From the IMG/VR virus record IMGVR_UViG_3300011116_000448, positions 1 through 64,000 of that record: a stretch of DNA of 64,000 nt. The stretch is one strand, 5' to 3'. Source of the DNA: a virus. The stretch's first letter is position 1. Each line of letters opens with the position of its first letter. Below, piece after piece: positions 1 through 64,000 of this stretch. Under the pieces are notes generated by a model. That model saw only the letters and a list, made by a program, of their open reading frames with translations. It searched no databases and was not told the DNA's origin. The position numbers and the translations under genes were made by a program.

Positions 1-1499
1 GGCCCGGGGGACATTCAGTTGAAGGTTGGGGTGCAAAGTTTGGTATAATGAAGACCGAGATTGGTGACGACCAATGGGCTGAGTTCAGTCCTATCATGGT
101 CGAGCGGTGTGCAAGGGATGTTGAGATACAAGAAAAAATCTACAAAGAACTCCGAGAAAAAGAACTCCGGGGTTTTTCTCTTTTGTCAGTAGACATTGAG
201 CATCGCGCCCAAATCATTATCTCCCAGCAACGTCGGGATGGTGTGTATATCCACCCCCAAAAGTTGCATGAACTGTTTGTAGAAACCCAGCGTTACTACA
301 AGCATCTTGAACGGGAAATTACTAAGAGTTTTGTACCTAAACCTAAACTACTGCGCGAATATACACCAAGGAGAACTAAAAATGGAGAATGGGCGGCGAG
401 GTCTTTTGGATCGGAGTTGGACGCAAGGGACATTGGCGGTCCTTTTTGCGCTATTTATTATGAGCCTTTTAACCTCAATTCCGCTCCACAGCGCGTAGAG
501 AGGCTTCTTGAGCTTGGCTGGACTCCGACTGAACTTACTCCTAAGGGCTCCCCTAAAATCACCGAAGATTCCTTCAAGAACCTTCCGGAAGGGGCTCCAA
601 AGGAAGTTAGGCTATTGGGTGACTACCTTATGGCCTATTCTCGCAACGGGTTGTGTAAGCAATTACTTGAACTCGTTGACGGGAAGAACTACGTACACGG
701 GTATGTGAACACTATGGGGGCTGCGACTCATCGCATGTCCTCCAATAGTCCTAACCTACAAAACATCCCGCGAGCAACCTCTGAACGAGGTTTAAAAGGA
801 ATGTGGGGCTATGAAGCAAGAGAACTTTTTTGTGTTGAAGACCCTCGGCGTTTTTGCTTTGTTGATTGCGACGCCAGTGGTATTCAGTTGCGTGGTCTGG
901 CTCATTATGGCGACGACAACGAATACATTGCTCTTGTTTCTGACCCTAACGTTGACATTCATAATGTTCATGCTAGCGTACTCGATTGCTCTCGTTCTGT
1001 TGCTAAAACTTTTATTTACGCATTCTTGATGGGTGGGGGTGCCAAGAAACTTGCTTGGGTTCTTGGCGGTTCCGATATTGAGAAGGGTAAAGAGCTACTT
1101 GAACGCTTTTATGGCAGATTTCCCTTTCTTCGTGCCTTTAAAAAGAGACTTGACCAAGAGGTTGAGAGAGGGTATCATATTGCCCTTGATGGTCGCTTGA
1201 TCCGTCTTGACCCAGAGAAACCCCACAAGGCTATGGCCGTTGCGCTACAGTCTTTTGAGGCCATTGTGATGAAGTGCTCCTCCGATATTTACCAAACCCA
1301 GCTCCGTAACTCCAATATCTGGTTCAAGCAACGGCTAATGGTACACGATGAATTTCTTATTGAAACGCCTATTGACTTAGGTGAAGTAGTAGGTCAAACT
1401 GTTGCCTCCAGTATCACTGAGGCTGGTTTCAAACTTAAATCCAAGTGTCCCCTTGCAGGGGCTTACAAAGTAGGTTCTGATTGGGCACAGATTCACTAA
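1..1499 (+). CDS. Family A DNA polymerase (T7 type), 5' end outside the window
   Basis: Replicative phage DNA polymerase; 498 residues are visible. The frame is open to the left edge and codes for polymerase-like sequence (HSVEGWGAKFG) before the first ATG at 48, so that ATG is internal and the gene starts outside the window. The piece begins in the 3'-5' exonuclease domain; ERCARDV sits where T7 has the exo III motif, with Arg in place of the usual Tyr. The polymerase domain follows: SNSPNLQNIPR, motif A (DASGIQLR, near nt 870), motif B (AKTFIYAFLMGG, near nt 1003) and motif C (VHDE, near nt 1341). It heads the rightward replication genes. Assignment to the T7-like branch rests on these motifs and their spacing. 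Confidence 0.96.
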   Translation, partial: PGGHSVEGWGAKFGIMKTEIGDDQWAEFSPIMVERCARDVEIQEKIYKELREKELRGFSLLSVDIEHRAQIIISQQRRDGVYIHPQKLHELFVETQRYYKHLEREITKSFVPKPKLLREYTPRRTKNGEWAARSFGSELDARDIGGPFCAIYYEPFNLNSAPQRVERLLELGWTPTELTPKGSPKITEDSFKNLPEGAPKEVRLLGDYLMAYSRNGLCKQLLELVDGKNYVHGYVNTMGAATHRMSSNSPNLQNIPRATSERGLKGMWGYEARELFCVEDPRRFCFVDCDASGIQLRGLAHYGDDNEYIALVSDPNVDIHNVHASVLDCSRSVAKTFIYAFLMGGGAKKLAWVLGGSDIEKGKELLERFYGRFPFLRAFKKRLDQEVERGYHIALDGRLIRLDPEKPHKAMAVALQSFEAIVMKCSSDIYQTQLRNSNIWFKQRLMVHDEFLIETPIDLGEVVGQTVASSITEAGFKLKSKCPLAGAYKVGSDWAQIH

Positions 1500-1513
1500 A
1501 GGAAAAACTTAAC

Positions 1514-1717
1514 ATGACAAGCGTTCTTCAGTTGCCGCAGGGTATGGCGACACAGACTCTCGTTAGCTTTAATTCAGCAGCTATCGAAAATGGATTTATT
1601 TTCACAAAGACTTATATTGTGCAGGAGAGTGGAAGACCTCCTATGCAAGTACAGCGTAGTACTTACTTCCCGACGCTCAAGGAAGTCGTTAAAGACCTTG
1701 AAACTGATGTATCGTAA
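1514..1717 (+). CDS. Small hypothetical protein, 67 aa
   Basis: Short protein between the polymerase and the SSB-like gene. The ATG at 1514 was chosen because AGGAAAAAC lies just upstream and the ORF then begins after the polymerase stop at 1499. No domain is recognised. It is polar, with no membrane segment or cysteine cluster. Its position suggests a replication accessory role, but nothing in the sequence proves it. Confidence 0.65.
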   Translation: MTSVLQLPQGMATQTLVSFNSAAIENGFIFTKTYIVQESGRPPMQVQRSTYFPTLKEVVKDLETDVS

Positions 1718-1751
1718 TTTTTGTGTTTATGAATAAGGAATGAAAAACAAA

Positions 1752-2279
1752 ATGGCTACTAACTCAACCGCCGCTAAAAAGTCCGCTCCCGCTGGTAAGA
1801 CGCCCGTCAAGTCTGAAATCCTTGAAGGTCTGGCTATGTACGCCTTCCTGCACAGCCCTGACAAGGGTAACGCAGCCCGTCGTATTCCGCCCGCCTACAA
1901 GGTGGACCTCATGCTGGATACCAAGGAAGCTCAGGCTAAGGCTAAGGAACTTGGACTCAATATCAAGCGTCCGACTGAGAAGCACAAGCACCCGTTTGTG
2001 ACAATCAAGTCGAAGGTCACTGAAGGCCGCACTGGTCCGACTGTTGTTGACTCCAAGAACAACGTCGTGCCGAATACGGTCCTTGTTGGTAATGACTCGC
2101 GTATCCGCGTTCGCTTTATCCCCTTTACTTACGGTGAGGGCGAAGTGACGGCAGTGCTTCAGGCGGTTCAGGTGCTTAACTTGGTGCCGTATGAACGTAA
2201 AGCGATCTTCGATGAAGTCGACTCTGGCTACACCCTCAGCGGTGCTGCTACCAGCGACGACGCGAACTCGGAGATTTAA
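1752..2279 (+). CDS. Putative single-stranded DNA-binding protein
   Basis: Likely 175 residues from the ATG at 1752. An ATG at 1740 touches the AAGGAA ribosome binding site and is less likely. The N-terminus is Lys/Ala-rich, followed by a central beta-rich region (YKVDLMLDTKEAQ, VTIKSKV, RIRVRFIPFTYGEGEVTAVLQAVQV) and a mildly acidic tail (SDDANSEI). This pattern resembles the T7 gp2.5-like and DUF2815 phage DNA-binding proteins. It sits between the polymerase and a recombination exonuclease, where phages usually carry SSB. Codons look well adapted, as in an abundant protein. Function is inferred from general resemblance and context, not a diagnostic motif. Confidence 0.62.
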   Translation: MATNSTAAKKSAPAGKTPVKSEILEGLAMYAFLHSPDKGNAARRIPPAYKVDLMLDTKEAQAKAKELGLNIKRPTEKHKHPFVTIKSKVTEGRTGPTVVDSKNNVVPNTVLVGNDSRIRVRFIPFTYGEGEVTAVLQAVQVLNLVPYERKAIFDEVDSGYTLSGAATSDDANSEI

Positions 2280-2288
2280 TATCAAACG

Positions 2289-3218
2289 ATGGCACAATTT
2301 CAGGATTTGATTAAAGACATCAACAACTTTCTAGAGAATCCTGAGAGCGAAATCTCGGAAGATGGTCTCCATGAATTCATGACTAACATGGAGGCCACCA
2401 TCCGGGACGCCTTTAGTGGGAAACGAAGAAACCGTCAAAAAGAAGAAAAAAAGCTCGTAGCATCTAACATCGGGCTTCCCCGAAGGCGCTTGTGGTACGC
2501 CATGCGCACTCCAGCAGAAGAGCGACCACAGCTAACTGCCCAGACCCGTATGACCTTTCTGTACGGTTCTATTGTTGAGAATTTGGTGTTGTTCTTGGCA
2601 AAAGAAACTGGGCATGATGTAACTGAAGAACAGAAGCGGATTGTAGTCAATGGCGTGTCTGGCAAAAAAGACTGTCGTATTGACGGCCTCGTCACTGATG
2701 TAAAATCCGCTTCTTCTTTTTCCTACAAGAAGTTTGCTAACGGTGACTTTTTGATGAATAAAGACGACCAAGCAGACCCCTTTGGGTATAAGTATCAGCT
2801 TGGTTTGTACATGGAAGATGCAAACGACCAAGAAGGTGCTTTCCTTGTCATCAACAAAGAGAATGGTGACATGACTGCTGTGATGTTGGACAGGGGATTT
2901 GATATCCCGGATGTCAACCATAAGATTGAGCAAGCTCGAATTGATATCGAAAAAGACACGCCTCCCCCTGAAAAGTGCTACCCTGAAATTCCACGCGGTA
3001 AAAGTGGTAATCACGTCCTTCATCGACTGTGTACGTTTTGTGAATTCAAGCATAAATGCTGGGAAGACGCAAACGACGGCAAGGGTTTGATTGAACATCA
3101 GTACTCCGATGGAAAAGCTTATTTCACACGTCTTGTAAAAGAACCTCAACAAGGGAAGAAAAGTGAACAACAACCAACTGATGGCGCAGTTTCAGAAGAA
3201 CCTTCTGGGAATAGCTGA
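2289..3218 (+). CDS. PD-(D/E)XK (RecB/Cas4-like) exonuclease
   Basis: A 309-residue nuclease expected to resect DNA ends or degrade host DNA. The core is DCRIDGLVTDVKSASSF, giving the D and (D/E)XK ligands (Asp of RIDG and Asp-Val-Lys). A YQLGLYM helix with the conserved Gln of RecB-family enzymes follows. Near the C-terminus CTFCEFKHKCW supplies three cysteines, as in Cas4/AddB-like proteins that hold a metal or Fe-S cluster. Position between the SSB-like gene and endonuclease I matches the slot of T7 gene 6 exonuclease, so it probably plays the same part. The 3' end overlaps the next gene by 56 nt. The acidic-basic N-terminal 90 residues have no clear match. Confidence 0.8.
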   Translation: MAQFQDLIKDINNFLENPESEISEDGLHEFMTNMEATIRDAFSGKRRNRQKEEKKLVASNIGLPRRRLWYAMRTPAEERPQLTAQTRMTFLYGSIVENLVLFLAKETGHDVTEEQKRIVVNGVSGKKDCRIDGLVTDVKSASSFSYKKFANGDFLMNKDDQADPFGYKYQLGLYMEDANDQEGAFLVINKENGDMTAVMLDRGFDIPDVNHKIEQARIDIEKDTPPPEKCYPEIPRGKSGNHVLHRLCTFCEFKHKCWEDANDGKGLIEHQYSDGKAYFTRLVKEPQQGKKSEQQPTDGAVSEEPSGNS

Positions 3219-3453
3219 AGAACTGGATCAGATTAGACTTACTTCGCCTAAAGATATTCATCTGCTTTCTACTAATATTGGACGTATCCAAGGTATGGCT
3301 AATGGGCTTGATTGGTATTTGGCACACGTAGGTGCCGCCAGCAAAGAGCTAAAGCCTGCCATGGGGTTTAATATTGTTGGGACAATGTCCCCCGAAGAGG
3401 AAGAACTACCCCTTGAAGAAGAAGATTCGAAAGCTCAAAAAAATACGCTTTAG
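3163..3453 (+). CDS. Hypothetical protein, 96 aa, GTG start
   Basis: Begins at a GTG at 3163 preceded by AAGGGAAG, inside the 3' end of the exonuclease gene, and overlaps the start of endonuclease I. The protein is helical, with a strongly acidic C-terminus (PEEEELPLEEED). No domain recognised. Tight overlap on both sides suggests translational coupling with the nucleases, and the acidic tail could be a DNA mimic or partner-binding tail, but this is speculation. Confidence 0.6.
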   Translation: MNNNQLMAQFQKNLLGIAEELDQIRLTSPKDIHLLSTNIGRIQGMANGLDWYLAHVGAASKELKPAMGFNIVGTMSPEEEELPLEEEDSKAQKNTL

Positions 3454-3814
3454 AAGCGGGGCCGAGGAAAAATTTGCTTCGTATCTTCGTGACAAGAAAG
3501 TGTTCTTCTACTACGAACCCAAGAAGTTTAGCTATGACATCGTAGAGGTCAGGACGTACACCCCTGATTTCTACATACCTGAGAAAGACATCTTTTTTGA
3601 AGTCAAAGGGTTCTTTTCCCCTGCAGATCGAAAGAAGATGCTATTAGTAAAAAAGTCTAACCCCGATCTTGACGTGCGAATGATTTTCATGTCTAATAAT
3701 AGGATCAACAAAACTAGTAAGACTAGATATTCCGATTGGTGTGAGAAGCATGGCATTAAATTTCACTGTGGTTTGAACCTTCCCAAAGAGTGGATGGACG
3801 AGATTTCTACTTGA
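3413..3814 (+). CDS. Endonuclease I, Holliday junction resolvase (T7 gp3-like)
   Basis: Resolves branched DNA during replication and packaging and can break host DNA. Clear T7 endonuclease I hallmarks: SGAEEKFASYL, YEPKKFSYDI, then YTPDFYIPEKDIFFEVKGFF, which contains the catalytic Asp of PDF and the Glu-x-Lys of EVKG. The family signature ADRKKMLLVKKSNPDLDVR and TSKTRYSDWCEKHG follow. Start choice is uncertain: TTG at 3413 has AGGAAG nine bases upstream and gives 133 residues; a TTG at 3374 in the same frame has no clear site. The first residues are very basic (KKKIRKLKK). The C-terminus overlaps the next gene by a TTGA. Confidence 0.93.
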   Translation: MKKKIRKLKKIRFRSGAEEKFASYLRDKKVFFYYEPKKFSYDIVEVRTYTPDFYIPEKDIFFEVKGFFSPADRKKMLLVKKSNPDLDVRMIFMSNNRINKTSKTRYSDWCEKHGIKFHCGLNLPKEWMDEIST

Positions 3815-4167
3815 GTAATAAAGAGCAAAAGGCACTAGTTCGACGTAAATCTACAAAGCTTCGCAAGATTTTGCACAGTGGCTACTTCGTCAACCTGCCT
3901 GTTGTCTTTGCCAATACTCAAGTAGAGGGTCAAGTAAGACTGTGGCGTGGAGTGCTTGACCAGCACCTAAAAGACCTTATCACCCATCACTTGATTGAAA
4001 AGAACTTTAACAACTACTACGACGCTATTCGATTCTTTCACGAACAAGAGTCGGAAAAAGGACAAGAATTTGCTTTAGCTTGCATTCCAAGTGAAAAGGT
4101 AACGCAAGTGTTCAATGGAATTGAAAATGTTTGTAGGCAATTGCGAGAAAAAGGCGTAAAACTGTAA
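3811..4167 (+). CDS. Hypothetical protein, 118 aa
   Basis: Starts most likely at the TTG at 3811, which overlaps the endonuclease I stop. A GTG at 3790 is the alternative. The protein has a basic N-terminus (RRKSTKLRKI) and a largely helical, charged remainder. No motif is recognised. Its coupling to endonuclease I and its size make a DNA-metabolism accessory role plausible but unproven. Confidence 0.6.
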   Translation: MSNKEQKALVRRKSTKLRKILHSGYFVNLPVVFANTQVEGQVRLWRGVLDQHLKDLITHHLIEKNFNNYYDAIRFFHEQESEKGQEFALACIPSEKVTQVFNGIENVCRQLREKGVKL

Positions 4168-4171
4168 CACC

Positions 4172-4372
4172 ATGACCGATTATCTTGGAGATATTAAGAA
4201 TGCCCATGCCTTGATCGAACGTATCAAGGACTACTACCGTTCACAACGTATTCCGCTTAATGGCGTTAAATTTGTGGTTGAGAAAGAAATGGACCAGTGG
4301 GGTACTCGCATCTACTCTATTCGGTCAAATCTGGTCCACGACGTAAAGGCTGGCGTCCTCCGAGTCAAATAA
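4172..4372 (+). CDS. Small hypothetical protein, 66 aa
   Basis: ATG at 4172, five bases after the previous stop, with only a weak ribosome binding site. Mixed alpha/beta composition, with a basic segment near DYYRSQRIP. No recognised domain. A short inverted repeat at 4360-4377 spans its stop codon and precedes a promoter-like motif for the next gene. Confidence 0.6.
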   Translation: MTDYLGDIKNAHALIERIKDYYRSQRIPLNGVKFVVEKEMDQWGTRIYSIRSNLVHDVKAGVLRVK

Positions 4373-4388
4373 CTCGGCGTGTTATACT
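4360..4388 (+). promoter_or_regulatory. Inverted repeat followed by an extended -10-like element
   Basis: CCGAGT (4360-4365) and ACTCGG (4372-4377) form a perfect 6-bp inverted repeat with a 6-base loop. It is followed by GTGTTATACT (4379-4388), which reads as an extended -10 (TGn TATACT) about 50 bases before the ribonucleotide reductase start. No convincing -35 is visible. The same decamer occurs on the minus strand at 43071-43080, also just upstream of a gene. Confidence 0.3.
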
Positions 4389-4439
4389 GATCTTTCCTAC
4401 TAAAAACACCCTTTGCACACATAACGGAGTAACGCCCGA

Positions 4440-6161
4440 ATGACCTCTTTTGGCCCAAAACTTAAGATTGCCCAGCAGCTTCACAGCGAAAAGTACAGGC
4501 TCCCCAATGAAACCTTTGAAGATTCAATGCTCCGAGTTGCTTCCGCCCTTAGCGACTCCAGCCAACATGAAACCTCACTTCGTGACATACTCCTTAACCA
4601 GCGATTCCTACCTGCAGGCCGTATCCAGACAGGCGCAGGAAGCGGTCGAGAAGTCACCCTCTACAACTGCTTTGTCAGCGGTACCATCCACGACAATTTC
4701 ACAGGAACCGACGGCATCATGCAGCGAGCTACCGAAGCAGCCGAGACCATGCGACGAGGCGGTGGTGTGGGCTATAATTTTGGCTCCATTCGTCCTTCTG
4801 GCGACCGTATCACTACCCTTGGTAGTATTGCCAGTGGTCCTATTAGCTTCATGCATATCTTTGATTCGGTATGCAAGACAGTAAGCTCTGCGGGGCACCG
4901 TAGGGGTGCACAGATGGGTATTCTTCCTGTGGACCACCCTGACATCTTTGACTTCGTGCGTGCCAAGCAGAATACCCATGCCCTTACAGCTTTCAACATT
5001 TCGGTAGGTATTACCGATGAGTTCATGAATGCGCTGGTCAACAAGCAGCCGTTTGATCTTAAGTTCAAGGGTAAGAAGTACTCCTCGGTAGACCCCAATG
5101 ACCTTTGGGACGAAATCATGATGAGCACTTGGGACTACGCAGAACCGGGTGTGATCTTCCTTGACCGTATTAACGAATACAACAACCTGTGGTATTGCGA
5201 GCACATTGACGCTACCAATCCTTGCAGCGAGCAGCCTTTGCCGCCCAATGGGGCTTGTTTGCTTGGTTCGTTCAATCTGGTTAAGTACATCAAGTACGAC
5301 CGGGAGACTTTCCAGCAGTTCTTTGACTACGCCCTGTTCATCAGGGACATCCGTGAGGTCGTCAGGGGCATGGACAACGTCGTAGACATCTCCCTGTACC
5401 CACTGGAGGCCCAGAAGGAAGAGGCCCTCAGCAAGCGTCGTATGGGCCTTGGCGTGACGGGATTTGCCAATGCCAGTGAAATCCTTGGGTACCCCTATGG
5501 AACCAAGGCCTCCAAGGACTTCCTTGACGCTGTCCTGCGTACCTTAAGGGATATGTCCTATCACACGTCCGTCCTGCTGGCTAAGGAAAAGGGTGCTTTC
5601 CCCTTGTTTGACAAGGAAAAGTACATGATGGGTAAGTACATCAAGACCCTGCCCCTTGACATTCAGGCAGACATCCATAAGTATGGGATCAGGAATTCCC
5701 ACCTGATTTCAATTGCACCAACTGGGACTATCTCCATTTGTGCAGATAATGTGTCCAGTGGTATTGAACCCGTGTTTTCTTATGGCTACGACCGTAAGAT
5801 CCGTACAGCCAAAGGAGAGATTACAGAGTATTTCTCCGACTACGCAGTCAGAGAATATGGAGTAAAGGGCCGTACTGCCGACCAGTTGAGCGCTAAAGAG
5901 CACCTTAGCGTTCTTTTGAAGACACAGGAGTTTGTGGACAGTGCAGTCAGTAAGACGTGTAATGTGTCGCCCGACATGCCTTGGAATGACTTCAAGGACT
6001 TGTATCTTGAAGCTTGGAAAGGTGGCGCTAAAGGACTTAGTACGTTTAACGTAGGCGGAAAGCGAATGGGTATCCTTACAGCCAAGGAAGAAAAAAAGGA
6101 TGACGAGGAACCAATCGCTTGTTATGTGAACCCCGAAACAGGGGAGAGGAGTTGTGGTTGA
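4440..6161 (+). CDS. nrdJ: Class II (adenosylcobalamin-dependent) ribonucleotide reductase
   Basis: Reduces ribonucleotides to deoxyribonucleotides for phage replication, using adenosylcobalamin, which the host must supply. 573 residues, shorter than class I alpha chains, and no small subunit gene lies nearby. Visible signatures: YNCFVSG with the first redox Cys (about residue 77), the NrdJ-type stretch GPISFMHIFDSVCKT, NPCSEQ (about 260) giving the Asn, radical Cys and Glu of the active site, APTGTISI (about 425) for phosphate binding, and the second redox Cys in TCNVSPDMPW (about 506). The C-terminus ends ERSCG with a terminal cysteine that could shuttle electrons. CGGAG lies 10 bases before the ATG. 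Class II rather than class I is inferred from sequence style and the lack of a beta subunit. Confidence 0.92.
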   Translation: MTSFGPKLKIAQQLHSEKYRLPNETFEDSMLRVASALSDSSQHETSLRDILLNQRFLPAGRIQTGAGSGREVTLYNCFVSGTIHDNFTGTDGIMQRATEAAETMRRGGGVGYNFGSIRPSGDRITTLGSIASGPISFMHIFDSVCKTVSSAGHRRGAQMGILPVDHPDIFDFVRAKQNTHALTAFNISVGITDEFMNALVNKQPFDLKFKGKKYSSVDPNDLWDEIMMSTWDYAEPGVIFLDRINEYNNLWYCEHIDATNPCSEQPLPPNGACLLGSFNLVKYIKYDRETFQQFFDYALFIRDIREVVRGMDNVVDISLYPLEAQKEEALSKRRMGLGVTGFANASEILGYPYGTKASKDFLDAVLRTLRDMSYHTSVLLAKEKGAFPLFDKEKYMMGKYIKTLPLDIQADIHKYGIRNSHLISIAPTGTISICADNVSSGIEPVFSYGYDRKIRTAKGEITEYFSDYAVREYGVKGRTADQLSAKEHLSVLLKTQEFVDSAVSKTCNVSPDMPWNDFKDLYLEAWKGGAKGLSTFNVGGKRMGILTAKEEKKDDEEPIACYVNPETGERSCG

Positions 6162-6379
6162 AGACTGCTACACAGTGGAATAACTTCATTACTAACTCGT
6201 GGGTCAAGGATGCTCGTCGTTTGACCCACGAGCTAGCTTCAATTACCAGACTATTTCAAAATAAACCTTTACTTACAGAAGCACAGCTAGTAGAATGTTC
6301 CATTCAATTGGAAACCCTCCGGGAACAATTGCATACAATCGAAGAAAACCTGAATATCATCCAGACCCGGGAGTATTAA
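6158..6379 (+). CDS. Small hypothetical protein, 73 aa
   Basis: TTG start at 6158 with GGAGAGGAG just upstream, overlapping the reductase stop by four bases. The protein is helical, with heptad-like leucines in the second half (ETLREQLHTIEENL), suggesting a short coiled coil. No domain recognised. Translational coupling suggests a link to the reductase, but no redoxin-type CxxC motif is present. Confidence 0.6.
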   Translation: MKTATQWNNFITNSWVKDARRLTHELASITRLFQNKPLLTEAQLVECSIQLETLREQLHTIEENLNIIQTREY

Positions 6380-6388
6380 ACCCCTTAC

Positions 6389-6739
6389 ATGTCCAATAAG
6401 AAAAGTTCAATGAAGGTCCAGATCGGTGGCACCCACTACTCGGAATTTGCCATCCAGCCAACTGATTACATTGTCAAAAACAAACTGGATTGGTACGAAG
6501 CCAACATGGTCAAGTACACGTCCAGACACAAGCTCAAGGGAGGCGCAATCGACGTTAAGAAAGTTATTCATTACGCCCAGATGCTTCTTGAGGAAACTTA
6601 CGGTATTGTATCTACCGTCAAGTACTCAGACGAAGGTGAAACTCCTAGCGTACTGAAAAAGAAACGTCGCAAGCGTAAGGCGACTGTTACCCCGCTGGGT
6701 ACGACTACTGAGGAACCCACTGATGCACAGACCAATTAA
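6389..6739 (+). CDS. DUF3310 protein (T7 gp1.7-like)
   Basis: 116 residues. The segment IGGTHYSEFAIQPTDYIV, then MVKYTSRHKLKGGAIDVKKVIHYAQMLLE, is the DUF3310 pattern (GGxHY...QP...Y, KYxxRxxxKGG...DLxKxxHY). T7 gp1.7 of this family has nucleotide kinase activity, so a dNMP kinase role beside the reductase is reasonable. The tail is lysine/arginine-rich (KKKRRKRKA), unlike the compact family core, and may bind nucleic acid. Family call is firm; enzymatic activity in this protein is inferred. Confidence 0.82.
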   Translation: MSNKKSSMKVQIGGTHYSEFAIQPTDYIVKNKLDWYEANMVKYTSRHKLKGGAIDVKKVIHYAQMLLEETYGIVSTVKYSDEGETPSVLKKKRRKRKATVTPLGTTTEEPTDAQTN

Positions 6740-7508
6740 CGTATTTATTGGCTACGATGAACGTCAGGATTTGGCCTATCGTGTCTGTAAGCTTTCACTA
6801 GAGCGAGCAGCACACCCTGAAGACAAGTTGCGTATCATGCCCCTTGGACACAGGGTATTGCGCGAGGTTGGTCTGTTTAATCGTCAGTGGCGCACTATTG
6901 GTGACGGTACTCGCATTGATGACCTTGACCAGCGTCCATTCAGTACCGATTTTGCCTTTACTCGCTTTTTAACACCCCACTACGCACGCTTCCTTGGTCT
7001 CAACGCCAGCGAACCTTGCGTTTTTGTTGACTCTGATTTTGTCTTTAATCGGGCTATTCATGAAATCCTTGATGAGGTAGACCTGAATAAACCTGTCAGT
7101 GTTGTTAAGCACAATTACAATCCAGCTAACATTGTCAAGATGGACAACCAAGTGCAGATGACCTACAATAAAAAGCTGTGGTCTTCCTTTATGGTGTTTA
7201 ACCCAAGCTTGTCTAATTGTGCACCTTCGGTGGAAGACGTTAATACTAAAGACGGCTCATTCCTTCATCAGTTTAAGTGGCTTGCCAACGACGGTCTGAT
7301 TGGCAGTCTGTATGAAGGCTGGAACTTTATTCCAGATCATTCAGAACCTCGTGTACCATTCCATGAACTTCGCGCTATTCATTACACAGAAGGTGTCCCT
7401 CTGGTAAAGCCACGGTGTAAGTACAGCGCTATGTTTACCCACATTCTTAGTGACTTCCTTCGGGAAGCCGCACGCAACCCAGAGGAAGAGCTTTCTAATG
7501 CGCGTTAA
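6723..7508 (+). CDS. Glycosyltransferase-like protein (GT-A, DSD motif)
   Basis: First gene of a sugar and methyl transfer island. 261 residues, beginning with a beta strand (INVFIGYDERQD), as in GT-A fold transferases that start from Rossmann-like strands. FVDSDFVFN near residue 102 supplies the DxD motif that binds metal and nucleotide sugar. SSFMVFNPSL and HYTEGVPL also occur in families that transfer hexoses. AGGAA lies 7 bases before the ATG. It overlaps the previous gene by 17 nt and the next by 11. Donor and acceptor cannot be read from sequence. Confidence 0.7.
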   Translation: MHRPINVFIGYDERQDLAYRVCKLSLERAAHPEDKLRIMPLGHRVLREVGLFNRQWRTIGDGTRIDDLDQRPFSTDFAFTRFLTPHYARFLGLNASEPCVFVDSDFVFNRAIHEILDEVDLNKPVSVVKHNYNPANIVKMDNQVQMTYNKKLWSSFMVFNPSLSNCAPSVEDVNTKDGSFLHQFKWLANDGLIGSLYEGWNFIPDHSEPRVPFHELRAIHYTEGVPLVKPRCKYSAMFTHILSDFLREAARNPEEELSNAR

Positions 7509-8274
7509 ATTTGTTACGTCCTTGAACGAAGAACTGTGGAATAAGTACGCCAAAACAACCGTAGACTCATGGGTTGATTTCATCAAGGCCGATGAGGGTA
7601 GTATTATTGAATGTTGGATTCTGGGGGCTTTCCCCCGGAACCTTCCCACCCACACAAAGAGTGGTATTCCTTTTGTCTACAAGATGATTGAGACGCAGTC
7701 CTCTGCTTGGGCTAACTTCTTTATGCAGTACAAGGAGCACCCTAAGCCTCGTACAGAGCCTCACAACGCCTACAAGTTTAACTTTGTACCGTTTTCAATC
7801 AAGGTATTTGCTCTTGCCGAGGCCTCTTTTAGTATTAAGGAAGGCGGAGAAAAGTTTGACTACGTGTGCTGGCTTGATGCTGACGTAAAACTTACCAACT
7901 ACGTCAACACAAGCTTCCTTAAGGAACTTATTGGTAACAAGAGTCTTGCTTGGCTTGATCGTGGACCACCTTGGGGTCACGGAGAAACAGGGTTTATTCT
8001 TTGTACTACTTCCGGAGATGCCCTTGACATTTTTCTTCAACAGGCTAATCTATATGGGGCTGGTCAGCTTTTTTACTTTGCTGAATGGCACGATGCCTTT
8101 ATCTTTACGTCACTTATCCGTCTGAAGACCTTTATGGAGTTTCCTGATTTCCAAGTCCAGAACCTTAATTTGGATATGGGTTCAAAACATAAAGACGGAC
8201 TGTACCCTTTTGAAACCAGCCCGCTGAACAGTCACATGATTCACTACAAGGGTAATACTAAAGAAAAAGTATGA
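7498..8274 (+). CDS. Glycosyltransferase-like protein (DAD motif)
   Basis: 258 residues from the ATG at 7498, which has AGAGGAAGAG just upstream. It begins with a strand (VKFVTSLNEELW) and carries CWLDADVKLT near residue 128, a DxD-type site in a hydrophobic strand. A conserved-looking HGETGF and a late WHDAFIF with Asp follow, then SHMIHYKG near the end. This layout matches GT-A glycosyltransferases of surface glycan clusters. It is not a close copy of the preceding gene. It overlaps the next gene by an ATGA. Specificity is unknown. Confidence 0.68.
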   Translation: MRVKFVTSLNEELWNKYAKTTVDSWVDFIKADEGSIIECWILGAFPRNLPTHTKSGIPFVYKMIETQSSAWANFFMQYKEHPKPRTEPHNAYKFNFVPFSIKVFALAEASFSIKEGGEKFDYVCWLDADVKLTNYVNTSFLKELIGNKSLAWLDRGPPWGHGETGFILCTTSGDALDIFLQQANLYGAGQLFYFAEWHDAFIFTSLIRLKTFMEFPDFQVQNLNLDMGSKHKDGLYPFETSPLNSHMIHYKGNTKEKV

Positions 8275-8987
8275 AGACCATTATGGTATCTGGTGGATTT
8301 GACCCCATTCACATGGGTCACGTCAACCTGTTTAGGAACGCAAGTAAACATGGAAAACTCATTGTTGCACTCAATTCAGATGATTGGCTCATCCGTAAGA
8401 AAGGCTTTTGCTTTCAGTCTTGGGAGGAGCGAAAAGGGATTATCGAAGCTCTTAAATTCGTTGAGCGTGTGGTCCCCGTTGACGACACAGACGGAACTGT
8501 CTGTACTGCCCTTCGAGACCTTAAGCCTGACTTCTTCGGAAATGGTGGAGATAGAAAATCAGACAATACACCTGAAGTCGGCTTGTGTAACGAGTTGGGC
8601 ATCGGGAACATTTGGAATCTTGGGGAGCCCAGTACAGACCTACTACACTCGTCACACATCTTACGCCAGCGTCGTGTCAGACGTGACTGGGGCACCTACG
8701 AAGTAATTGCTTCGGGGCCTTGGTACCAAGTAAAGCGGCTTGTTGTAGACCCCGGTGGCAAGACTTCTATTCAGTACCACAAGCTACGTGATGAGTACAT
8801 CTTTGGTGACAATATGAAGGCTTGGATCAAGCCAAATCAAATTCACCAGATTGCAAATGAACATCCTACCGAACCCCTAGAATTAATTGAAATTCAGTTG
8901 GGTGATGTACGAGAAGATGATATTGTACGCCTCAGTAACGAACATCGTCCACTTCTAAAGCATCGTATTAGGAACTCTGTGAAGTGA
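8271..8987 (+). CDS. Nucleotidyltransferase-cupin fusion (sugar activation)
   Basis: Two domains in 238 residues. Residues 1-130 are a cytidylyltransferase-like domain: VSGGFDPIHMGHVNLF has the HxGH nucleotide-binding motif, followed by ALNSDDWLIRKKG and SWEERKGIIEAL, as in the RfaE C-terminal domain and glycerol-phosphate cytidylyltransferases. Residues 145-230 match the cupin of type II mannose-6-phosphate isomerase/GDP-mannose pyrophosphorylases: RRDWGTYEVI, YQVKRLVVDPGG, PLELIEIQLGD and EDDIVRL. The cupin seems shortened in its middle, where a beta pair is missing. It probably activates or isomerises a sugar for the flanking transferases. The reaction is inferred; the two-domain layout is visible directly. 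Confidence 0.8.
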   Translation: MKTIMVSGGFDPIHMGHVNLFRNASKHGKLIVALNSDDWLIRKKGFCFQSWEERKGIIEALKFVERVVPVDDTDGTVCTALRDLKPDFFGNGGDRKSDNTPEVGLCNELGIGNIWNLGEPSTDLLHSSHILRQRRVRRDWGTYEVIASGPWYQVKRLVVDPGGKTSIQYHKLRDEYIFGDNMKAWIKPNQIHQIANEHPTEPLELIEIQLGDVREDDIVRLSNEHRPLLKHRIRNSVK

Positions 8988-9562
8988 CTACATTAATCTC
9001 TGACAATATGAAATATTTGAATGAAGAGCTGCACACACGTATGCAAAAGTACGGAACATCAGCTTATAAAAATCTGGATAAAATTATTCCCCCTTTTATT
9101 CAGAAGTACAGTATCAAGGAGATACTTGACTACGGTTGTGGAAAGGGTACTCTACGGGCTGCTCTTGTGCAGATGCGAGCACCTATTAAGGTTGTCAACT
9201 ATGACCCTTGTATGCCTGAGTTTAGTGTACGGCCAGAGGGTACTTTTCAAAGCGTCCTTTGCAATGATGTTTTGGAACATGTAGAGCCAGAGTTTCTAGA
9301 CAATGTCCTTCAAGATATTCTTAACTACGGTAAAGACTATTATTACCTGAGCATTGGGCTTACTGAAAGCAAAAAGAAGTTGGCAAACGGACAGCAAAAC
9401 CATCTGATTGTAGAAAACTCTGAATGGTGGAAAATGCGGCTTGTCAATAACGGCTTTAGAATTCTCGAAACTTTGGAAGACGAAAGTAATCCAAGTCATC
9501 CTGAACAAAGACTTTACATTGTAATTTGCAAGAAAGAAGAAGATACAAATTATGGCAATTAA
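8984..9562 (+). CDS. Class I SAM-dependent methyltransferase
   Basis: 192 residues from a GTG at 8984 that overlaps the preceding stop (an ATG at 9008 is the alternative start). ILDYGCGKGTLRAAL is SAM-binding motif I (about residue 47), VVNYDPC is the acidic strand 2, and LCNDVLEHVEPEFLDNVL is the motif IV region common in Methyltransf_11/23 enzymes. The rest is a typical Rossmann-like methyltransferase with C-terminal strands. Within a sugar island the likely substrate is a glycan or nucleotide sugar, though DNA or protein cannot be excluded. Confidence 0.82.
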   Translation: MTTLISDNMKYLNEELHTRMQKYGTSAYKNLDKIIPPFIQKYSIKEILDYGCGKGTLRAALVQMRAPIKVVNYDPCMPEFSVRPEGTFQSVLCNDVLEHVEPEFLDNVLQDILNYGKDYYYLSIGLTESKKKLANGQQNHLIVENSEWWKMRLVNNGFRILETLEDESNPSHPEQRLYIVICKKEEDTNYGN

Positions 9563-10265
9563 GTTGACTATGCAGTCTAATATGAACAGCGGGGAAACCG
9601 CTGAACGAATTCTTGACAACGAAATTGATTGGGATTTTGCAGGTAAGTTCAATCCCGGTCTTGTCAAGCAGGCGCAGAATCTCTGGGAGTTTGACCAGTG
9701 GATTTCTTGGATCAAGGCAAACTGGGATTTTCCAATGAATCGACCGTTCAACTACCTTGAAATTGGATCTTACGCAGGAGAATCTTTGTACTACCTGAGT
9801 CAAGTGTTTCCGAGGGGTTCCGTCATCACGCTGGTTGACCTTGGTGACAATGAAGTTGCACGAGGTATCCTCAAGCGCGTCATTCCTCACATTGAAGAAA
9901 AGTATGGTCACAAGATCAATCTGCTTAGTGGTTTTTCGGACGACAAGCAGATCATTCATCAGGCCAAAGCTTACCCACAGGGCCAGAAAAAGTACGACAT
10001 GTTGTTCATTGATGCCAATCATGATTTCAAGTGGGCATACAAGGACTTTATCAACTATCGTGACCTTGCAAATGTGATTGCCTTTCACGACATCAGTGAT
10101 TTCAATATCATCAAGACGGTAATCAAGTACAAGTACGAGATTGCCAATGCAGCACACTTGTGGAAGTCAATTACTTCTGTGCTCCCTGCGTATTGCTGGA
10201 CACAGTTTGTAGATCAGAATATGGACCTAAAGCCGCGTGGTATCGGAGTTGTTCAACTGCCATGA
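9552..10265 (+). CDS. Class I methyltransferase, Methyltransf_24-like
   Basis: 237 residues. YLEIGSYAGESLYYLSQVFP (about residue 65) is motif I of the cephalosporin hydroxylase/Methyltransf_24 type, ITLVDLGD is strand 2, and DMLFIDANHDFKWAYKDF with IAFHDI is the diagnostic D-x-x-H...HD pattern of that group. Such enzymes methylate sugars in O-antigen and antibiotic pathways. It overlaps its neighbours by 11 and 4 bases, so the island reads as one operon. The exact substrate is unknown. Confidence 0.8.
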   Translation: MAIKLTMQSNMNSGETAERILDNEIDWDFAGKFNPGLVKQAQNLWEFDQWISWIKANWDFPMNRPFNYLEIGSYAGESLYYLSQVFPRGSVITLVDLGDNEVARGILKRVIPHIEEKYGHKINLLSGFSDDKQIIHQAKAYPQGQKKYDMLFIDANHDFKWAYKDFINYRDLANVIAFHDISDFNIIKTVIKYKYEIANAAHLWKSITSVLPAYCWTQFVDQNMDLKPRGIGVVQLP

Positions 10266-10996
10266 TTAATATCTGCACCTTCTTTTGGGATGATCCGAAT
10301 GCAAAGCACACCAACAACTACGCCTTTACCTCTAAACACGTTAACCGACTCGGTCGTGCCCTACGAGAAAATCTTACGATCCCTTATGAATACACAGTTA
10401 TTACTGAGGATCCCGGCGGCATTGACGTTGGCCTCGCCCGTGTGGTTCCTCTTTGGAACGAGTTCAGGGATCTTGGTAGGTGTTTTGTTCGTTTGCCTTT
10501 TTATTCTGAGTCTGTGCGGTCTGTTCTTGGTGACCGTATTGCAAACATTGACCTCGATGTTGCTATTATTGGAAACGTCGATCACATCTTTGGAAGAAAA
10601 GAGCCTTTTGTAGGGTATAAGGATACCAAGAACCCCCGTTGCTACTCAGGTGCCTTCTACATGATGGATACAGGAGCCAAGGCTCAGGTGTACAACTCGT
10701 TCAAGCGCATGTATCACATGATCCCTAGCGACGTACGTCAGCAGGTCTTTAAAACTGAATACAACAAGCTTAGTCCTTTTGTTGGCTCCGATCAGTCGTG
10801 GCAGACAGAAGTCCTTGGTGTAGGTCTTCCAAAGATTACTCAGGAAGATGGTGTTTGGGACTACTGGTCAATTGAACATCTACCAGAGCCTCCAGCTAAC
10901 GCTAGGATCGTCTTTGTCAATGGAATGACCCGGGACGTTAGTATGCCTTCGTTCCATGCCAAGCATCCTTGGATGGATAAGTATTGGAATAGTTGA
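10262..10996 (+). CDS. Glycosyltransferase-like protein (DLD motif)
   Basis: 244 residues from an ATG overlapping the preceding stop (ATGA at 10262). It starts with INICTFFWDD, a strand typical of GT-A enzymes. RIANIDLDVAIIGNVDHIF near residue 92 holds a DLD site for metal and nucleotide sugar, then YSGAFYMMDTG and GSDQSW, which are common in GT8-like and related phage transferases. It ends WMDKYW. Third transferase-like gene of the island; the substrate is unknown. Confidence 0.68.
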   Translation: MINICTFFWDDPNAKHTNNYAFTSKHVNRLGRALRENLTIPYEYTVITEDPGGIDVGLARVVPLWNEFRDLGRCFVRLPFYSESVRSVLGDRIANIDLDVAIIGNVDHIFGRKEPFVGYKDTKNPRCYSGAFYMMDTGAKAQVYNSFKRMYHMIPSDVRQQVFKTEYNKLSPFVGSDQSWQTEVLGVGLPKITQEDGVWDYWSIEHLPEPPANARIVFVNGMTRDVSMPSFHAKHPWMDKYWNS

Positions 10997-10997
10997 T

Positions 10998-11939
10998 ATG
11001 AGACAGCCAAGCGGACTAGTTAAGAATGCTTCAGACGGTATGGGTATCAAGGTAACTCCTAGGGACTCAGTGCCGACTGAAGAAATCGTCAAGAACGCCG
11101 TAGAGAATATGGACTTGATGCCCAAGGACTGCTTTGTAACCAAGTCAAAGATCAATGACGACACAGCTTGGATTGCCAGTGCAGGACCTTCCCTTGAACG
11201 TAATTTGCGTCTTGGCTATTTGAAGCCGGAGTGGTTTGCCGATGGACAACCTAATAGACTCTTCACAGTTAAACATGCTCTACCAACGTTGGCTAAGTAC
11301 GGGCTGCGACCACACTTTTGCGTTGTGTTGGACCCTCGACCCATCCAAGGGGTTAGTACTCACGGACATATCCGAGAAACTCTTTACTCCAAAGCCCCTA
11401 AGTCCACCAAGTTCCTTGTAGCGTCCATGACGCATCCAAGCGTCACCAAGTGGCTCATTCGTAACGGCTACGAGGTGTTTGGGTGGCACAGTGCAGCCAA
11501 CGGTCTGGTTCCTACCAAAGACAAGCCAAGCCCACTAAAGGACGTAAATGCCTTTGTACAGGGCGGTACGTGCAGTGCTACGCGTACTATTTCTCTTTCT
11601 CACTTTCTTGGCTTTCGCAAGGCCAATCTTATTGGATTTGACTCTTCACTTGCAGGTGATCCGATCAATCCAAATGAGACAGACACAATTGATGGCGCAC
11701 CCGTCAAAAAGTACTGGAAGACTGCTGTAGGCGGTTCACGAGAGTTTTGGACTACGGGTGAGCTTATTGCCCAGCTTCAGGACTTGGAGATGTTCTTCAC
11801 TGATCCAATTGCCGATGTGGAACTCAGCATGATTGGTACCGATAAAGATGACTCTCTTGCTGGAGCATTGATGGAGACAATCCCAAACAAGACCAAGTTG
11901 AACTCTTACAAGAGTATTTTTGGACCGTGGAAAGCATGA
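10998..11939 (+). CDS. DUF115/MAF-like protein (motility accessory factor family)
   Basis: 313 residues from the ATG at 10998. AWIASAGPSLERNL (about residue 57) is the GPSL motif of the DUF115 family, followed by VVLDPRPIQG and a late LIGFDSSL. The family includes MptE-like enzymes and the Maf proteins that attach nonulosonic acids to flagellins. In a phage sugar island it could transfer an acidic sugar to a glycan or protein. The membership is visible from the motifs; activity is inferred. It overlaps the next gene by ATGA and closes the island. Confidence 0.72.
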   Translation: MRQPSGLVKNASDGMGIKVTPRDSVPTEEIVKNAVENMDLMPKDCFVTKSKINDDTAWIASAGPSLERNLRLGYLKPEWFADGQPNRLFTVKHALPTLAKYGLRPHFCVVLDPRPIQGVSTHGHIRETLYSKAPKSTKFLVASMTHPSVTKWLIRNGYEVFGWHSAANGLVPTKDKPSPLKDVNAFVQGGTCSATRTISLSHFLGFRKANLIGFDSSLAGDPINPNETDTIDGAPVKKYWKTAVGGSREFWTTGELIAQLQDLEMFFTDPIADVELSMIGTDKDDSLAGALMETIPNKTKLNSYKSIFGPWKA

Positions 11940-12685
11940 AGACTCATCTCGTTATTGGAGATGCCCACTCAAATCCTAAGGTAGACAACCGAAGGTTTGA
12001 TTGGCTTGGTAATTTTATTGAGGACAAACGTCCTGACGTAATCATTGACATAGGAGATTGGGGTGACTTCGATTCCATCGGAAAATACAATAAAGGTACT
12101 GGAGACGCGTGGAACTCAACATATAAAGATGATCTTGAGTGCTACCATGATGCATCGCGACGCGCTTTTGGACGAATTGCCCGCATTAGAGGATATAAAC
12201 CACGTATCATCCGCATTGGTGGAAATCATGAAGAGGGACGAATTGATTCTTTTGTTAAACAGAATCCTGAGTTCAAGGGCACAATATCAGTTCACGACTT
12301 ACGAGTTTCGGATTTCGGAGGGAAATATACAGCATTTCGTGATGTCGCCGTCGTGGATGGGATTGCCTACAGCCACTACTTCTACGACAAGGACTCCAGA
12401 TACTCCATAAGCACTGCTCGTGCTGTCCTTAACAAGAAGCATATGTCCTGTACTTGGGGTCATTCCCACATCAGAGATATGGCTGAAAGCGTCAGTGCAG
12501 ACAAGCGTAGAGTTATTTCACTTAATGTGGGATGCTACCTTGACCCAGACCAGCAGATGGGTTACGCTGGTCCCCAAGGTAACGCTAGATGGTGGTCTGG
12601 TCTGGTACTGAAGCAAAACGTAAACAAGGGATCTTACGATCCTCAATTTTTTGGCATTGATTACATAAAGAGGCACTATGCTTAA
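11936..12685 (+). CDS. Calcineurin-like metallophosphoesterase
   Basis: 249 residues from an ATG that overlaps the DUF115 stop. All metal-binding motifs are in order: GDAH (residues 8-11), IGDWGDFD, GGNHEEGR, a mid-protein YSHYF and WGHSH. This marks a dinuclear metal phosphatase or nuclease. Possible roles are dephosphorylation of sugar intermediates from the island, RNA or nucleotide hydrolysis, or a phage-type protein phosphatase. Fold and catalytic site are secure; the substrate is open. Confidence 0.9.
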   Translation: MKTHLVIGDAHSNPKVDNRRFDWLGNFIEDKRPDVIIDIGDWGDFDSIGKYNKGTGDAWNSTYKDDLECYHDASRRAFGRIARIRGYKPRIIRIGGNHEEGRIDSFVKQNPEFKGTISVHDLRVSDFGGKYTAFRDVAVVDGIAYSHYFYDKDSRYSISTARAVLNKKHMSCTWGHSHIRDMAESVSADKRRVISLNVGCYLDPDQQMGYAGPQGNARWWSGLVLKQNVNKGSYDPQFFGIDYIKRHYA

Positions 12686-12929
12686 CATCGCTATGTTCAC
12701 TAAGGCTGTCCTGATTGTTATTGTCTTTCACACTAACGGAGAGACGGGTACGATGATGCGGCAGTTTGACACTATTGAAGAGTGCAGGGGTGCTGCTGAC
12801 GAAGCCATGAAGGCTATGGCAACTATTGACGAGATTAAAGATGGTGTCGCTCTATGTACTACTCGCGTCAAGCTTTTGACAGACGACAACGGTAGGGAGC
12901 TTGGAATTGAAGCGTCACTTCACCGTTAA
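12678..12929 (+). CDS. Hypothetical protein with hydrophobic N-terminus, 83 aa
   Basis: Starts at 12678 within the end of the phosphoesterase gene. Residues 2-17 are hydrophobic (LNIAMFTKAVLIVIVF) and may be a short membrane anchor or signal-like segment; the rest is soluble and helical with two cysteines. Its place upstream of the endolysin would fit a lysis accessory protein such as a spanin component, but there is no lipobox or long coiled coil to support that. Confidence 0.5.
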   Translation: MLNIAMFTKAVLIVIVFHTNGETGTMMRQFDTIEECRGAADEAMKAMATIDEIKDGVALCTTRVKLLTDDNGRELGIEASLHR

Positions 12930-13185
12930 ACTGGATCTGGACTATTACGACGATCCAGAGGCAGACAAGGAGCGAGAGCGGGCTATCCGTACAAACTCTT
13001 TACCTGTGCCTGTAGGAGGCTTCTGGAGGTACTCTATATCTGAGATTAAACACGGGGAGGACAACAAAGACTTGGCCCTCCACAGCGTACTTCAAATCGA
13101 AGATAAAACCCTTAAAGGTCTACTGAAAGACTTGTTTAACAGACTGCCTAGGTACCTTGAAGAACAAGGTTTGCGAAAGGATTAA
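12901..13185 (+). CDS. Hypothetical protein, 94 aa
   Basis: TTG start at 12901 (TTG 12907 is an alternative), overlapping the preceding gene by 29 nt, with GGTAGGGA just upstream. Charged, with a beta-like N-terminus (HFTVKLDLDYYDD) and a helical end. No domain recognised. Confidence 0.5.
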   Translation: MELKRHFTVKLDLDYYDDPEADKERERAIRTNSLPVPVGGFWRYSISEIKHGEDNKDLALHSVLQIEDKTLKGLLKDLFNRLPRYLEEQGLRKD

Positions 13186-13194
13186 TACGCTAAA

Positions 13195-13569
13195 ATGAAC
13201 GAACTTCCTAAGTTTCCCGCTACTCGTGAAGATGCTTCTTTTAACTGGAAAAGTTGGTTTGAAGAAACCCGTAAGCGTCTGGTGGAAGGACCTAAACCGT
13301 ATGTCCCAACGCCTGTCGCTCCTTCCCTTGGTGATAAGAATGTAAGTCTCTTTTACGGGACTTTTGAAGACGACGAAGACATTGAGGAAATCAGCCTCAA
13401 GCATGAAGAATATCGGACGTACATGTATGGAAATGGTGTAGAATTGACCATCCACGAGCCCACTTGGCTCATTATTGACAAGACAGATGCCACTAAGCAT
13501 ATTGTCGAAAACGCCACCTCGGTGTACGAGATTACTCCGGGTTGGATTGCAATCAAAAAGGGATACTAA
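13195..13569 (+). CDS. Hypothetical protein, 124 aa
   Basis: ATG at 13195, ten bases after the previous stop. Proline- and acid-rich middle (VPTPVAPSLGD, FEDDEDIEE) followed by a beta-rich C-terminal half (VELTIHEPTWLIID). No recognised domain or membrane segment. It lies in the run of small genes before the endolysin. Confidence 0.6.
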   Translation: MNELPKFPATREDASFNWKSWFEETRKRLVEGPKPYVPTPVAPSLGDKNVSLFYGTFEDDEDIEEISLKHEEYRTYMYGNGVELTIHEPTWLIIDKTDATKHIVENATSVYEITPGWIAIKKGY

Positions 13570-13577
13570 GCACTACA

Positions 13578-13829
13578 ATGGCCGCAAAGCGTAAAAGAGA
13601 CTATGCCAAGGAGTACCGGGACTACCACGCCAAGCCTGAGCAGATTAAGCGCAGGGCTGGACGTAACAAGGCCCGTGACATCATGGAAGATAAGGGTCTT
13701 GTTCACGAAGGTGACGGTAAGGATGTAGATCACAAGAACCGTAACACCCTTGATAACGATGAGGAAAACTTGCGTGTACAGTCACGACGACGAAACAGAG
13801 CAAGAAACTCTCACCGCAAAGGAAGTTAG
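13578..13829 (+). CDS. Small HNH endonuclease-like protein
   Basis: 83 residues from the ATG at 13578. The basic N-terminus (AAKRKRDYAKEYRDYHAK) is followed by KDVDHKNRNTLDNDEENLRVQ, which fits the HNH beta-beta-alpha metal site (DH...N...N), and RRRNRARN. Proteins of this size are common in phages next to lysis or packaging genes and may be homing-type nickases. It lacks a large DNA-recognition domain. The 3' end is overlapped by the next gene. Confidence 0.65.
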   Translation: MAAKRKRDYAKEYRDYHAKPEQIKRRAGRNKARDIMEDKGLVHEGDGKDVDHKNRNTLDNDEENLRVQSRRRNRARNSHRKGS

Positions 13830-14073
13830 GGAACTTTATGGGGCTCACCCTTTTGTCCTTCTGGTACTGAAGGGTGGGCCTAAACATAAAAACAAACGAC
13901 TTCGAAAGCGGTATGAGCTTACCGTTATTCAAAAGCCTCCAAAGAAACCTCAAAAGAAAAAAGTCTCGCACGCACAAAAACTAGTGCAAAAAAGACGTAA
14001 GCAAAAGCTAGAGAACTACAAGAAAGTCTCCTATTTGCTGAAGAAGAAAAAAGAAAGCAAGAAAAGTGAGTAA
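13774..14073 (+). CDS. Very basic hypothetical protein, 99 aa
   Basis: Probable GTG start at 13774 after GAGGAAAA, overlapping the HNH gene by 56 nt; ATG 13759 in the same frame is possible. After a 45-residue soluble start the protein is almost continuous Lys/Arg with a few Gln and Pro, suggesting nucleic acid binding or an intrinsically disordered tail. No family recognised. Confidence 0.5.
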   Translation: MYSHDDETEQETLTAKEVRELYGAHPFVLLVLKGGPKHKNKRLRKRYELTVIQKPPKKPQKKKVSHAQKLVQKRRKQKLENYKKVSYLLKKKKESKKSE

Positions 14074-14353
14074 TACCTACTTTAAGTCAGTTTGCTCTGA
14101 AGGTTTCCTCATCCTGTACGGGGATATGAAGAAGCCTACAAAGGCCTACGTCATTGGTGTCGTGTATGATGCTAGTGACGCTGATGTCTTTGTAAAGGCT
14201 CTTATTACAACGGGCAAGACCATTGAAGAGCCAAGTGAAGAGGAGTTGCTTCGTGAAGAACCTGTTGAAGATCTTGTTGACGAACTTGAACGCGGTCTTT
14301 CGTTCAATAATGCCATCGGAGAAAGCTATGACTCAAGTGAATGGGCCCGATAA
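14066..14353 (+). CDS. Hypothetical acidic protein, 95 aa
   Basis: GTG start at 14066 inside the end of the preceding gene. The first half is beta-rich (GFLILYGD, KAYVIGVVYD) and the second half is strongly acidic (EEPSEEELLREEPVEDLVDELE). It overlaps the endolysin start. The acid tail contrasts with its very basic neighbour, so the two may interact; this is inference. Confidence 0.55.
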   Translation: MSNTYFKSVCSEGFLILYGDMKKPTKAYVIGVVYDASDADVFVKALITTGKTIEEPSEEELLREEPVEDLVDELERGLSFNNAIGESYDSSEWAR

Positions 14354-14984
14354 GCCCCCTTACGCCTATCTTTGTGATACTTCAAAAGAATTTGTAGAAG
14401 CCATCAAGCGGGTAGAGAACAACCTTAGTTCTGCCAAGAAGCGGGGCGAATACAAGCAGGTTAACGGCAACGGGGAGTGGAGGTGGTTCCCCGGTGCTTC
14501 CCCCGAAGGTGGGCTTCCTACGCTTGCGTGGGGTCACAAACTGACCTCAAAGGAATGGGCTGACAAGAAGATCTGGTTTACCGAACCTACGTTGGGCACC
14601 AAGGTGTTTAAGGACTTCCGTTACGGACTAACTGACGCACAGGTCGAAGCTGTGCTTAAGGATGACCTGAAAGAAGCTGAAGACCTTGCCATGTCTGATT
14701 GGAACAAGTATCTTGGTTGGGAACAGAAAAAGCCCTTTGAAACCCTTCCAGACAAGTACAAGGGTGTCCTTATCAACCTTGTCTTTAACGCAGGTAGCCT
14801 TGCCAAGAAAGGTAAGTTTATCTGGACTACAGTGGCTCGCGGCATCCTTCAGGGTGACGATACGGTGGTCACAAAGGGTATGGTGACCTCTTACAAGCGC
14901 CCTGATGGCAGGCGTGTGCAGTTGACCACACGAGCTATTGAGATTGCCAAAGGGCTTGGGTTGCCTTGGCAGGTGCTTAAGTAA
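14328..14984 (+). CDS. Endolysin, GH24 phage lysozyme-like
   Basis: Cell wall hydrolase for host lysis. 218 residues from ATG 14328, with GGAGAAAG upstream; longer in-frame starts run through the preceding gene and are unlikely. AIKRVENNLSS offers the catalytic Glu of the phage lysozyme family (RxEG-type position), and PTLAWGHKLTSKEW matches the TIGYGHT motif with its catalytic Thr/Asp region altered to LAWGH. LTDAQVEAVLKDDL, LINLVFNAG and a late TTRAIEIAKGL follow family order. No signal peptide or SAR segment is evident, so it would need a holin. Last gene of the rightward block, before a terminator. Confidence 0.78.
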   Translation: MTQVNGPDKPPYAYLCDTSKEFVEAIKRVENNLSSAKKRGEYKQVNGNGEWRWFPGASPEGGLPTLAWGHKLTSKEWADKKIWFTEPTLGTKVFKDFRYGLTDAQVEAVLKDDLKEAEDLAMSDWNKYLGWEQKKPFETLPDKYKGVLINLVFNAGSLAKKGKFIWTTVARGILQGDDTVVTKGMVTSYKRPDGRRVQLTTRAIEIAKGLGLPWQVLK

Positions 14985-15081
14985 TCAGTGAGGACGGCCC
15001 CCATACGCTTTCGTGTGTATGGTCTCCGCCGTGACATCTCAAGACCTAGGGGCCGCTCGTGGACTGATACACGCCTTAGGC

Positions 15082-15116
15082 CACCGGAGTTGATCGCCCG
15101 GTGCATTTCTTTTGTT
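15082..15116 (+). terminator. Rho-independent terminator after the endolysin
   Basis: CACCGG (15082-15087) pairs with CCGGTG (15098-15103) around a 10-base loop, followed by C and the T-rich ATTTCTTTT. It lies between convergent operons. A second hairpin, CCATAC/GTATGG, sits about 80 bases upstream in the same gap. Confidence 0.6.
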
Positions 15117-15759
15117 ATTGGGTAAAGTGGATCACACCATTCCACCCAATAATATCCCCGGCAAAGTTACGGGCAGGTGTGGCAATAGCGTGGACTTTAA
15201 CTGGCTGATTGGTTGTCAAGTTGTGCAATCGGTAGTGCAAGTTAAAGTCCCGCTCTTGGTCTATTGCACGTTCCCACTCTCTAGTAACAATATCCCGGTC
15301 TTCTGGGTAGATAACATTCTCCCAATTGTTACCCACAAAGTCTGCCATAGAGCCTCCTACAGCCTTACGAAGGGCGTCATTGACCCAAGAATAGTTACCC
15401 TTCCTGTCGCAAGCCCAAACCCCTTGGTTGATTGTATCCAGCAGCAAAAGACGTTCAGCTTGACTGATACTGACAGCAGTCTCCAACCTGTTCAACTGGT
15501 CCTTGATTGAAGAACCCCCATTGGGTTTCAGTTCCTTGATAATCTCGTCAAGCTTACCCCCAAGTGTTGACTCCAAAGCGTTCAATCTTGTTGGGGACTT
15601 ATAGATACTTGCAACAAGATCTATAACTGGCTTAACGGTACTGTTATACATAGGAACTGCCACCTGATTGTAGAATGCAAATAGTATGGTTAAAAACGTA
15701 AGAATCGAACCCACAAAGACAATGTCAAAGTGTTCTTTTAAGTAGTTGAAGTAGTCCAT
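15115..15759 (-). CDS. Membrane-anchored PAS-domain protein
   Basis: 214 residues from the ATG at 15759, just past the stop of the giant virion gene; an in-frame start at 15855 would lie inside that gene. One transmembrane segment (VFVGSILTFLTILFAFY, about residues 14-30) is followed by a helical linker of some 75 residues with heptad leucines. A C-terminal PAS fold follows: LLDTINQGVWACDRKGNYSW, VNDALRKAVGG, PEDRDIVTREWERAID, and a closing strand DIIGWNGVIHFT. No kinase, cyclase or DNA-binding output domain is attached. PAS domains sense ligands, redox or membrane state. As the last gene of the late operon and next to the endolysin, it might time lysis or act as a holin-like sensor; this is inference. 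Confidence 0.75.
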   Translation of the reverse strand: MDYFNYLKEHFDIVFVGSILTFLTILFAFYNQVAVPMYNSTVKPVIDLVASIYKSPTRLNALESTLGGKLDEIIKELKPNGGSSIKDQLNRLETAVSISQAERLLLLDTINQGVWACDRKGNYSWVNDALRKAVGGSMADFVGNNWENVIYPEDRDIVTREWERAIDQERDFNLHYRLHNLTTNQPVKVHAIATPARNFAGDIIGWNGVIHFTQ

Positions 15760-15767
15760 TGGATCAG

Positions 15768-18700
15768 TTACTCTTTGTCCCGTGTCAAGATATTCTGGTA
15801 ACGACGTTCTTGTTGTGTAGGCTTTTTGATCTTTCCCGGATTCTTTTTCTGCCACAGACGTTCCTGAACGCTTGAGCGGAAACCTCTCCAGAAGTTAGAA
15901 TCAAGTCTGATGCCGTTAGCTTTAGCGTATTCACGCAAATCTTTGGTGACATCCGCCCGCATCTCTCGACCCTCTTGGTATTTTTCATTGTCATCTTGAG
16001 TTGACCCCAAATACATAAGGTACTCAGCCGTTGCTACGCGCTCGGCCAAACGGGACTTCCACCCAGTAAACTCTTGGTTGGCGCGCTGCTGCATGTACAG
16101 ACGTTCACGTTCTTGTGTCTTCTCAAGGGGCGTAAAGCCCGTAAGCTGACCAAGTACGTCAAACGGCCTAGTTCCATCCTCATTAGTATCTTTGAGTATT
16201 TTACCAGACTTGGTTTTCCAGTAATTTTCAGGCTCAGTAACCATTTGAGCCGTCTTAGCCACGTCCTTGCCAACCGAAGGCATAAAGGGCTGGATCTTCT
16301 CCAAAGCTGACTTGCTTGACGATCCACTGAGTACGTCAGCCGCACCGTTCATCATTTCTACAAGGGTACGTCCGGGAACACCCGTAATCTCACCAATCTT
16401 GATTTCATCCTTCAGAAGGCCCATAAGAAGGTTTTGCCCAATAATGTCCTGTGAAAGACGAGAACTCATGTCCAAGCCAAAGGTTGTGGACAGAGCACCC
16501 CTGCGCAAGAACTCAGGCATACCAGCGGCTTCAAGCTGCATGTTCAGGTCTACCATACGCCCATTAACCTTTTCCTCGTATTCTTCGTACAAGGTCTTCC
16601 AAAGGTCGTAGGCAGGAATACCGTTAAGCCCTGAGAAGGCCACGTAGGCACCCATTGTATATAGGCCTGCTAGGACACCCGCTGCTCCCTTTTTGGCCGT
16701 CATTTGCTCAAATAGAAGCTCTAGCATCTGCTGTGGGTAGGTCATGAAGGGGAATGCCAACGTACCGAACAGACCACGCTGCATGGGGCCACGCCCCGTC
16801 TTGCCAAACTCAGCGTGAACAAGACGCATGTGGTAAAGAGCCATTGCGTCTTCAACGTCCATTTTGGTTTTGTTGGTGTCCCAGAAATATTGCCAATCGT
16901 AGTCCGTAGCAAGGTCTTTAATGGCCTTACGGGTAATCTCAGGGGAGTCTTTAAACATATCCCTGAAGGCAATAAATGTCGACTTACGAGTAAAGTTTTC
17001 AGTGTTGCTAACAAAGAAGCCCGCGTTGTTCTTGATGAAGTTAAAGCCCTTTTCAGCCTGTTTAGCACCGGGACCAAGGTGGCTGATATAGTCAGTGTTG
17101 ATTTCCTTGGCAATAGCGTCTTCAGTCATGGACTGCCGGAAGTAGCCCGGATGAGCGTTAAAGAACTCACTGTTCTTGTCCCCCGGCTGCATCTTTACCA
17201 ACTTACTGATACCCTTGCTAAGGTAGGACATGGCACTCAAAGGATTGCCTGTGTAACCTACAAGCACACCTGCGGCTTGTGTGGGTAGGGTTGCAATCTG
17301 CAACATAGCAGTAGATAGACGGTATCCCATGGTCCAGAAGAAGTTAAAGTTGCGCAAAGCTCCGTAGTCAGTGCTTGGGTTAAGCATGTAATCTACATAG
17401 TTGTTAGCGTACTTTTTCAGTTCAGGAGCAACCTTGTCACTTAAGACAATGTCTTTTTGAGCCGCAGCAAGTTCCATCGCTGTGGCTTTACGAGCAATAG
17501 AGTTCTTAAAGGTGTTCTTGTACGCATCCATGACGTGATCCCAATCACGAGAGTATCCTGAAATAACAGGTTCGTCTTGAGCACGCATAAGGTATTTGCC
17601 TTTACCCTGTGCAAGGACATACCGCATGATGTGGTTCTTGGTTGAACCTGCATCTTCGGACCAAGCTTTCATAAAGCTTTGCGGATCTTTAACCCCAGTG
17701 GCAAGCATGTGTGCCAATTCAATGTTACGCTCAAGTCCCGTAGCGTTAAGGCTCTGGATAAGCTCCATCGACAGCATACCCTTTTGGATAAGCTTGGCGG
17801 CAGAGTTGTAGGTCAACTGACCGTGAGTAAGTTCAAAGTCCTTTGGGTCGTACTTCTTGCGAAGCCCAAGCTTGTCAATCTTTTGGTCAGCGTGCTTCTT
17901 TGACGGAAGCGCACTGGTCTTAAGTCCAAGAAGATTGTCAGTGTTGTCAAGAACTTCCATGTGGACAAGATTCCCTGTCTTTCGATCCTTGACCCAAACA
18001 ACGTAGTCACCGAACCGCATGTGTGGAATGTAGGCTACATCTCTGGCAAGCAAAGCTTCACTGTGCTTTAGCTGATCGTGGAATTCCTGCAGCATGTCAC
18101 GGTCCCTGACGTACTTGTTACGGAACTCAGGCAGCGGGTTGTTCTTGATAAGCTTTTCAATGTTGTCAATTGTATCCTGCAAATGAAGCAACGAAGAGTC
18201 CTTACCTACGTTGTACTCCTTGCGGAAGTGCTCTAAAAGCTCGCGAGTAACAGACATGTCTTCGCGAATACCGACCTTAAAGAAGTCAGACACACCCTTG
18301 ACAATGTCAGAGTCTACCTTTGAAAGAACTACGTCGGCATCATTCTCATCCTTGAACACAATACGCCCTTGAGTATCTTCCTTGATACCTTGCTTGGTGT
18401 TTCGAAGATGGTCAATAATATCGCCTGCTCGAATAATTTTATCCATGTCCTTGTTTGCAAGATCCTTGTAGACGTAGTCAAACTGCTTTGTGAACGCAAG
18501 GTCGATGTTTGCGGCAACGTCCTTTTGCTTAACAAAAATGTTATGGACACGCCCGATGATAGGATGCTTGCGGGCCATCTTGGCTACGGAGAACAGGAAA
18601 GACATAGCCCCACCAGCGGTACCAATGTTGTTGGCTTCACTACGCAAGAATGGATCGTTGGAATCTCGTCCAGATCTTGTCTGAGGGTCTTTGAAGTTAG

Positions 18701-21700
18701 GCGGAGGTGAGCTTGCACCAGCTTCAGTAGCAGCTTCCTTAATCTCCTCAACCTTTACTTCAGCCTGTTCCTGCTTAGGTCTGTTGACCTCATCAAGGAC
18801 ACGATCTGCAAATACGTTGGGGCGGCGAGCCTCTGGCGGAACTTCCCTTGAGTTCTGTTCAAAGACCTCAGGACTGTCGTTGTACTCAAGAATGTCATCA
18901 AGTTTTTTGTAGCCAATGTCAGCAAACTCTTTATTCAATTGCTTGAAAGACTTTTCAAAAGCACTGAAAATCTTCTTCTGTTTGATGTCCTTGAAGTCCT
19001 TGATGTTGACGTTTAAATCGCCCTTAAGGTACTTGGCAAAGGCCATAGCCTCCAAGTCCTCTGTACGGAAAGTACCAAGGTCTTTGGGGTTTACACCTTC
19101 CTGTGCACCATACCATTCACTGAAGAATTGCCTATTCTTGTTCAAAGCATCAATGGTCTTATCCGGAAGGAACTGCCGCATGTTCTTGTACCAAGTTGCC
19201 AACGCCTCTTCGTTAAGGTTCTTTGGTTTGTTGATGTTGAAGGCTGTGTGCAGCGAGGTCAACATGGCGTTAAACGTAGCCTTGTCCATCTCCTTACCCG
19301 AAAGCATCTTGTCAAAGCTTTGGCGGAATAGCTTGGACAAGCTAGGATGAACCTTGTTAAATGCGTTCTCAATTGTGTTGAGGAGCTTCACGCGGTTCAT
19401 TACCTGCTCAGAGAACTTCTTGGTAGCCCTCATGATACGCGGCTTTTCACTGACCTTGACGTTGGCAGACATCTCAGCAAACTTCTTGAACATTTCATTC
19501 AAGGCTGGCCCAAGGTCTGGATTACGCTTAAGGAAGTCTGCGTTACGTTCCATGGCAAGTTTGTCAACTTCGTCGTGAAGCTGGTTTAGAATCTGTTCAG
19601 ACACGTCACTAAGTTTAGCTCTTTGTGGTGCTCTAGGCGTGCCTTTAAATGCCTTGGGGTCGTACCTAAATTCACCGGGCTTGGGTGAAGTATCAATAGT
19701 GTCAGCAAGCGTATCAGAGATAATAGGCTTGTTACGCTCTTTCCAGTAGCGATTGGCAATTCGACGCAGTTCATCCGTTGTCGTGTGCTTGTCTTCCAAC
19801 ATTCGCTTAAACAACGGAGACCTAAGAAGAGCTTCAATAACCTGACTCTTCTTCAACTTTGGTGTAGCATTAGGTCCCGGCATGGTTGCAGCCTTGGCAA
19901 GAGCCTCTGCTGTCTGTGCGGGTTTGTATTCAAGCAAACCACGAATAGCCATAGGATCACTTCGCATACCCGCGTAAGGACCAAAAGCTTCACCGTCAAC
20001 AGGAGGTTCTTCAATAAACTTCCCACCGCGCGAAGTTACCTTATCAGGAGCCTTGGGGTAAATATCTTTAACACCAGTACTCTCGTTACGGCGCTGGATA
20101 CGTACGTTTTCTTCTTGAACCTCTTTAAGCTTCTGTTTGTACTCCTTCAAAGCCTTGCGGTAGTCTCGCATGTCGGCTTCGTACTTTTTTGTAGCTTCTT
20201 TTGCACCAGCCCATTTCATTTCAGTAGAGGTAGGTGCGATAGGTTTAACAGGCTCTACTGGAAGGTCTAAGAGTTTTTGCTTAGGCACAGGCCCAGTTCT
20301 AAATACCTCAGATGGCTTTGCTTCGCTTTTAAAGTACTTACCCTTTTCAGGGATAAGAAGCCCATCAATCAATCCTGAGTTATTGAGTTCACTGCCCCAT
20401 TTTTGCCCCACAGAAATACGAACTGGTGCGTGCGTGTACCCAAGCTCTTTAAGCGCCTGAAGCCTGTGATTACCTTCTCCAAGCTTGGCAGTACGAGAAT
20501 CTGCACCCACGTTAACGATAAGAGGATTGTTTAGACCATTCTCCTGAATGTCCTTTTTTAACGCCTCCATTTCCTCGCGTGTCATCCGAAGTTTGTTCCC
20601 TTTGATTTTCTCAAGAAACTCAATAGGCACGTCTTCAATATATCGCGCGTAATTGTCCATGTCACTACGCTTACGTGTATTACCATCAAGGTCCTTCCAA
20701 TAAGAACTTCTTTTTGGAGAACGAGGAACTCTATCCTCTCCGTAGAACGGTTGATTAATCGGAGGATTGCCGGGGCGCTTACGAATAAGTCCGTACTTGC
20801 TGGGTTTGATTACATCGTGATTAAATACAATAAATTGATCGCTTGTAGGTAGATCACTGAAAGGCATACGACCTTCCACATGTTCTTCGTATGAAGCAAA
20901 ACCCTCTCTAATATCCAAAGCGTCGATATTGAGTTTTTGTAGCTTTGCCTTCATTTCGGCCATGCGCGCTCTTTGATCTGCAGCAGTGACCTTAGTACCT
21001 GCTTCATCTACACTGTCAAAATCAACAGCAAAATCTCTCATCATCTGATCTACGGCATCTTGTTTACGTGGCTTTGTTGTAGGGAATACCTGATGATCCA
21101 TAGCAGTGCCATCAGGATGTACCCAAAAATCAGGATTACCTTTTTCACCACCAAAACGCGTATCGTCAAACTTGCGCATTGGTTCAGACATTCGATCTGT
21201 ATAGCCGAGCATTTTAGCCAAACGCTGGGCATCTTCAAAAGTTTTAATTGTGAAGATACGCGCTGAAGGTTTAAGAAATGCCTTAATCTTTTCGGGATAC
21301 GCTACGGCACGACGTGCTTCTGCATCTTGATCAAACCAGAATGAATTAGGATTCTTTGAGAAATACGAAGAAAAATCACCAAATTCACTATAGTAATAAG
21401 CGCGTTTACCTGTCTGCGGATTAAATTCACCTGACTCATCAATAGCCTTGGCAGAATCAGGCATAGTACCGTGGTAAAGAATAATGGGTGCTCCATCATC
21501 AAAATGCGAAATAACATCCTCAGGACGTGCACCTTTTGAAGCGGCATATTGTTTCTTTTCAGCTTCACTGCGACGTTTGTTCATCAACGTCTCTGCCAGC
21601 TTCTTACGGGGATTCTCACTAAGCATCTGGTTGGCAGCTTTGATGTTCTTGTTGATGCGCTCTTGGGCATCTGGACGCTTGTAGATTGAGCCGTACTGCT

Positions 21701-23507
21701 GTACGTCTTCCATCACTTTCTTGTCTACAAAGTTTTCAAAGTCTTCCATCACTTTCTTGCGAATCTCGTCAGGATACTTAGCACCTGCCTTATCAAGATC
21801 GCGCTGGACGTTAATACGATATAGCTTGTTGATCATATCGTCGGAGAAGTTACGGACAACTGTATCCTGATAACCAAACTGGTCAGTCAAAGCTGCCGCC
21901 TTGGTCAAGATCTTTTCGTCGTTGGAGTGTACCTGCGGCTGGTCGTCAATGTCTTTGTACATCACGCCATTAGGTGTACGCTTAAGGAAAGACTCACGCG
22001 AACGAACAAAGCTAGCCTTACGGGCTGCTTCAATAAGATCCCTGTCGCTTGGGGGTCTATTTAGATTTGTTTCAAAGTGGTTATAAAGATCACTGAGACC
22101 GTCGCGCTCCTCACCCTTCTTATCCTTGTACTTGATATTGCGAAGGTACTCAGCAGCCTGTACACGATCCGTAATACCGTAGTCGGCGTTAGGATCACGA
22201 ATGATACCGCTTACCGGAGGAGGAAGAGCCGCCTGAGGTGTAGTCTGGTCGTACCCATAAATGATGTCTTCCTTCATGGTAGACGCAGCTTCGCTTACGG
22301 GACGCTCTGGACGAGGGTCTCCAAGGAAAGACGAATCAATAGGCTGGACAGGTGTCTTGGGTTTTGGCTGGTAACGATAGCCTTTGTAAAGACCAAAAGG
22401 CACACCTACAAGAGTACCCATGACCCCGGCATTGAAGTACTCGGCCTTGGCTTCGTCATCCAAAAGAGGCATATCGGCGTTCATGCGGGACAGGGCAGAA
22501 GTACCCATACCTACAAAAGCATTAGTACCTGCCACGTCAGCCATATTGCCGAGGAGGCGTGTACTCATCTTGGACCCAAGGTCTACACCCCACTTTTCAA
22601 GGGTGTTAAGGACGGGTCCAGCAAAAATAATGGAGTCCACAGGAATGGCCTGCAGTCCCGCTGCTACGGTCCCTAGGGTAGCTGCCTTGGTCCAATCAAT
22701 GTGATCCTTGGGGTTCTCTACCCCCTGCTCTTTAAGGGCCTGAACCTGCCTGTCAGCGAACTGGGCGATGGTTACGGGCGCAGTGACACCTGCAGCCCCA
22801 AAGAACGACCCTAGACGGGCAGCAGCGGTACCAGCCTTCATACCCGCTGATCCTGCCGCAAGGTAACCACCAGCACCACCACCAGCCAACGCTAGGCCCA
22901 TGTAGGGCGCTCCTGCACCTATGGTCTGAAGGGCAAAGTCGTACAGCTTACCTTGGTCCCAAGCTGACTGAACGTCAGGGACAGTAAACTGACCGTAATT
23001 CTTTTGATAATCATTCTTAAGTTGGTCGGCGTATTCGTGCCATTCCTTGCCAAGGTTCTCCATACCCACTCCCTCAAGACTATAGGCTAGGGCACTGGAA
23101 AGCTCACTGGGCATACTGTAAAGGGTGGCACCTTTGGCTGCACCCCAAATACCGGGAGAGTTGTGGTCCCAGATGGCCTCCAGAACCTCCTCAGGCGTCT
23201 TGTCAGCGGGGGCATTGTACCGCTTACCGTCACCCGCAAACTCATAGATAATCGTGTTAGGGTCCTTGCTAGAAGGTCCTACGGGCTTAAGAATCTGGTC
23301 AGGGGAATCTACTCCAAAGAACTGCTTGGAGAAAGCTTGGGGTTCACCCGAAGAGGAACTACCTACTGCTGGCTCTTTACTTCTCTCGTTGAGTACCCCA
23401 AGGATTGATTCGTTAAAAGGGTCTGGATTCTGCCTCTGCGGGAACGTAGCCTGCATGGCATTATCGACAACCCCTTGTGCAAAGGGACTCAACGGATCTG
23501 TAGCCAT
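15768..23507 (-). CDS. Giant internal virion/polyvalent protein with ART-like and ParB-like segments
   Basis: 2579 residues; AAGGAGG at 23521-23527 precedes the ATG. The N-terminal part has the YEFAGDGKRYNAP motif (about residue 90) and Gly/Ala-rich hydrophobic stretches (about 195-300) able to cross membranes. About residues 670-860 resemble the ADP-ribosyltransferase domain of polyvalent proteins: ILYHGTMPDSAKAI, YYYSEFGDFSSYFSK and a long RIFTIKTFEDAQRL region. About 945-1045 is ParB-like (PIEFLEKIKG, EALKKDIQENGLNNPLIV, GEGNHRLQAL). Long charged coiled coils follow, then a C-terminal region with hydrophobic helices (about 2075 and 2240-2300) as in podovirus ejection proteins. It is probably packed in the capsid and injected with DNA, where the enzymatic domains could neutralise host defence. 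Confidence 0.8.
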   Translation of the reverse strand: MATDPLSPFAQGVVDNAMQATFPQRQNPDPFNESILGVLNERSKEPAVGSSSSGEPQAFSKQFFGVDSPDQILKPVGPSSKDPNTIIYEFAGDGKRYNAPADKTPEEVLEAIWDHNSPGIWGAAKGATLYSMPSELSSALAYSLEGVGMENLGKEWHEYADQLKNDYQKNYGQFTVPDVQSAWDQGKLYDFALQTIGAGAPYMGLALAGGGAGGYLAAGSAGMKAGTAAARLGSFFGAAGVTAPVTIAQFADRQVQALKEQGVENPKDHIDWTKAATLGTVAAGLQAIPVDSIIFAGPVLNTLEKWGVDLGSKMSTRLLGNMADVAGTNAFVGMGTSALSRMNADMPLLDDEAKAEYFNAGVMGTLVGVPFGLYKGYRYQPKPKTPVQPIDSSFLGDPRPERPVSEAASTMKEDIIYGYDQTTPQAALPPPVSGIIRDPNADYGITDRVQAAEYLRNIKYKDKKGEERDGLSDLYNHFETNLNRPPSDRDLIEAARKASFVRSRESFLKRTPNGVMYKDIDDQPQVHSNDEKILTKAAALTDQFGYQDTVVRNFSDDMINKLYRINVQRDLDKAGAKYPDEIRKKVMEDFENFVDKKVMEDVQQYGSIYKRPDAQERINKNIKAANQMLSENPRKKLAETLMNKRRSEAEKKQYAASKGARPEDVISHFDDGAPIILYHGTMPDSAKAIDESGEFNPQTGKRAYYYSEFGDFSSYFSKNPNSFWFDQDAEARRAVAYPEKIKAFLKPSARIFTIKTFEDAQRLAKMLGYTDRMSEPMRKFDDTRFGGEKGNPDFWVHPDGTAMDHQVFPTTKPRKQDAVDQMMRDFAVDFDSVDEAGTKVTAADQRARMAEMKAKLQKLNIDALDIREGFASYEEHVEGRMPFSDLPTSDQFIVFNHDVIKPSKYGLIRKRPGNPPINQPFYGEDRVPRSPKRSSYWKDLDGNTRKRSDMDNYARYIEDVPIEFLEKIKGNKLRMTREEMEALKKDIQENGLNNPLIVNVGADSRTAKLGEGNHRLQALKELGYTHAPVRISVGQKWGSELNNSGLIDGLLIPEKGKYFKSEAKPSEVFRTGPVPKQKLLDLPVEPVKPIAPTSTEMKWAGAKEATKKYEADMRDYRKALKEYKQKLKEVQEENVRIQRRNESTGVKDIYPKAPDKVTSRGGKFIEEPPVDGEAFGPYAGMRSDPMAIRGLLEYKPAQTAEALAKAATMPGPNATPKLKKSQVIEALLRSPLFKRMLEDKHTTTDELRRIANRYWKERNKPIISDTLADTIDTSPKPGEFRYDPKAFKGTPRAPQRAKLSDVSEQILNQLHDEVDKLAMERNADFLKRNPDLGPALNEMFKKFAEMSANVKVSEKPRIMRATKKFSEQVMNRVKLLNTIENAFNKVHPSLSKLFRQSFDKMLSGKEMDKATFNAMLTSLHTAFNINKPKNLNEEALATWYKNMRQFLPDKTIDALNKNRQFFSEWYGAQEGVNPKDLGTFRTEDLEAMAFAKYLKGDLNVNIKDFKDIKQKKIFSAFEKSFKQLNKEFADIGYKKLDDILEYNDSPEVFEQNSREVPPEARRPNVFADRVLDEVNRPKQEQAEVKVEEIKEAATEAGASSPPPNFKDPQTRSGRDSNDPFLRSEANNIGTAGGAMSFLFSVAKMARKHPIIGRVHNIFVKQKDVAANIDLAFTKQFDYVYKDLANKDMDKIIRAGDIIDHLRNTKQGIKEDTQGRIVFKDENDADVVLSKVDSDIVKGVSDFFKVGIREDMSVTRELLEHFRKEYNVGKDSSLLHLQDTIDNIEKLIKNNPLPEFRNKYVRDRDMLQEFHDQLKHSEALLARDVAYIPHMRFGDYVVWVKDRKTGNLVHMEVLDNTDNLLGLKTSALPSKKHADQKIDKLGLRKKYDPKDFELTHGQLTYNSAAKLIQKGMLSMELIQSLNATGLERNIELAHMLATGVKDPQSFMKAWSEDAGSTKNHIMRYVLAQGKGKYLMRAQDEPVISGYSRDWDHVMDAYKNTFKNSIARKATAMELAAAQKDIVLSDKVAPELKKYANNYVDYMLNPSTDYGALRNFNFFWTMGYRLSTAMLQIATLPTQAAGVLVGYTGNPLSAMSYLSKGISKLVKMQPGDKNSEFFNAHPGYFRQSMTEDAIAKEINTDYISHLGPGAKQAEKGFNFIKNNAGFFVSNTENFTRKSTFIAFRDMFKDSPEITRKAIKDLATDYDWQYFWDTNKTKMDVEDAMALYHMRLVHAEFGKTGRGPMQRGLFGTLAFPFMTYPQQMLELLFEQMTAKKGAAGVLAGLYTMGAYVAFSGLNGIPAYDLWKTLYEEYEEKVNGRMVDLNMQLEAAGMPEFLRRGALSTTFGLDMSSRLSQDIIGQNLLMGLLKDEIKIGEITGVPGRTLVEMMNGAADVLSGSSSKSALEKIQPFMPSVGKDVAKTAQMVTEPENYWKTKSGKILKDTNEDGTRPFDVLGQLTGFTPLEKTQERERLYMQQRANQEFTGWKSRLAERVATAEYLMYLGSTQDDNEKYQEGREMRADVTKDLREYAKANGIRLDSNFWRGFRSSVQERLWQKKNPGKIKKPTQQERRYQNILTRDKE

Positions 23508-23532
23508 AGTAAGTAGTTAACCTCCTTATCGG

Positions 23533-26500
23533 TTAGTTAAAAAGACTTGTCCCTTCTTCTTCAGGGTTTTTCAAGCCGTAACCTGCATTATTGACAATAT
23601 CCAACCATTCCTGCGGAACAGGCTCACCTACACGGTCAGTCTGCCAACGCATAATAGCCTTTAGAATCTCATTCACACGAGTTTCCTTAGCGGTCAACCC
23701 TGCCTTCTGGCGTTCAAAGTCAAGCTGCATTTCCTTTTCTTGGAGTTTAGCAGCCTGCGCCTGACGGGCCAATTCAGCCTTGACGTTTGGATCAAGCGAG
23801 TCAACCATCGCATTAGTATACCGCATCTTGACGATTTCCTGCAGCTTCTCCGAGGCTTCTTGGCCCTTCTTAAGCTGTTCCTTATCGCGATCAGCCAACG
23901 AAGCCAAACCAGCTTCACCCAGCGCATTACCAAAGCTGCCCTTGGAGGCCAGAATGGAAAGACCAAGCTTCAGGAGGGGTTCATTGACGTTGTCAAACAT
24001 ACCAAAGACTGCCTGCTTCTTTGGCTTCGTCTGGGCGTCCATGTACTCCCGAAGGCGATCTTTGTACAACTGACGCAGCATCGCGGCCTCAGGATCGTCG
24101 TCAACGACATCTCCACCGGGAGCACCGGGACCACCGCCCGTACCACCTGTCGGATCAGCTTGCGCTCCCGCAGGAATCTCAGGTGCACCACCCTGTGGCG
24201 TACCAATCATGTCAGACATCTCGTTGTAGAAGTTATCCACCGGGTCACCAGAATTACCCCACTCACCAAGAGCGTCCATATAAAGATTGGGGTTTGGCTT
24301 GTAATCCCAGCCTTTTTCGTCTATTGGAAGGACAATCTTCTGGTCAGTAGGCACCCTGCCACTAGTCGAAGGAGTAATTCCAAGTCCCGGAATCTGAGAC
24401 AAGAAATCATCCCAACGCCCAATGCCATTAGGATCTTTGGCGCGCTCCCGTGCTTTTTCAAATACACCGGGCTCCCGCGTCTTCCAATCAGCAGGGTTTT
24501 CAGGCATACGCAGGACGTTAGGTTCACGCGGCTGCTTCTTTGGGGTCGTTACCGTAGGCGACCCGATGACGTTGACCTTGTTAGAAGTCAAATCAGCCTT
24601 GTTACCCTTCGGGATGGACCGATAAAGGTCAATCTCGTCAGCAGTTACGTCAGGCGGAGGCGGCATTACGCTATCCCAGCTCTCAAGAGGAAGGACAAGA
24701 CTGTCGTCACCATACTGACGCCTAAAGACTTCATCCCAATCTTCAAGAGGGAAGATCTGACTGTCTGATGAGTAAGCACCACCACCCTTTGAGAACTTCT
24801 TGATTAGACCGCCACCAGCAAAGCCCATACCACCTTTGGTGAAAGAGTCGCCAATGATGTCTATAGGATTGAATGTAGTCGTCCCACCACTAATGGTTTC
24901 ACCTCCTCTAGAGGGATCATTCTGAGGAACAGCCCCACGCTCTGCAAGCATCTCGTCAATTGTCTTACCTGAATACTTTTCTCGAAGATTGTTGTAAGCT
25001 TTTTCCTTGTCTGCTCGGTAGTCATTAAAAGTGTACCCAGCTTTCTTTGTCCAAGGATTGCCTTTTGACTTAGCTGCACTCTTTAAACCAACTTCAACTA
25101 GAATATCTTTCATAGGCTTATCAGCCTTATCGTAAAGAGTCGGAATAGCTTTTACTGCACCGTCAGGACCAAGATGGTGTGCAAGGTACAAGTTCATTTC
25201 TGTAATAGGCAAACCTGCCTTCTTCAACGTATTGTATGAAGTTGGTAGATAGAAATTCTTGTACACGTAAGCAGCAGCTTCAGCGCTTGGAAGATACTTT
25301 GCAAGTTCAGGATCACCGCTTTTGTACTTGTAAATATCCTGCTTGTTAACAGGACGAATATTTAGTTGTTCTCTGACAGCTTTAGGTACTTTCTTTACAT
25401 AACCATTCCAAGTATCTGCTGTGTACTGGAACGGAGTAAAAGCATGAGTACCCGCAAGAGTCATATCGGCGTCGTTCTTTGACAAGTCTTTGTTTTTAAT
25501 AGAATTGTCCTGTTCGTTCATCTTGGTACCTTCAACAAAAAGGTCCTCGTTGACGTTATCCCACATCTTGGAGTTAGAATAACGCTTTACTTCCACGTCC
25601 CTAGGCACGCGTGAAGGATCTGCGTTGGGGTCCATAGGCAGGGAATCAATGATGTCTTGTGGAGCACGAGAGGTCTGATTACGGGCCTGTGCTTTGGTAA
25701 TTGTACCTTCACCTACAGAGTCAACTTTACCAAGAACGTCGTCACGACCTAGGTTTTGGAAGTCCGGTTGAAACTTTCCAGCACTCGAATCCATTCCATG
25801 ATAAAGCGCAGCAAGAGGATCTACCATCTCGGCAGGGACGCGAGCTTGGTTCTTTTCAAAGCTTTTTCCACCTTGAACAAAACCACCTTCCTGATAAGCG
25901 CGAGTATCCTTGTTATCGTACTTGCTTGCTCTTCCGGGACCAGTCAAACGACGCTTAGTCAGTTCTTCCAACGGTGTACCCGGAAGGTACTCGTACTCTT
26001 TACGCAGACGCTTGGCATCAATCAATTCCTGAGGGAATGCACGACCTGAATCATTAAGATATCGCAAAGCATCTTCTTTACGCACGTCTGCTTCGTCAAA
26101 CGGCAAAGGCTCGCCCATCTGCATGGAAAGCTCATTCATAGCCTTAGCTTTTGCTACATCTTTGGCAAGCGTAGTAATCATGGCATCAAGAGGATTGTTA
26201 CTCTTAGGTGCTGCACCAACCTTCTTCAAACGCTCTTCCGTGGCGTCGTTGTTCTTCAAAAGAGGTTTGCGCTTGACGTAATCTTCCTGCTTCTGAATGT
26301 TCTTGATAAGCTTCATATCTTCGTTAAGATACGAAAGATCACCTAGTTCGTCACCGTAGCGTGGGTAATCGTTACGAATAACGTCTTGAAAGCCCCGCTG
26401 GGGAAGAGTACGTTTATCCAACCCAAGCATACGCAAGATGTCGTAATGGCCTTTGTCATCCTCTGGAACGTTCAATTCCCAACCGTCGCCGGGACCAACC

Positions 26501-28335
26501 TTACCACCGCCTGCGTAACCTGACTGCTTACCGTCAATAACGTCTTGAAACGAATCAAACTGGGGAACACTTGAATTCCTCAACGGGGGTTGTCCAAATG
26601 TCTCCTGCATCATGCGGATCATTTCAGGATCTTTCATCCAATCTGGCATTGGTGGGTTTGGATTCATATGCTGTTCGTATTGACGACGAATTGCATCTTG
26701 ATTGCCTAACTCCGGAGGTGACTGCTGCTCAAGCAATTTACCAAGAATATCCAAAGTCTTTGGATCAAGCATAGGAACAGACTTTGAAGAATCTTTGCGC
26801 TGGGGCGATACAAAACCACCTTTAGCGTACACGCTCAACGGCTGATTAACCGGACCCTGTACCTCTGGACGCTGGAGCGTATTGCCCTGAAGCCCCATGG
26901 GGCCACCGGGACCGGGGATACCCGGCGCAAGCGGAACACGCTGCTGGCTCATCGGAGTGTACGTCTGGTTGAACTGCGGCATGGAGCTAGGTGCTCCGTA
27001 GCTGGGGTTCACCGTGTTCTGAGAAGGACGCGTGAACGAATTAAAGTTCATATTCTGAAGGAACGTATCCCAGTCAAAAGCCTGACGTGGCTGCACAGCA
27101 GGAAGAACCTGCGGCTGCTTTGTAAGACCTTTGGAATCTCGGTAGCCCTGAATAAACTTGGAACCTTTAGAGCCAAAACGCTGCAAACGCTCGCCCTCGT
27201 CCATTTCATCAAAATCAGCCATGCGGTTCATTCTGGAAGAAGTCATAAGACCTCCAAGACCATGAGTCTGACCGTCTTCTTTAGCCTGATCCAAGTACTC
27301 CATAGTGGCTTCTAAGGGGTCCATGCCAGCCATCATACCAAGTCCAGCTTTGACCATACCACCATTAGCGTAACCTTTGATTAGACCACCTGTCGCAATC
27401 TTATTTACAGGTGCACCCGGTCTGTCTGTTGTTTGCTGCCCTAGCGCACTTGCCCCTGCGCCAAGTCCTGCTAGCGCAGCCGGATTACCACTCATGATGC
27501 CCGCTGCTGCAAGCCCAATACCCGCAAGGGTCTTGATCGGAGAGTCACTCTGGGTCGTTTCAGTCGTATTTGTCTTTGTAAAGAGATCGCGTGGATACTG
27601 TGCAGCAATAGTACTAAGGAACGAAGCTTTGTTTAGATCGTCCTGATCTTCGCGCATGAACTCCGAATAACCAAAGTCAAGACCAGCCTGATTACGGGTT
27701 CGTTCAGTTAATCCCGTACTCATAAGACGCTGAATATCACCTGTATTGTAATTCTGGGCACCTTGAACATTCTGAATAGCACCACTAATATTGGCGCGTT
27801 GGTTATCCTGCGCCCTAAACCAAGTGTTCATGCCTTTGTCGTAAGCATCTGCGTAAGTAGAACCCGAAAGATCACGGGCGCTCTTCAGAAGCTCTCCAAG
27901 GTTAGCCCCTTCAAGGACACCGTGACGAAGACCGCCAAAAGCCCCCGACATACCTGCCGTGGAGCCAATCTTGGTCATGTTGATGTCTGACTGCTCCTGC
28001 AGACGATCAAGAGAGTTACCAAGGACGTAGTTTACGTAAGGATTAATAAACTGAGTAGCGTCAGGTGTTGCATTGTTCATCAAATCCTGACTAGACTGCA
28101 TAGCCATGTTGACGACAGGCTGATACATACCTGCCTGTGAGCCCGCTGCGCCAATACCTGCTTGTTCGTTAGCACTTAGTTCAGCAATACGTGGTGCTGT
28201 ATACTGATTAAAGCCCTGCGTTCCTGCAGCCTCCGCACGTCCCAGAGCCATGTTGATAAAGTTCTGGTAGTTCTGAGGAACCTTAGTACTCGACGTACTG
28301 GTGGATTTGGTTTTAGATTCAAAAAGACTACCCAA
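23533..28335 (-). CDS. Large internal virion protein with transglycosylase-like segment
   Basis: 1600 residues from a TTG at 28335 with GGAGGGAG upstream. The N-terminal 260 residues are helical (FINMALGRAEAAG, GGLRHGVLEG), as in DNA-transfer/ejection proteins, then a hydrophobic Gly/Ala stretch (about 270-300). The middle is Pro/Gln/Met-rich and carries recurrent Gly-Gly motifs (YANGGMV, YAKGGFV, YAGGGKV, YQEGGFV, FAGGGLI). About residues 945-1085 resemble a lytic transglycosylase: THAFTPFQYTADTW, AEAAAYVYKNFYLP, NLYLAHHLGPDGAVKAI. It likely opens the peptidoglycan during DNA entry. The C-terminus is helical and charged. It pairs with the 2579-aa gene downstream as an ejectosome. The catalytic Glu is not certain. 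Confidence 0.75.
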   Translation of the reverse strand: MGSLFESKTKSTSTSSTKVPQNYQNFINMALGRAEAAGTQGFNQYTAPRIAELSANEQAGIGAAGSQAGMYQPVVNMAMQSSQDLMNNATPDATQFINPYVNYVLGNSLDRLQEQSDINMTKIGSTAGMSGAFGGLRHGVLEGANLGELLKSARDLSGSTYADAYDKGMNTWFRAQDNQRANISGAIQNVQGAQNYNTGDIQRLMSTGLTERTRNQAGLDFGYSEFMREDQDDLNKASFLSTIAAQYPRDLFTKTNTTETTQSDSPIKTLAGIGLAAAGIMSGNPAALAGLGAGASALGQQTTDRPGAPVNKIATGGLIKGYANGGMVKAGLGMMAGMDPLEATMEYLDQAKEDGQTHGLGGLMTSSRMNRMADFDEMDEGERLQRFGSKGSKFIQGYRDSKGLTKQPQVLPAVQPRQAFDWDTFLQNMNFNSFTRPSQNTVNPSYGAPSSMPQFNQTYTPMSQQRVPLAPGIPGPGGPMGLQGNTLQRPEVQGPVNQPLSVYAKGGFVSPQRKDSSKSVPMLDPKTLDILGKLLEQQSPPELGNQDAIRRQYEQHMNPNPPMPDWMKDPEMIRMMQETFGQPPLRNSSVPQFDSFQDVIDGKQSGYAGGGKVGPGDGWELNVPEDDKGHYDILRMLGLDKRTLPQRGFQDVIRNDYPRYGDELGDLSYLNEDMKLIKNIQKQEDYVKRKPLLKNNDATEERLKKVGAAPKSNNPLDAMITTLAKDVAKAKAMNELSMQMGEPLPFDEADVRKEDALRYLNDSGRAFPQELIDAKRLRKEYEYLPGTPLEELTKRRLTGPGRASKYDNKDTRAYQEGGFVQGGKSFEKNQARVPAEMVDPLAALYHGMDSSAGKFQPDFQNLGRDDVLGKVDSVGEGTITKAQARNQTSRAPQDIIDSLPMDPNADPSRVPRDVEVKRYSNSKMWDNVNEDLFVEGTKMNEQDNSIKNKDLSKNDADMTLAGTHAFTPFQYTADTWNGYVKKVPKAVREQLNIRPVNKQDIYKYKSGDPELAKYLPSAEAAAYVYKNFYLPTSYNTLKKAGLPITEMNLYLAHHLGPDGAVKAIPTLYDKADKPMKDILVEVGLKSAAKSKGNPWTKKAGYTFNDYRADKEKAYNNLREKYSGKTIDEMLAERGAVPQNDPSRGGETISGGTTTFNPIDIIGDSFTKGGMGFAGGGLIKKFSKGGGAYSSDSQIFPLEDWDEVFRRQYGDDSLVLPLESWDSVMPPPPDVTADEIDLYRSIPKGNKADLTSNKVNVIGSPTVTTPKKQPREPNVLRMPENPADWKTREPGVFEKARERAKDPNGIGRWDDFLSQIPGLGITPSTSGRVPTDQKIVLPIDEKGWDYKPNPNLYMDALGEWGNSGDPVDNFYNEMSDMIGTPQGGAPEIPAGAQADPTGGTGGGPGAPGGDVVDDDPEAAMLRQLYKDRLREYMDAQTKPKKQAVFGMFDNVNEPLLKLGLSILASKGSFGNALGEAGLASLADRDKEQLKKGQEASEKLQEIVKMRYTNAMVDSLDPNVKAELARQAQAAKLQEKEMQLDFERQKAGLTAKETRVNEILKAIMRWQTDRVGEPVPQEWLDIVNNAGYGLKNPEEEGTSLFN

Positions 28336-28338
28336 GGT

Positions 28339-28833
28339 TTAAGTAACTCCCTCCGGAATATACAGGGTTTTGAAGCCTATATTCTTGAACCCCTTAAAGC
28401 CCAAATACCGTGACATTCGGTTCTGGTCGTTAGTCGAGTCCATATTGAAAATGTCAAGCAGCAACGGTGCACCTACACCATTAGCAAAGTCTTTTGTGAT
28501 GTCCAGAAGGCGCTCTTGGATACGGTATCCTTTGCGGTATTCCGGGGTTACAAAAAAGACAAGATTTGTAAAAAAGCTTTGATTGCTCCACCAAAGTGTG
28601 GTAGACCCAAGCACAATTGTTCCCACAATTATATCATCTTCGTTAAGAGCCAAAAGGGCAACCCCCCGATTATCAACGATGATTTCCTTAATAACTTGGG
28701 CAGTAAGGGGGATATCCTGAGGAGCCAGCTTTTCTAGATGGTTCTCTTTCTCAACGCGATTCAAGAAAAGCGAAAGACCTACTACGTCATCCGGCGTAGC
28801 ATTTCGGTAGGTAATACCTTTGTAGGTGTACAT
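28339..28833 (-). CDS. GNAT family N-acetyltransferase
   Basis: 164 residues from the ATG at 28833, preceded by GGGAG; an earlier start lies inside the HNH gene. YRNATPDDVVGLSLFLNRV is the usual GNAT first strand and helix, DIIVGTIVLGS is beta 4, and LVFFVTPEYRKGYRIQERLLD covers motif A, where acetyl-CoA binds, though the canonical RxxGxG/A is relaxed to YRKGYRI. A C-terminal SRYLGFKGFKNIGFKTLYI matches the end of the fold. Set inside the virion operon, it might modify a capsid or host protein. The target is unknown. Confidence 0.72.
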   Translation of the reverse strand: MYTYKGITYRNATPDDVVGLSLFLNRVEKENHLEKLAPQDIPLTAQVIKEIIVDNRGVALLALNEDDIIVGTIVLGSTTLWWSNQSFFTNLVFFVTPEYRKGYRIQERLLDITKDFANGVGAPLLLDIFNMDSTNDQNRMSRYLGFKGFKNIGFKTLYIPEGVT

Positions 28834-28837
28834 TTGC

Positions 28838-29425
28838 TTAGAAAACTCCCTCTTGTTCAAATTTGTTGCTTTTTGTTCTGTTCTCTATGAACGTGAGTAT
28901 TTGTAAATTCCACGGAACGTGCAGTCCGCTAACTATTTTACCCCGTAAAGGTACAATATGATCTACATGATGTTGAACCCCCGTTATTTCTGTTAACCTT
29001 TGAGCCTCGGTGTAAAAGCCTGTAATCTCCATAAGTTGTTCAGGTGTCAGCCAATTAGGGGTTCGTCTAGTTTTACGTTCTTTGTAGTTCCTTTTCCAAG
29101 CCCGGTCTTTATCCCTATTTTCCTCTCTATACCTTTTCTGGTACTCAAGGACTTTCTCTTTATTGCTTTGATAATACTCTCGTTTGTAAGCCAAATCCGC
29201 CTCAAGTCGTCGCTGGCGATTCATCTCATTTTTAATGAGTATTTTACCCTTATTTTTTACGTACTGTATGGGGTACCGCTCTCGCGCTTTTAATTTGCGA
29301 CAAGCAGTGCAAGTACCTGTTGCAGTTACTCTTTTTTCAAAATGCCCTAGCTTACAAGGTTTTTCCGAGTAATAGAATTTTTCATTTGCAATTTGAGCGA
29401 GGTATCTATTACTTCGAGCGACCAT
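28838..29425 (-). CDS. HNH endonuclease (homing type)
   Basis: 195 residues. The N-terminal CKLGHFEKR and GTCTAC supply a four-ligand zinc knuckle. A long basic helical middle follows (KREYYQSNKEKVLEYQKRYREE). The C-terminal HHVDHIVPLRGKIVSGLHV and PWNLQIL...NRTKSN is a clear HNH/endonuclease VII-like site (DH...H...N). Such genes move as free-standing homing endonucleases. It sits between virion genes, overlapping the next upstream gene by 17 nt, and has an AT-richer look than its neighbours, consistent with insertion by transfer. Confidence 0.85.
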   Translation of the reverse strand: MVARSNRYLAQIANEKFYYSEKPCKLGHFEKRVTATGTCTACRKLKARERYPIQYVKNKGKILIKNEMNRQRRLEADLAYKREYYQSNKEKVLEYQKRYREENRDKDRAWKRNYKERKTRRTPNWLTPEQLMEITGFYTEAQRLTEITGVQHHVDHIVPLRGKIVSGLHVPWNLQILTFIENRTKSNKFEQEGVF

Positions 29426-29699
29426 CTTTTATAAGGGTATCCAAAGGTGCAGGTTGCTGTGTCTTGCCCATTTTTATACGCCTAATCTCTTTCACTAGAG
29501 AATCTAAGATTTTGGCCCCTGCGTCAGTATTACCATCTCCGAGCAAAGATACTGTTTGCGCGTCAATAACATACTCACCTTCAGACAGGGCTGCTGGCTG
29601 GTTTCCGTTAATACTTGCAGGAACGTCATCCTTCATCCCCGTAGCAGGGGTATTCTTGTGGATGTTCTTGATAAGCTTCATAATGGCGGATTTGTTCAT
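29409..29699 (-). CDS. Small virion-associated protein with SEGEYVI motif
   Basis: 96 residues. PAALSEGEYVIDAQTVSLLGDG, then DAGAKILDSLVKEIR, is a pattern often seen at the C-terminus of large phage structural proteins with glycine-glycine repeats; here it is a separate gene upstream of the 1600-residue protein, which carries such Gly-Gly motifs. The HNH gene overlaps its 3' end. It might be a split-off module of the ejection protein; the role is unknown. Confidence 0.6.
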   Translation of the reverse strand: MNKSAIMKLIKNIHKNTPATGMKDDVPASINGNQPAALSEGEYVIDAQTVSLLGDGNTDAGAKILDSLVKEIRRIKMGKTQQPAPLDTLIKDGRSK

Positions 29700-29702
29700 T
29701 TT

Positions 29703-29963
29703 TTAGGGCAACTTTCCTGATTCTTGCAATTGCACCAACAAGGTGCCTAGTACCTTTCGGGTTTCGTCCAAAGTAGCTGTAGTTGGGTCCAAAGCGTAGG
29801 TAGGGGTATTGTTTGTGACAACAATACGCTCCTTGGCAAAAGGCTGCTCTGGCATACGTTCAAGCACACCTTCAATGGCCCTGACCAATTGAATAAGATA
29901 ATCGTAGACCTCGTCGTTCTTCTTTTCAAACTTCTTGTTGGGCTGGGGTAGTCTGACTCTCAT
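29703..29963 (-). CDS. Small hypothetical structural-operon protein, 86 aa
   Basis: Lies four bases after the gp10-like gene. Helical N-terminus (VYDYLIQLVRAIEGVLERM) and a Thr/Leu-rich second half. No domain recognised. Size and place suit a minor virion or assembly protein. Confidence 0.6.
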   Translation of the reverse strand: MRVRLPQPNKKFEKKNDEVYDYLIQLVRAIEGVLERMPEQPFAKERIVVTNNTPTYALDPTTATLDETRKVLGTLLVQLQESGKLP

Positions 29964-29967
29964 TTTC

Positions 29968-31779
29968 TTAACGCTCTCCGTCGGGCATTATACCTGCCCG
30001 CCACTTACCCATTCGGAAGTTACTTAGGGCACTGGAAACCTCTACACGGAGCGCCATTTGGCGTCCTTTGCCCCGAAGGGAGATTTTCTTGGTATCTGGA
30101 CCAATAGTGTAGGGACCTTTGATGACCGGGCTCTCGCTTGGGTGCTTTTTGATCTTGATATACGCGCGCATGTACGCACCCTCAAGTTCACTGACATCGG
30201 GGATTATGCGGTCAATAAAGGTCATTGGTTGACCATCTTCAATGTCAAAGTAGCCTGACTCAATAAAGGCACCCAATTCCTGACCGTTGGCATCGTGACC
30301 AAACTCATGACTGTAGGCAGCTTCACTAGTAGCCGTGGCAATAGGGTAGTCAAATAAATTGGAGTCAACCCAAGTAGTGCGGTCAAGAGCACCGTAATTC
30401 CACGTACCTTCCATGTAATTATAGGTAATATAGCGGTTATTTTCAGTAGAGCCAAAGGTAGGGTAAAACCACCAAATTTCGTTAAATTCCGAGTTTACGC
30501 CGACGTAGATCTTTTCCTTTTGATCGTAGTTAATAGCGTATTCAGAATCCGGTTCAAAGATGCTTTTGTGGAGCGAGCAGGGCAAATTCTGGACCGTACC
30601 GTCGTACTTAAAAAATGACCGTTTACCCATCCAATAGACGGTTCCATTTACGTCAATGGCAGCATTTGGGCCAATAAGACCACAAGCAATGCCAACTCGA
30701 TCTTGAGTGAAGTAAAATGGTGCACCCCGGTATGTTACTGCGTGAGCCCCTTCATCGGTAAAGGCGACGATTTCCTTTTTTGATTTTACGGCCCCGACAA
30801 CGTAAGATCCTGAGTTGAATCGGAAGCCCCCAGCCGCGTTAGTAACTGCCGGGGACCAAATAGCGTAGTTTTCTTGTTGAGACCAACGACCTACAAGAGG
30901 GTCAAAATCGCCATTAAACGCACTGGTTCCAAACAACATCATGTGACGCGCTTCTTCACTAATCAACATAACATTGCTTCGGGTAGGGATATCTACGTGG
31001 GCAATAGAAGCTCTTGTAGCCAAACCATCTGATTTATCCCAACGATAAACCGCACCACCGCGAAGAAGCGCAAGTAAATCTTCACCCCAAGTGTCAAAGG
31101 TCCACAGCCGCATGTTTGTAATCAATGACCCAGTTGTACCTGTTCCGTAGACACCACTTCCATACGTACCGGAACCGTACCCCGTTGTCGGCTCGTTGTT
31201 CTGTTTACCTGTCTGCAACAAATAGGTAATTGTCGCAGGGCCACCTATTTTTGTCTTTGCAGTTGTATTTGCAATAGAGCAATTACCGTTAATTGAAACA
31301 ACAAAGTTATTGGTGTTAGCAGAGACAACTTCAAGAACACCGTAGATATCAAAACCAGCGTCACTGACTGACGTGAATGCTACGTAGTCACCTGCTACTG
31401 CTTGGTGCCCTGCGTCAGATACTTTGACTAGCGTAGTGTTTGATGCATAAGTACTAAATGCAGAAGTTTCACTTACTACTGCTCGCGCGGGAGTAACGTC
31501 ACTCCAAGCACCTGCGTTGTAGATAAACAAACCTTTGTGTGTGCCAAGAGCGTAAAACTTGTCACCGTCAAGAGCAGCCCAAGTAAGAGCCTCTCTTGCA
31601 ACACCACGATAATTACCCGTTGCAACAAGTGGAGTCCAGCCTCCAAGCTTCTCTACGTTACCTTTGTGAAATCGAATTTTATCACCATCAACCCACTGCC
31701 CCGTAGCTTGGTACGAAGTGATGTCGGTGTTGATACCGTTCTGAATTTCTATGGGTTTAAGTTTGGTATCTCCGGGCAT
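29968..31779 (-). CDS. P22 gp10-like tail nozzle/DNA stabilisation protein
   Basis: 603 residues. The N-terminus PIEIQNGINTDITSYQATGQWVDGDKIRF and a beta-propeller-like body with repeated strand pairs (DGDKFYALGTHKGLFIYN, WGEDLLALLRGGAVYRW, GTVYWMGKRSFFKYDG, FNEIWWFYP) match podovirus gp10-type nozzle proteins. The end RGKGRQMALRVEVSS...FRMGKWRAGI is the usual C-terminal beta domain. It plugs the tail tube and connects to fibres. It starts one base after the preceding fibre gene. A Gly/Tyr/Ser-rich insert (TTGYGSGTYGSGVYG) near residue 200 is unusual. Confidence 0.78.
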   Translation of the reverse strand: MPGDTKLKPIEIQNGINTDITSYQATGQWVDGDKIRFHKGNVEKLGGWTPLVATGNYRGVAREALTWAALDGDKFYALGTHKGLFIYNAGAWSDVTPARAVVSETSAFSTYASNTTLVKVSDAGHQAVAGDYVAFTSVSDAGFDIYGVLEVVSANTNNFVVSINGNCSIANTTAKTKIGGPATITYLLQTGKQNNEPTTGYGSGTYGSGVYGTGTTGSLITNMRLWTFDTWGEDLLALLRGGAVYRWDKSDGLATRASIAHVDIPTRSNVMLISEEARHMMLFGTSAFNGDFDPLVGRWSQQENYAIWSPAVTNAAGGFRFNSGSYVVGAVKSKKEIVAFTDEGAHAVTYRGAPFYFTQDRVGIACGLIGPNAAIDVNGTVYWMGKRSFFKYDGTVQNLPCSLHKSIFEPDSEYAINYDQKEKIYVGVNSEFNEIWWFYPTFGSTENNRYITYNYMEGTWNYGALDRTTWVDSNLFDYPIATATSEAAYSHEFGHDANGQELGAFIESGYFDIEDGQPMTFIDRIIPDVSELEGAYMRAYIKIKKHPSESPVIKGPYTIGPDTKKISLRGKGRQMALRVEVSSALSNFRMGKWRAGIMPDGER

Positions 31780-33363
31780 TTAAGTAGCGTTCACCCGATC
31801 CACCCAACCATTACATAGAATAGAAGCGCTGGCACCGCTAGCATTATTGCCGCTAATATAATAAATTGAAGTACTTTCAAGAACTATTTCACAAGAATAC
31901 AACACTGGTGCTGTACCGCTTCCAGTTGAACCTGCAAAACCCGAACTAAACGTTGCCGTATATCCTACATCGTTATTGGGGAATACCCAAGTAGAAGAGT
32001 TTGTAGCGCCCGAATTTCCTACGCTAAGTAAAATAGAACGGGCTGTACTTGGTACTTTTTGAGCACCGCCTGCACCTGTAGTGCCTGCTGCAGTCAACGC
32101 AGTTTTACTTGCATTTGTTGACACAGAAAAACTAATTGGAGCAGTAACCGTCGTACCCGCACCCACAACGTATTGTGCACGATTACCGATTTGACGAATA
32201 CGTAGAAAAGTTGCTGCACCTCCGGTCATAAAACAACCAATGCGGTATTTAAATCCTCCGCTATACCCAGTAGGCAATGTGGGTGATGTTGCTGAAAGAG
32301 ACATCAAAGAACCTGCACCAGTGCCGTCAGATTTAGCAATCAACCAAATATGGTATTCAGTATTATTTGCCAAAGAGCCTGTATCTAAACGATTAATTGC
32401 CGCATTAGTAGAGCAATCACAAGTGTAATTGCCTGACACAACAGAAAGCCCCTGCCCCGCAGCATTAACAAGAACAGCTTGATCAAAAGTTATTGTTACG
32501 TTTGTTGTTGCGCCACCATTCACAATTAATAGATTTGAAACACCGGGAAGCGCAGGACCTATAGCATAACCTGGAACTTTTTTTGGTGCTGCCGCTGAGG
32601 CGTCATATGAAAGAAAAAAGTCTGCCCCGTGGTCTGGGGAAGAGTCAGCAGTAAGAACGTTCAAACCCTTCATTGCATTATTAAATGTAGTTGTTCTAGC
32701 TGTTGATGTCGATTGATCAAAAATAACAAAACCGTCCGAGACAGCAACAGAAGGTTCGTCAGGAAAATCTGAAACAGCATTTTTAAAGAAAGTAGACACT
32801 GGTACTTTATTCAATGCACCATTTTCACTTGCATCAATAAAAGGTAAAAAATCAGCACCTGCACCACCAGTAGCGTCAGTAGCTACGTTAGAGACGGCTG
32901 CAATAACTGCTGACGTAAATGCATTGAACGCACCAATGGACACCGTACGAAGTACTTCACGCACATTTGTACCGTCAGAAACCACAAGGCCTTGCTCTAG
33001 TCCCGAACCACTGCCAGAAAAATCCACACCAACCGTACCACCTGTGTTTTTCAATGTGACTTTATTAGCACCCGTCATCTTGTTACGGATAAGGTAAAAG
33101 CTCTGGACAGCAGGGGCAAAAAGACTTACGTTGGACGTAGGTGCACCCGTAAGGACAATCTGGGACCTGCGTCCCTGATCGGTAGCACCATTTTGAGTAC
33201 TCAGTACAGAATCGCCTGCTGTCGTCATTGCAACGCAAACAAGACCAAAGCACTCGTCAATCATGTCAATCGTATTGGTATTCAGATACCCGCCCCACGT
33301 ATTGGAGTTTTCTCCGGGGTTCTGTTTTTCAAGACGCTTGCGTGTGGTAAATGAACTGGTCAT
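31780..33363 (-). CDS. Tail fibre protein with conserved N-terminal anchor
   Basis: 527 residues. The N-terminal NPGENSNTWGGYLNTNTIDMIDE with the following FGLVCV matches the virion-anchoring region of many phage fibre proteins. The body is Ala/Ser/Thr/Val-rich beta structure (about residues 110-430), then a compact C-terminal region (about 430-527, TSARSILLSV, YSCEIVLES, DRVNA) that may bind receptor. GGAG lies 11 bases before the ATG. The gene is transcribed between the adaptor and the nozzle gene. Confidence 0.75.
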   Translation of the reverse strand: MTSSFTTRKRLEKQNPGENSNTWGGYLNTNTIDMIDECFGLVCVAMTTAGDSVLSTQNGATDQGRRSQIVLTGAPTSNVSLFAPAVQSFYLIRNKMTGANKVTLKNTGGTVGVDFSGSGSGLEQGLVVSDGTNVREVLRTVSIGAFNAFTSAVIAAVSNVATDATGGAGADFLPFIDASENGALNKVPVSTFFKNAVSDFPDEPSVAVSDGFVIFDQSTSTARTTTFNNAMKGLNVLTADSSPDHGADFFLSYDASAAAPKKVPGYAIGPALPGVSNLLIVNGGATTNVTITFDQAVLVNAAGQGLSVVSGNYTCDCSTNAAINRLDTGSLANNTEYHIWLIAKSDGTGAGSLMSLSATSPTLPTGYSGGFKYRIGCFMTGGAATFLRIRQIGNRAQYVVGAGTTVTAPISFSVSTNASKTALTAAGTTGAGGAQKVPSTARSILLSVGNSGATNSSTWVFPNNDVGYTATFSSGFAGSTGSGTAPVLYSCEIVLESTSIYYISGNNASGASASILCNGWVDRVNAT

Positions 33364-33369
33364 AGACTA

Positions 33370-34050
33370 TTACTCCGGTTGGATATTTGCATTCAGGGTA
33401 TTCTGGTTACCCTGTGTGTTGGCTGGCTCCAAACCACTGTCCCTGCGCTCGCGACGAGCTTCATTAACAACGTCACGCAAGCAAGTCTGGTAGTTGGTTT
33501 CCAAAATGTTAACTTGGTTGTAATTCTTGGCAAACTTGGCTTGTTCAATCAAGGTTGCATAATACAGCATATCCCCAAAGGTTGAGGTAAAGACATTGAC
33601 ACTTACAGCCTCACTAAGGGGCGTAGGCCTGCCCGCGTAAGACAGCTTGAAATTCCCAGCATTAGAGCACGTAGGCGCAATTATGAACTCCGTGGCACTG
33701 TAATCTGCGTAGTATTTTGGGCACCCCACTGAAGCAGCCCCGTAAGGCCAGTAGTCCTCGCAAAAAGAGTCTGTGGACTTAAATAGTGTCTGAAGCTTGC
33801 CGTCGGGCTTGACATACCTCAAATTGAACCCAAAACGGTAGCCAGAGGGTTTGTTAATAATAAACCCTCCTGCCGCACACGACACGTTAGTGTTCACACG
33901 CAGGTGCGTGGAATCTAGCTCGCGGGTAAGTCTCTGTTCCGCCAGATCCACAGCAATGGGGATGTAGGCGGTAAATTCTGTACCGTCATCTTCAAAGTAC
34001 TGACGTACTGCGGAAACGAGGGTAGAATAGCTTGTAATTGGATTTGTCAT
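33370..34050 (-). CDS. Phage adaptor protein (head-tail connector family)
   Basis: 226 residues. SYSTLVSAVRQYFEDDG, FTAYIPIAVDLAEQRLTRELD and a central beta region (PSGYRFGFNLRYVKPDGK, TEFIIAPTC) resemble the adaptor of SU10-like and related podoviruses, followed by a long helical C-terminus (LIEQAKFAKNYNQVNILETNY). It would bridge portal and nozzle. The final Asn/Gln-rich tail seems disordered. Family call is from overall pattern. Confidence 0.62.
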   Translation of the reverse strand: MTNPITSYSTLVSAVRQYFEDDGTEFTAYIPIAVDLAEQRLTRELDSTHLRVNTNVSCAAGGFIINKPSGYRFGFNLRYVKPDGKLQTLFKSTDSFCEDYWPYGAASVGCPKYYADYSATEFIIAPTCSNAGNFKLSYAGRPTPLSEAVSVNVFTSTFGDMLYYATLIEQAKFAKNYNQVNILETNYQTCLRDVVNEARRERRDSGLEPANTQGNQNTLNANIQPE

Positions 34051-34071
34051 GACTCTATTTTATCCTATTTT

Positions 34072-34764
34072 TTAAAATAGCCAGTAGAACCTAATTTCAC
34101 CACCAGCACCTCTTCCGCCTCCAAAAGGAAGACCAAATTCAACACTGCCTCCACTTCCTCCTGCGCCGGGAAGGTCTCCTACAATTCCAGTTTGAGTAGT
34201 AGGGAGTGCGCCTCCTGCACCATATAAAGGACTATCTCCTCCAGCACCCCCTGTTACTCCTGAAGCAGTACCTCCTGTATTTCCAGCAATACGTCCATTT
34301 TGAGCAGAACCAAGAGTTTCTTTACCTGAACCTGCTGCACCTCCTGTACCAGCGGCACCACCTGCACCCCCTGCACCTGTTGTAGCAACACCCCCTGACC
34401 CACCTGCCGCTGAAATAGTACCTGTTGTAATCCCGCCTAATGTCATACTAGTAATAGAAGCCGCAGTACCATTATTGCCATTTGCATTGGCTGCACCTGC
34501 AGCACCTCCATTACCTACAGAGAATGTAATAATTTTACCCCAGTCATCAGGACGTATTTCAAAAGATGCAATAGCTTGTGCCCCCGAACCACCACCGCCG
34601 CCGCCGTTTGTTGATCCGTTTGTTCCTGCACCACCTCCTCCATCACCTTGCGTAACAATAGTTACATAAATAGCTCCGTAAGGAACTGTTGTAGTGCCGG
34701 AAGTATCATAAACTTCAAAACGCGGCCCGCGTAGACTGCGCGGAATGTGACAGGGACTAGCCAT
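34072..34764 (-). CDS. Glycine-rich virion protein (fibre-associated)
   Basis: 230 residues from the ATG at 34764; a longer in-frame start lies inside the repeat fibre gene. After FEVYDTSGTTTVPYGAIYVTIV the protein is dominated by Gly/Ala/Ser/Thr repeats and ends with GLPFGGGRGAGGEIRFYWLF. Glycine-rich domains of this kind occur in tail fibres and in fibre-tip adhesins, where poly-Gly helices form host-binding bundles. It overlaps the upstream fibre by 8 nt, so the two are probably partners. The role is inferred. Confidence 0.65.
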   Translation of the reverse strand: MASPCHIPRSLRGPRFEVYDTSGTTTVPYGAIYVTIVTQGDGGGGAGTNGSTNGGGGGGSGAQAIASFEIRPDDWGKIITFSVGNGGAAGAANANGNNGTAASITSMTLGGITTGTISAAGGSGGVATTGAGGAGGAAGTGGAAGSGKETLGSAQNGRIAGNTGGTASGVTGGAGGDSPLYGAGGALPTTQTGIVGDLPGAGGSGGSVEFGLPFGGGRGAGGEIRFYWLF

Positions 34765-37700
34765 TAAAGCCCTCAATTTGTACAGTAAAGATTTCACCAC
34801 TAATTGGAGTGAACGCAATACGTGTTTCAAGAAGTCCTTGAATGGATACTTGTGTAGCACTAAGATTTACAAGCATTTCACCTGTACGTGCAGGTGCACC
34901 CCAATAAACCTGAGTAGATACTGCACCACTAGTACGAAGACCGGGTGCACAAGCAATAGCTACAAGATCAATATAACCCATCCAGTTACTTACAGGAGAA
35001 GCGTTTAGGAAGCCATTATCGCCATTAGCTACAGATACCCTGTTATTGGTGTTAAACAGATGAAGACGAATAGCGCCCGCAATGTTGTGTTGTCCTGTCG
35101 CTAGACCACCGCCTGTACGGAACATACGGGCACCACGGATATAAGCAATACCGCCGTTCTGTCCAGTAGAACGGGCCACACGGAATTTCAAAGGCTTAAC
35201 AGCAGTATTAGTAGTGCTGTTGGCAATCAAGTCACCTGCGTTACCCGGCGCAGCCGTTGCACCAGCAGCGTAAGCAGTAGTGTCTGCAGGGCGTGTAAAG
35301 GTATCCTGCGACATAAACGTGCGAGTACTAATGAATACAGCACCAGAGACGTTTGTTTTAATTGTCCTTGCGTTGTTCTGAGTGTCACTGCCTGCAATCT
35401 GTACTGCTTGGTTGCTTACTGCACCACCAATAGAAGCAAGCACAGTACCGCCGCCACCTGCTCCGCCACCGGGGGCCGTATTGCTGACGTGAACAATAAG
35501 AGCACCCCCCGTAGTTGTTAACAGACCACGAGCATTCGTTCCATCGGTTCCCAGCATCGGGTAACCTTGGTTGGTAACAGCAGCACCTACGGTCTGAAGC
35601 ATACTGGCACCTGCGGCAGGAAGTGCGTTACTGATATGCACAACAAGAGCGCCACCTGTAGTAGTCAGAAGCCCTCTTGCGTTAGTACCGTCGGTTCCCA
35701 GCATTGGGTAGCCTTGGTTGGTGACGGCTGCACCAACCGTCTGGGTCATTGTAGAGCCACCACCTCCAGCAAAAGTACCTTCAATAGATACCTTTACAAT
35801 AGAGTTGATGGAAGAAATTGCTCCGATGTTCCAAGTGCCAGACTGCGTAACAGCGTGAGTAGCTACGTTTACGGTGTTAGCAATAGACACCGGAATGTTC
35901 AGTCCGTTTGGACTAATAGACACAGCGCCGATAAGATTAGTACCTGCGTTGAGTCCTACGTTCCAAGTACCGGACTGTGTAGCAGCCACAAGACCCGCTA
36001 CGGAAACCTTGTCGCTAACTGAAACTGTCCAAGCGCCCGATTGTGTAACTGCGTGTGTTGCCACGTTGACTGTGTTGGCAATGGACACAGGGATATTTAG
36101 ACCATTGGGGCTGATCGAAACATCGGCAATATTAGCAATACTAACAGAGCCAATGATTGTTCCTCTTACCGATACAGCACCAATAAGATTAGTACCTGCC
36201 GCAAGACCTACGTTAGGTGTGCCTGCAATGGACACAGGAACGTTGAATGTAGGAGGAGCAATACTGACAGGCCAATTGGCAGTTCCATCAGGAACAACTG
36301 AAACAATACCTGCAACAGATACCGCAGGCTGAAGGTTGCTTACGTGAACAACCATAGCTCCTGCAGCAGTAGTCAAAAGCCTACGCGCACTGGTGCCATC
36401 AGAACCCAACATTGGGTAGCCTTCAGTTGTGACCGCAGCACCTACGGTCTGAGTCATTGAACTACCAGCAGCACCACCGGGCGCAGAGTTAGACACATGA
36501 ACAACCAGAGCGCCACCCGTAGTTGTCAATAAGCGCCTAGCGTTGGTTCCATCAGAGCCCAACATTGGGTAGCCTTCGGTCGTAACTGCAGCACCTACGG
36601 TCTGTAGCATTGAAATACCACTTGCTGCAGGCTGTGCGTTGGAGACGTGAACAACGAGAGCACCGCCCGTTGTAGTCAGCAGTCTACGGGCAAGAGAACC
36701 ATCCGAACCCAACATAGGGTAGCCCTCGGTCGTAACTGCAGCACCTACAGTTTGAGTCATTGAGCCACCTGTAATAGTTCCAGCAATTTTTAGGCGACCG
36801 TTGGCGTCAAGCTGCAAAGGTGCCATTACTCCGCTGGCAAATGAGCCATTTCCTGTGGAGACTTCACCACCAACAGGCAAACCATGCGCGGGAAGTGCAG
36901 CCAAAAAATTAGCAGCAGGAGCAATTGTCACAATACCGTTTACAGAAACACGGCCTTGTGCAACACTTACACCAATATTAGCTGTGTTAGCTATTGATAC
37001 TCCAATATTGCCAGTAACAGTTCCAATATTTACGGTAGGGGTTCCTGCGATAGACACTGGAACATTGAATGTCGGAGGAGCAATACTGACAGGCCAGTTG
37101 TTAACACCATCCGGCTGAACCGACACAATTTGTCGTACTGAAACAGCTCCAATAAGGTTAGTGCCTGCGTTTAGGCCAACGTTCCACGTACCCGATTGTG
37201 TAACAGGATGCACACTTACTGGCAAATTGTAGGCAGGCGGAGCAAGTGAAACAGGCACGTTAAATGTCGGCGGTGCAATAGATACCGGCCAGTTTGCTGT
37301 ACCGTCAGGTTGCACTGAAACAATTTGTCGAACACTTACTGCACCAATAAGGTTGGTTCCCGCGTTCAATCCTACGTTCCAAGTTCCGGACTGCGTAACA
37401 GGATGTACTGAAACAGGCAAATTGTAAGCAGGCGGAGCCAATGAAACCGGAATGTTTAGACCATTTGGGCTAATAGAGACAGCACCAACAAGATTTGAGC
37501 CTGCGTTTAGTCCAACATTCCACGTTCCAGATTGCGTAACTGGATGGACACTTACAGGCAAGTTATACGCAGGCGGTGCCAATGAAACAGGGATATTTAG
37601 GCCGTTGGGGCTAATTGACACAGATCCAATAAGATTAGTACCTGCAGGCAAGCCATCTCGTTGGGCAACTACAAGAGCACCCATTCCTGACGCAACAGCC

Positions 37701-37843
37701 TGTCCACCAGACACTACTGTTGCAGTGTTATTCGCAGAGTCTGTTGGAATGCTTTGATTAAAGTGTACGCTTGTTGCGTCTTCAATTGTATGAAGAACCA
37801 CATTAGCGTTAGTTGCGTCTTTAATCGTAATATTGTTTGACAT
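34757..37843 (-). CDS. Repeat-rich tail fibre-like protein
   Basis: 1028 residues with AAGGGA before the ATG. Two repeat families are visible. Units ending TQSGTWNVGLNAG with PVSLAPPAYNLPVSVHPV occur three times near the N-terminus and again near residue 650, with two weaker variants. A 41-residue unit MxQTVGAAVTxxGYPMLGxD...RxLLTTTGGALVVHVSN occurs five times (three together, then two), with a degenerate sixth. Such beta repeats suit a long fibre shaft. The C-terminus (about 870-1028: FMSQDTFTRPADTTAYAAG, NNRVSVANGDNG, FTVQIEGFNG) resembles phage virion domains of unknown role. The gene lies among tail genes. Confidence 0.75.
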   Translation of the reverse strand: MSNNITIKDATNANVVLHTIEDATSVHFNQSIPTDSANNTATVVSGGQAVASGMGALVVAQRDGLPAGTNLIGSVSISPNGLNIPVSLAPPAYNLPVSVHPVTQSGTWNVGLNAGSNLVGAVSISPNGLNIPVSLAPPAYNLPVSVHPVTQSGTWNVGLNAGTNLIGAVSVRQIVSVQPDGTANWPVSIAPPTFNVPVSLAPPAYNLPVSVHPVTQSGTWNVGLNAGTNLIGAVSVRQIVSVQPDGVNNWPVSIAPPTFNVPVSIAGTPTVNIGTVTGNIGVSIANTANIGVSVAQGRVSVNGIVTIAPAANFLAALPAHGLPVGGEVSTGNGSFASGVMAPLQLDANGRLKIAGTITGGSMTQTVGAAVTTEGYPMLGSDGSLARRLLTTTGGALVVHVSNAQPAASGISMLQTVGAAVTTEGYPMLGSDGTNARRLLTTTGGALVVHVSNSAPGGAAGSSMTQTVGAAVTTEGYPMLGSDGTSARRLLTTAAGAMVVHVSNLQPAVSVAGIVSVVPDGTANWPVSIAPPTFNVPVSIAGTPNVGLAAGTNLIGAVSVRGTIIGSVSIANIADVSISPNGLNIPVSIANTVNVATHAVTQSGAWTVSVSDKVSVAGLVAATQSGTWNVGLNAGTNLIGAVSISPNGLNIPVSIANTVNVATHAVTQSGTWNIGAISSINSIVKVSIEGTFAGGGGSTMTQTVGAAVTNQGYPMLGTDGTNARGLLTTTGGALVVHISNALPAAGASMLQTVGAAVTNQGYPMLGTDGTNARGLLTTTGGALIVHVSNTAPGGGAGGGGTVLASIGGAVSNQAVQIAGSDTQNNARTIKTNVSGAVFISTRTFMSQDTFTRPADTTAYAAGATAAPGNAGDLIANSTTNTAVKPLKFRVARSTGQNGGIAYIRGARMFRTGGGLATGQHNIAGAIRLHLFNTNNRVSVANGDNGFLNASPVSNWMGYIDLVAIACAPGLRTSGAVSTQVYWGAPARTGEMLVNLSATQVSIQGLLETRIAFTPISGEIFTVQIEGFNG
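35483..36759 (-). repeat. Five coding repeats of about 125 bp in the fibre gene
   Basis: Near-identical units at about 36635-36759, 36487-36611, 36331-36458, 35627-35750 and 35483-35603, separated by variable Ala/Gly-rich linkers. The first three share TTEGYPMLGSDG, the last two share TNQGYPMLGTDG, indicating two rounds of duplication. A degenerate sixth follows downstream in the gene. Sequence identity is high enough for recombination to vary copy number. Confidence 0.85.
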
Positions 37844-37861
37844 GCGTTCCCTTTATGCTTA

Positions 37862-38320
37862 TTAGATACCTTGAAAGATAACTACGTAATACTGCGAATT
37901 GGCAGGCGTATTAAACGCCAGATTACCTACACAAACCCCTGTTCCAACGCTTGGTGCTACACAAACACCTACGCCAATAGAAGGCCAAACAGTGCTTGAG
38001 TAGAATGTCGAAGCGTGACTAGGAAGTCCTAATTGATCTGCACTAATGACAACTCCTAGAAATAGCTCGGTGTCCGGACTCGGATGCCTCAAAGCAATCC
38101 TGTCTGGACGAGATAATTTAGGAGATATAAAGTTCAATTCATCTGAAACTAAATTACGCGCACCATCTGATTCTTTACGGTGCACGTAGTAGTTAGTCCC
38201 GGGCTCAAACATCATGTCTTTCTGACGATGCTTGAAACCTGTTCGTTCATCAATGGCTACGGCAAACCTAGGTCGTCTGGTGCCGCTTGCCTTGCCTTGT
38301 CGCTTTGTAATAATGGTCAT
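37862..38320 (-). CDS. Hypothetical virion-operon protein, paralogue of the next upstream gene
   Basis: 152 residues from the ATG at 38320, which overlaps the upstream stop. Residues 10-110 align with the 111-aa neighbour: FEPGTNYYVHRKESDG versus FEPGTNYLVHKSETDG, DRIALRHPSPD versus DRIALKWSYPD, and GVVISADQLGLPSHAS versus GVIVSADKLGLPAWAS. A 45-residue extra tail (GVGVCVAPSVGTGVCVGN) with two cysteines is Gly/Val-rich. Tandem duplication with C-terminal gain is visible; function is unknown. Confidence 0.65.
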   Translation of the reverse strand: MTIITKRQGKASGTRRPRFAVAIDERTGFKHRQKDMMFEPGTNYYVHRKESDGARNLVSDELNFISPKLSRPDRIALRHPSPDTELFLGVVISADQLGLPSHASTFYSSTVWPSIGVGVCVAPSVGTGVCVGNLAFNTPANSQYYVVIFQGI

Positions 38321-38655
38321 TATGCAACTGATGCCCAAGCAGGAAGACCGAGTTTATCGGCACTTACAATAACACCTACGGACAAAGGAACATCAGGATA
38401 AGACCATTTCAAAGCAATACGATCTATTATATCCTCAGGATTAGGTGGAAAGTTCTGAGGATGGTTCACCAAAGAGTAGTTGCCATCTGTTTCACTTTTA
38501 TGGACTAGGTAGTTAGTTCCCGGCTCAAAGATCAATTCACTATAAGGATATTTGAATCCAGAGCGATGACAAATACCAACGGCATATTTACCCTTGGCAT
38601 AGTTACCCCCACCTTGTTTATCCAATGTCCTTACAAATTGAGTCTTGTATGCCAT
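38320..38655 (-). CDS. Hypothetical virion-operon protein, 111 aa
   Basis: Shorter member of the tandem paralogue pair, ending at the shared GVIVSADKLGLPAWASVA block. N-terminus basic (YKTQFVRTLDKQGGGNYAKGKYAVG). No recognised domain. Position between the gp4-like protein and the repeat fibre suggests a virion or assembly protein. Confidence 0.62.
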   Translation of the reverse strand: MAYKTQFVRTLDKQGGGNYAKGKYAVGICHRSGFKYPYSELIFEPGTNYLVHKSETDGNYSLVNHPQNFPPNPEDIIDRIALKWSYPDVPLSVGVIVSADKLGLPAWASVA

Positions 38656-38664
38656 ACACAGTTG

Positions 38665-39375
38665 TTACCTAATTGTTGGTCGTGCAAAGAAACTTGTGCG
38701 CTCACGGTCACCGTCAAAGGCTTCCTGTAGAGCTTCCTTATAGTCTATTTTGATTGCCTGTAGCCGTTCTGTAGAAACTCCTTTACGACCCTTACCAAGA
38801 CGATAAGCAAGTCCTTCAATAACAGCCGGAACGTACCTATTCATCAGATCAAGGTCTTGCGCGCTACGTGTGACTGTATCGGGCTGGGTAATGCCAAAGT
38901 ACACCAAACGACGTGGAGTGGCGTCATTAATGGGCCAAACTTTGATCTTTAACTGTTGAGCACTCACTTCAGTAGTAAAACTGGTAGGACGAGAGGACTT
39001 GTTCTTGTCATTGATCTGATGGAACTCAAGGAATGACATGCGCGCCATGGGAACGTCTGTATATCCATTACCATACTCAGAAGCACTGGTACCTACTGAA
39101 ACTACGTTTGATGTACGCACCAACATATCCAGCACGCCAATAACCCCGTTTTCCGTCTCAAATACACCATCTGACGTACCTACACTGACGCTGTACTCTT
39201 TGATTGTTCCAAGTGGAGCATCCTTGTTAATAAGTTCCAGCAACAAAAGATTAAGCTCGTCGCGCGCAAGAGACTGTTCTTCTGCGTTAGTCCACTCACC
39301 CCCTACCCTACGAAGAGCAGTCCGAATGATGCTGTCTACTGGAAAGTTAAATACTTTTGTACCGCTTGTAGCCAT
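38665..39375 (-). CDS. P22 gp4-like tail accessory/head completion protein
   Basis: 236 residues. The opening FPVDSIIRTALRRVGG, EEQSLARDELNLLLLELINK and a C-terminal PAVIEGLAYRLGKGR, then helical region with Lys/Arg/Glu, match the gp4-type connector that joins portal to tail nozzle in podoviruses. The middle is beta (MARMSFLEFHQI, QQLKIKVWPIND). It sits among tail genes together with a gp10-like gene, which strengthens the call. Confidence 0.72.
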   Translation of the reverse strand: MATSGTKVFNFPVDSIIRTALRRVGGEWTNAEEQSLARDELNLLLLELINKDAPLGTIKEYSVSVGTSDGVFETENGVIGVLDMLVRTSNVVSVGTSASEYGNGYTDVPMARMSFLEFHQINDKNKSSRPTSFTTEVSAQQLKIKVWPINDATPRRLVYFGITQPDTVTRSAQDLDLMNRYVPAVIEGLAYRLGKGRKGVSTERLQAIKIDYKEALQEAFDGDRERTSFFARPTIR

Positions 39376-39376
39376 A

Positions 39377-39973
39377 TTATGCGACCTCTTCTTCTGTTAC
39401 TGGGGTTGCCCCTGTGACTACGTAAGCACCAGCCTGACGACCGTACTCAAGTTGATATCCTGTGCAAGTAAATGTGCGGGCGCTATGTGTAGTTCTTTTC
39501 AACACACCAGTGTTTTGCAACGCAGGGGGAGTACCTGTAGTACGGTAATACGCCCAGCAACGCCAAACACCGTTGCCTACAAAACTTTGCCCAGTGCTGA
39601 TTGCATCAGTTCCCGCCATAATGAGATTGAAATCCCCTGTTATCGCAGAAGCAGAAAAAGAAGGCGCAGCACCATCATCCATTTTTATGAAACAAGTAAA
39701 CACATAGTCAGTGTTAATAACGTATGTGTGGTTATTTTTGTAGGCAAAGCGGTCTAGTGTGTTGTCACCAATTACAACGCCAGTAGTAATGCCGTTAATG
39801 TTTAATGAGGTGCTGTAGGCAGCGCTACCATTAATTGGGTAGCCGCCAATAACACCGCTTTGGGAGTTTGTTAAAAGGTTGGTATTGAATTTACCTGAAG
39901 TAAGCCTAGTAGAAGTACCTCTTACAGCCTCCGCGTAGACTGGCTTGACAACAACACGTTCGTTAATCGCCAT
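39377..39973 (-). CDS. Putative carbohydrate-binding, jelly-roll virion protein
   Basis: 198 residues, beta-rich with Asn/Gly/Thr. The motif GYQLEYGRQAGAYVVT near the C-terminus and VFTCFIKMDDGAAP earlier resemble the carbohydrate-binding module/lectin-like beta sandwich often attached to phage fibres (AQLExGxxxxxYxxT type). It may decorate the tail or bind host glycans. There is no enzymatic motif. Moderate confidence in the fold only. Confidence 0.55.
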   Translation of the reverse strand: MAINERVVVKPVYAEAVRGTSTRLTSGKFNTNLLTNSQSGVIGGYPINGSAAYSTSLNINGITTGVVIGDNTLDRFAYKNNHTYVINTDYVFTCFIKMDDGAAPSFSASAITGDFNLIMAGTDAISTGQSFVGNGVWRCWAYYRTTGTPPALQNTGVLKRTTHSARTFTCTGYQLEYGRQAGAYVVTGATPVTEEEVA

Positions 39974-39982
39974 ATCACGTTA

Positions 39983-40354
39983 TTACCCGACAATAGCAGG
40001 TTTGCTGCGATTTCGTCCTGCAGCAAGTCCAACAAGCTTGGCTGTCTGAGCACCGCCCTTAAGGAAACGCACAGCGGCCCAAGGACCGTTCACAGAGCCG
40101 CCAAAAGCAGTCGTGGTAATGGTCTCAACCGTTACCCACATAGCACCTAGGGCAGTCTCCTGCTTGTAATCGGGGGATACCTGAATCTGGACGTTGTCAC
40201 CTGTTCCAATAGAGGCAAGCGTACCTACGTAATTGATGGCGTAATTGACTTCGCCTGCAAAACGAAAGTCAAGAGGAACAACGACAGCGTCGGCTGCACC
40301 GATGCAAGTAGCTGCGTCAAGGCAAGTGACGGGGGCAAAAGGAGTAGAACTCAT
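39983..40354 (-). CDS. Hypothetical virion protein, 123 aa
   Basis: ATG at 40354 chosen over a longer start at 40381. Two cysteines near the N-terminus (CLDAATCIG), then a beta-rich sandwich-like body (VVVPLDFRFAGEVNYAINYV, VQIQVSPDYK, WVTVETIT). Similar small beta proteins are used as decoration or fibre parts. No named family recognised. Confidence 0.55.
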   Translation of the reverse strand: MSSTPFAPVTCLDAATCIGAADAVVVPLDFRFAGEVNYAINYVGTLASIGTGDNVQIQVSPDYKQETALGAMWVTVETITTTAFGGSVNGPWAAVRFLKGGAQTAKLVGLAAGRNRSKPAIVG

Positions 40355-40409
40355 GTTAAAGATGTAACCTCTTTTTAACACATAGACGTGGATATGTTAC
40401 ATTGGCGAC

Positions 40410-40835
40410 TTAACGCTTCCGTTGGTTACTATTATACACGCCTGCCCAACGTTTTACCTTGGCTGGTACTTTAGTATCCTTACCTGCTTCTTTGATGCAC
40501 GCGCGTACGTACTTCTTTGCTTCTTTGAGCATCTTGCGGCTAACAGGAATGTGTTCTCGTCGCATAGTAGCTATGGCCCACTGCTCGGCCTCGTATTCCT
40601 GTTGCCAAATAGGTAAATCTAAGTACAAATGTCTTAAAACTACGTGAGCAACCTCATGAAGGTAGTAAAAAAGCCCATCGCGGGTGTCCGGACGGGGGGT
40701 TAATATCTCCTTTGAGCCATCTTGTTTAAGCATGGCGTAAGCCTCAGTTGGGGTGTTAAATGACCGTTTAAAGCGGATTTTGACCCCTTTTGGGCGGTAT
40801 CTCTTGGCTACTTCGTAATACCTTTTCTTTGTCAT
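40410..40835 (-). CDS. ImmA/IrrE-like zinc metallopeptidase
   Basis: 141 residues from the ATG at 40835. FYYLHEVAHVVLRH is a HExxH zincin helix, and EYEAEQWAIATM about 20 residues later supplies the third ligand Glu in the E-x-E-A-x-x-W/F-A pattern of the ImmA/IrrE (M78) family. The N-terminus is basic (KRYYEVAKRYRPKGVKIRFKRS). ImmA-type enzymes cleave regulators such as phage repressors or DdrO. Here it could remove a host factor or process a virion protein during assembly. A terminator separates it from the capsid gene upstream, so its expression may be lower or separate. Confidence 0.78.
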   Translation of the reverse strand: MTKKRYYEVAKRYRPKGVKIRFKRSFNTPTEAYAMLKQDGSKEILTPRPDTRDGLFYYLHEVAHVVLRHLYLDLPIWQQEYEAEQWAIATMRREHIPVSRKMLKEAKKYVRACIKEAGKDTKVPAKVKRWAGVYNSNQRKR

Positions 40836-40857
40836 GGGAAAAAGGGTACCACGGGCA

Positions 40858-40884
40858 ATAAAAAAGGGCTCCGAAGAGCCCCTT
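40858..40884 (-). terminator. Rho-independent terminator after the capsid gene
   Basis: On the minus strand GGGGCTC, UUCG loop and GAGCCC form a tight hairpin, followed by a run of six or more T. It is 26 bases beyond the capsid stop, a usual place for a terminator that raises capsid mRNA stability or cuts off downstream genes. On the plus strand it also ends in CCCCTTTT. Confidence 0.88.
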
Positions 40885-40909
40885 TTCACTATTTTTAACC
40901 AAACGGGTA

Positions 40910-41830
40910 TTACGAACCCGTAGAACCCCACCACTGACGCCAATCGGAGAAACCGAAGGTGTAGCGTTCGCGGGCCTTGTAGCGCATGTTGCCCGTTTCA
41001 AAGTCACCTTCGACCGCAGTCGCCAGACCCTTACGAACAAACATCTTCGTACCGTTCGGAACCGAGGTCTTGATAAACCAAGCATTCGTGTCCGAGAAAC
41101 GGTTGTTGATGAACATGCCCTTTGAGAAGATACCGAGGTCGCGCAGGGCGTTCGTATCGTTCTTGTTGAACACGCTTGCACCACCCGGAGTCGTACTGAG
41201 CGTAGACTTCAGGATACGGTGGGCCGCAAACCGCAGATGAGGCGGAATGTGGAGACTCACCGGGGTAGCACCGATCAGAACACCACGGTCATCCTTTGTC
41301 AGGTTGATCGCAATAGCTGCTGATTCAAGCGCCGTTTCCGAAAGGTCAGCAGTCGTGGTGTTCGTCTGGTTACCTGCGGAAAGCGTCGGGTGCGCGGCGG
41401 AGAACAGCGGAACGCCGTCACCACCGGGGCGCGTAGACGAGAACCCAAGATTGAACGTGTTGGCAGCTTTAATCTGCTTCGTGTTCGCAAGGGCGCGTCC
41501 AAGAGCCTTGGTACGAATCTTGGTAAAGGTGTCGTAGAGATTATCTTCGACGGCCTCTTCCGTAATTGCGTAGGCAAGAGCCACGGTTTCCATCGTATAA
41601 CGTGCAGTCCAAAGTTCCTGCATGTCATCGTACTGGACACCTTCGCCTTCGTTCTTAGTCGGAGCAGTACCAAGCGAACTCAGCAACACTTCCTCTTCAA
41701 ACGCACGGTTAGTATTCTCGATTTCAAACAGCGGGAGATGTTCATTCATAATCTCGCCGTATGAAGCCCCAAGAATCTTGTTCAAGCCGGGAACTAGCTG
41801 CTTCTGAAATTGACCACGAGTCATTGTCAT
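40910..41830 (-). CDS. Major capsid protein (HK97 fold, Mu gpT-like)
   Basis: 306 residues; AAGGAG lies 13 bases before the ATG at 41830. N-terminal GQFQKQLVPGLNKILGASYG, then YDDMQELWTARYTMETVALAYAITEE and the ALGRALANTKQIKAANTFN helix are typical of Mu gpT-type major head subunits. PLFSAAHPTL and LHIPPHLRFAA lie in the P domain. The C-terminal FETGNMRYKARERYTFGFSDWRQWWG is the usual capsid ending. Codon use looks optimised and a strong terminator follows, both as expected for the most abundant virion protein. Confidence 0.88.
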   Translation of the reverse strand: MTMTRGQFQKQLVPGLNKILGASYGEIMNEHLPLFEIENTNRAFEEEVLLSSLGTAPTKNEGEGVQYDDMQELWTARYTMETVALAYAITEEAVEDNLYDTFTKIRTKALGRALANTKQIKAANTFNLGFSSTRPGGDGVPLFSAAHPTLSAGNQTNTTTADLSETALESAAIAINLTKDDRGVLIGATPVSLHIPPHLRFAAHRILKSTLSTTPGGASVFNKNDTNALRDLGIFSKGMFINNRFSDTNAWFIKTSVPNGTKMFVRKGLATAVEGDFETGNMRYKARERYTFGFSDWRQWWGSTGS

Positions 41831-41849
41831 AGTATGTACCTAGCTCCTT

Positions 41850-42458
41850 TTACTTATAGATGTGATTTGAAAACACAACTTCAAGAAGGGTCGAGGCATC
41901 GCCAAACGAACCACCAAAGTTATTGTCTTCTGCACCAGCAGACGTGATTTCACCAATACGGTAGACATCGACAACGCGGAACATTGCGTTACCTGCCGAC
42001 ACAGCCGTACCCGTCTGGTCGATTTCGCAAGCTGCGCGGCCTGTCGTAGCCGAACCCGCACCTGCGTTTGTCACACGCGCAAGTTCACCAAGGAACGTAG
42101 CAGCAATAGAAACGTCCGTCTTACAGATCCACGTACCCATCGGGTTGTCATCTACAAGAGCAAACGGCTGCGTATATCCTTCAAAATAGCCCGAGTTCTT
42201 CTGGGACGTATTTGCCGGGATAAACTTGGAAAACTGAGGCTGTCCAGTAGTCTTGTCAATCCACTGGAAACTCTGAGCAACGCCAATTACAGCGGCATTG
42301 TTCGTAGCAACGTCAAGCGTACCCGCCGACAACTTAACGGGCGTACCCGTAAACATTGCCGAGTGAGCACCATTTTTAAGGGGGTAGGCCTTGAGTCGAG
42401 TTGAGCCCGCACCAACTGTACGAGACCGCACCAAACCACCGGGATAAGAAACCGCCAT
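41850..42458 (-). CDS. Putative head decoration or structural protein
   Basis: 202 residues directly upstream of the capsid gene. Ala/Gly/Thr-rich and beta in style (YPLKNGAHSAMFTGTPVKLSAG, PFALVDDNPMGTWICKTD, RVTNAGAGSATTGRAACEID). Small beta proteins in this slot are often head decoration or cement proteins, but no family signature is certain. Confidence 0.6.
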   Translation of the reverse strand: MAVSYPGGLVRSRTVGAGSTRLKAYPLKNGAHSAMFTGTPVKLSAGTLDVATNNAAVIGVAQSFQWIDKTTGQPQFSKFIPANTSQKNSGYFEGYTQPFALVDDNPMGTWICKTDVSIAATFLGELARVTNAGAGSATTGRAACEIDQTGTAVSAGNAMFRVVDVYRIGEITSAGAEDNNFGGSFGDASTLLEVVFSNHIYK

Positions 42459-42484
42459 TGTTTATACACTCCAAAAAGATTAAG

Positions 42485-43051
42485 CTACTCGTCGTCTTCC
42501 GACACACCAGTAGCGTTAGGTTTATTACTTTGCAAAGTTTTACCGAACTCTGCGTCCGCAGCGGTCTTACGCCCGCCAACCCGTACAGTGCTTGTGGATT
42601 CGTTACTGATCGGAAGAAGCTTGTTAAGCTTACTGTTTCCGTCTAACTGCCTCATCACAGCCTGCTCATTGTTAATAGCCATCTGCTCATAGTAACGATG
42701 CCTTGCGCGTGCCTTCCCCTCCGGGATCTTAAACAGCGCAAGATCGCCAACCATAGCAATATTGGCAAAGCGTGAATTCGCCGAGTTGTTCAAAGAGCGC
42801 GTCTCAAAGAGATCACGAAACTCCTCAGGCAATTCCACAATTCCTACAGGTTCATAGCCTTCCCTACGTCTGTCAGCGACATTCTTGTAATCATCCTGAT
42901 TGTCAAGAACGACGCGAACCCAGCGAAGGTGGAACCCGTTAGCTGCAAACTTCTCTCGAACTTCTTCCGGGATGTCGTAAGAAAAGGGTGGAGAGTAAGT
43001 CTCTTCCTTCTGTTCAACAGCGCGAGTAGTACGAATTGAAGATCTAGCCAT
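42485..43051 (-). CDS. Hypothetical head-module protein, 188 aa
   Basis: AAGGAA precedes the ATG. N-terminus carries RRxGYEPVG and FHLRWVR motifs, followed by FKIPEGKARARHRYYEQMA and an acidic end (SEDDE). Conserved-looking, soluble, partly helical. It sits between scaffold and decoration gene, so a capsid assembly or head completion role is likely; no family name can be given with confidence. Confidence 0.6.
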   Translation of the reverse strand: MARSSIRTTRAVEQKEETYSPPFSYDIPEEVREKFAANGFHLRWVRVVLDNQDDYKNVADRRREGYEPVGIVELPEEFRDLFETRSLNNSANSRFANIAMVGDLALFKIPEGKARARHRYYEQMAINNEQAVMRQLDGNSKLNKLLPISNESTSTVRVGGRKTAADAEFGKTLQSNKPNATGVSEDDE

Positions 43052-43070
43052 ATTATTAATTCCTTTTCAA

Positions 43071-43080
43071 GTATAACACA
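43071..43080 (-). promoter_or_regulatory. Extended -10-like element (GTGTTATACT)
   Basis: The decamer on the minus strand lies in the 55-base gap before the 188-aa gene and matches the element at 4379-4388 upstream of the reductase. It contains an extended -10 pattern (TGT TATACT). No -35 is evident. Confidence 0.28.
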
Positions 43081-43106
43081 AATGTAAAATACACGCGGTA
43101 ACCCGC

Positions 43107-44222
43107 TTACGTGATGTCAATGGGGACGTAGCCCTTGTACCCCTGATTGGCGTACTTGAACTTTTCCTTCATGTAATCGTTAATATTCACGCCAAGCTTC
43201 TCTGCCATCTCAGAATCATTCTGAGTAGGCGTAGCCGAAACCCGGTTACCCTTGCGGGTGAACTGGGTGTCATACTCGTCGTCACTGCTACGCGAAGACC
43301 CAATAGGAGAGCCCTTACGTCTGGTCTGCACGCGGGGTGCTTCCTCTTCTTCAGTCTGTTCTTCTTCACGGACAGAACCGCCTTTGCGGGTAGAAGCCTT
43401 AATGTTGTACTTGGAAAGACGAGAATCCAATTCATCCCAATACTCGTCAGACTCCGGGTCGTACTTGCCCTCGTTGGTCAATTCCAACGAAAGGGTACGG
43501 GCAAGGACGTGAGCCTTCTGGTCCTTAAAGAACCACGGATTGCGCTCAACCCATTCCTTTGCAGCTTCCGGAGGACCAGAGTTTCCAATCTTCGGAGGCT
43601 CTGGAACGTCGGGGGTTTCGTCAAAATCCTCTTCAACAGCCTTCATGGCGCTAAAGCGCATCTGGGCATCGGCCAGTTCACGCGTAGCCTTAGCCACTGC
43701 CTTCGGGTCGTTTTCAGCCATAGCAAGTTCAAGCTGACGCTCAGTCTCCGCAACTGCCCGTTCCCACTGATTTCGCTGGCTTTCGATGTTCTGCTTTTCA
43801 GTGCCCTTTAGTTTGCTGGAAAGAGCCTTGATAACTTCCTGCTGCTGGCGCACCACTTCCTGATACTGGTTACGTTCACCAAGAAGATTCTTGATTCGTC
43901 GGTGGGCTCGGTTGGGCTTAGGTCGATCTTCAAGATCTACGTCTTCGTCGTTTACTTCGGTTTCCCTTGAGGTCTGCGATGCTTCCTTGCGGAAGCTTTT
44001 ACCTTTGGACGTTTCGGTGTCGTCCGCTTCGTCTTTGTCCTCTTCGATTTCTTTAGCTCGACCTGAGTCGTTGACTGTGAGAATTTCTTTACGCCTGCCA
44101 TAGTTCTGTGGGTTCTCGTTTTCGTTCAAATCCAATACAAGATTGTCAAGATCACTGGTGGAATTGTCACCTTCGGTGATTTCAATTTCAGTCCAATTGT
44201 TGTTCTTTCGCATAGTTGTCAT
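43107..44222 (-). CDS. Capsid scaffolding protein
   Basis: 371 residues. Acidic, disordered N-terminal third (DDTETSKGKSFRKE, VNDEDVDLEDRPKPNR), a central coiled coil (NQYQEVVRQQQEVIKALSSKLKGTEKQN to ERQLELAMAEND), then NPWFFKDQKAHVLARTLSLEL and YWDELDSRLSKYNI, which recur in phage scaffolds, and a basic C-terminus. Placement between portal and capsid is the classical scaffold slot. No protease motif is present. Confidence 0.8.
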   Translation of the reverse strand: MTTMRKNNNWTEIEITEGDNSTSDLDNLVLDLNENENPQNYGRRKEILTVNDSGRAKEIEEDKDEADDTETSKGKSFRKEASQTSRETEVNDEDVDLEDRPKPNRAHRRIKNLLGERNQYQEVVRQQQEVIKALSSKLKGTEKQNIESQRNQWERAVAETERQLELAMAENDPKAVAKATRELADAQMRFSAMKAVEEDFDETPDVPEPPKIGNSGPPEAAKEWVERNPWFFKDQKAHVLARTLSLELTNEGKYDPESDEYWDELDSRLSKYNIKASTRKGGSVREEEQTEEEEAPRVQTRRKGSPIGSSRSSDDEYDTQFTRKGNRVSATPTQNDSEMAEKLGVNINDYMKEKFKYANQGYKGYVPIDIT

Positions 44223-44228
44223 TGTGGA

Positions 44229-44678
44229 TTACTTCACTCCAAACATCGGGTTAATATCGCCCGGATTTTCAAGTTTCATGAGAATAAGTTCGTCTGCAAG
44301 CAAGACAAAAGACACGCCCTTTACCATAAGCTTTGTACCCTGATGCTTGCCCCAAACAACGTAGTCGCCCACCTTGCACCACGGCTCGCGGTAGCGCCCG
44401 TGCGGGAAGTACTTGCCGTCGGAAGGCTTGGCGTTTGGATCTGTGTAGCACATAGGACCCATTGCCTTAACCTGACCTACGTTGGTCAAATACTTAACGT
44501 CTTCGGTAAAGGAGGTAGGGAGCATGATTGAACCAACCTTTGCTTCGGGTTCAATGGGGCGGATAAGGATATTCCAACCCGTAACTTCTGGAAGTGGATC
44601 GGGGTCCGGAACGTTATTCGGGGAAACCCAATCAGTCTTGTTACCGTCGTATTTCATTAGCTGACCACTAAGCGACAT
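44229..44678 (-). CDS. GroES-like co-chaperonin
   Basis: 149 residues with GAGGAA before the ATG. After 30 residues the GroES fold appears: WNILIRPIEPEAKVGSIMLP, corresponding to the RPL-type first strand and the mobile loop region, TNVGQVKAMGPMCY, then CKVGDYVVWGKHQG and FVLLADELILMKL at the end. The insert after MCY (TDPNAKPSDGKYFPHGRYREP) is longer than in host GroES. Phage GroES substitutes (T4 gp31 type) pair with host GroEL to fold the capsid protein. Placed right by the scaffold and capsid genes, this fits that use. Confidence 0.82.
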   Translation of the reverse strand: MSLSGQLMKYDGNKTDWVSPNNVPDPDPLPEVTGWNILIRPIEPEAKVGSIMLPTSFTEDVKYLTNVGQVKAMGPMCYTDPNAKPSDGKYFPHGRYREPWCKVGDYVVWGKHQGTKLMVKGVSFVLLADELILMKLENPGDINPMFGVK

Positions 44679-44680
44679 TT

Positions 44681-44914
44681 CTATTCCTCTTCTTCGTCAT
44701 TTACAATATTTTTTCTGTTGTTGCGTCGCACTTCTTCAATTGCCAAACGCAAGGCGGCGACGTATCCTTGCGAGTGAGCTAGTTCAAACATATCACGCTC
44801 TTTCATGAGACTTTCCATCTTTTGTTCAATAAGGCGCATGAATTGCTTGGTAGAAGCATCATCGAGTTCACTGTCCCCGATGATGTTCTGTAGTCTTCGA
44901 TCTATGAAACGCAC
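44681..44914 (-). CDS. Small helical hypothetical protein, 77 aa
   Basis: Charged, helical, with an acidic end (NDEEEE) and a basic start (MRFIDRRLQNI). Situated between portal and GroES-like gene, overlapping neither. No family recognised; possibly an assembly factor. Confidence 0.6.
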   Translation of the reverse strand: MRFIDRRLQNIIGDSELDDASTKQFMRLIEQKMESLMKERDMFELAHSQGYVAALRLAIEEVRRNNRKNIVNDEEEE

Positions 44915-44919
44915 GAGTG

Positions 44920-47526
44920 TTACCTCTTATTGGTTGGCGTCGGTTTCTTCTTTTCTGATGATGCTTGTTGTTTTTCTTTTGACTTACGACTGCCAATGTT
45001 ACTTGCCAATTGTACTCCAAGCTTTTTGTGTTCCAGATCCTTTTTATTGGCAGATTCAAGATCCTTTCGGTTCCCCTCTGCTTCCTTCATAAGGTTATCC
45101 AGACCAAGCTTGACAGCTTCCAAGCCGTTGCGGAACTGTTCCACGTCAGCATTCATACCAAGTTCCCTTGACTTCAGCATGGCTTCAAAGCGGTCAATGT
45201 CGACCTTCTGGGCCTTAATGGACAAGTCAGCCAGATCCTTTGTCTTGACGTGAGCCACACGATCTTTTTCAGTCGTAGCCTTCATCAGTTCGGCTTGGGC
45301 AATCATGTGCATAGGTTCGTCGCTACCAAACGAAGCAGCAAGGGCCTGATTGGCTTTAAAGACTTCCTGTGCTGCCTGTGCCTGTACCTGAGCCAAAACC
45401 TTGGGATCTTGGTCAGCGCCCGGCTGCTGGTTAACCATTCCACCAATCTGTTCCGAAAGCTGCATCAACTGATGCTCGCGGATGTTGGCTTGGACAAGCG
45501 GAACAAACTGCTGCATGGTTGGGCTTTGCCCTCCAACCAGTGGATCTTGGAGCCACGTCATCTTGAACTCTACGTGTGCCTTGTGGTCCTGTCCGGGGAA
45601 AGCCTTGATGGGCTTACCTTCGTTAAGAGCAATGATGTCTTCAAGCGGGCTTGCGGGCGTTGCTTGAACGTCAGGCGTCATGTACTCGTCAATGTTCTCC
45701 TCCCCAAGGGCAAGGTAGAAATTACGGTACACCTTCTTCAGATTGTGGATGTTTGGAGCCTGTAGTGCTGCCTGAAGCTTTGTCTGGGCAAGGCTCAACC
45801 TGTGGGCGTTGCTTGTGACGTTAGGGTCGCTGACTGGGATAACGTCGACAACCTTTGGGTCAAAGTCAGTCTTGAAGACATTACGTTCACCACCCGACAC
45901 GTCGTAAGGATATTCATCGGGCATGTAGTCGTGATTGACGCGAGCAAGAAGCTTAAGATCCTGTTCTTGGCTGTAATGGACGCGCTTGTGAATTGCACTG
46001 AACAACTTCATTGAAGCTTCAAGCAAAGCCACCGTAGTGCCTACTGGGCCGTAATTTGTGGAGTCGTTGACTACCTGTTCGGTTGAGTCAGCAAAGTTAC
46101 CTGCTCGCTGGTCAAGCCACTGGAGCAGTGCAAAGAGTACCTGTGACGGTTCTTTGTACGGCAGTGGGAATAGTGCCTTGCTAATGTCCTGAATGGGACT
46201 CTCTGTCTCGCGCCACTCACCCGGAGCAATAGCAGAGTTGTCTCCAGTAATTCGTAGGCCTTTAAGTTTCAAACCACCCTGCAGATTGGCAAACTGTCCA
46301 GCATCCACAAGCGACCGGATAACGGACGTAAGCGTGACTTGGAAGTTACCAAGAAGGTGGAACAGACCTGCGCCGTAAAACCCAAAGGACGGGACGTACA
46401 GGTAGTGGCTGAACCAAATGATCTTTTTGCGGGCCTTGTCGTCTTCGTCCCAATTGCGACGGATGGAAAGAATCTCACCCGTTTCGCGAATGAACGTTAC
46501 AATGTACGGATCGGTAAAGCCTGACTCTCCGTACGGGCGTGGAAGCGAAAGGAAGCAGTGCTGTTCGCAAAGGGAGAATTCCTTGGCAAAAGTACCGTCT
46601 ACGTGAGACATGCCCACAGCCCTGCTGGCCGTGCTTGATATGTCTTCAATGACTACCGAAGACGCACCACCAACAAAGGAATCCCCAGTGATGTCATCCT
46701 TCTGGTCCTGCAGCGTAATACGTCCACGCCATTCTTTTGGTTCAATGAACTCACCGTTGATGACCTTGTTACGGAGTTCAGCGCCTGACATGATGGGCAG
46801 GATTTCCGTGTACCTGCGCGCCTTTTCAAGCGACCGCTGGTTGTTGTTGACTACAAAGTTTTCTGCCGGGATAAAGCAAGACACGGGGCGCTGAAGGTTG
46901 AAATCCCAGTAGGTCTTTTTGAACGCACTGCCGTACAACGGAAGATGGAACAAAAGCTTTTCCATGTCCGGGTAGTACTCAGTCATCTGCTTGGTGATTT
47001 GGTAGTTCATGAATTCCTTGACACGGTTGGCCTTCATGAGCTTTAGTTCTGTCTGTGAACCCATGACTTCAGTACGCACGGGACCACTGGCTGGAAGAAG
47101 TTCTGCGGTAGCCTTGGATTGGAACTTGACGGCTGCTTCAAGGATCAACGGATGGACAGCCATACACGCCCCGTCAAACGGAGCGTCTTCGTCATCCGAA
47201 TCCATGATGTTCATACCAAGATTCTGGATACCCTTCTTGATTGTCTCTTCCCACTCAGCACGGGATTCCTTGTCCTTGTCAAACCACATCTTGCACTGGT
47301 TGCCAATGCGCTGAAGCATCTTTTCATCCAAGTACCCTGCAATGTTTTCGTAGTGATCATACTCCTCTTTGTTATCCATTTCCATAGAACGGTCGAGGTC
47401 GTCTTCCATAAAACCTTCACCACCTTCGACTACAAATTCGATGGGGGAAGCATCCTTGCCGGGCACGGGAAGCTTAAGAGTTTGATCCCCAAGAGGGGCT
47501 TTGTAAGAAGATTTTTCAATAGCCAT
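44920..47526 (-). CDS. Portal protein
   Basis: 868 residues from the ATG at 47526, just after the terminase stop (a longer start at 47562 would overlap the terminase gene). Position next to the large terminase and length identify the portal of a podovirus with a long C-terminal barrel. Sequence features: early acidic linker (GGEGFMEDDLDRSME), mid-body KWFDKDKESRAEWEETIKKG, HFLSLPRPYGESGFTD, WFSHYLYVPSFGFYGAGLFHLLG, and from about 690 on a helical, Gln/Ala- and Lys-rich C-terminal region that would form the barrel. No active-site motifs are expected. It makes the unique vertex through which DNA passes. Confidence 0.85.
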   Translation of the reverse strand: MAIEKSSYKAPLGDQTLKLPVPGKDASPIEFVVEGGEGFMEDDLDRSMEMDNKEEYDHYENIAGYLDEKMLQRIGNQCKMWFDKDKESRAEWEETIKKGIQNLGMNIMDSDDEDAPFDGACMAVHPLILEAAVKFQSKATAELLPASGPVRTEVMGSQTELKLMKANRVKEFMNYQITKQMTEYYPDMEKLLFHLPLYGSAFKKTYWDFNLQRPVSCFIPAENFVVNNNQRSLEKARRYTEILPIMSGAELRNKVINGEFIEPKEWRGRITLQDQKDDITGDSFVGGASSVVIEDISSTASRAVGMSHVDGTFAKEFSLCEQHCFLSLPRPYGESGFTDPYIVTFIRETGEILSIRRNWDEDDKARKKIIWFSHYLYVPSFGFYGAGLFHLLGNFQVTLTSVIRSLVDAGQFANLQGGLKLKGLRITGDNSAIAPGEWRETESPIQDISKALFPLPYKEPSQVLFALLQWLDQRAGNFADSTEQVVNDSTNYGPVGTTVALLEASMKLFSAIHKRVHYSQEQDLKLLARVNHDYMPDEYPYDVSGGERNVFKTDFDPKVVDVIPVSDPNVTSNAHRLSLAQTKLQAALQAPNIHNLKKVYRNFYLALGEENIDEYMTPDVQATPASPLEDIIALNEGKPIKAFPGQDHKAHVEFKMTWLQDPLVGGQSPTMQQFVPLVQANIREHQLMQLSEQIGGMVNQQPGADQDPKVLAQVQAQAAQEVFKANQALAASFGSDEPMHMIAQAELMKATTEKDRVAHVKTKDLADLSIKAQKVDIDRFEAMLKSRELGMNADVEQFRNGLEAVKLGLDNLMKEAEGNRKDLESANKKDLEHKKLGVQLASNIGSRKSKEKQQASSEKKKPTPTNKR

Positions 47527-47537
47527 TGTGTGTAATT

Positions 47538-49349
47538 TTAACCGCCTGCTGCTTGTTTCCAATAGGTCCGTCGGGACTTCTTGTACATGTCGTCGTCTTC
47601 GTCTACCAAATCTTCACTCATGTGATTTTGGTTGCTTAGAGCCATGACGTTAGACCGAAGGTGAATGATTGCTTGGGTCATCGTATCTACAAGGTCATCG
47701 CTAGCCCCAAAGGGGAATTCAAGAGCGTCGCTCATAAGCATAGTACTGAAGTGTTGAGACTCGGGAACCCAAATACGACCATTCCTGAAATACGGGGTAA
47801 CTTGATGAGCCCTCATTTCCTTGTCGCCCCACTTTTGGGGTTCAAAGGGGACTACCGGGTAACCCATTAACTGCAGTTCAGGGATCAAACTTTGGCCCGA
47901 AGCCTTGTTTTCAATAAGAATTATATCAGGCTTGTAGTACTCATTCATTTCAATTACTTGCTTAAGAAGCTCTGGGTACTCCCATCGGTTCTTGTCACAC
48001 TCAATCAAAATCAAGTGAGGGACAAAGAACTCTTGACCTTTTGCCGTCAAGTTGCGTTGGTGGAATACCCCCCACACCGAGTAAGCACTGTAGTCAGCAC
48101 TTGTCTTTGAACTGTAGGCTGTGTCCAGCGAAAGGACAATGTATTCAATCTCTGGAGGTTTACTGGACCGCCAAAGGTTAAAGTCTGACTCCTTGAAGAT
48201 ACTGCCCTCCTCCGGAATGGGCTGCTGCATGTACAGGGCTGACCACTTAGCCGCAGTCATTGAAGGGTCGGCGCGCCTTTCTTCAAGGAACTCAAGGGTC
48301 TGGAATTCAGGCCAGAAAGACCCCTTTTCCGGAAGCCCAAGCAACTTGCTGGCCTTGGTATCCAAGATGGCCGGAATGGTAACAATCTTCCAAGGTCGCT
48401 TGGTCTTGCTGTCGTTGACTTCAAGGAACCCTGAAAGGTCTTCATTGTGCCATCGGGTGTTGACAATGATTTCAGACCCGTTGGGTAGGAGTCGGGTACG
48501 CAAGCCCGGGACGTACCAGTGGTTGATCTTACGACGCTCCACGGGGCTGTAGGCGGTCTGTTCAGAGACCACGTCGTCGCAGATCGAAATGTGGGCACGA
48601 CGGCCTGCAATCTGGGTACCTACACCTGCACCATAGTACTTGCCACCTTGGGTCAATTCCCACCGCCCAGCGGCTCTTGAATCGCTTTTGATGACTACGT
48701 GGGGAAAGACCCTAAGGTACTCTTCGGTACGCATAAGGTCTCGAATAGGCCTACCTGCGTTGTCTTCAACAAACTGTGTACCGTGACCAATGTGAAGGAT
48801 ATTCCATTTTGGATGTCTTCCAAGGCACCAAGCCACGAACAAATTAATGAGCTTAGATTTCATCGCACCGGGAGGACAAAAGACCATAAGGCGCTCCCGT
48901 GTGCCCTTTACGGTAGCCTCTTCCACCTTTTGCATTTGCTGGGCAATGACCCTAATGTGGGCTCCATCTATAAACCCTTCGGGGAGTGTGTAGGGGGCCA
49001 AGTACCGCACAAACATGTAGAAGTTGGTCTGGGCAAACTTGATAATTCGATTGGCTAGGAAGTTGGTCAGGAAGTCCTTGTTAGGGTCGGAATCAGGCAA
49101 CAGGCTAATGGCTTCAGTGATCTTTTTGTACAGGTCATCAAATTCCTTGTAGGTTAGGTCGTCCTTTGCTTTTCCGTCCACCACCTTTTTGAGGACAAGA
49201 TCAGATGAAAGGCCGATGTCGACTTTAGCTACTTCGACCTCTCGCTGTAATATCTTGGGGTCTACGGAGGGTGCTTCCTCCTCCGGTTTATCCAAGTAAC
49301 CCAGCAAACTTGCTAGGGCTTGCTCTTTTTCTTTGTCGTTATCGGTCAC
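47538..49349 (-). CDS. terL: Terminase large subunit
   Basis: 603 residues. Motor ATPase and nuclease for DNA packaging. Walker A is CPPGAMKSKL (about residues 158-167), Walker B ICDDVV (about 255). The RNase H-type nuclease starts at LSLDTAYSSKTSADYSA (about 408), with further acidic residues in LIENKASGQS (about 480) and ASDDLVDTMTQAI (about 570). An extended N-terminal acidic segment of about 90 residues precedes the ATPase. It follows the small terminase across a 274-base gap that has short tandem repeats. The mode of packaging cannot be told from sequence alone. Confidence 0.93.
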   Translation of the reverse strand: MTDNDKEKEQALASLLGYLDKPEEEAPSVDPKILQREVEVAKVDIGLSSDLVLKKVVDGKAKDDLTYKEFDDLYKKITEAISLLPDSDPNKDFLTNFLANRIIKFAQTNFYMFVRYLAPYTLPEGFIDGAHIRVIAQQMQKVEEATVKGTRERLMVFCPPGAMKSKLINLFVAWCLGRHPKWNILHIGHGTQFVEDNAGRPIRDLMRTEEYLRVFPHVVIKSDSRAAGRWELTQGGKYYGAGVGTQIAGRRAHISICDDVVSEQTAYSPVERRKINHWYVPGLRTRLLPNGSEIIVNTRWHNEDLSGFLEVNDSKTKRPWKIVTIPAILDTKASKLLGLPEKGSFWPEFQTLEFLEERRADPSMTAAKWSALYMQQPIPEEGSIFKESDFNLWRSSKPPEIEYIVLSLDTAYSSKTSADYSAYSVWGVFHQRNLTAKGQEFFVPHLILIECDKNRWEYPELLKQVIEMNEYYKPDIILIENKASGQSLIPELQLMGYPVVPFEPQKWGDKEMRAHQVTPYFRNGRIWVPESQHFSTMLMSDALEFPFGASDDLVDTMTQAIIHLRSNVMALSNQNHMSEDLVDEDDDMYKKSRRTYWKQAAGG

Positions 49350-49623
49350 TTTGATTCCTCTTTACAAAACTGTAACAATTATCAATTCTTTGAAATATTA
49401 CAAATATTACAGAAAAGTGATCGCAAGTTAACTACTTTCCGAAAAATCTGTGTGTATAATATACCCAAGGGGTATCCAAGGGGACCATTCGAAAGACAAC
49501 AATAGATGGATTTGGTACTAATCTTGTAATGTCAATCAATAGTTTATTTCGCAAGGTTAGGTACTTAGTTAGATCATACCCGGGGTACCCATAGATATAG
49601 TGGTACCAGTTAACCACGGAACA
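49350..49623. other. Gap between small and large terminase genes
   Basis: AT-rich stretch with no convincing gene. It holds a tandem 11-bp repeat (TACCCAAGGGG, TATCCAAGGGG at 49462-49483), a TGTAACAAT element near 49371 that recurs near 50888, and TACCCGGG copies near 49578 and 49634. A TATAAT at 49455-49460 has no good -35. Long gaps inside a terminase operon are unusual and may hold packaging or regulatory sites. Confidence 0.5.
49462..49483. repeat. Tandem 11-bp repeat upstream of the large terminase
   Basis: Two adjacent copies of TAYCCAAGGGG, one helical turn each, in the terminase gap. This is the spacing expected of a protein-binding site, such as the small terminase or a regulator. 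Confidence 0.5.
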
Positions 49624-50190
49624 CTATGTAGTACCCGGGTTAGCCCTCGACAAGATCGAGATTACCTTTTCCAAAGCTTCATCCTTTCCACCTTCCTCCA
49701 CTGGGGCTTTCGTACCGCGAGAATCTTTCTCTAGCTGCTCCCCAATAACTCCCTTTGTTACCTTGGCCTTGTCAATCTCCTTTTGAAGCAACTCACAGGC
49801 CTTAATAGCAGCTTGGTAGTTCTTTTCACTCAAGGCGTGGTTATAAACTTCCCTGATCTTTTGAATAACCTCAATGGTATCCAGACCTACTGCTTCAATT
49901 CGCTTCTTCATGGCAATAGCCACAGCCTGCTGGACCTTGGGCATCTTGAGCATCGTGTAACCAACAATCTCAGGGTTACCGCTTTTTGATCCAGCCATGC
50001 GAGCAGCTTGTGCTGCACTAGCCGTTTTCACGTAAGCTTCCACAAACCTGATCTGCAAGGGGGTCATCGTAGTCAGCAATTCCCGAAGGACCTTGTACTC
50101 CTTCTGCTCGTCCCGGTTAAGCAGCTTCAACTCTTCCTTGTCAATAGCAATGGCTACCGCATTGTGGGGTTCGTTAAGATCGTCTTCCAT
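49624..50190 (-). CDS. terS: Terminase small subunit
   Basis: 188 residues from the ATG at 50190; a longer start at 50214 adds eight residues. The central TPLQIRFVEAYVKTASAAQAARMAGSK with the following KMPKVQQAVAIAMKKR is the helix-turn-helix and repeat pattern of the terminase_2 family, followed by a coiled-coil region (YNHALSEKNYQAAIKACELLQKEIDKAK) for oligomer formation and an acidic-basic C-terminus. It recognises the packaging site. It is the first gene of the leftward late operon, downstream of a large intergenic region. Confidence 0.82.
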   Translation of the reverse strand: MEDDLNEPHNAVAIAIDKEELKLLNRDEQKEYKVLRELLTTMTPLQIRFVEAYVKTASAAQAARMAGSKSGNPEIVGYTMLKMPKVQQAVAIAMKKRIEAVGLDTIEVIQKIREVYNHALSEKNYQAAIKACELLQKEIDKAKVTKGVIGEQLEKDSRGTKAPVEEGGKDEALEKVISILSRANPGTT

Positions 50191-50257
50191 AAATTTTTTC
50201 CCTTTAGTACACAAAAACCCATTGACTTATCCACGGATTTTCTTAAAGCGTTCCTTT

Positions 50258-50263
50258 TTAGTA
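50258..50263 (-). promoter_or_regulatory. Candidate -10 of the leftward late operon
   Basis: On the minus strand TTTATACT lies about 70 bases before the small terminase start. No matching -35 is clear. Listed because a promoter is expected near here and the hexamer TATACT also appears in the two decamers noted at 4379 and 43071. Confidence 0.2.
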
Positions 50264-50618
50264 TAAATTACACCCCCTATGTATTCCCCCAATTTTTATA
50301 GGGGGGTCAAATTTGAAATATCTAGGACTAATTAAGGATTTTGGAGGGGGGGTCAACTAACCCCCAAGGGGCCCGGCCCTGTTTTTCCCCCTCCCCGTCC
50401 CTCCTGAGCAACCCCCCGAGGGCTAGTGGTAACTGACTAGTAGTAACCTAGAAGTAGTAGCAGGTTCACACTAGCGGAGTAACCATGCTGGGAGTAGGGC
50501 TACCTAGTAACCCAGCGGGACAAGGGGGGATATACCCCTAGCTCCCGTGGGGGAATAGGTCCGACCCCCCGGACATTACAGAATTGTCATGGTTCCACCC
50601 GGCGTGAGGTGCGACACT

Positions 50619-50646
50619 TTGTCACATGGACAGTACGGCTTAGTAT
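50619..50646 (+). promoter_or_regulatory. Weak sigma70-like promoter candidate, rightward
   Basis: TTGTCA (50619-50624), a 16-base spacer and TAGTAT (50641-50646) match the bacterial consensus at 5/6 and 4/6 positions. It would read toward the rightward accessory operon, about 700 bases upstream of its first gene. Could be chance. Confidence 0.22.
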
Positions 50647-50709
50647 TGATCAAGAACATTGTGTGAACCGTTGGTAGTGTGGAGTTATCGCTAGTGTCCC
50701 CCGGCCTCT

Positions 50710-50739
50710 GGGAGGGGGGCAGGAGGGGCGGAAGGGGGG
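50710..50739 (+). other. G-quadruplex motif
   Basis: Four G-tracts of 3, 6, 4 and 6 G are separated by loops of 1, 5 and 5 bases, meeting the usual four-tract pattern for intramolecular G4 DNA or RNA. It lies in the large intergenic region. Confidence 0.5.
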
Positions 50740-51305
50740 CAAGGTCCAGTCGTACCCCCGGAACTACCCCCCTCTGGACGGCCTTCCCTGAGCCTCTGGA
50801 AGGCTAGTGTTACCTTCACACTACCGAAGCCCTTGGGGCGGAACAATACCTGAACAGTTCAGGGTCCGGTAATGAACCTCACGCCCTTGTAACAATCTGT
50901 AACATCTTGTTACTTGCCACCCCTAGGGGGATGTGATGAGGTCCAGCTTGGTCTATCCCCTGAGAGGTAGACCCGTAGGACCGGAACCTCGTATATAGCC
51001 CCCTGCCACGGGGGGAACCCGGACCAAGAGGCGCAGGCTACCCCTTGCCCCCTTTGCCCCCCTAGCGGGGGTACCCTTGGCCCCCTACGGGGGGTTAGGG
51101 GTACCCTACGGGGGGCGGAGATACGGGGGGCCGCGTAAACGGACCAGCGGGGGCAACCTGCCCGCTGGTTAGGCCAAAGGTGATGACCCACGTTGCTAGT
51201 CCGGGTGCACATTGGATGCGCCTTCACTGGTAAAACAAGCGAAGGCTTGGCGACACTCGCAAGAGTGTAAAGGGGGCAGAACGTGGCAATCTTTTCTCAG
51301 TTGTT

Positions 51306-51372
51306 CCCAAGCAAACAATGCACCCAGCTACATGCAGAGACACTGCATGGTTAGTGCATTGTTACTTGGGAG
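51306..51372 (+). promoter_or_regulatory. Nested hairpin overlapping the ribosome binding site of the next gene
   Basis: Three stems fit inside each other: CCCAAG (51306-51311) with CTTGGG (51365-51370); AACAATGCAC (51314-51323) with GTGCATTGTT (51354-51363), ten perfect pairs; CATGCAG (51331-51337) with CTGCATG (51343-51349) and a five-base loop. The outer stem includes the first three bases of the GGGAG ribosome binding site (51368-51372), so folding would block translation of the gene starting at 51381. This looks like a translational operator or an RNA thermometer/riboregulator. Confidence 0.65.
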
Positions 51373-51380
51373 TAATGATT

Positions 51381-52001
51381 ATGACTAACGCAAACAACAC
51401 GAACGCCCCCGCCCTTGACCTGACAGTTGAGGGCAAGCTTATCCGCAAGATTGCTGGTAATGCTTCGGCTGCTATCTCTGAGGCAAACACGTGTGCAATG
51501 CGATACGTGGACTTCGGGCTTGCTACTGGTAATCTCGATTTGCTGCGTATGCTGCGCGATGCTTTGACCCACAAATCATTGCAGGCTAAACTTGACTCAT
51601 GGGTAAAGCGTGTTGCCCCTGTTAAGCGCAAGGGTAAGAAGCATCCAAGCGGCGAAACTACATACAGCTATGTGAAAGACAAGAAGCGCAGCCGTAAAGA
51701 AGGTTGGCAGATTGTCGATCAGGTGGCTTATTCGACGGGACCTATGAACTACAAAGCCCCGAAGAAGGATGCCCCCGACATGACACTGGAAGCCATACTG
51801 AAAATGGTGGCAGGTTCACTTGACCGGGTAGCCTCAAAGATTGACGACGAAGCTAGCGACGTTGCCTTGCGCTTTAGGCTTGCGCTTGAAGACTTGGCTA
51901 ATGAAGCCGAAGAGAAACTGGATGCACTTACAAAGAAAGATGCACCCGCCGCGACTAATGAAGAAGTGGTGACCTTAATCAAGGCCGCTGCTAACGGTTA
52001 A
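51381..52001 (+). CDS. Hypothetical protein, first gene of the accessory operon, 206 aa
   Basis: The ATG at 51381 is 8 bases from GGGAG; an ATG at 51375 is too close. The protein is Ala/Lys-rich and mostly helical: LIRKIAGNASAAISEANTC, a very basic middle (KRVAPVKRKGKKHPSG, KDKKRSRKEGW), and a C-terminal Ala/Glu-rich coiled coil (DEASDVALRFRLALEDLANEAEEKLDAL). No domain recognised. The basic core suggests nucleic acid binding. Its leader can fold over the start site, so it may regulate its own translation. As the first gene after a long regulatory region it is likely expressed early. Confidence 0.75.
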   Translation: MTNANNTNAPALDLTVEGKLIRKIAGNASAAISEANTCAMRYVDFGLATGNLDLLRMLRDALTHKSLQAKLDSWVKRVAPVKRKGKKHPSGETTYSYVKDKKRSRKEGWQIVDQVAYSTGPMNYKAPKKDAPDMTLEAILKMVAGSLDRVASKIDDEASDVALRFRLALEDLANEAEEKLDALTKKDAPAATNEEVVTLIKAAANG

Positions 52002-52008
52002 CCCTTCA

Positions 52009-52038
52009 CACCCCCTAGGCATCACACCCTAGGGGGTG
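52009..52038 (+). terminator. 11-bp perfect hairpin, terminator-like without T tract
   Basis: CACCCCCTAGG (52009-52019) and CCTAGGGGGTG (52028-52038) around an 8-base loop, 7 bases after the preceding stop. The T run expected for intrinsic termination is missing, so it may attenuate or protect mRNA. Confidence 0.5.
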
Positions 52039-52073
52039 CACTGGTTTAACCCCCATGCAATGGAGCACCCAGC

Positions 52074-52391
52074 ATGAGCAACCTAGTATCCCCCGTTTAT
52101 GACGGGGGCGTATCGCATAACCGGGTACCGGGTAAAATGCCCCCCGTGACCATGCCCCCCGCGTGGGGCTTGGTGCGCACCCTTAACACAATGCTACGTG
52201 GTAGCGAGTATGACGTGCCTGACGCCACATGGTGGCCCTTGGTCCGGCAATCGTGCTCAGTCCTTAACAAGCATCTTGACCGGGCCTACCGTACCAGCGG
52301 GGGCACACCCTGCCCGGCCTTTGTGACTGTGTTCGTCATTACCAAGGGGGATAACCCCCGCAAGATTCTCCGCGTGGTGCGCGTCCTGTAA
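52074..52391 (+). CDS. Hypothetical protein, 105 aa
   Basis: ATG at 52074 with GGAG upstream. High GC, Pro/Val/Gly-rich N-terminus (NRVPGKMPPVTMPPAWG), then LVRQSCSVLNKHLDRAYR and FVTVFVITKGDNPRKILRVVRVL. No recognised domain. Base use is G/C-heavier than in most of the operon. A perfect terminator follows. Confidence 0.6.
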   Translation: MSNLVSPVYDGGVSHNRVPGKMPPVTMPPAWGLVRTLNTMLRGSEYDVPDATWWPLVRQSCSVLNKHLDRAYRTSGGTPCPAFVTVFVITKGDNPRKILRVVRVL

Positions 52392-52423
52392 TGGGGCGCG
52401 TGCTTTAGCGCGTAGCGCGCTGA

Positions 52424-52450
52424 CCGCCCGCAAGGGCGGGCTATTTTTTT
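52424..52450 (+). terminator. Rho-independent terminator
   Basis: CCGCCC, GCAA loop, GGGCGG (52424-52439) followed by GCTA and seven T. Strong, and about 35 bases after the preceding stop. Confidence 0.9.
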
Positions 52451-52572
52451 GTGCGCGTTTCATACACCCCTCGCCTCGCGGCGGGGGCTTGATGATAGGA
52501 CGCCCGCAGCTAAGGAGTAGCGCAAGCTACGACGCACAAGCGAAGTAGCATAAGGCAAAGGAGTTGCATCAC
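52451..52572. other. Short noncoding stretch with hairpins
   Basis: Between a terminator and the next gene; contains a GC-rich imperfect hairpin near 52466-52488 and a perfect GTAGC-GCAA-GCTAC hairpin at 52517-52530. AAAGGAG just before 52573 is the ribosome binding site of the next gene. A promoter is expected here but no clear -35/-10 pair is seen. Confidence 0.4.
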
Positions 52573-52776
52573 ATGAACTACTGGAACATCATGAACCTTG
52601 CGTTCGCACTGTCCAACATTGCCTACAATTACTTCAATGACCTTGAAGCTACTTTGTGGCGCAAGTACAGGGACTACGATGATGAGCCACCCCAAGAATA
52701 CTGGGATGCAGTAGAAAACAAAAGCAAGTCCAGTGAAGCTTGCGACGAAGTCATGTGTCTCTATTTGAAAGGGTAA
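52573..52776 (+). CDS. Small hypothetical protein, 67 aa
   Basis: ATG 52573 is 9 bases after AAAGGAG. Aromatic- and Asn-rich start (NYWNIMNLAFALSNIAYNYF), then an acidic charged tail with two cysteines. The first part could be amphipathic. No family recognised. Confidence 0.6.
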   Translation: MNYWNIMNLAFALSNIAYNYFNDLEATLWRKYRDYDDEPPQEYWDAVENKSKSSEACDEVMCLYLKG

Positions 52777-52781
52777 CGAAA

Positions 52782-53114
52782 ATGAAAATGGATTTCACAA
52801 ACTTCTTTTGGCAGCTTAACTGCGCCATGGACCTTGATCTTTCGAACAAGAAGCGTGCGATGGAAGAAGGTCCAGACGAAGCGTTCAACGGCCTCGAATA
52901 CGAACACCTTTGCACGCTTCAGTTCACTCTAGAAGAAGAGTGGGCAAGCTTTGAAGATCACTACTACGAGAACGTAATCCTTGGTGATGTGCGCGAGTTC
53001 ACCTTTGCTGAACAGCGCGCAATCAATGAAGATCTTTCGCTTGAGCCTATTACGCACGGTACTTTCTGTACCTGCAAGGCTTGTTACGATGAAGTCTTTG
53101 AAGAGGTGTACTGA
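52782..53114 (+). CDS. Hypothetical acidic protein, 110 aa
   Basis: Starts at the ATG at 52782 after AAAGGG (a second ATG at 52788 is possible). Strongly acidic and aromatic (DHYYENVILGDVREF), ending HGTFCTCKACYDEVFEEVY with a CxCxxC cysteine group that could hold zinc. No named family. Confidence 0.62.
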   Translation: MKMDFTNFFWQLNCAMDLDLSNKKRAMEEGPDEAFNGLEYEHLCTLQFTLEEEWASFEDHYYENVILGDVREFTFAEQRAINEDLSLEPITHGTFCTCKACYDEVFEEVY

Positions 53115-53115
53115 T

Positions 53116-53304
53116 ATGGATACGACATTGTTTCAGTATTACCTCGGTGCGTGTCTTGTGACATTTGTTGTGTTACTGATTAGCTACCTACTCAGTGGGC
53201 ACAGCTCATTTCATCTACGCTGGACAAGATTGTTCTTTGCCAGTGCCTTTTGGCCTCTCGCCATTCTTATTGGCGTGATTCTCTTTTTCTTTGAAAAGGA
53301 TTGA
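53116..53304 (+). CDS. Small membrane protein, 62 aa
   Basis: Two hydrophobic segments: FQYYLGACLVTFVVLLISYLL and LFFASAFWPLAILIGVILFFF, separated by a basic loop. ATG at 53116 immediately follows the preceding stop. Size and topology suit an inner membrane protein, possibly superinfection exclusion or host membrane alteration; not proven. Confidence 0.62.
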   Translation: MDTTLFQYYLGACLVTFVVLLISYLLSGHSSFHLRWTRLFFASAFWPLAILIGVILFFFEKD

Positions 53305-53311
53305 TCTTATC

Positions 53312-53476
53312 ATGACCATCATGGAAAGCTACGCAATAGTCTCGTGCTTTGTCTTTTTGTGGATGATCCTAAGAGACATGGAAACACCGTTCTTCACCCT
53401 TTTGGGCATAGCGGTGTTCTGGCCTGTCTTTGTGATTGTCACCCTTGTTGAGGCCGCTTCTAATAAACGGAAATGA
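53312..53476 (+). CDS. Small membrane protein, 54 aa
   Basis: Two hydrophobic stretches (AIVSCFVFLWMIL, TLLGIAVFWPVFVIVTLVEAA) from the ATG at 53312, with AAGGA upstream; an earlier in-frame TTG lies in the preceding gene. Ends SNKRK. It may be a partner of the preceding membrane protein, as the two share the FWP motif in the second helix. Confidence 0.58.
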   Translation: MTIMESYAIVSCFVFLWMILRDMETPFFTLLGIAVFWPVFVIVTLVEAASNKRK

Positions 53477-53482
53477 TCCCCG

Positions 53483-53797
53483 ATGTATTACATTCGACAA
53501 CAAGTATCGCGTACTATCACGCGCACCTTCACATACCTTGGCTTCAATGAAGCCTTGAAGGCAATGCCTACCTTCCCTAAGGGGACGAAACTCTTCAACC
53601 ACACTGGAACGGAGATAACACGATGGCAGCACTTTTTGAAAGCACTCCAGCACCAACATTTGGTTACAAAAACACGACTCGACGCAAGTACGTCCACGGC
53701 TTCTCCAAAAGCCCGTACCGCCTCCACTTCAACTACCGTCACGAAGCGGAGAGCCAAGCGCGTTGGTTTGTCATCCACATACCAACGAATCGCGTAG
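53483..53797 (+). CDS. Hypothetical protein overlapping the next gene, 104 aa
   Basis: ATG at 53483. The first 50 residues look like a normal small protein (RTFTYLGFNEALKAMPTFPKG). After about residue 55 the frame overlaps the gene starting at 53623 and the translation becomes Ser/Thr/Ala/Arg low complexity, suggesting that this end is a read-on into the neighbour in another frame. It may be a genuine overlapping gene or a gene that lost its original stop. Confidence 0.45.
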   Translation: MYYIRQQVSRTITRTFTYLGFNEALKAMPTFPKGTKLFNHTGTEITRWQHFLKALQHQHLVTKTRLDASTSTASPKARTASTSTTVTKRRAKRVGLSSTYQRIA

Positions 53798-53850
53798 TCG
53801 ACACTGGTGACGACGAAACCTCCCTCAAACAAAAGTACGAGATAAAGTAA
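53623..53850 (+). CDS. Hypothetical protein, 75 aa
   Basis: ATG 53623 preceded by GGAG. Basic, aromatic, beta-like (SPYRLHFNYRHEAESQARW, FVIHIPTNRVVDTGDDE). It overlaps the preceding ORF by 175 nt in a different frame and is the better-looking of the two in that stretch. No domain recognised. Confidence 0.6.
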   Translation: MAALFESTPAPTFGYKNTTRRKYVHGFSKSPYRLHFNYRHEAESQARWFVIHIPTNRVVDTGDDETSLKQKYEIK

Positions 53851-53851
53851 A

Positions 53852-54034
53852 ATGAGACAAGCAATCGTATTCTTTTCGCAGATGATGCTCATGTTCATCT
53901 GCTTCATGCTCTTTGGTTACGCAATTAGCGTAGCCATCACGACGCTTAATGTAGCGGGTGCAATTGCGTTCTCCATTGTGTGGGCACTTTTAAATGCAAT
54001 TGCGCTTGCTTGGTTTCTTTCACTTCCGGAGTAA
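53852..54034 (+). CDS. Small membrane protein, 60 aa
   Basis: Two hydrophobic helices nearly fill the protein (IVFFSQMMLMFICFMLFGYAI and VAGAIAFSIVWALLNAIALA). Starts two bases after the preceding stop. Third small membrane protein in 1 kb. Confidence 0.6.
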   Translation: MRQAIVFFSQMMLMFICFMLFGYAISVAITTLNVAGAIAFSIVWALLNAIALAWFLSLPE

Positions 54035-54041
54035 TCCTATC

Positions 54042-54506
54042 ATGTCAATAACCCCCGCCGCCCGCACCCTCAAAATGCAGGGTAAGACAATTACATCTGT
54101 TGAATGCAACAAGACCAAAGATGAGATTATCTTCGAGTTCAGTGATGGTACTGCCGCTTGGATGCTTCATCGCAACGACTGTTGTGAAGTAGTCACTCTA
54201 GAGGAAATCATTGGTGATCTTGACGATCTAAAAGGTAGTCCTCTTTTGACAGCAGAACTGCGAACCTCCAACAACGATGATAATCCGAAAGATCCAAAAA
54301 GTTATGAAGGTTCACACACTTGGTCTTTTTACGAATTTGCAACGATCAAAGGCAGTGTAACGATGCGTTGGTATGGAGAATCCAACGGATACTACAGTGA
54401 AACTGTTGACATTTATTACTACACATCACCAGAGAAAATAAAAGAAGAAAACCACGGATATTCTCCAAGACATAACAGCGATGTTGACTACGGTTATGGG
54501 GAGTAA
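54042..54506 (+). CDS. DUF7448-like conserved phage protein
   Basis: 154 residues from ATG 54042. The pattern FSDGTAAWMLHRNDCCEVV, LEEIIGDLDDLKGSPLL and TWSFYEFATIKGSVTMRWYG with SNGYYSETV matches a beta-rich family seen in many phages and designated DUF7448. Function unknown. The paired cysteines in DCCE and the GSSNGYYSE-like end are its conserved core. Confidence 0.72.
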   Translation: MSITPAARTLKMQGKTITSVECNKTKDEIIFEFSDGTAAWMLHRNDCCEVVTLEEIIGDLDDLKGSPLLTAELRTSNNDDNPKDPKSYEGSHTWSFYEFATIKGSVTMRWYGESNGYYSETVDIYYYTSPEKIKEENHGYSPRHNSDVDYGYGE

Positions 54507-54512
54507 ACTACG

Positions 54513-54683
54513 ATGTACAACCTTGGGTTTTGGATTTACCTTGAGTGTCTTTACAAGGACGTAAGGTTCAACGACAAGAACCACGACGCTGTAAAGGAAA
54601 CAATCCGCAAAGATTTTGAACGAGGAGGTGTCTATGCTAACGAATTGGCAGCCAATAGAAACCGCGCCAAAGGACGGTACTAA
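54513..54683 (+). CDS. Small hypothetical protein, 56 aa
   Basis: A short gene between 54506 and 54634, starting ATG with GGGGAG 9 bases upstream. Translation is normal in composition (LGFWIYLECLYKDVRFNDK, RKDFERGGVYANELAANRN). It overlaps the start of the next gene by 50 nt. No family recognised. Confidence 0.5.
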   Translation: MYNLGFWIYLECLYKDVRFNDKNHDAVKETIRKDFERGGVYANELAANRNRAKGRY

Positions 54684-54903
54684 AGTACTTCTTTGGGTAC
54701 CTGAACTAAACGATTGGGTACGTTCATATTGGAAAGGCGGTTTTATAGGTGACTATTGGGTTAATCAATATGGCAATGGCCCTTATTGTCATGTTGTGTA
54801 TGAACCCAATCCACTGCGTCCAGAGTTTTTTGAAGGTGTGTATAGGCGTATTGAACCTACACATTGGATGCTATCACCAACAAAACCCAAGAATACGGAG
54901 TAA
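54634..54903 (+). CDS. DUF551-like protein
   Basis: 89 residues from ATG 54634, with a strong GAGGAGG upstream. WQPIETAPKDGTKVLLWVP at the start and THWMLSP near the end are the recognised ends of the DUF551-type phage family (WxPIETAPKDGT...PTHWMP). Function unknown but common in phage accessory regions. Confidence 0.75.
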   Translation: MLTNWQPIETAPKDGTKVLLWVPELNDWVRSYWKGGFIGDYWVNQYGNGPYCHVVYEPNPLRPEFFEGVYRRIEPTHWMLSPTKPKNTE

Positions 54904-54908
54904 TTCCA

Positions 54909-55118
54909 ATGGGTCTTCGTCCTTATAGCGCTTGGGTGAATCAACCATCCACACTACAGCCCTTTAACTATTTGCATGGTGTTGAGGGGATTTGCTTTGA
55001 CGACTTCGAAGGATCAAAGTTTACTGTGTTTTATTACGCAGAAGATAACGTGTTGCGTCAAAAATCCATGCAAAAACTTTGTATTTCAATAGGAGTGAAA
55101 CCTAGCTATGACCGCTAA
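54909..55118 (+). CDS. Small hypothetical protein, 69 aa
   Basis: ATG 54909 with CGGAG upstream. Aromatic and mixed (MGLRPYSAWVNQPSTLQPF, GSKFTVFYYAEDNV). Overlaps the next gene by 11 nt. No domain recognised. Confidence 0.58.
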   Translation: MGLRPYSAWVNQPSTLQPFNYLHGVEGICFDDFEGSKFTVFYYAEDNVLRQKSMQKLCISIGVKPSYDR

Positions 55119-55443
55119 GAAACAATCCAAGAAACCCGCGCCCATCAGGCTTCCCAAGGGTGACAAGGCTGTACTTGAGCTTGTCATTACTTGTGAACGT
55201 GGGCACCAGTGGTACGTAGAAGACTCAGAAGAAACCGGGTTTGTTATCCACACGGGATGTCGTGAGTACCGTGATTGGGATTCTGCCTTTGAACACTACC
55301 GTCCTTGCAAGTGGTTCAGTGAAAGCGATTGGTCTATTGACCGCGAAGATTCCTTGTCTGACGAAGAGTTGGATAACACGCGCAAGCGTTGTATCCAGCG
55401 TCTCAAGTATCTTCAACAGGAATGGCAAGCGGGGCGTGCTTAA
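55108..55443 (+). CDS. Hypothetical protein, 111 aa
   Basis: ATG at 55108 after AGGAG. Basic start (KKQSKKPAPIRLPKGDK), then CERGHQWYVEDSEETGF, CREYRDWDSAFEHYRPCKWF and a helical C-terminal end. Three or four cysteines in pairs could bind metal. No named family. Confidence 0.6.
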   Translation: MTAKKQSKKPAPIRLPKGDKAVLELVITCERGHQWYVEDSEETGFVIHTGCREYRDWDSAFEHYRPCKWFSESDWSIDREDSLSDEELDNTRKRCIQRLKYLQQEWQAGRA

Positions 55444-55444
55444 C

Positions 55445-55630
55445 ATGACATTTGTCCCTTTTAACTTGCAGCATTGCAAGCACGTTGTTTCTTATTGGAT
55501 CATCGTGCGTGCCAATGGGCGTGGACCTGAGTACTTCCACCCTTCGGAAGACGAAGCAGCTGATGCGTACTATCATCAATGCGCCGAAGCTGGTCTCAAC
55601 CCCACTCGTACAGAGGAGTACACACAGTGA
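55445..55630 (+). CDS. Small hypothetical protein, 61 aa
   Basis: Starts at ATG 55445, one base after the previous stop. The section VVSYWIIVRANGRGPEYFHPSEDEAADAYY looks like a compact alpha/beta protein. Overlaps the next gene by four bases. No family recognised. Confidence 0.55.
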   Translation: MTFVPFNLQHCKHVVSYWIIVRANGRGPEYFHPSEDEAADAYYHQCAEAGLNPTRTEEYTQ

Positions 55631-55863
55631 AAACCTGCGTAACGTGCAAGTACCACGAAGACATCGAATACGATGGACACAAATGCAAGAAATTTCAGTA
55701 CACCAAAGTTGACCCTGTAACAGGCGAAAGCTGGTTGCAGGGGGAAGTAGATTGCAGCGACCATCGTGCTCTCGGTTCTCGTTACAATATCGGGGGACGC
55801 ATAAAATGTGGGCCTGCTGGCATTTACTGGGAACCAAAAGAAGGAGTAGCTACTAATGGCTAA
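55627..55863 (+). CDS. Cysteine-rich zinc-ribbon-like protein, 78 aa
   Basis: GTG start at 55627 with GAGGAG upstream. CVTCKYHEDIEYDGHKCKKF gives CxxC plus a further Cys, followed by VDCSDHRALG and CGPAG; the pattern suggests one metal-binding ribbon. Many phages carry similar short Cys-rich proteins of unknown role. Confidence 0.6.
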   Translation: MKTCVTCKYHEDIEYDGHKCKKFQYTKVDPVTGESWLQGEVDCSDHRALGSRYNIGGRIKCGPAGIYWEPKEGVATNG

Positions 55864-56218
55864 ATTGTTGCCAATAAAGACGCCTGTCGAAGTCGAAAAA
55901 AAGACGGCGGAGGTAGTTTCTATCGTTGAGTCAACTACTGATGCTGATGCTGATGCTGATACATCTACTTCGACATCGGCCTACGACGATCTTGTACAGT
56001 CTTTTGACGAGCATCTTTACGAAGAGATGTGGGACTGTGATCTTGATCTTGAACTCAATCAGAATGATGTGGGTGAACTCAATTTCTACTACGGTTACAT
56101 CCGTGCTTTGCGTGATGTGGCTAAAAGTGTATTTGGCTACACTGATTCCACGTTGAATCAGCTATCACCAAATTACACTGCACTAGCAGTGGCTTCCAAC
56201 AGTAAGGATGACGACTGA
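55856..56218 (+). CDS. Acidic hypothetical protein with hexanucleotide repeat, 120 aa
   Basis: ATG at 55856. The N-terminal third holds a GCTGAT repeat (about 55939-55961) coding Asp-Ala units, followed by Thr/Ser repeats, then an acidic region (DEHLYEEMWDCDLDLELNQND). The repeat unit is a multiple of three, so copy changes alter length without breaking the frame. No domain recognised. Overlaps the next gene by one base. Confidence 0.55.
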   Translation: MAKLLPIKTPVEVEKKTAEVVSIVESTTDADADADTSTSTSAYDDLVQSFDEHLYEEMWDCDLDLELNQNDVGELNFYYGYIRALRDVAKSVFGYTDSTLNQLSPNYTALAVASNSKDDD

Positions 56219-56817
56219 TGACAACGGATAAGAAACTTGACACAGTGTCACTTGATGTCACTATTGGCAGTACGTCATACCTGACACTTACACCAGCGCA
56301 TATTAATAAAGCTGTTGGCGGCTCTGACAGAATTTGTAGAGTACTCATCCAAGGACGAAACAAGCACCACGCTCACGCTAATATCGAGCTATCTCTTTCC
56401 TACTCACAGACAAAGAAAGAATACTACATTTACGTAGCAGGTAGTGCTGTCGACAGTAAGAATGCTCACTACGTATCTCTTATGGAAATACCTTTGAGTG
56501 GTCTATTTGATCTTTACGAAAACCACGAAAAGGTCAACGTAAGAGACTTGCCTGCCACTATGGACAATCGAGCTGACGAACAGTTGATATGCTTCAATGA
56601 AAGAGGCATACAAGACATACGAAATATGGACATTGGAGTGGATCTGGATGAAATGTGGACAAAAGGCGCAGGACCACATATTCGCAATGACGAAACATTT
56701 ACAAGCGCCAACACCATGAATACGCAACATTATGACGAAGATGACGACGAAGAGGAGGACGATTCTTATGATGACGAAAATGCCCGTGACGACACCTTCA
56801 ACGACGACCCGTTCTAG
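56218..56817 (+). CDS. Hypothetical protein with poly-acidic tail, 199 aa
   Basis: ATGA overlap with the preceding gene. N-terminal 110 residues are beta-rich (LDTVSLDVTIGSTSYLTL, ICRVLIQGRNKHHAH, YYIYVAGSAVDSKN); the C-terminal 30 residues are nearly all Asp/Glu (YDEDDDEEEDDSYDDEN). Such a tail could mimic DNA or chaperone a basic partner. The next gene starts inside its 3' end. No family recognised. Confidence 0.6.
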   Translation: MTTDKKLDTVSLDVTIGSTSYLTLTPAHINKAVGGSDRICRVLIQGRNKHHAHANIELSLSYSQTKKEYYIYVAGSAVDSKNAHYVSLMEIPLSGLFDLYENHEKVNVRDLPATMDNRADEQLICFNERGIQDIRNMDIGVDLDEMWTKGAGPHIRNDETFTSANTMNTQHYDEDDDEEEDDSYDDENARDDTFNDDPF

Positions 56818-57037
56818 CGAATTTTGGTTTGGTATGACGCTTGGGGTTGTATACGCAACAACATTCTTTTCATTGGTGTATCTCATTAGCTACACCTACA
56901 TGACAAAGCGCCATACCAATCAACTCATTGAAATACAACAACAGCCGCAACAAAAGTGTCCTATCACGTTGCGTGGTACTTGCACTGCGGAGTCGATGGT
57001 GGATGCAGTAAATGGGGAAGTGCAATGCCTGAGCTAA
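56768..57037 (+). CDS. Single-pass membrane protein, 89 aa
   Basis: ATG 56768 preceded by AGAGGAGG, within the acidic-tail gene. N-terminal Thr-rich segment, one transmembrane helix (FGMTLGVVYATTFFSLVYLIS), then a Gln-rich linker and a Cys-containing end (CPITLRGTC, VQCLS). Three cysteines on one side could form disulfides in the periplasm. Topology is consistent with a spanin-like or exclusion protein but no signature settles it. Confidence 0.5.
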   Translation: MMTKMPVTTPSTTTRSSEFWFGMTLGVVYATTFFSLVYLISYTYMTKRHTNQLIEIQQQPQQKCPITLRGTCTAESMVDAVNGEVQCLS

Positions 57038-57435
57038 TTATCACACGGCAAGGCCGAAAGTACAATTGGTCGGCTGACGAAGATGCGTTCATCACGTCAC
57101 GTCGTAAAAGCGGATGGAAATTGGTATCCATTGCTACCGCCATGCAGTTGCCATACAAGATTGTGGCAAAGCGAGCCAACGCTCTCGGTCTTGCCAGTAG
57201 TGGTAATGTTGCATTAAAAAAACTCTTTGACGAAGAGTTTTACTTGCTTGAAGAATTTGCCTTGAAAAAAGATCCGTCAAGGTCTAACATACAAGAACAC
57301 TTCAAAGTAACTGGACATCGTGCTGACTTGCTTCGTGACATGGTTCTTGCAATCAGGGGCCGTAATGCCCTCAAGAAGCAAGCAGACATTAATGCGACCG
57401 TAACAAAACGCGGTCGTCTCAAAGTTTCCTTCTAG
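57025..57435 (+). CDS. GcrA/Myb-like DNA-binding protein
   Basis: 136 residues from ATG 57025. YNWSADEDAFITSRRKSGWKLVSIATAMQ, then YKIVAKRANALGL, follows the helical pattern of GcrA/SANT-like domains (W..DE..L...R..G.S...IA..L.....V..RA..LGL). The C-terminal half is helical and basic, with a closing KRGRLKVSF. This suggests a DNA-binding regulator that might act on host or phage promoters. GcrA-type control of transcription is known from Alphaproteobacteria. The family call is by pattern and may be wrong. Confidence 0.55.
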   Translation: MPELIITRQGRKYNWSADEDAFITSRRKSGWKLVSIATAMQLPYKIVAKRANALGLASSGNVALKKLFDEEFYLLEEFALKKDPSRSNIQEHFKVTGHRADLLRDMVLAIRGRNALKKQADINATVTKRGRLKVSF

Positions 57436-57529
57436 TTTCTTTTTTGTTACCGCTGTAAGCGACTAGATTGTATCTTTACCACACGGTAGCGTTGTTTGCA
57501 AACCAACCTTAAAAAAGGATGAAAATACT
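57436..57529. other. Leader region before the 97-aa gene
   Basis: 94 bases with T-rich start, GTTACCGC and a later GGTAGCG element that could pair imperfectly, and AAAAAAGGATG as the ribosome binding site of the next gene. A promoter is likely here but not resolved. Confidence 0.3.
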
Positions 57530-57823
57530 ATGACTGTCAACTTCAACATCGAGCCGATTATCTCTGACGCCGAAGCCAAGATCGTTGCAGCAGCCATCAA
57601 GGCTGACTACTTCGACAAGGAATACGGTGACCGCGATGCGGCCAACGGTGCGCTTGAGGCGTACTTTGTCACCACCCTTCGCAACACGCCGAAGGAAAAC
57701 CTTGGTGTACGCCTTGGAGAACTGAAGGCCGACTTTGGCTCATTTACGGCGTTCAAGCGCGCCACGGATCGCGTCAAGGCCTTCCGCTCGAAGAATCCCG
57801 CTTGGAAGACCTTTACGGCCTAA
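57530..57823 (+). CDS. Conserved-looking hypothetical protein, 97 aa
   Basis: Well-formed gene with AAGGA upstream and G/C-rich third positions unlike the neighbours, as in highly expressed genes. Soluble alpha-helical protein (EAKIVAAAIKADYFDKEYGDRDAAN, FKRATDRVKAFRSK). Flanked by its own leader and by a strong hairpin, it appears as a separate transcription unit. No domain recognised. Confidence 0.65.
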   Translation: MTVNFNIEPIISDAEAKIVAAAIKADYFDKEYGDRDAANGALEAYFVTTLRNTPKENLGVRLGELKADFGSFTAFKRATDRVKAFRSKNPAWKTFTA

Positions 57824-57834
57824 GCGCGGAGAAG

Positions 57835-57868
57835 CGCACACCGGGGTGACCGACCGCCCCGGTGTGCG
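57835..57868 (+). terminator. 12-bp perfect hairpin, terminator-like
   Basis: CGCACACCGGGG (57835-57846) and CCCCGGTGTGCG (57857-57868) with a 10-base loop, directly after the 97-aa gene. T tract absent. May terminate weakly or protect the mRNA end. Confidence 0.6.
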
Positions 57869-57880
57869 TCCATTACAACG

Positions 57881-57985
57881 ATGCTGAACATCGACTTTGA
57901 AAGGTTTATTCGTGATATGCGAATAGGCCTTTTTATTGTACTCATTAGTCTTGCGCTAGGAGTAGCCTTGGTATCAACCCTTTAA
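57881..57985 (+). CDS. Possible small membrane peptide, 34 aa
   Basis: ATG 57881 to TAA 57985. The translation ends in a hydrophobic helix (MRIGLFIVLISLALGVALVS) after a charged start (NIDFERFIRD). No ribosome binding site is apparent, so expression is uncertain. Confidence 0.35.
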   Translation: MLNIDFERFIRDMRIGLFIVLISLALGVALVSTL

Positions 57986-58000
57986 CTGCGGAGCACTAGC

Positions 58001-61000
58001 GTGCCCATGTTTTATCGCACGACAGACGAGATTAAGACTCTCGACTCTAAGTACTATCCCTCGGATGCAACCACTGGCCCTAGCGGTCATACAAATCCTG
58101 CGGAGTTTATCCCGTACTCAAGCATCCCTTATTTTTCCCCCACAACAATCAGAAACATTGTCAAGGCGTTGCGGACCGACCTTGACTTTGTAGAAATTCA
58201 CTTCTGTAACCCGCAGTTCAATCCGTGCTACGACGGTATGTATGACAACGGAACCTTCTTTGGTACACCTTCTATCTGGTCGTATGGCGGAGGTGCGATG
58301 TACAACGTACCTGTTGAAGTGTTCAATGTATTTGCATTGAATGCACCCAAGGAATCACTGCCGCCAAATCTTATGGAGAGCAAGGGTTTCCTTAGGTTCG
58401 ATGCTTTTACAGGTCGCTGGAGTTTTGTCAGCGCTGAAGCGTACAGAAATATGGACCGTCAGTTGCGCGACAAATGGGATCGTTGGTTGCAGGTAGTGCA
58501 CAAGGGTCGTCCTGAACTCAAGTCGTACTACAATCCCACCAAGAATCTGTTTCTTGTCAAGGTACGCCTTACGTGGCTGCTGAATGAACTACATACTATC
58601 ATCAGATCCCACAACACATCCAACAGAAATTCTCTGCAGCGTTTGCAGCGTGTTACCAGAAAGCGCAACCCAAAACTTGAATCTGGTATTGTTAACGCAG
58701 TGTACACACGCAACGCCTTTAGTAACATTGAGCGGTCACATCTACCGAGCAACGAGAATGTAAGTAAGCTACGTGGCTACCAAGCTGCCCGTAGTTTGCT
58801 GCGCAAAACACAGCGTGATGCCAAGATTCCCTTTGGTTATCACATGATCTTCAATAACTACCCTTCACACTTCTTTAACTTTCTTGACCATCTGTCAAAC
58901 AAGGAAAAGACAGAAATTCGCAAAAGGTACATTGTCGCCAACCCATTTACTACGTGGGGTAATTTGGCTTTTGTTATCCGTAATCGTGAAAGTGAAGTGT
59001 TTTCGTACAACGTACAAACGAGTAATTCACGTACGGGTGAGCGTATAATTGAGAAAAGAATCGCACCCCTTCACTGGCGCACGACAGGTGTTCTTTTTTC
59101 CTGTGATTGCTGCAAGAAAGATGGTTTTTCTCACAGCAATATGTACATTCTGCCACATGTGTCAGAGAAGTGGGCTGAGTGGAAACCTGCTTTTTACAAT
59201 CTTGTAGCGTTCCACAACAGACATCCAGATATCTATTTGCCGCAGTTGCATGTACATCAGTACGCTACACACGCTGCGGAGCTGATGACTATCATGAAGG
59301 TCAATGGTGCTTTGCTGAAGGATTACCGCAAGACATATTTTGACGCAAAGCAAGCAGAACTTGACTACGAAAAGGCTCTGGAGAAGTACCGATCAAAATC
59401 GAGCAAACCCACAGCCAGTGAAACCCCACACCCCTCTGGGTTGTCTAAAAACGAACGGCTTCTTCTTGACCCGGCAAAGATTCCAAACAACATTTTGTGG
59501 GCGCACGACGTATTTAGCTTCAATAAGCGTGCCAATCTGTCTCCAAAAGACCATCTTCAGTTGTTCAAGCGTGGTGTAGATAACGTCAGTGCTTTTATCC
59601 ATGCTGTAGCTACACCTGCTGAAGTGACAAAGAAAAAGGAAGAGGACGCTACACTTGACACAGCAGCACCTGTGCCACCAAGCATCTCTTCAGAGAATGT
59701 TTTGTTGGACCCACTTACGTACTCAAGACTGAAAAGTGAGATGGCTCCTGCACTTACTACTCTTATGGGGGGCTCAGGAATTTATAACTACAATGAAGGT
59801 TGGCCTCACGCTGAACAGTACAGGTCTTATACTGAAGTGCCAACTAAGTTTGATACTGTGTGCCAAAGTTGTACGTCATTGATGGAGAACTGGGGTAGAC
59901 ACATGCGTGCTATTACGTTGAATGCTGACCCAGCAACTATTAAAAACATGTGGCGACAGCAGGTGCAAGATGGACTTAACTTGTTAGGGCGTATCAACGG
60001 ACGTGATACTTGGAATTCAATGGAGTACATGACTTATCCCGGCAAGCATTTCCACAATCTTTTGAGCTACCTTCAGGGTGGTCATTTTACTACTCTTGAA
60101 CGTTTTGGTGGTCGATTCACTGTTGATACTAAAAACCGTCTTATCAAGAATTATTCCGAAAACCCTCTTAACTTTGGAAATTTTTCAAGGTCCAAGGGTG
60201 AGCACGAAAAGCTTTCTCTTGTCAACACCCACATAGGCGTACTTGGTCGTGGTGAGGTTAGTAGAGTCAATGACCAAGTAGAACTTGACACTACGTGTTA
60301 CCTTGGCGTCGAGTTGGAGGTAACTGCCAACAAGCAAGCATTTGATCTTGCCCGTGACGCCTATAACCGATTAGACGTAGGCAATGCTGATGACGCTGCC
60401 ATTAAGGAACTTGGTGTCTTTCTTGCGGCATCTACAGCCAATCGTTACTTTGTCGAGAACGGTAAGTCAGCTATCATAAAGTATGACGGCTCTTGCTCTG
60501 CTATCGGCTTTGAAATTGTTTCGGTACCCGGTACGCACGCTTGGCACCTTAACGAAGCTTGGAAGGGCTTCTTCAAGGAAGACTTTACTGACCCTGAGGC
60601 GCAGGCCTACGCACCCTCCAATCTTTTGAGCGGTTGGCCTAACAACGGCAGGAACGACGCGGTAACCCCGTGGAACAAGGAAGAACGCTGGAAGACGCCT
60701 ACTTGCGGCATTCACATCCACGTATCACGTAACGCGCTTACGCCTCTGCAGCTTGGCAAAATGCTTGTCTACGTTACTGCCAACGAAGATGGGTTTATTG
60801 AGAAGATTGCTGGGCGCAGCGCTAATACGTACTCCAAATTCATCAAGAAAGATTTGAAACACGGTGCGTCACTTGGTCGTGGCGGATCTATTATTACCAG
60901 AGGTTCTAACGCCGCGCTTCGTGCGGAACGCTATGAAGCAATTAATCTTACTTCTACCAAGGGTACTGTGGAGTTTCGTATCTTCCGGTCTAACGTGTCC

Positions 61001-61216
61001 AAAGCTGGATTTTTCAAGTGCATTGACTTTGTTCAGGCTCTCGTAGATTGGACTCGTGATGCTTCTCTTGCCAAGCTCAGTAACAAGCAGTTTATTGGCT
61101 TTGTTATTGACAATCGAGGCAAATACCCTTGGTTCTCCAAGTGGTTGATTGACTCCAAGTACGTCCAGACTGTTGCCACGCTTAACCCACTCTACACGCC
61201 TAACTTCAAAGGTTAA
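58001..61216 (+). CDS. Amidoligase (COOH-NH2 ligase) with long N-terminal region
   Basis: 1071 residues from a GTG at 58001 (GGAG 8 bases upstream). The C-terminal part (about 760-1040) has the amidoligase/glutamine synthetase-like fold signatures: CYLGVELEVTA with metal-ligand Glu, KYDGSCSAIGFEIVSVPG, CGIHIHVSRNAL and GTVEFRIFRSNV. These bind ATP and metals and join a carboxylate to an amine. The N-terminal 760 residues are unrecognised, apart from Cys groups SCDCCKKDG (about 367) and CQSC (about 619) that may bind zinc, and a DxxxE/Lys-rich middle. The next gene is a glutamine amidotransferase, so the ligase may use ammonia or an amine supplied locally. Substrate is unknown: a protein, cell-wall peptide or small metabolite are all possible. 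Confidence 0.82.
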   Translation: MPMFYRTTDEIKTLDSKYYPSDATTGPSGHTNPAEFIPYSSIPYFSPTTIRNIVKALRTDLDFVEIHFCNPQFNPCYDGMYDNGTFFGTPSIWSYGGGAMYNVPVEVFNVFALNAPKESLPPNLMESKGFLRFDAFTGRWSFVSAEAYRNMDRQLRDKWDRWLQVVHKGRPELKSYYNPTKNLFLVKVRLTWLLNELHTIIRSHNTSNRNSLQRLQRVTRKRNPKLESGIVNAVYTRNAFSNIERSHLPSNENVSKLRGYQAARSLLRKTQRDAKIPFGYHMIFNNYPSHFFNFLDHLSNKEKTEIRKRYIVANPFTTWGNLAFVIRNRESEVFSYNVQTSNSRTGERIIEKRIAPLHWRTTGVLFSCDCCKKDGFSHSNMYILPHVSEKWAEWKPAFYNLVAFHNRHPDIYLPQLHVHQYATHAAELMTIMKVNGALLKDYRKTYFDAKQAELDYEKALEKYRSKSSKPTASETPHPSGLSKNERLLLDPAKIPNNILWAHDVFSFNKRANLSPKDHLQLFKRGVDNVSAFIHAVATPAEVTKKKEEDATLDTAAPVPPSISSENVLLDPLTYSRLKSEMAPALTTLMGGSGIYNYNEGWPHAEQYRSYTEVPTKFDTVCQSCTSLMENWGRHMRAITLNADPATIKNMWRQQVQDGLNLLGRINGRDTWNSMEYMTYPGKHFHNLLSYLQGGHFTTLERFGGRFTVDTKNRLIKNYSENPLNFGNFSRSKGEHEKLSLVNTHIGVLGRGEVSRVNDQVELDTTCYLGVELEVTANKQAFDLARDAYNRLDVGNADDAAIKELGVFLAASTANRYFVENGKSAIIKYDGSCSAIGFEIVSVPGTHAWHLNEAWKGFFKEDFTDPEAQAYAPSNLLSGWPNNGRNDAVTPWNKEERWKTPTCGIHIHVSRNALTPLQLGKMLVYVTANEDGFIEKIAGRSANTYSKFIKKDLKHGASLGRGGSIITRGSNAALRAERYEAINLTSTKGTVEFRIFRSNVSKAGFFKCIDFVQALVDWTRDASLAKLSNKQFIGFVIDNRGKYPWFSKWLIDSKYVQTVATLNPLYTPNFKG

Positions 61217-61246
61217 TCTTTTCTTTCAACAAGGAGTATTACTTAA

Positions 61247-62569
61247 ATGTGTTTGATTGCTTACGCACCAAAGAAGTCGCTTATCTCGCTTGCATCCTTG
61301 GAGAATGCCTACGAGAACAACAAGGATGGTTGGGGTATTTGTTATCAGGACCCCGTCTCTGAAGAGCTTATCATTGACAAGCAGCTACTTGACTTTGAGC
61401 AGTTCAAACTTGCATGGAAGATGGTACCTGAGGACGTTCACGTCGGTGTTCACTTTCGATGGAAGACACACGGCGACCTCAGTCGTGACAACGTACATCC
61501 TTACCTGATCCTTGACAAGGCCAACGGTGATCCCGTTGACCTTGCGCTTATGCACAACGGTGTCATCTCGTATATCCACCCACACGGTGAAAAGCGTTCT
61601 GATACGCAGATGTACGTAGACCTGATCTTGCGCCCAATCTTGCTCAAGAACTGGGAACTCATTTACGACCCCAACTTCAAGCTGTTGATTGAGCGTGACA
61701 TCAGCACGGGGTCCAAGTTCCTTATCATGCCCAGCAAGGGTGATCCTATCATCTATAACAAAAAGCAAGGTCATGAACCCAAGGAACAGCCTGACGTTTG
61801 GTATTCAAATTCTTACTCCATCGACTCGCCTACTTGGCGTAGAGGAAAGACCACTGCCAACAATAACAACAACGCGGGCAATGGGTACTCCTACGACAGG
61901 TACCAAAGCAACTTTCCCAGTCCCGGCAACAGAGGGTCAAAAAACGAAGACTACAAGCCCTACATCTGGCCCACCAATCTTACCCCCAAGGAGGAGGAAC
62001 GTAAGAAAGAAATCCTCGCTTTGGTCAAGCCTCACGAAAAGATCCTTGATCGTGTTATGCGTGGTGACAAGTCTCTGCTTGGCTATGGGTGGGTCTTGGA
62101 CGACCGTTGGAATACTATTAGTTGTACTTTCAGTAATCCTTTGGCCGAAAAGCTGAGGAAGTTTATTCGCGACCATACAAAGCGGGTGGAAAAAGAACAG
62201 AAGGAAGCTACATCCAGTAATGTAATTCCTTTACCATCCTCCGCGCCTGAAGGCGTGGATAAAGACACAGAGAAGAGACTGAACCGAGCCAACCTGAAGC
62301 TTAGTTCTAGGGCTGAAACACTTGAGTGGGTACGAGCTAACCCAGATGACGCTACTGATTATTTGATCGACGCAGGGTTCTCAGGCGGCAAGCCTGCTGT
62401 ACTTGATTGGGTCACCAAAGACCTCGACAGGGCTAGCGAACAAGTATACAATTACGCTCATTTCAATAAGTTGATTGATTACAACATCAATCAGCCCACC
62501 CAAGGGTCTTTGAACCTCTTGGATACTGATGAAGATGATTACATGATGGGTGCTTATGGATATGCGTAA
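61247..62569 (+). CDS. Class II glutamine amidotransferase (Ntn hydrolase)
   Basis: 440 residues; AAGGAG lies before the ATG. Met-Cys at the start exposes the catalytic Cys after Met removal. GWGICYQD (about 29), HFRWKTHGDLS (about 69-79, with the Arg that binds glutamine carboxylate), LMHNGV (about 101, Asn-Gly oxyanion hole) and RSDTQMY (about 120) complete the GAT-II active site. The first 200 residues are this domain. The remainder is not recognised: an Asn-rich linker (TTANNNNNAGNGYSYD), then a charged helical region and an acidic end (LDTDEDDYMMGAYGYA). It releases ammonia from glutamine, most likely for the amidoligase upstream 30 bases away. Confidence 0.88.
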   Translation: MCLIAYAPKKSLISLASLENAYENNKDGWGICYQDPVSEELIIDKQLLDFEQFKLAWKMVPEDVHVGVHFRWKTHGDLSRDNVHPYLILDKANGDPVDLALMHNGVISYIHPHGEKRSDTQMYVDLILRPILLKNWELIYDPNFKLLIERDISTGSKFLIMPSKGDPIIYNKKQGHEPKEQPDVWYSNSYSIDSPTWRRGKTTANNNNNAGNGYSYDRYQSNFPSPGNRGSKNEDYKPYIWPTNLTPKEEERKKEILALVKPHEKILDRVMRGDKSLLGYGWVLDDRWNTISCTFSNPLAEKLRKFIRDHTKRVEKEQKEATSSNVIPLPSSAPEGVDKDTEKRLNRANLKLSSRAETLEWVRANPDDATDYLIDAGFSGGKPAVLDWVTKDLDRASEQVYNYAHFNKLIDYNINQPTQGSLNLLDTDEDDYMMGAYGYA

Positions 62570-62590
62570 TTTCTTAACAAAAAGGATAAT

Positions 62591-62662
62591 TTGCTAGAAC
62601 TTTTATTGATTGTTGTCTTCATAATTTGGGCCGTTGTTGGGTTCTTAGGAGGAACTAAGTAA
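62591..62662 (+). CDS. Possible small membrane peptide, 23 aa
   Basis: TTG 62591 after AAAAGGATAA, ending at 62662. Translation is almost all hydrophobic (LELLLIVVFIIWAVVGFLGG). May be a leader peptide or small membrane factor; too short to be sure. Confidence 0.3.
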   Translation: MLELLLIVVFIIWAVVGFLGGTK

Positions 62663-62745
62663 CTCCTTAGAGTATACAAGTGACCCAAAACCCTTGTCAA
62701 GTGAATTTTTTGTGAACATCAAGAACCTTAAGGAAACAGCCAAAA
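62663..62745. other. Gap before the 76-aa gene
   Basis: 83 bases with TTGTCAAG and an A/T-rich segment, then AAGGAAAC as the likely ribosome binding site. No clear promoter pair or hairpin seen. Confidence 0.3.
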
Positions 62746-62976
62746 ATGGTCGGACCTCCTGCCCAAGACATACGTAGCCTACTCTTCGGTAACACAGAAG
62801 ACTACTCTGTGTCTTTCCATACAAATGATGAAGGAAAGGTAATTATTCAAATCCTGAATGGCAATCACTCAAGGATTTTTGTAGGTACCAAGGATGATGT
62901 TCAGTCATTCATTGACGCACTGATGAGTGCGTGTGTGCGGGCAGAGTCAATCGAACTTGCCCTTAAAGGTAACTAA
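62746..62976 (+). CDS. Small hypothetical protein, 76 aa
   Basis: ATG 62746 after AAGGAAACAGCCAAA. Mixed alpha/beta protein (SVSFHTNDEGKVIIQILNG, DVQSFIDALMSACVR). No domain recognised. Confidence 0.6.
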   Translation: MVGPPAQDIRSLLFGNTEDYSVSFHTNDEGKVIIQILNGNHSRIFVGTKDDVQSFIDALMSACVRAESIELALKGN

Positions 62977-62980
62977 TACT

Positions 62981-63247
62981 ATGCTTACGTATCCTTTGAA
63001 CTACGATCCAAATACCCTCACTGAAGCGCAGATTTGGAAGAAGGCCATGTATCTTGAGCAAAAGCTTCAAGAACACATCGGTACTGACAAATACATTGGC
63101 AAGAATTCACGGGTGGCTAAAATCACCTTTGAGTGCAATGTTCTTTGGAAGGCTCTGGAGGCCCTCGGGCGGAAAGAGGTATCTCATAACCGGGCATTGC
63201 AGAATAGGGCGTCCTTGACGCTTATTACCCCCGCTACTAAACGGTAG
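62981..63247 (+). CDS. Small hypothetical protein, 88 aa
   Basis: ATG at 62981, five bases after the previous stop. Helical and basic (TEAQIWKKAMYLEQKLQEHIG, ECNVLWKALEALGRKEVS). No family recognised. Confidence 0.6.
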   Translation: MLTYPLNYDPNTLTEAQIWKKAMYLEQKLQEHIGTDKYIGKNSRVAKITFECNVLWKALEALGRKEVSHNRALQNRASLTLITPATKR

Positions 63248-63281
63248 CTTTCTTTACCCACATAAAGGAGTTTAATTGAAC

Positions 63282-63665
63282 ATGGCTAAGTTTCTCAGCA
63301 ACGCACTTAAGGCAGTAACACCCTCGCCCGTTACGGAAGTCCCCTCCAATGGTGGCGGTAGCGTGGTCACTGTTACAGTCAACAAAGAAGCCGTACAGGA
63401 CGACAAGGTGCCCGAGAAGTCATTCTGGTGTGTGGAAGAACCCTTTGTCGTTAATCAGGCGATCCCTAGTGACCTGTCAAAGGCCAGCACTGGCAAAACC
63501 CTTAGTGAAATCAACCCCGTCAAGAGTGCGTTCAATCTCTTCGGGTCTTTTGAAGAAGCTGCCGCGTATGGGCAGCGACTTAATCGTAACCTTGTTATCT
63601 TTGAAATCAAGCCAAGTGCTACCGTAAGGCCGCAGCTTGCCTTGGTTGCCAAGATCGAAGAGTAG
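63282..63665 (+). CDS. Hypothetical protein, 127 aa
   Basis: ATG 63282 with AAAGGAG upstream. Val/Pro-rich N-terminal half (VTVTVNKEAVQDDKVPEKSF), then a conserved-looking ending (SAFNLFGSFEEAAAYGQRL, LVIFEIKPSATVR). No domain recognised. A strong terminator follows. Confidence 0.6.
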   Translation: MAKFLSNALKAVTPSPVTEVPSNGGGSVVTVTVNKEAVQDDKVPEKSFWCVEEPFVVNQAIPSDLSKASTGKTLSEINPVKSAFNLFGSFEEAAAYGQRLNRNLVIFEIKPSATVRPQLALVAKIEE

Positions 63666-63674
63666 TCTACATAA

Positions 63675-63708
63675 ACCCCCTTAGGTATCTTCCTAAGGGG
63701 GTATTTTT
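63675..63708 (+). terminator. Rho-independent terminator
   Basis: ACCCCCTTAGG and CCTAAGGGGGT pair around a 6-base loop (63675-63702), followed by A and five T. It ends the transcript of the preceding gene. Confidence 0.92.
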
Positions 63709-63731
63709 ACACAAAAGGAGTCCTATCACAA

Positions 63732-63947
63732 ATGTCTGCCGAAAACCCAAAGCTTTCCGAATTGCTTCTAAGTATGCAGAACATCTGCAATTTGATTGAA
63801 AAGCACCCCAATTTTGGTGCCTTTATCGGTATGTACACAGCAGATCGTGTAGAAGACCTGTTGTTTGAACTTCCTGAAGAAATCAAGTTTGTGGAAAAGC
63901 AGGAGAACAAGGAACAGTCATGCTCTATTTCATCTCTCACGCCGTAG
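63732..63947 (+). CDS. Small hypothetical protein, 71 aa
   Basis: ATG 63732 after AAAAGGAG, 24 bases beyond the terminator. Helical with an acidic middle (LSELLLSMQNICNLIEK, LLFELPEEIKFVE). Its 3' end overlaps the start of the next gene by 28 nt. No family recognised. Confidence 0.58.
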   Translation: MSAENPKLSELLLSMQNICNLIEKHPNFGAFIGMYTADRVEDLLFELPEEIKFVEKQENKEQSCSISSLTP

Positions 63948-64000
63948 GCGCTATCTTTGGAGGACTGCTGCACCGCCTGAGGGGTGGGTGGTTCTCCAAC
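63920..64000 (+). CDS. Membrane protein, 3' end outside the window
   Basis: ATG 63920 with AAGGA 7 bases upstream; open to the right edge, so 27 residues are visible. Sequence AVGAIFGGLLHRLRGGWF is hydrophobic then basic, as at the start of an inner membrane protein. Nothing more can be said from this piece. Confidence 0.5.
   Translation, partial: MLYFISHAVGAIFGGLLHRLRGGWFSN

Follow-up and report, generated by a model that had tools for sequence, protein, structure and literature searches.

Gene pairs encoding an amidoligase and a class II glutamine amidotransferase (GAT) have been recorded in several groups of phages. In phiEco32, LUZ24 and RIO-1, a PF12224 amidoligase gene is directly followed by a class II GAT gene in the early region, before the primase/helicase genes (PMC5498523, PMC3890496), and the phiEco32 (gp84-gp83) and LUZ24 (gp18-gp19) pairs lie within a larger cassette (gp77-gp86 in phiEco32), which adds a COOH-NH2 ligase, an ATP-grasp protein and a cyclotransferase. 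The phiEco32-type genes have been called a peptidoglycan modification cassette with reference to a comparative-genomic prediction, not an experiment (PMC5498523), and a prediction of this kind, again not an experiment, is cited where the pair is recorded in OM43 phages (PMC10580990). As relayed by the papers that cite it, the prediction for phiEco32 dates from 2009, and the pair has also been noted in LUZ24-like and RIO-1-like phages. Our literature search found no biochemistry and no tested product for any member of the pair. Closer in layout to the locus described here are the OM43 Methylophilales phages MEP401 and MEP402 (Zobellviridae; PMC10580990), which carry a two-gene module in the same order just ahead of the primase/helicase/polymerase genes, with a zinc ribbon before the ligase domain. 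The uncultured phage MW202733 (Manatee Spring) shows the same gene order, its amidoligase having several CxxC motifs and the GAT lying next to it.

We analyzed the first 64,000 positions (the window) of the linear, 67,345-base virus record IMGVR_UViG_3300011116_000448. As an earlier note on this stretch had proposed, an amidoligase gene adjoins a class II GAT gene. The amidoligase ORF (58001..61216, 1071 aa, GTG start), called as an ORF and matched by Pfam and PHROG families, and the GAT ORF (61247..62569, 440 aa), identified by ORF call, profile and fold searches, both lie on the + strand, as do the other features of this locus given below. They are 30 bp apart, and each has a Shine-Dalgarno-like GGAG/AAGGAG sequence upstream. 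A terminator-like hairpin ahead of the amidoligase (57899..57933; -17.3 kcal/mol, z -5.6) points to the start of a new transcription unit at this gene, and a strong terminator-like hairpin marks the end of the presumed unit (63675..63702; -21.8 kcal/mol, z -5.4). Three small genes follow the GAT, at 62746..62976 (76 aa), 62927..63247 (up to 106 aa) and 63276..63665 (up to 129 aa). Their order is retained in the nearest relatives, with all three kept after the GAT in locus L007 and the latter two in L010. Since the hairpins flank the pair and the small genes, the five look like one transcription unit. In L007 the pair is followed by primase-helicase and polymerase genes, and our record starts inside the matching polymerase; the record therefore probably breaks within the polymerase gene, which would put the pair ahead of the replication genes, the arrangement seen in MEP401/402, phiEco32 and LUZ24.

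Pfam-type searches of the 67-kb record gave no match for the additional members of the phiEco32-type cassette, namely the COOH-NH2 ligase, a RimK-type ATP-grasp protein and a gamma-glutamylamine cyclotransferase (GGACT), the ATP-grasp miss being weak evidence as phiEco32 gp80 itself gets no Pfam match. A short piece is probably missing at the record ends, and we therefore count the record, with that proviso, as a two-gene form and not as a full cassette. The pairing is already predicted in the literature, and what is new here is the oversized ligase, its apparently split zinc ribbon and an N-terminal region without detectable relatives. The ligase is the longest among 150 unique viral relatives, measuring 1071 aa against 546-548 aa in MEP401/MEP402 (22-24% identity) and 518 aa in MW202733 (22-30% identity over the aligned parts), and the GAT has 440 aa against 289-291 aa in MEP401/MEP402. 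A profile of the ligase also matches phiEco32 gp84 (E=4e-9), which, unlike the window protein, starts near the glutamine synthetase (GS) domain and has no room for a zinc ribbon.

The amidoligase fold that had been proposed for the C terminus is borne out by profile and structure searches. Amidoligase_2 (PF12224) matches aa 900-1013 with 23.4 bits against a curated cut-off of 22, and in a genome-level Pfam scan (25.3 bits) this is its sole above-cut-off place in the record; PHROG amidoligase families match as well, with a best E of 8.7e-13. In a structure model built on an alignment of 56 relatives, most of aa 760-1060 has a pLDDT of 75-97, with weaker loops. Its fold matches in the PDB include YbdK, plant glutamate-cysteine ligase, the Pup ligase PafA, the depupylase Dop, GmaS and glutamine synthetases. 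Judged by their entry names, the top 24 matches, only three of which have E<0.001, are all GS-like carboxylate-amine ligases or complexes of these, the first three being YbdK and a Salmonella relative, and the viral matches are amidoligases. Conservation was counted over 233 ligase relatives from phages and bacterial contigs, in which the residues of GxExE, DGS..GxE..P, GxHxH and TxExR, together with Arg939, are present at 97-100%. The corresponding metal/ATP motifs ExE, E, HxH and ExR are all intact in the window ligase: GVELEV (aa 769-774, 60305..60322) contains the two Glu residues predicted to bind Mg/ATP in the GS fold (G and second E 233/233, first E 232/233), DGS...GFEIVSVP (aa 829-843, 60485..60529) the third Glu (E838, 232/233), CGIHIH (aa 902-907, 60704..60721) the HxH motif (both His 233/233) and TVEFRIF (aa 989-995, 60965..60985) the E/R motif (E 232/233, R 233/233). 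The loss of metal-binding Glu residues in relatives, which the earlier note had named as evidence that would speak against its proposal, was not seen, with Glu and His retained in 232-233 of 233. The model and motifs indicate that the ORF ends in a glutamine-synthetase-fold domain of the Amidoligase_2 family, for which ATP-dependent ligation is predicted.

The region ahead of this domain had been described as 760 residues with two cysteine groups and no recognizable family, a description that holds in part. The lineage-specific portion, aa 1-620 (58001..59860), has no family match, mostly has a pLDDT below 50 and contains the putative first zinc-knuckle. Four cysteines form two CxxC pairs about 250 aa apart, CDCC (aa 368-371, 59102..59113) and CQSC (aa 621-624, 59861..59872), the latter with its Cys residues kept in 88-92% of aligned relatives. 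In 129 of the 150 relatives the ligase domain is preceded by a compact zinc ribbon, CxxC-x8-40-CxxC; L010 has its pairs at 333 (CLCC) and 435 (CTMC), and L007, the 5' end of which is cut off, has the second pair. Comparison of these sequences suggests, as the simplest reading, a single zinc ribbon interrupted by inserted sequence, about 250 aa in the window and about 100 aa in L010, with CDCC as its putative first half and CQSC as its second. The AlphaFold model of the N-terminal 700 residues, which comes from a shallow alignment, is without confidence, so this split ribbon is a reading of the sequence. The two cysteine groups are most likely halves of one zinc ribbon that relatives conserve, and not the mark of a new family. 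The rest of the N-terminal region has no significant relative among all ORFs of the fetched loci, a short stretch common to the window ligase and L010 being insignificant (E=0.02). Elsewhere, the amidoligase at L014:5374-6621 has a cysteine-rich N-terminal region with 27 overlapping CxxC motifs, apparently several tandem zinc ribbons.

As a single sequence, the GAT scores below the cut-off of GATase_4 (13.7 versus 23 bits, E=0.03). We attribute this low score to divergence because profile and fold searches recover the class II domain: a profile of the window GAT and four relatives retrieves the glutaminase domain of GlmS (E=5e-6), and Foldseek with the AlphaFold model, in which aa 1-190 form a block with a pLDDT of about 86-98, finds GlmS, GFAT, PurF and EgtC (1xff at E=2.7e-7), with GlmS and PurF outscoring EgtC. 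The active site had been described as intact, and all of its residues are indeed present and conserved in 213/213 GAT relatives: the nucleophile Cys2 (61250..61252), Arg71 of HFRWKTHG (61457..61459), His103, Asn104 and Gly105 of the oxyanion hole HNG (61553..61561) and Asp119 of RSDT (61601..61603). The ORF thus begins with a class II glutaminase (Ntn) domain according to the model, and glutaminase activity is predicted. The extra residues, put at about 240 by the earlier note, amount to about 250 and form a C-terminal extension (aa 191-440, 61817..62566) that matches no family in a Pfam scan. AlphaFold predicts a fairly confident helical stretch at aa 297-406 (297-323 and 339-406) and partial disorder in the remainder. 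No sugar-isomerase or synthase domain was found within the GAT protein.

The two genes occur together almost obligatorily. Searches of IMG/VR with the single proteins gave no match for the ligase and one contig for the GAT; queries with alignments recovered relatives. Among unique loci seeded with the ligase profile, the GAT is adjacent in 70/74, and an amidoligase is present in 67 of the 71 seeded with the GAT profile, these loci being the best-scoring of 475 and 220 relatives, respectively, and not a random sample. Most unpaired seed loci fall at contig ends, and an amidoligase without a detected GAT was seen in L005 and L030. Viral loci usually have the ligase first and the GAT second, and the two most commonly overlap by 10 or 1 bp. 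In bacteria, 72 of 79 loci carry both genes, chiefly in Clostridia and with up to five loci per genome. In C. difficile AR1086-1 the gene next to the amidoligase is not a GAT. A pairing unique to this genome is ruled out by these viral and bacterial counts, and the co-occurrence in other phages that the earlier note had proposed to look for is strong. Five amidoligase-GAT loci were counted in Butyricicoccus pullicaecorum (within the Clostridia loci L171-L249). The bacterial pairs neighbor an integrase in 33 loci and a resolvase in 33 (both named by sequence reading), as well as a DUF960 gene in 26, and we read these neighbors as marking the pairs as cargo of integrative elements or prophages. 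In phages the pair most often neighbors genes for primase, DnaB-like helicase and family A polymerase.

Ligase and GAT distances correlate at 0.83 over 104 pairs in a mirror-tree comparison (permutation maximum 0.11), a value to which shared phage ancestry contributes. Gene fusion was considered as a sign of a complex and rejected: a single frame spans both genes in L230, but an internal MCIIV starts the GAT there, and the near-identical L242 has two ORFs. Two amidoligase genes lie beside the GAT in the phage contigs L012, L015, L020, L027 and L028, which suggests that ligases differing in specificity share one or two GATs.

We consider it fairly probable that the pair forms a two-subunit, glutamine-dependent amide synthetase in which the GAT supplies ammonia and the ligase amidates a carboxylate of a macromolecule. 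Both proteins would probably be made early to midway through infection. The GAT would hydrolyze glutamine with Cys2 to release ammonia, and the C-terminal GS-fold domain of the ligase would use ATP and Mg to convert the carboxylate to an acyl phosphate and couple the ammonia to it, giving an amide. Substrate binding most likely falls to the zinc ribbon together with the enlarged N-terminal part, which makes a macromolecule or a peptide-like precursor the probable target; the zinc ribbon mildly favors the former. Between a peptidoglycan stem-peptide precursor and a protein of host or phage we see little difference in likelihood, and the purpose may be an altered host envelope or altered host proteins during infection. 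Of the amide-forming system proposed by the earlier note, the folds, the residues and the co-occurrence are found as described, and complex formation, ammonia transfer, amidation and their target and purpose are what we infer from them.

Two analogies point away from a synthetase. EgtC shares the GAT fold yet hydrolyzes a gamma-glutamyl amide and supplies no ammonia, and YbdK, the top fold match of the ligase, is a glutamate-cysteine ligase that couples an amine, not ammonia; the window proteins may behave likewise. EgtA is the GCS/GS-like ligase partner of EgtC in ergothioneine synthesis, so that this system, like the window, combines such a ligase with a GAT-II-fold protein; unlike the reading favored here, it serves a small-molecule pathway, and we know of no zinc ribbon in EgtA or EgtC. 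The strongest rival is thus a pair of this type, in which the amidoligase would use an amine to form a gamma-glutamyl (or similar) amide, and the Ntn-type GAT, delivering no ammonia, would later remove the glutamyl group from an intermediate. Besides YbdK and EgtC among the fold matches, a GGACT gene near the pair in 10 loci and a GGCT in the phiEco32 and LUZ24 cassettes (PMC3890496) agree with it. We nevertheless regard it as unlikely: EgtC is outscored by GlmS and PurF, which are true ammonia donors, GGACT is not matched in the window genome, and two genes alone would require a host partner between the steps.

Within amide synthesis, the zinc-ribbon two-gene form may be devoted to aimed protein amidation, the enlarged, lineage-specific N-terminal region picking host proteins (such as those of transcription or replication) and acidic side chains becoming amides so that host proteins would be reprogrammed without proteolysis; we give this narrower version a small chance. 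Also doubtful is a diffusible amide metabolite (a nucleotide, an amino acid or an antibiotic-like compound) made for replication or host takeover. The pair does adjoin replication genes, and GS-like enzymes such as YbdK and GmaS often use free amino acids, but the zinc ribbon of most relatives and the large N-terminal additions suit a macromolecular target better, and conserved neighbors of the pair include no further biosynthetic partner. That the pair is a non-working remnant of a phiEco32-type cassette, as the unmatched ATP-grasp, COOH-NH2 ligase and cyclotransferase families might imply, is very improbable given that every catalytic residue is retained, that relatives, the intact isolates MEP401/402 among them, commonly have the two-gene form, and that residue conservation suggests purifying selection on both genes.

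The interest of the locus lies in the function of a very common module and not in its own newness, as hundreds of phage contigs and many integrative elements of Clostridia keep both genes adjacent with their active sites untouched. Amidation of cell-wall peptides would make the pair a common trick for altering the envelope or blocking superinfection; amidation of proteins would add a new type of protein modification by phages.

The record has several other features. Glycosyltransferase-like genes, a nucleotidyltransferase with a mannose-6-phosphate isomerase-like domain, a methyltransferase, an MptE-like protein (10956-11939) and a metallophosphoesterase occupy window positions 6723-12685, which looks like a small phage-borne glycan-making cluster. 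A ribonucleotide reductase large subunit and a Cas4-type exonuclease (4440-6161 and 2289-3218) lie near the DNA polymerase. A protein with a C-terminal PAS domain (15115-15855, - strand; PAS_4 E=1.5e-9), encoded where the late gene block ends, is unusual for a phage, and a GroES/Cpn10-like protein (44229-44678, - strand; E=8.5e-6) is encoded among the head genes. Just past the window, an RNA-ligase family protein (L008:9779-10390, record 64779-65390; PF09414 E=7e-12) is followed by two short antisense ORFs (L008:10362-10770, - strand), one for a lipoprotein-like small protein (LLASC), which have counterparts in L007 and L010 and are possibly spanin or lysis genes.
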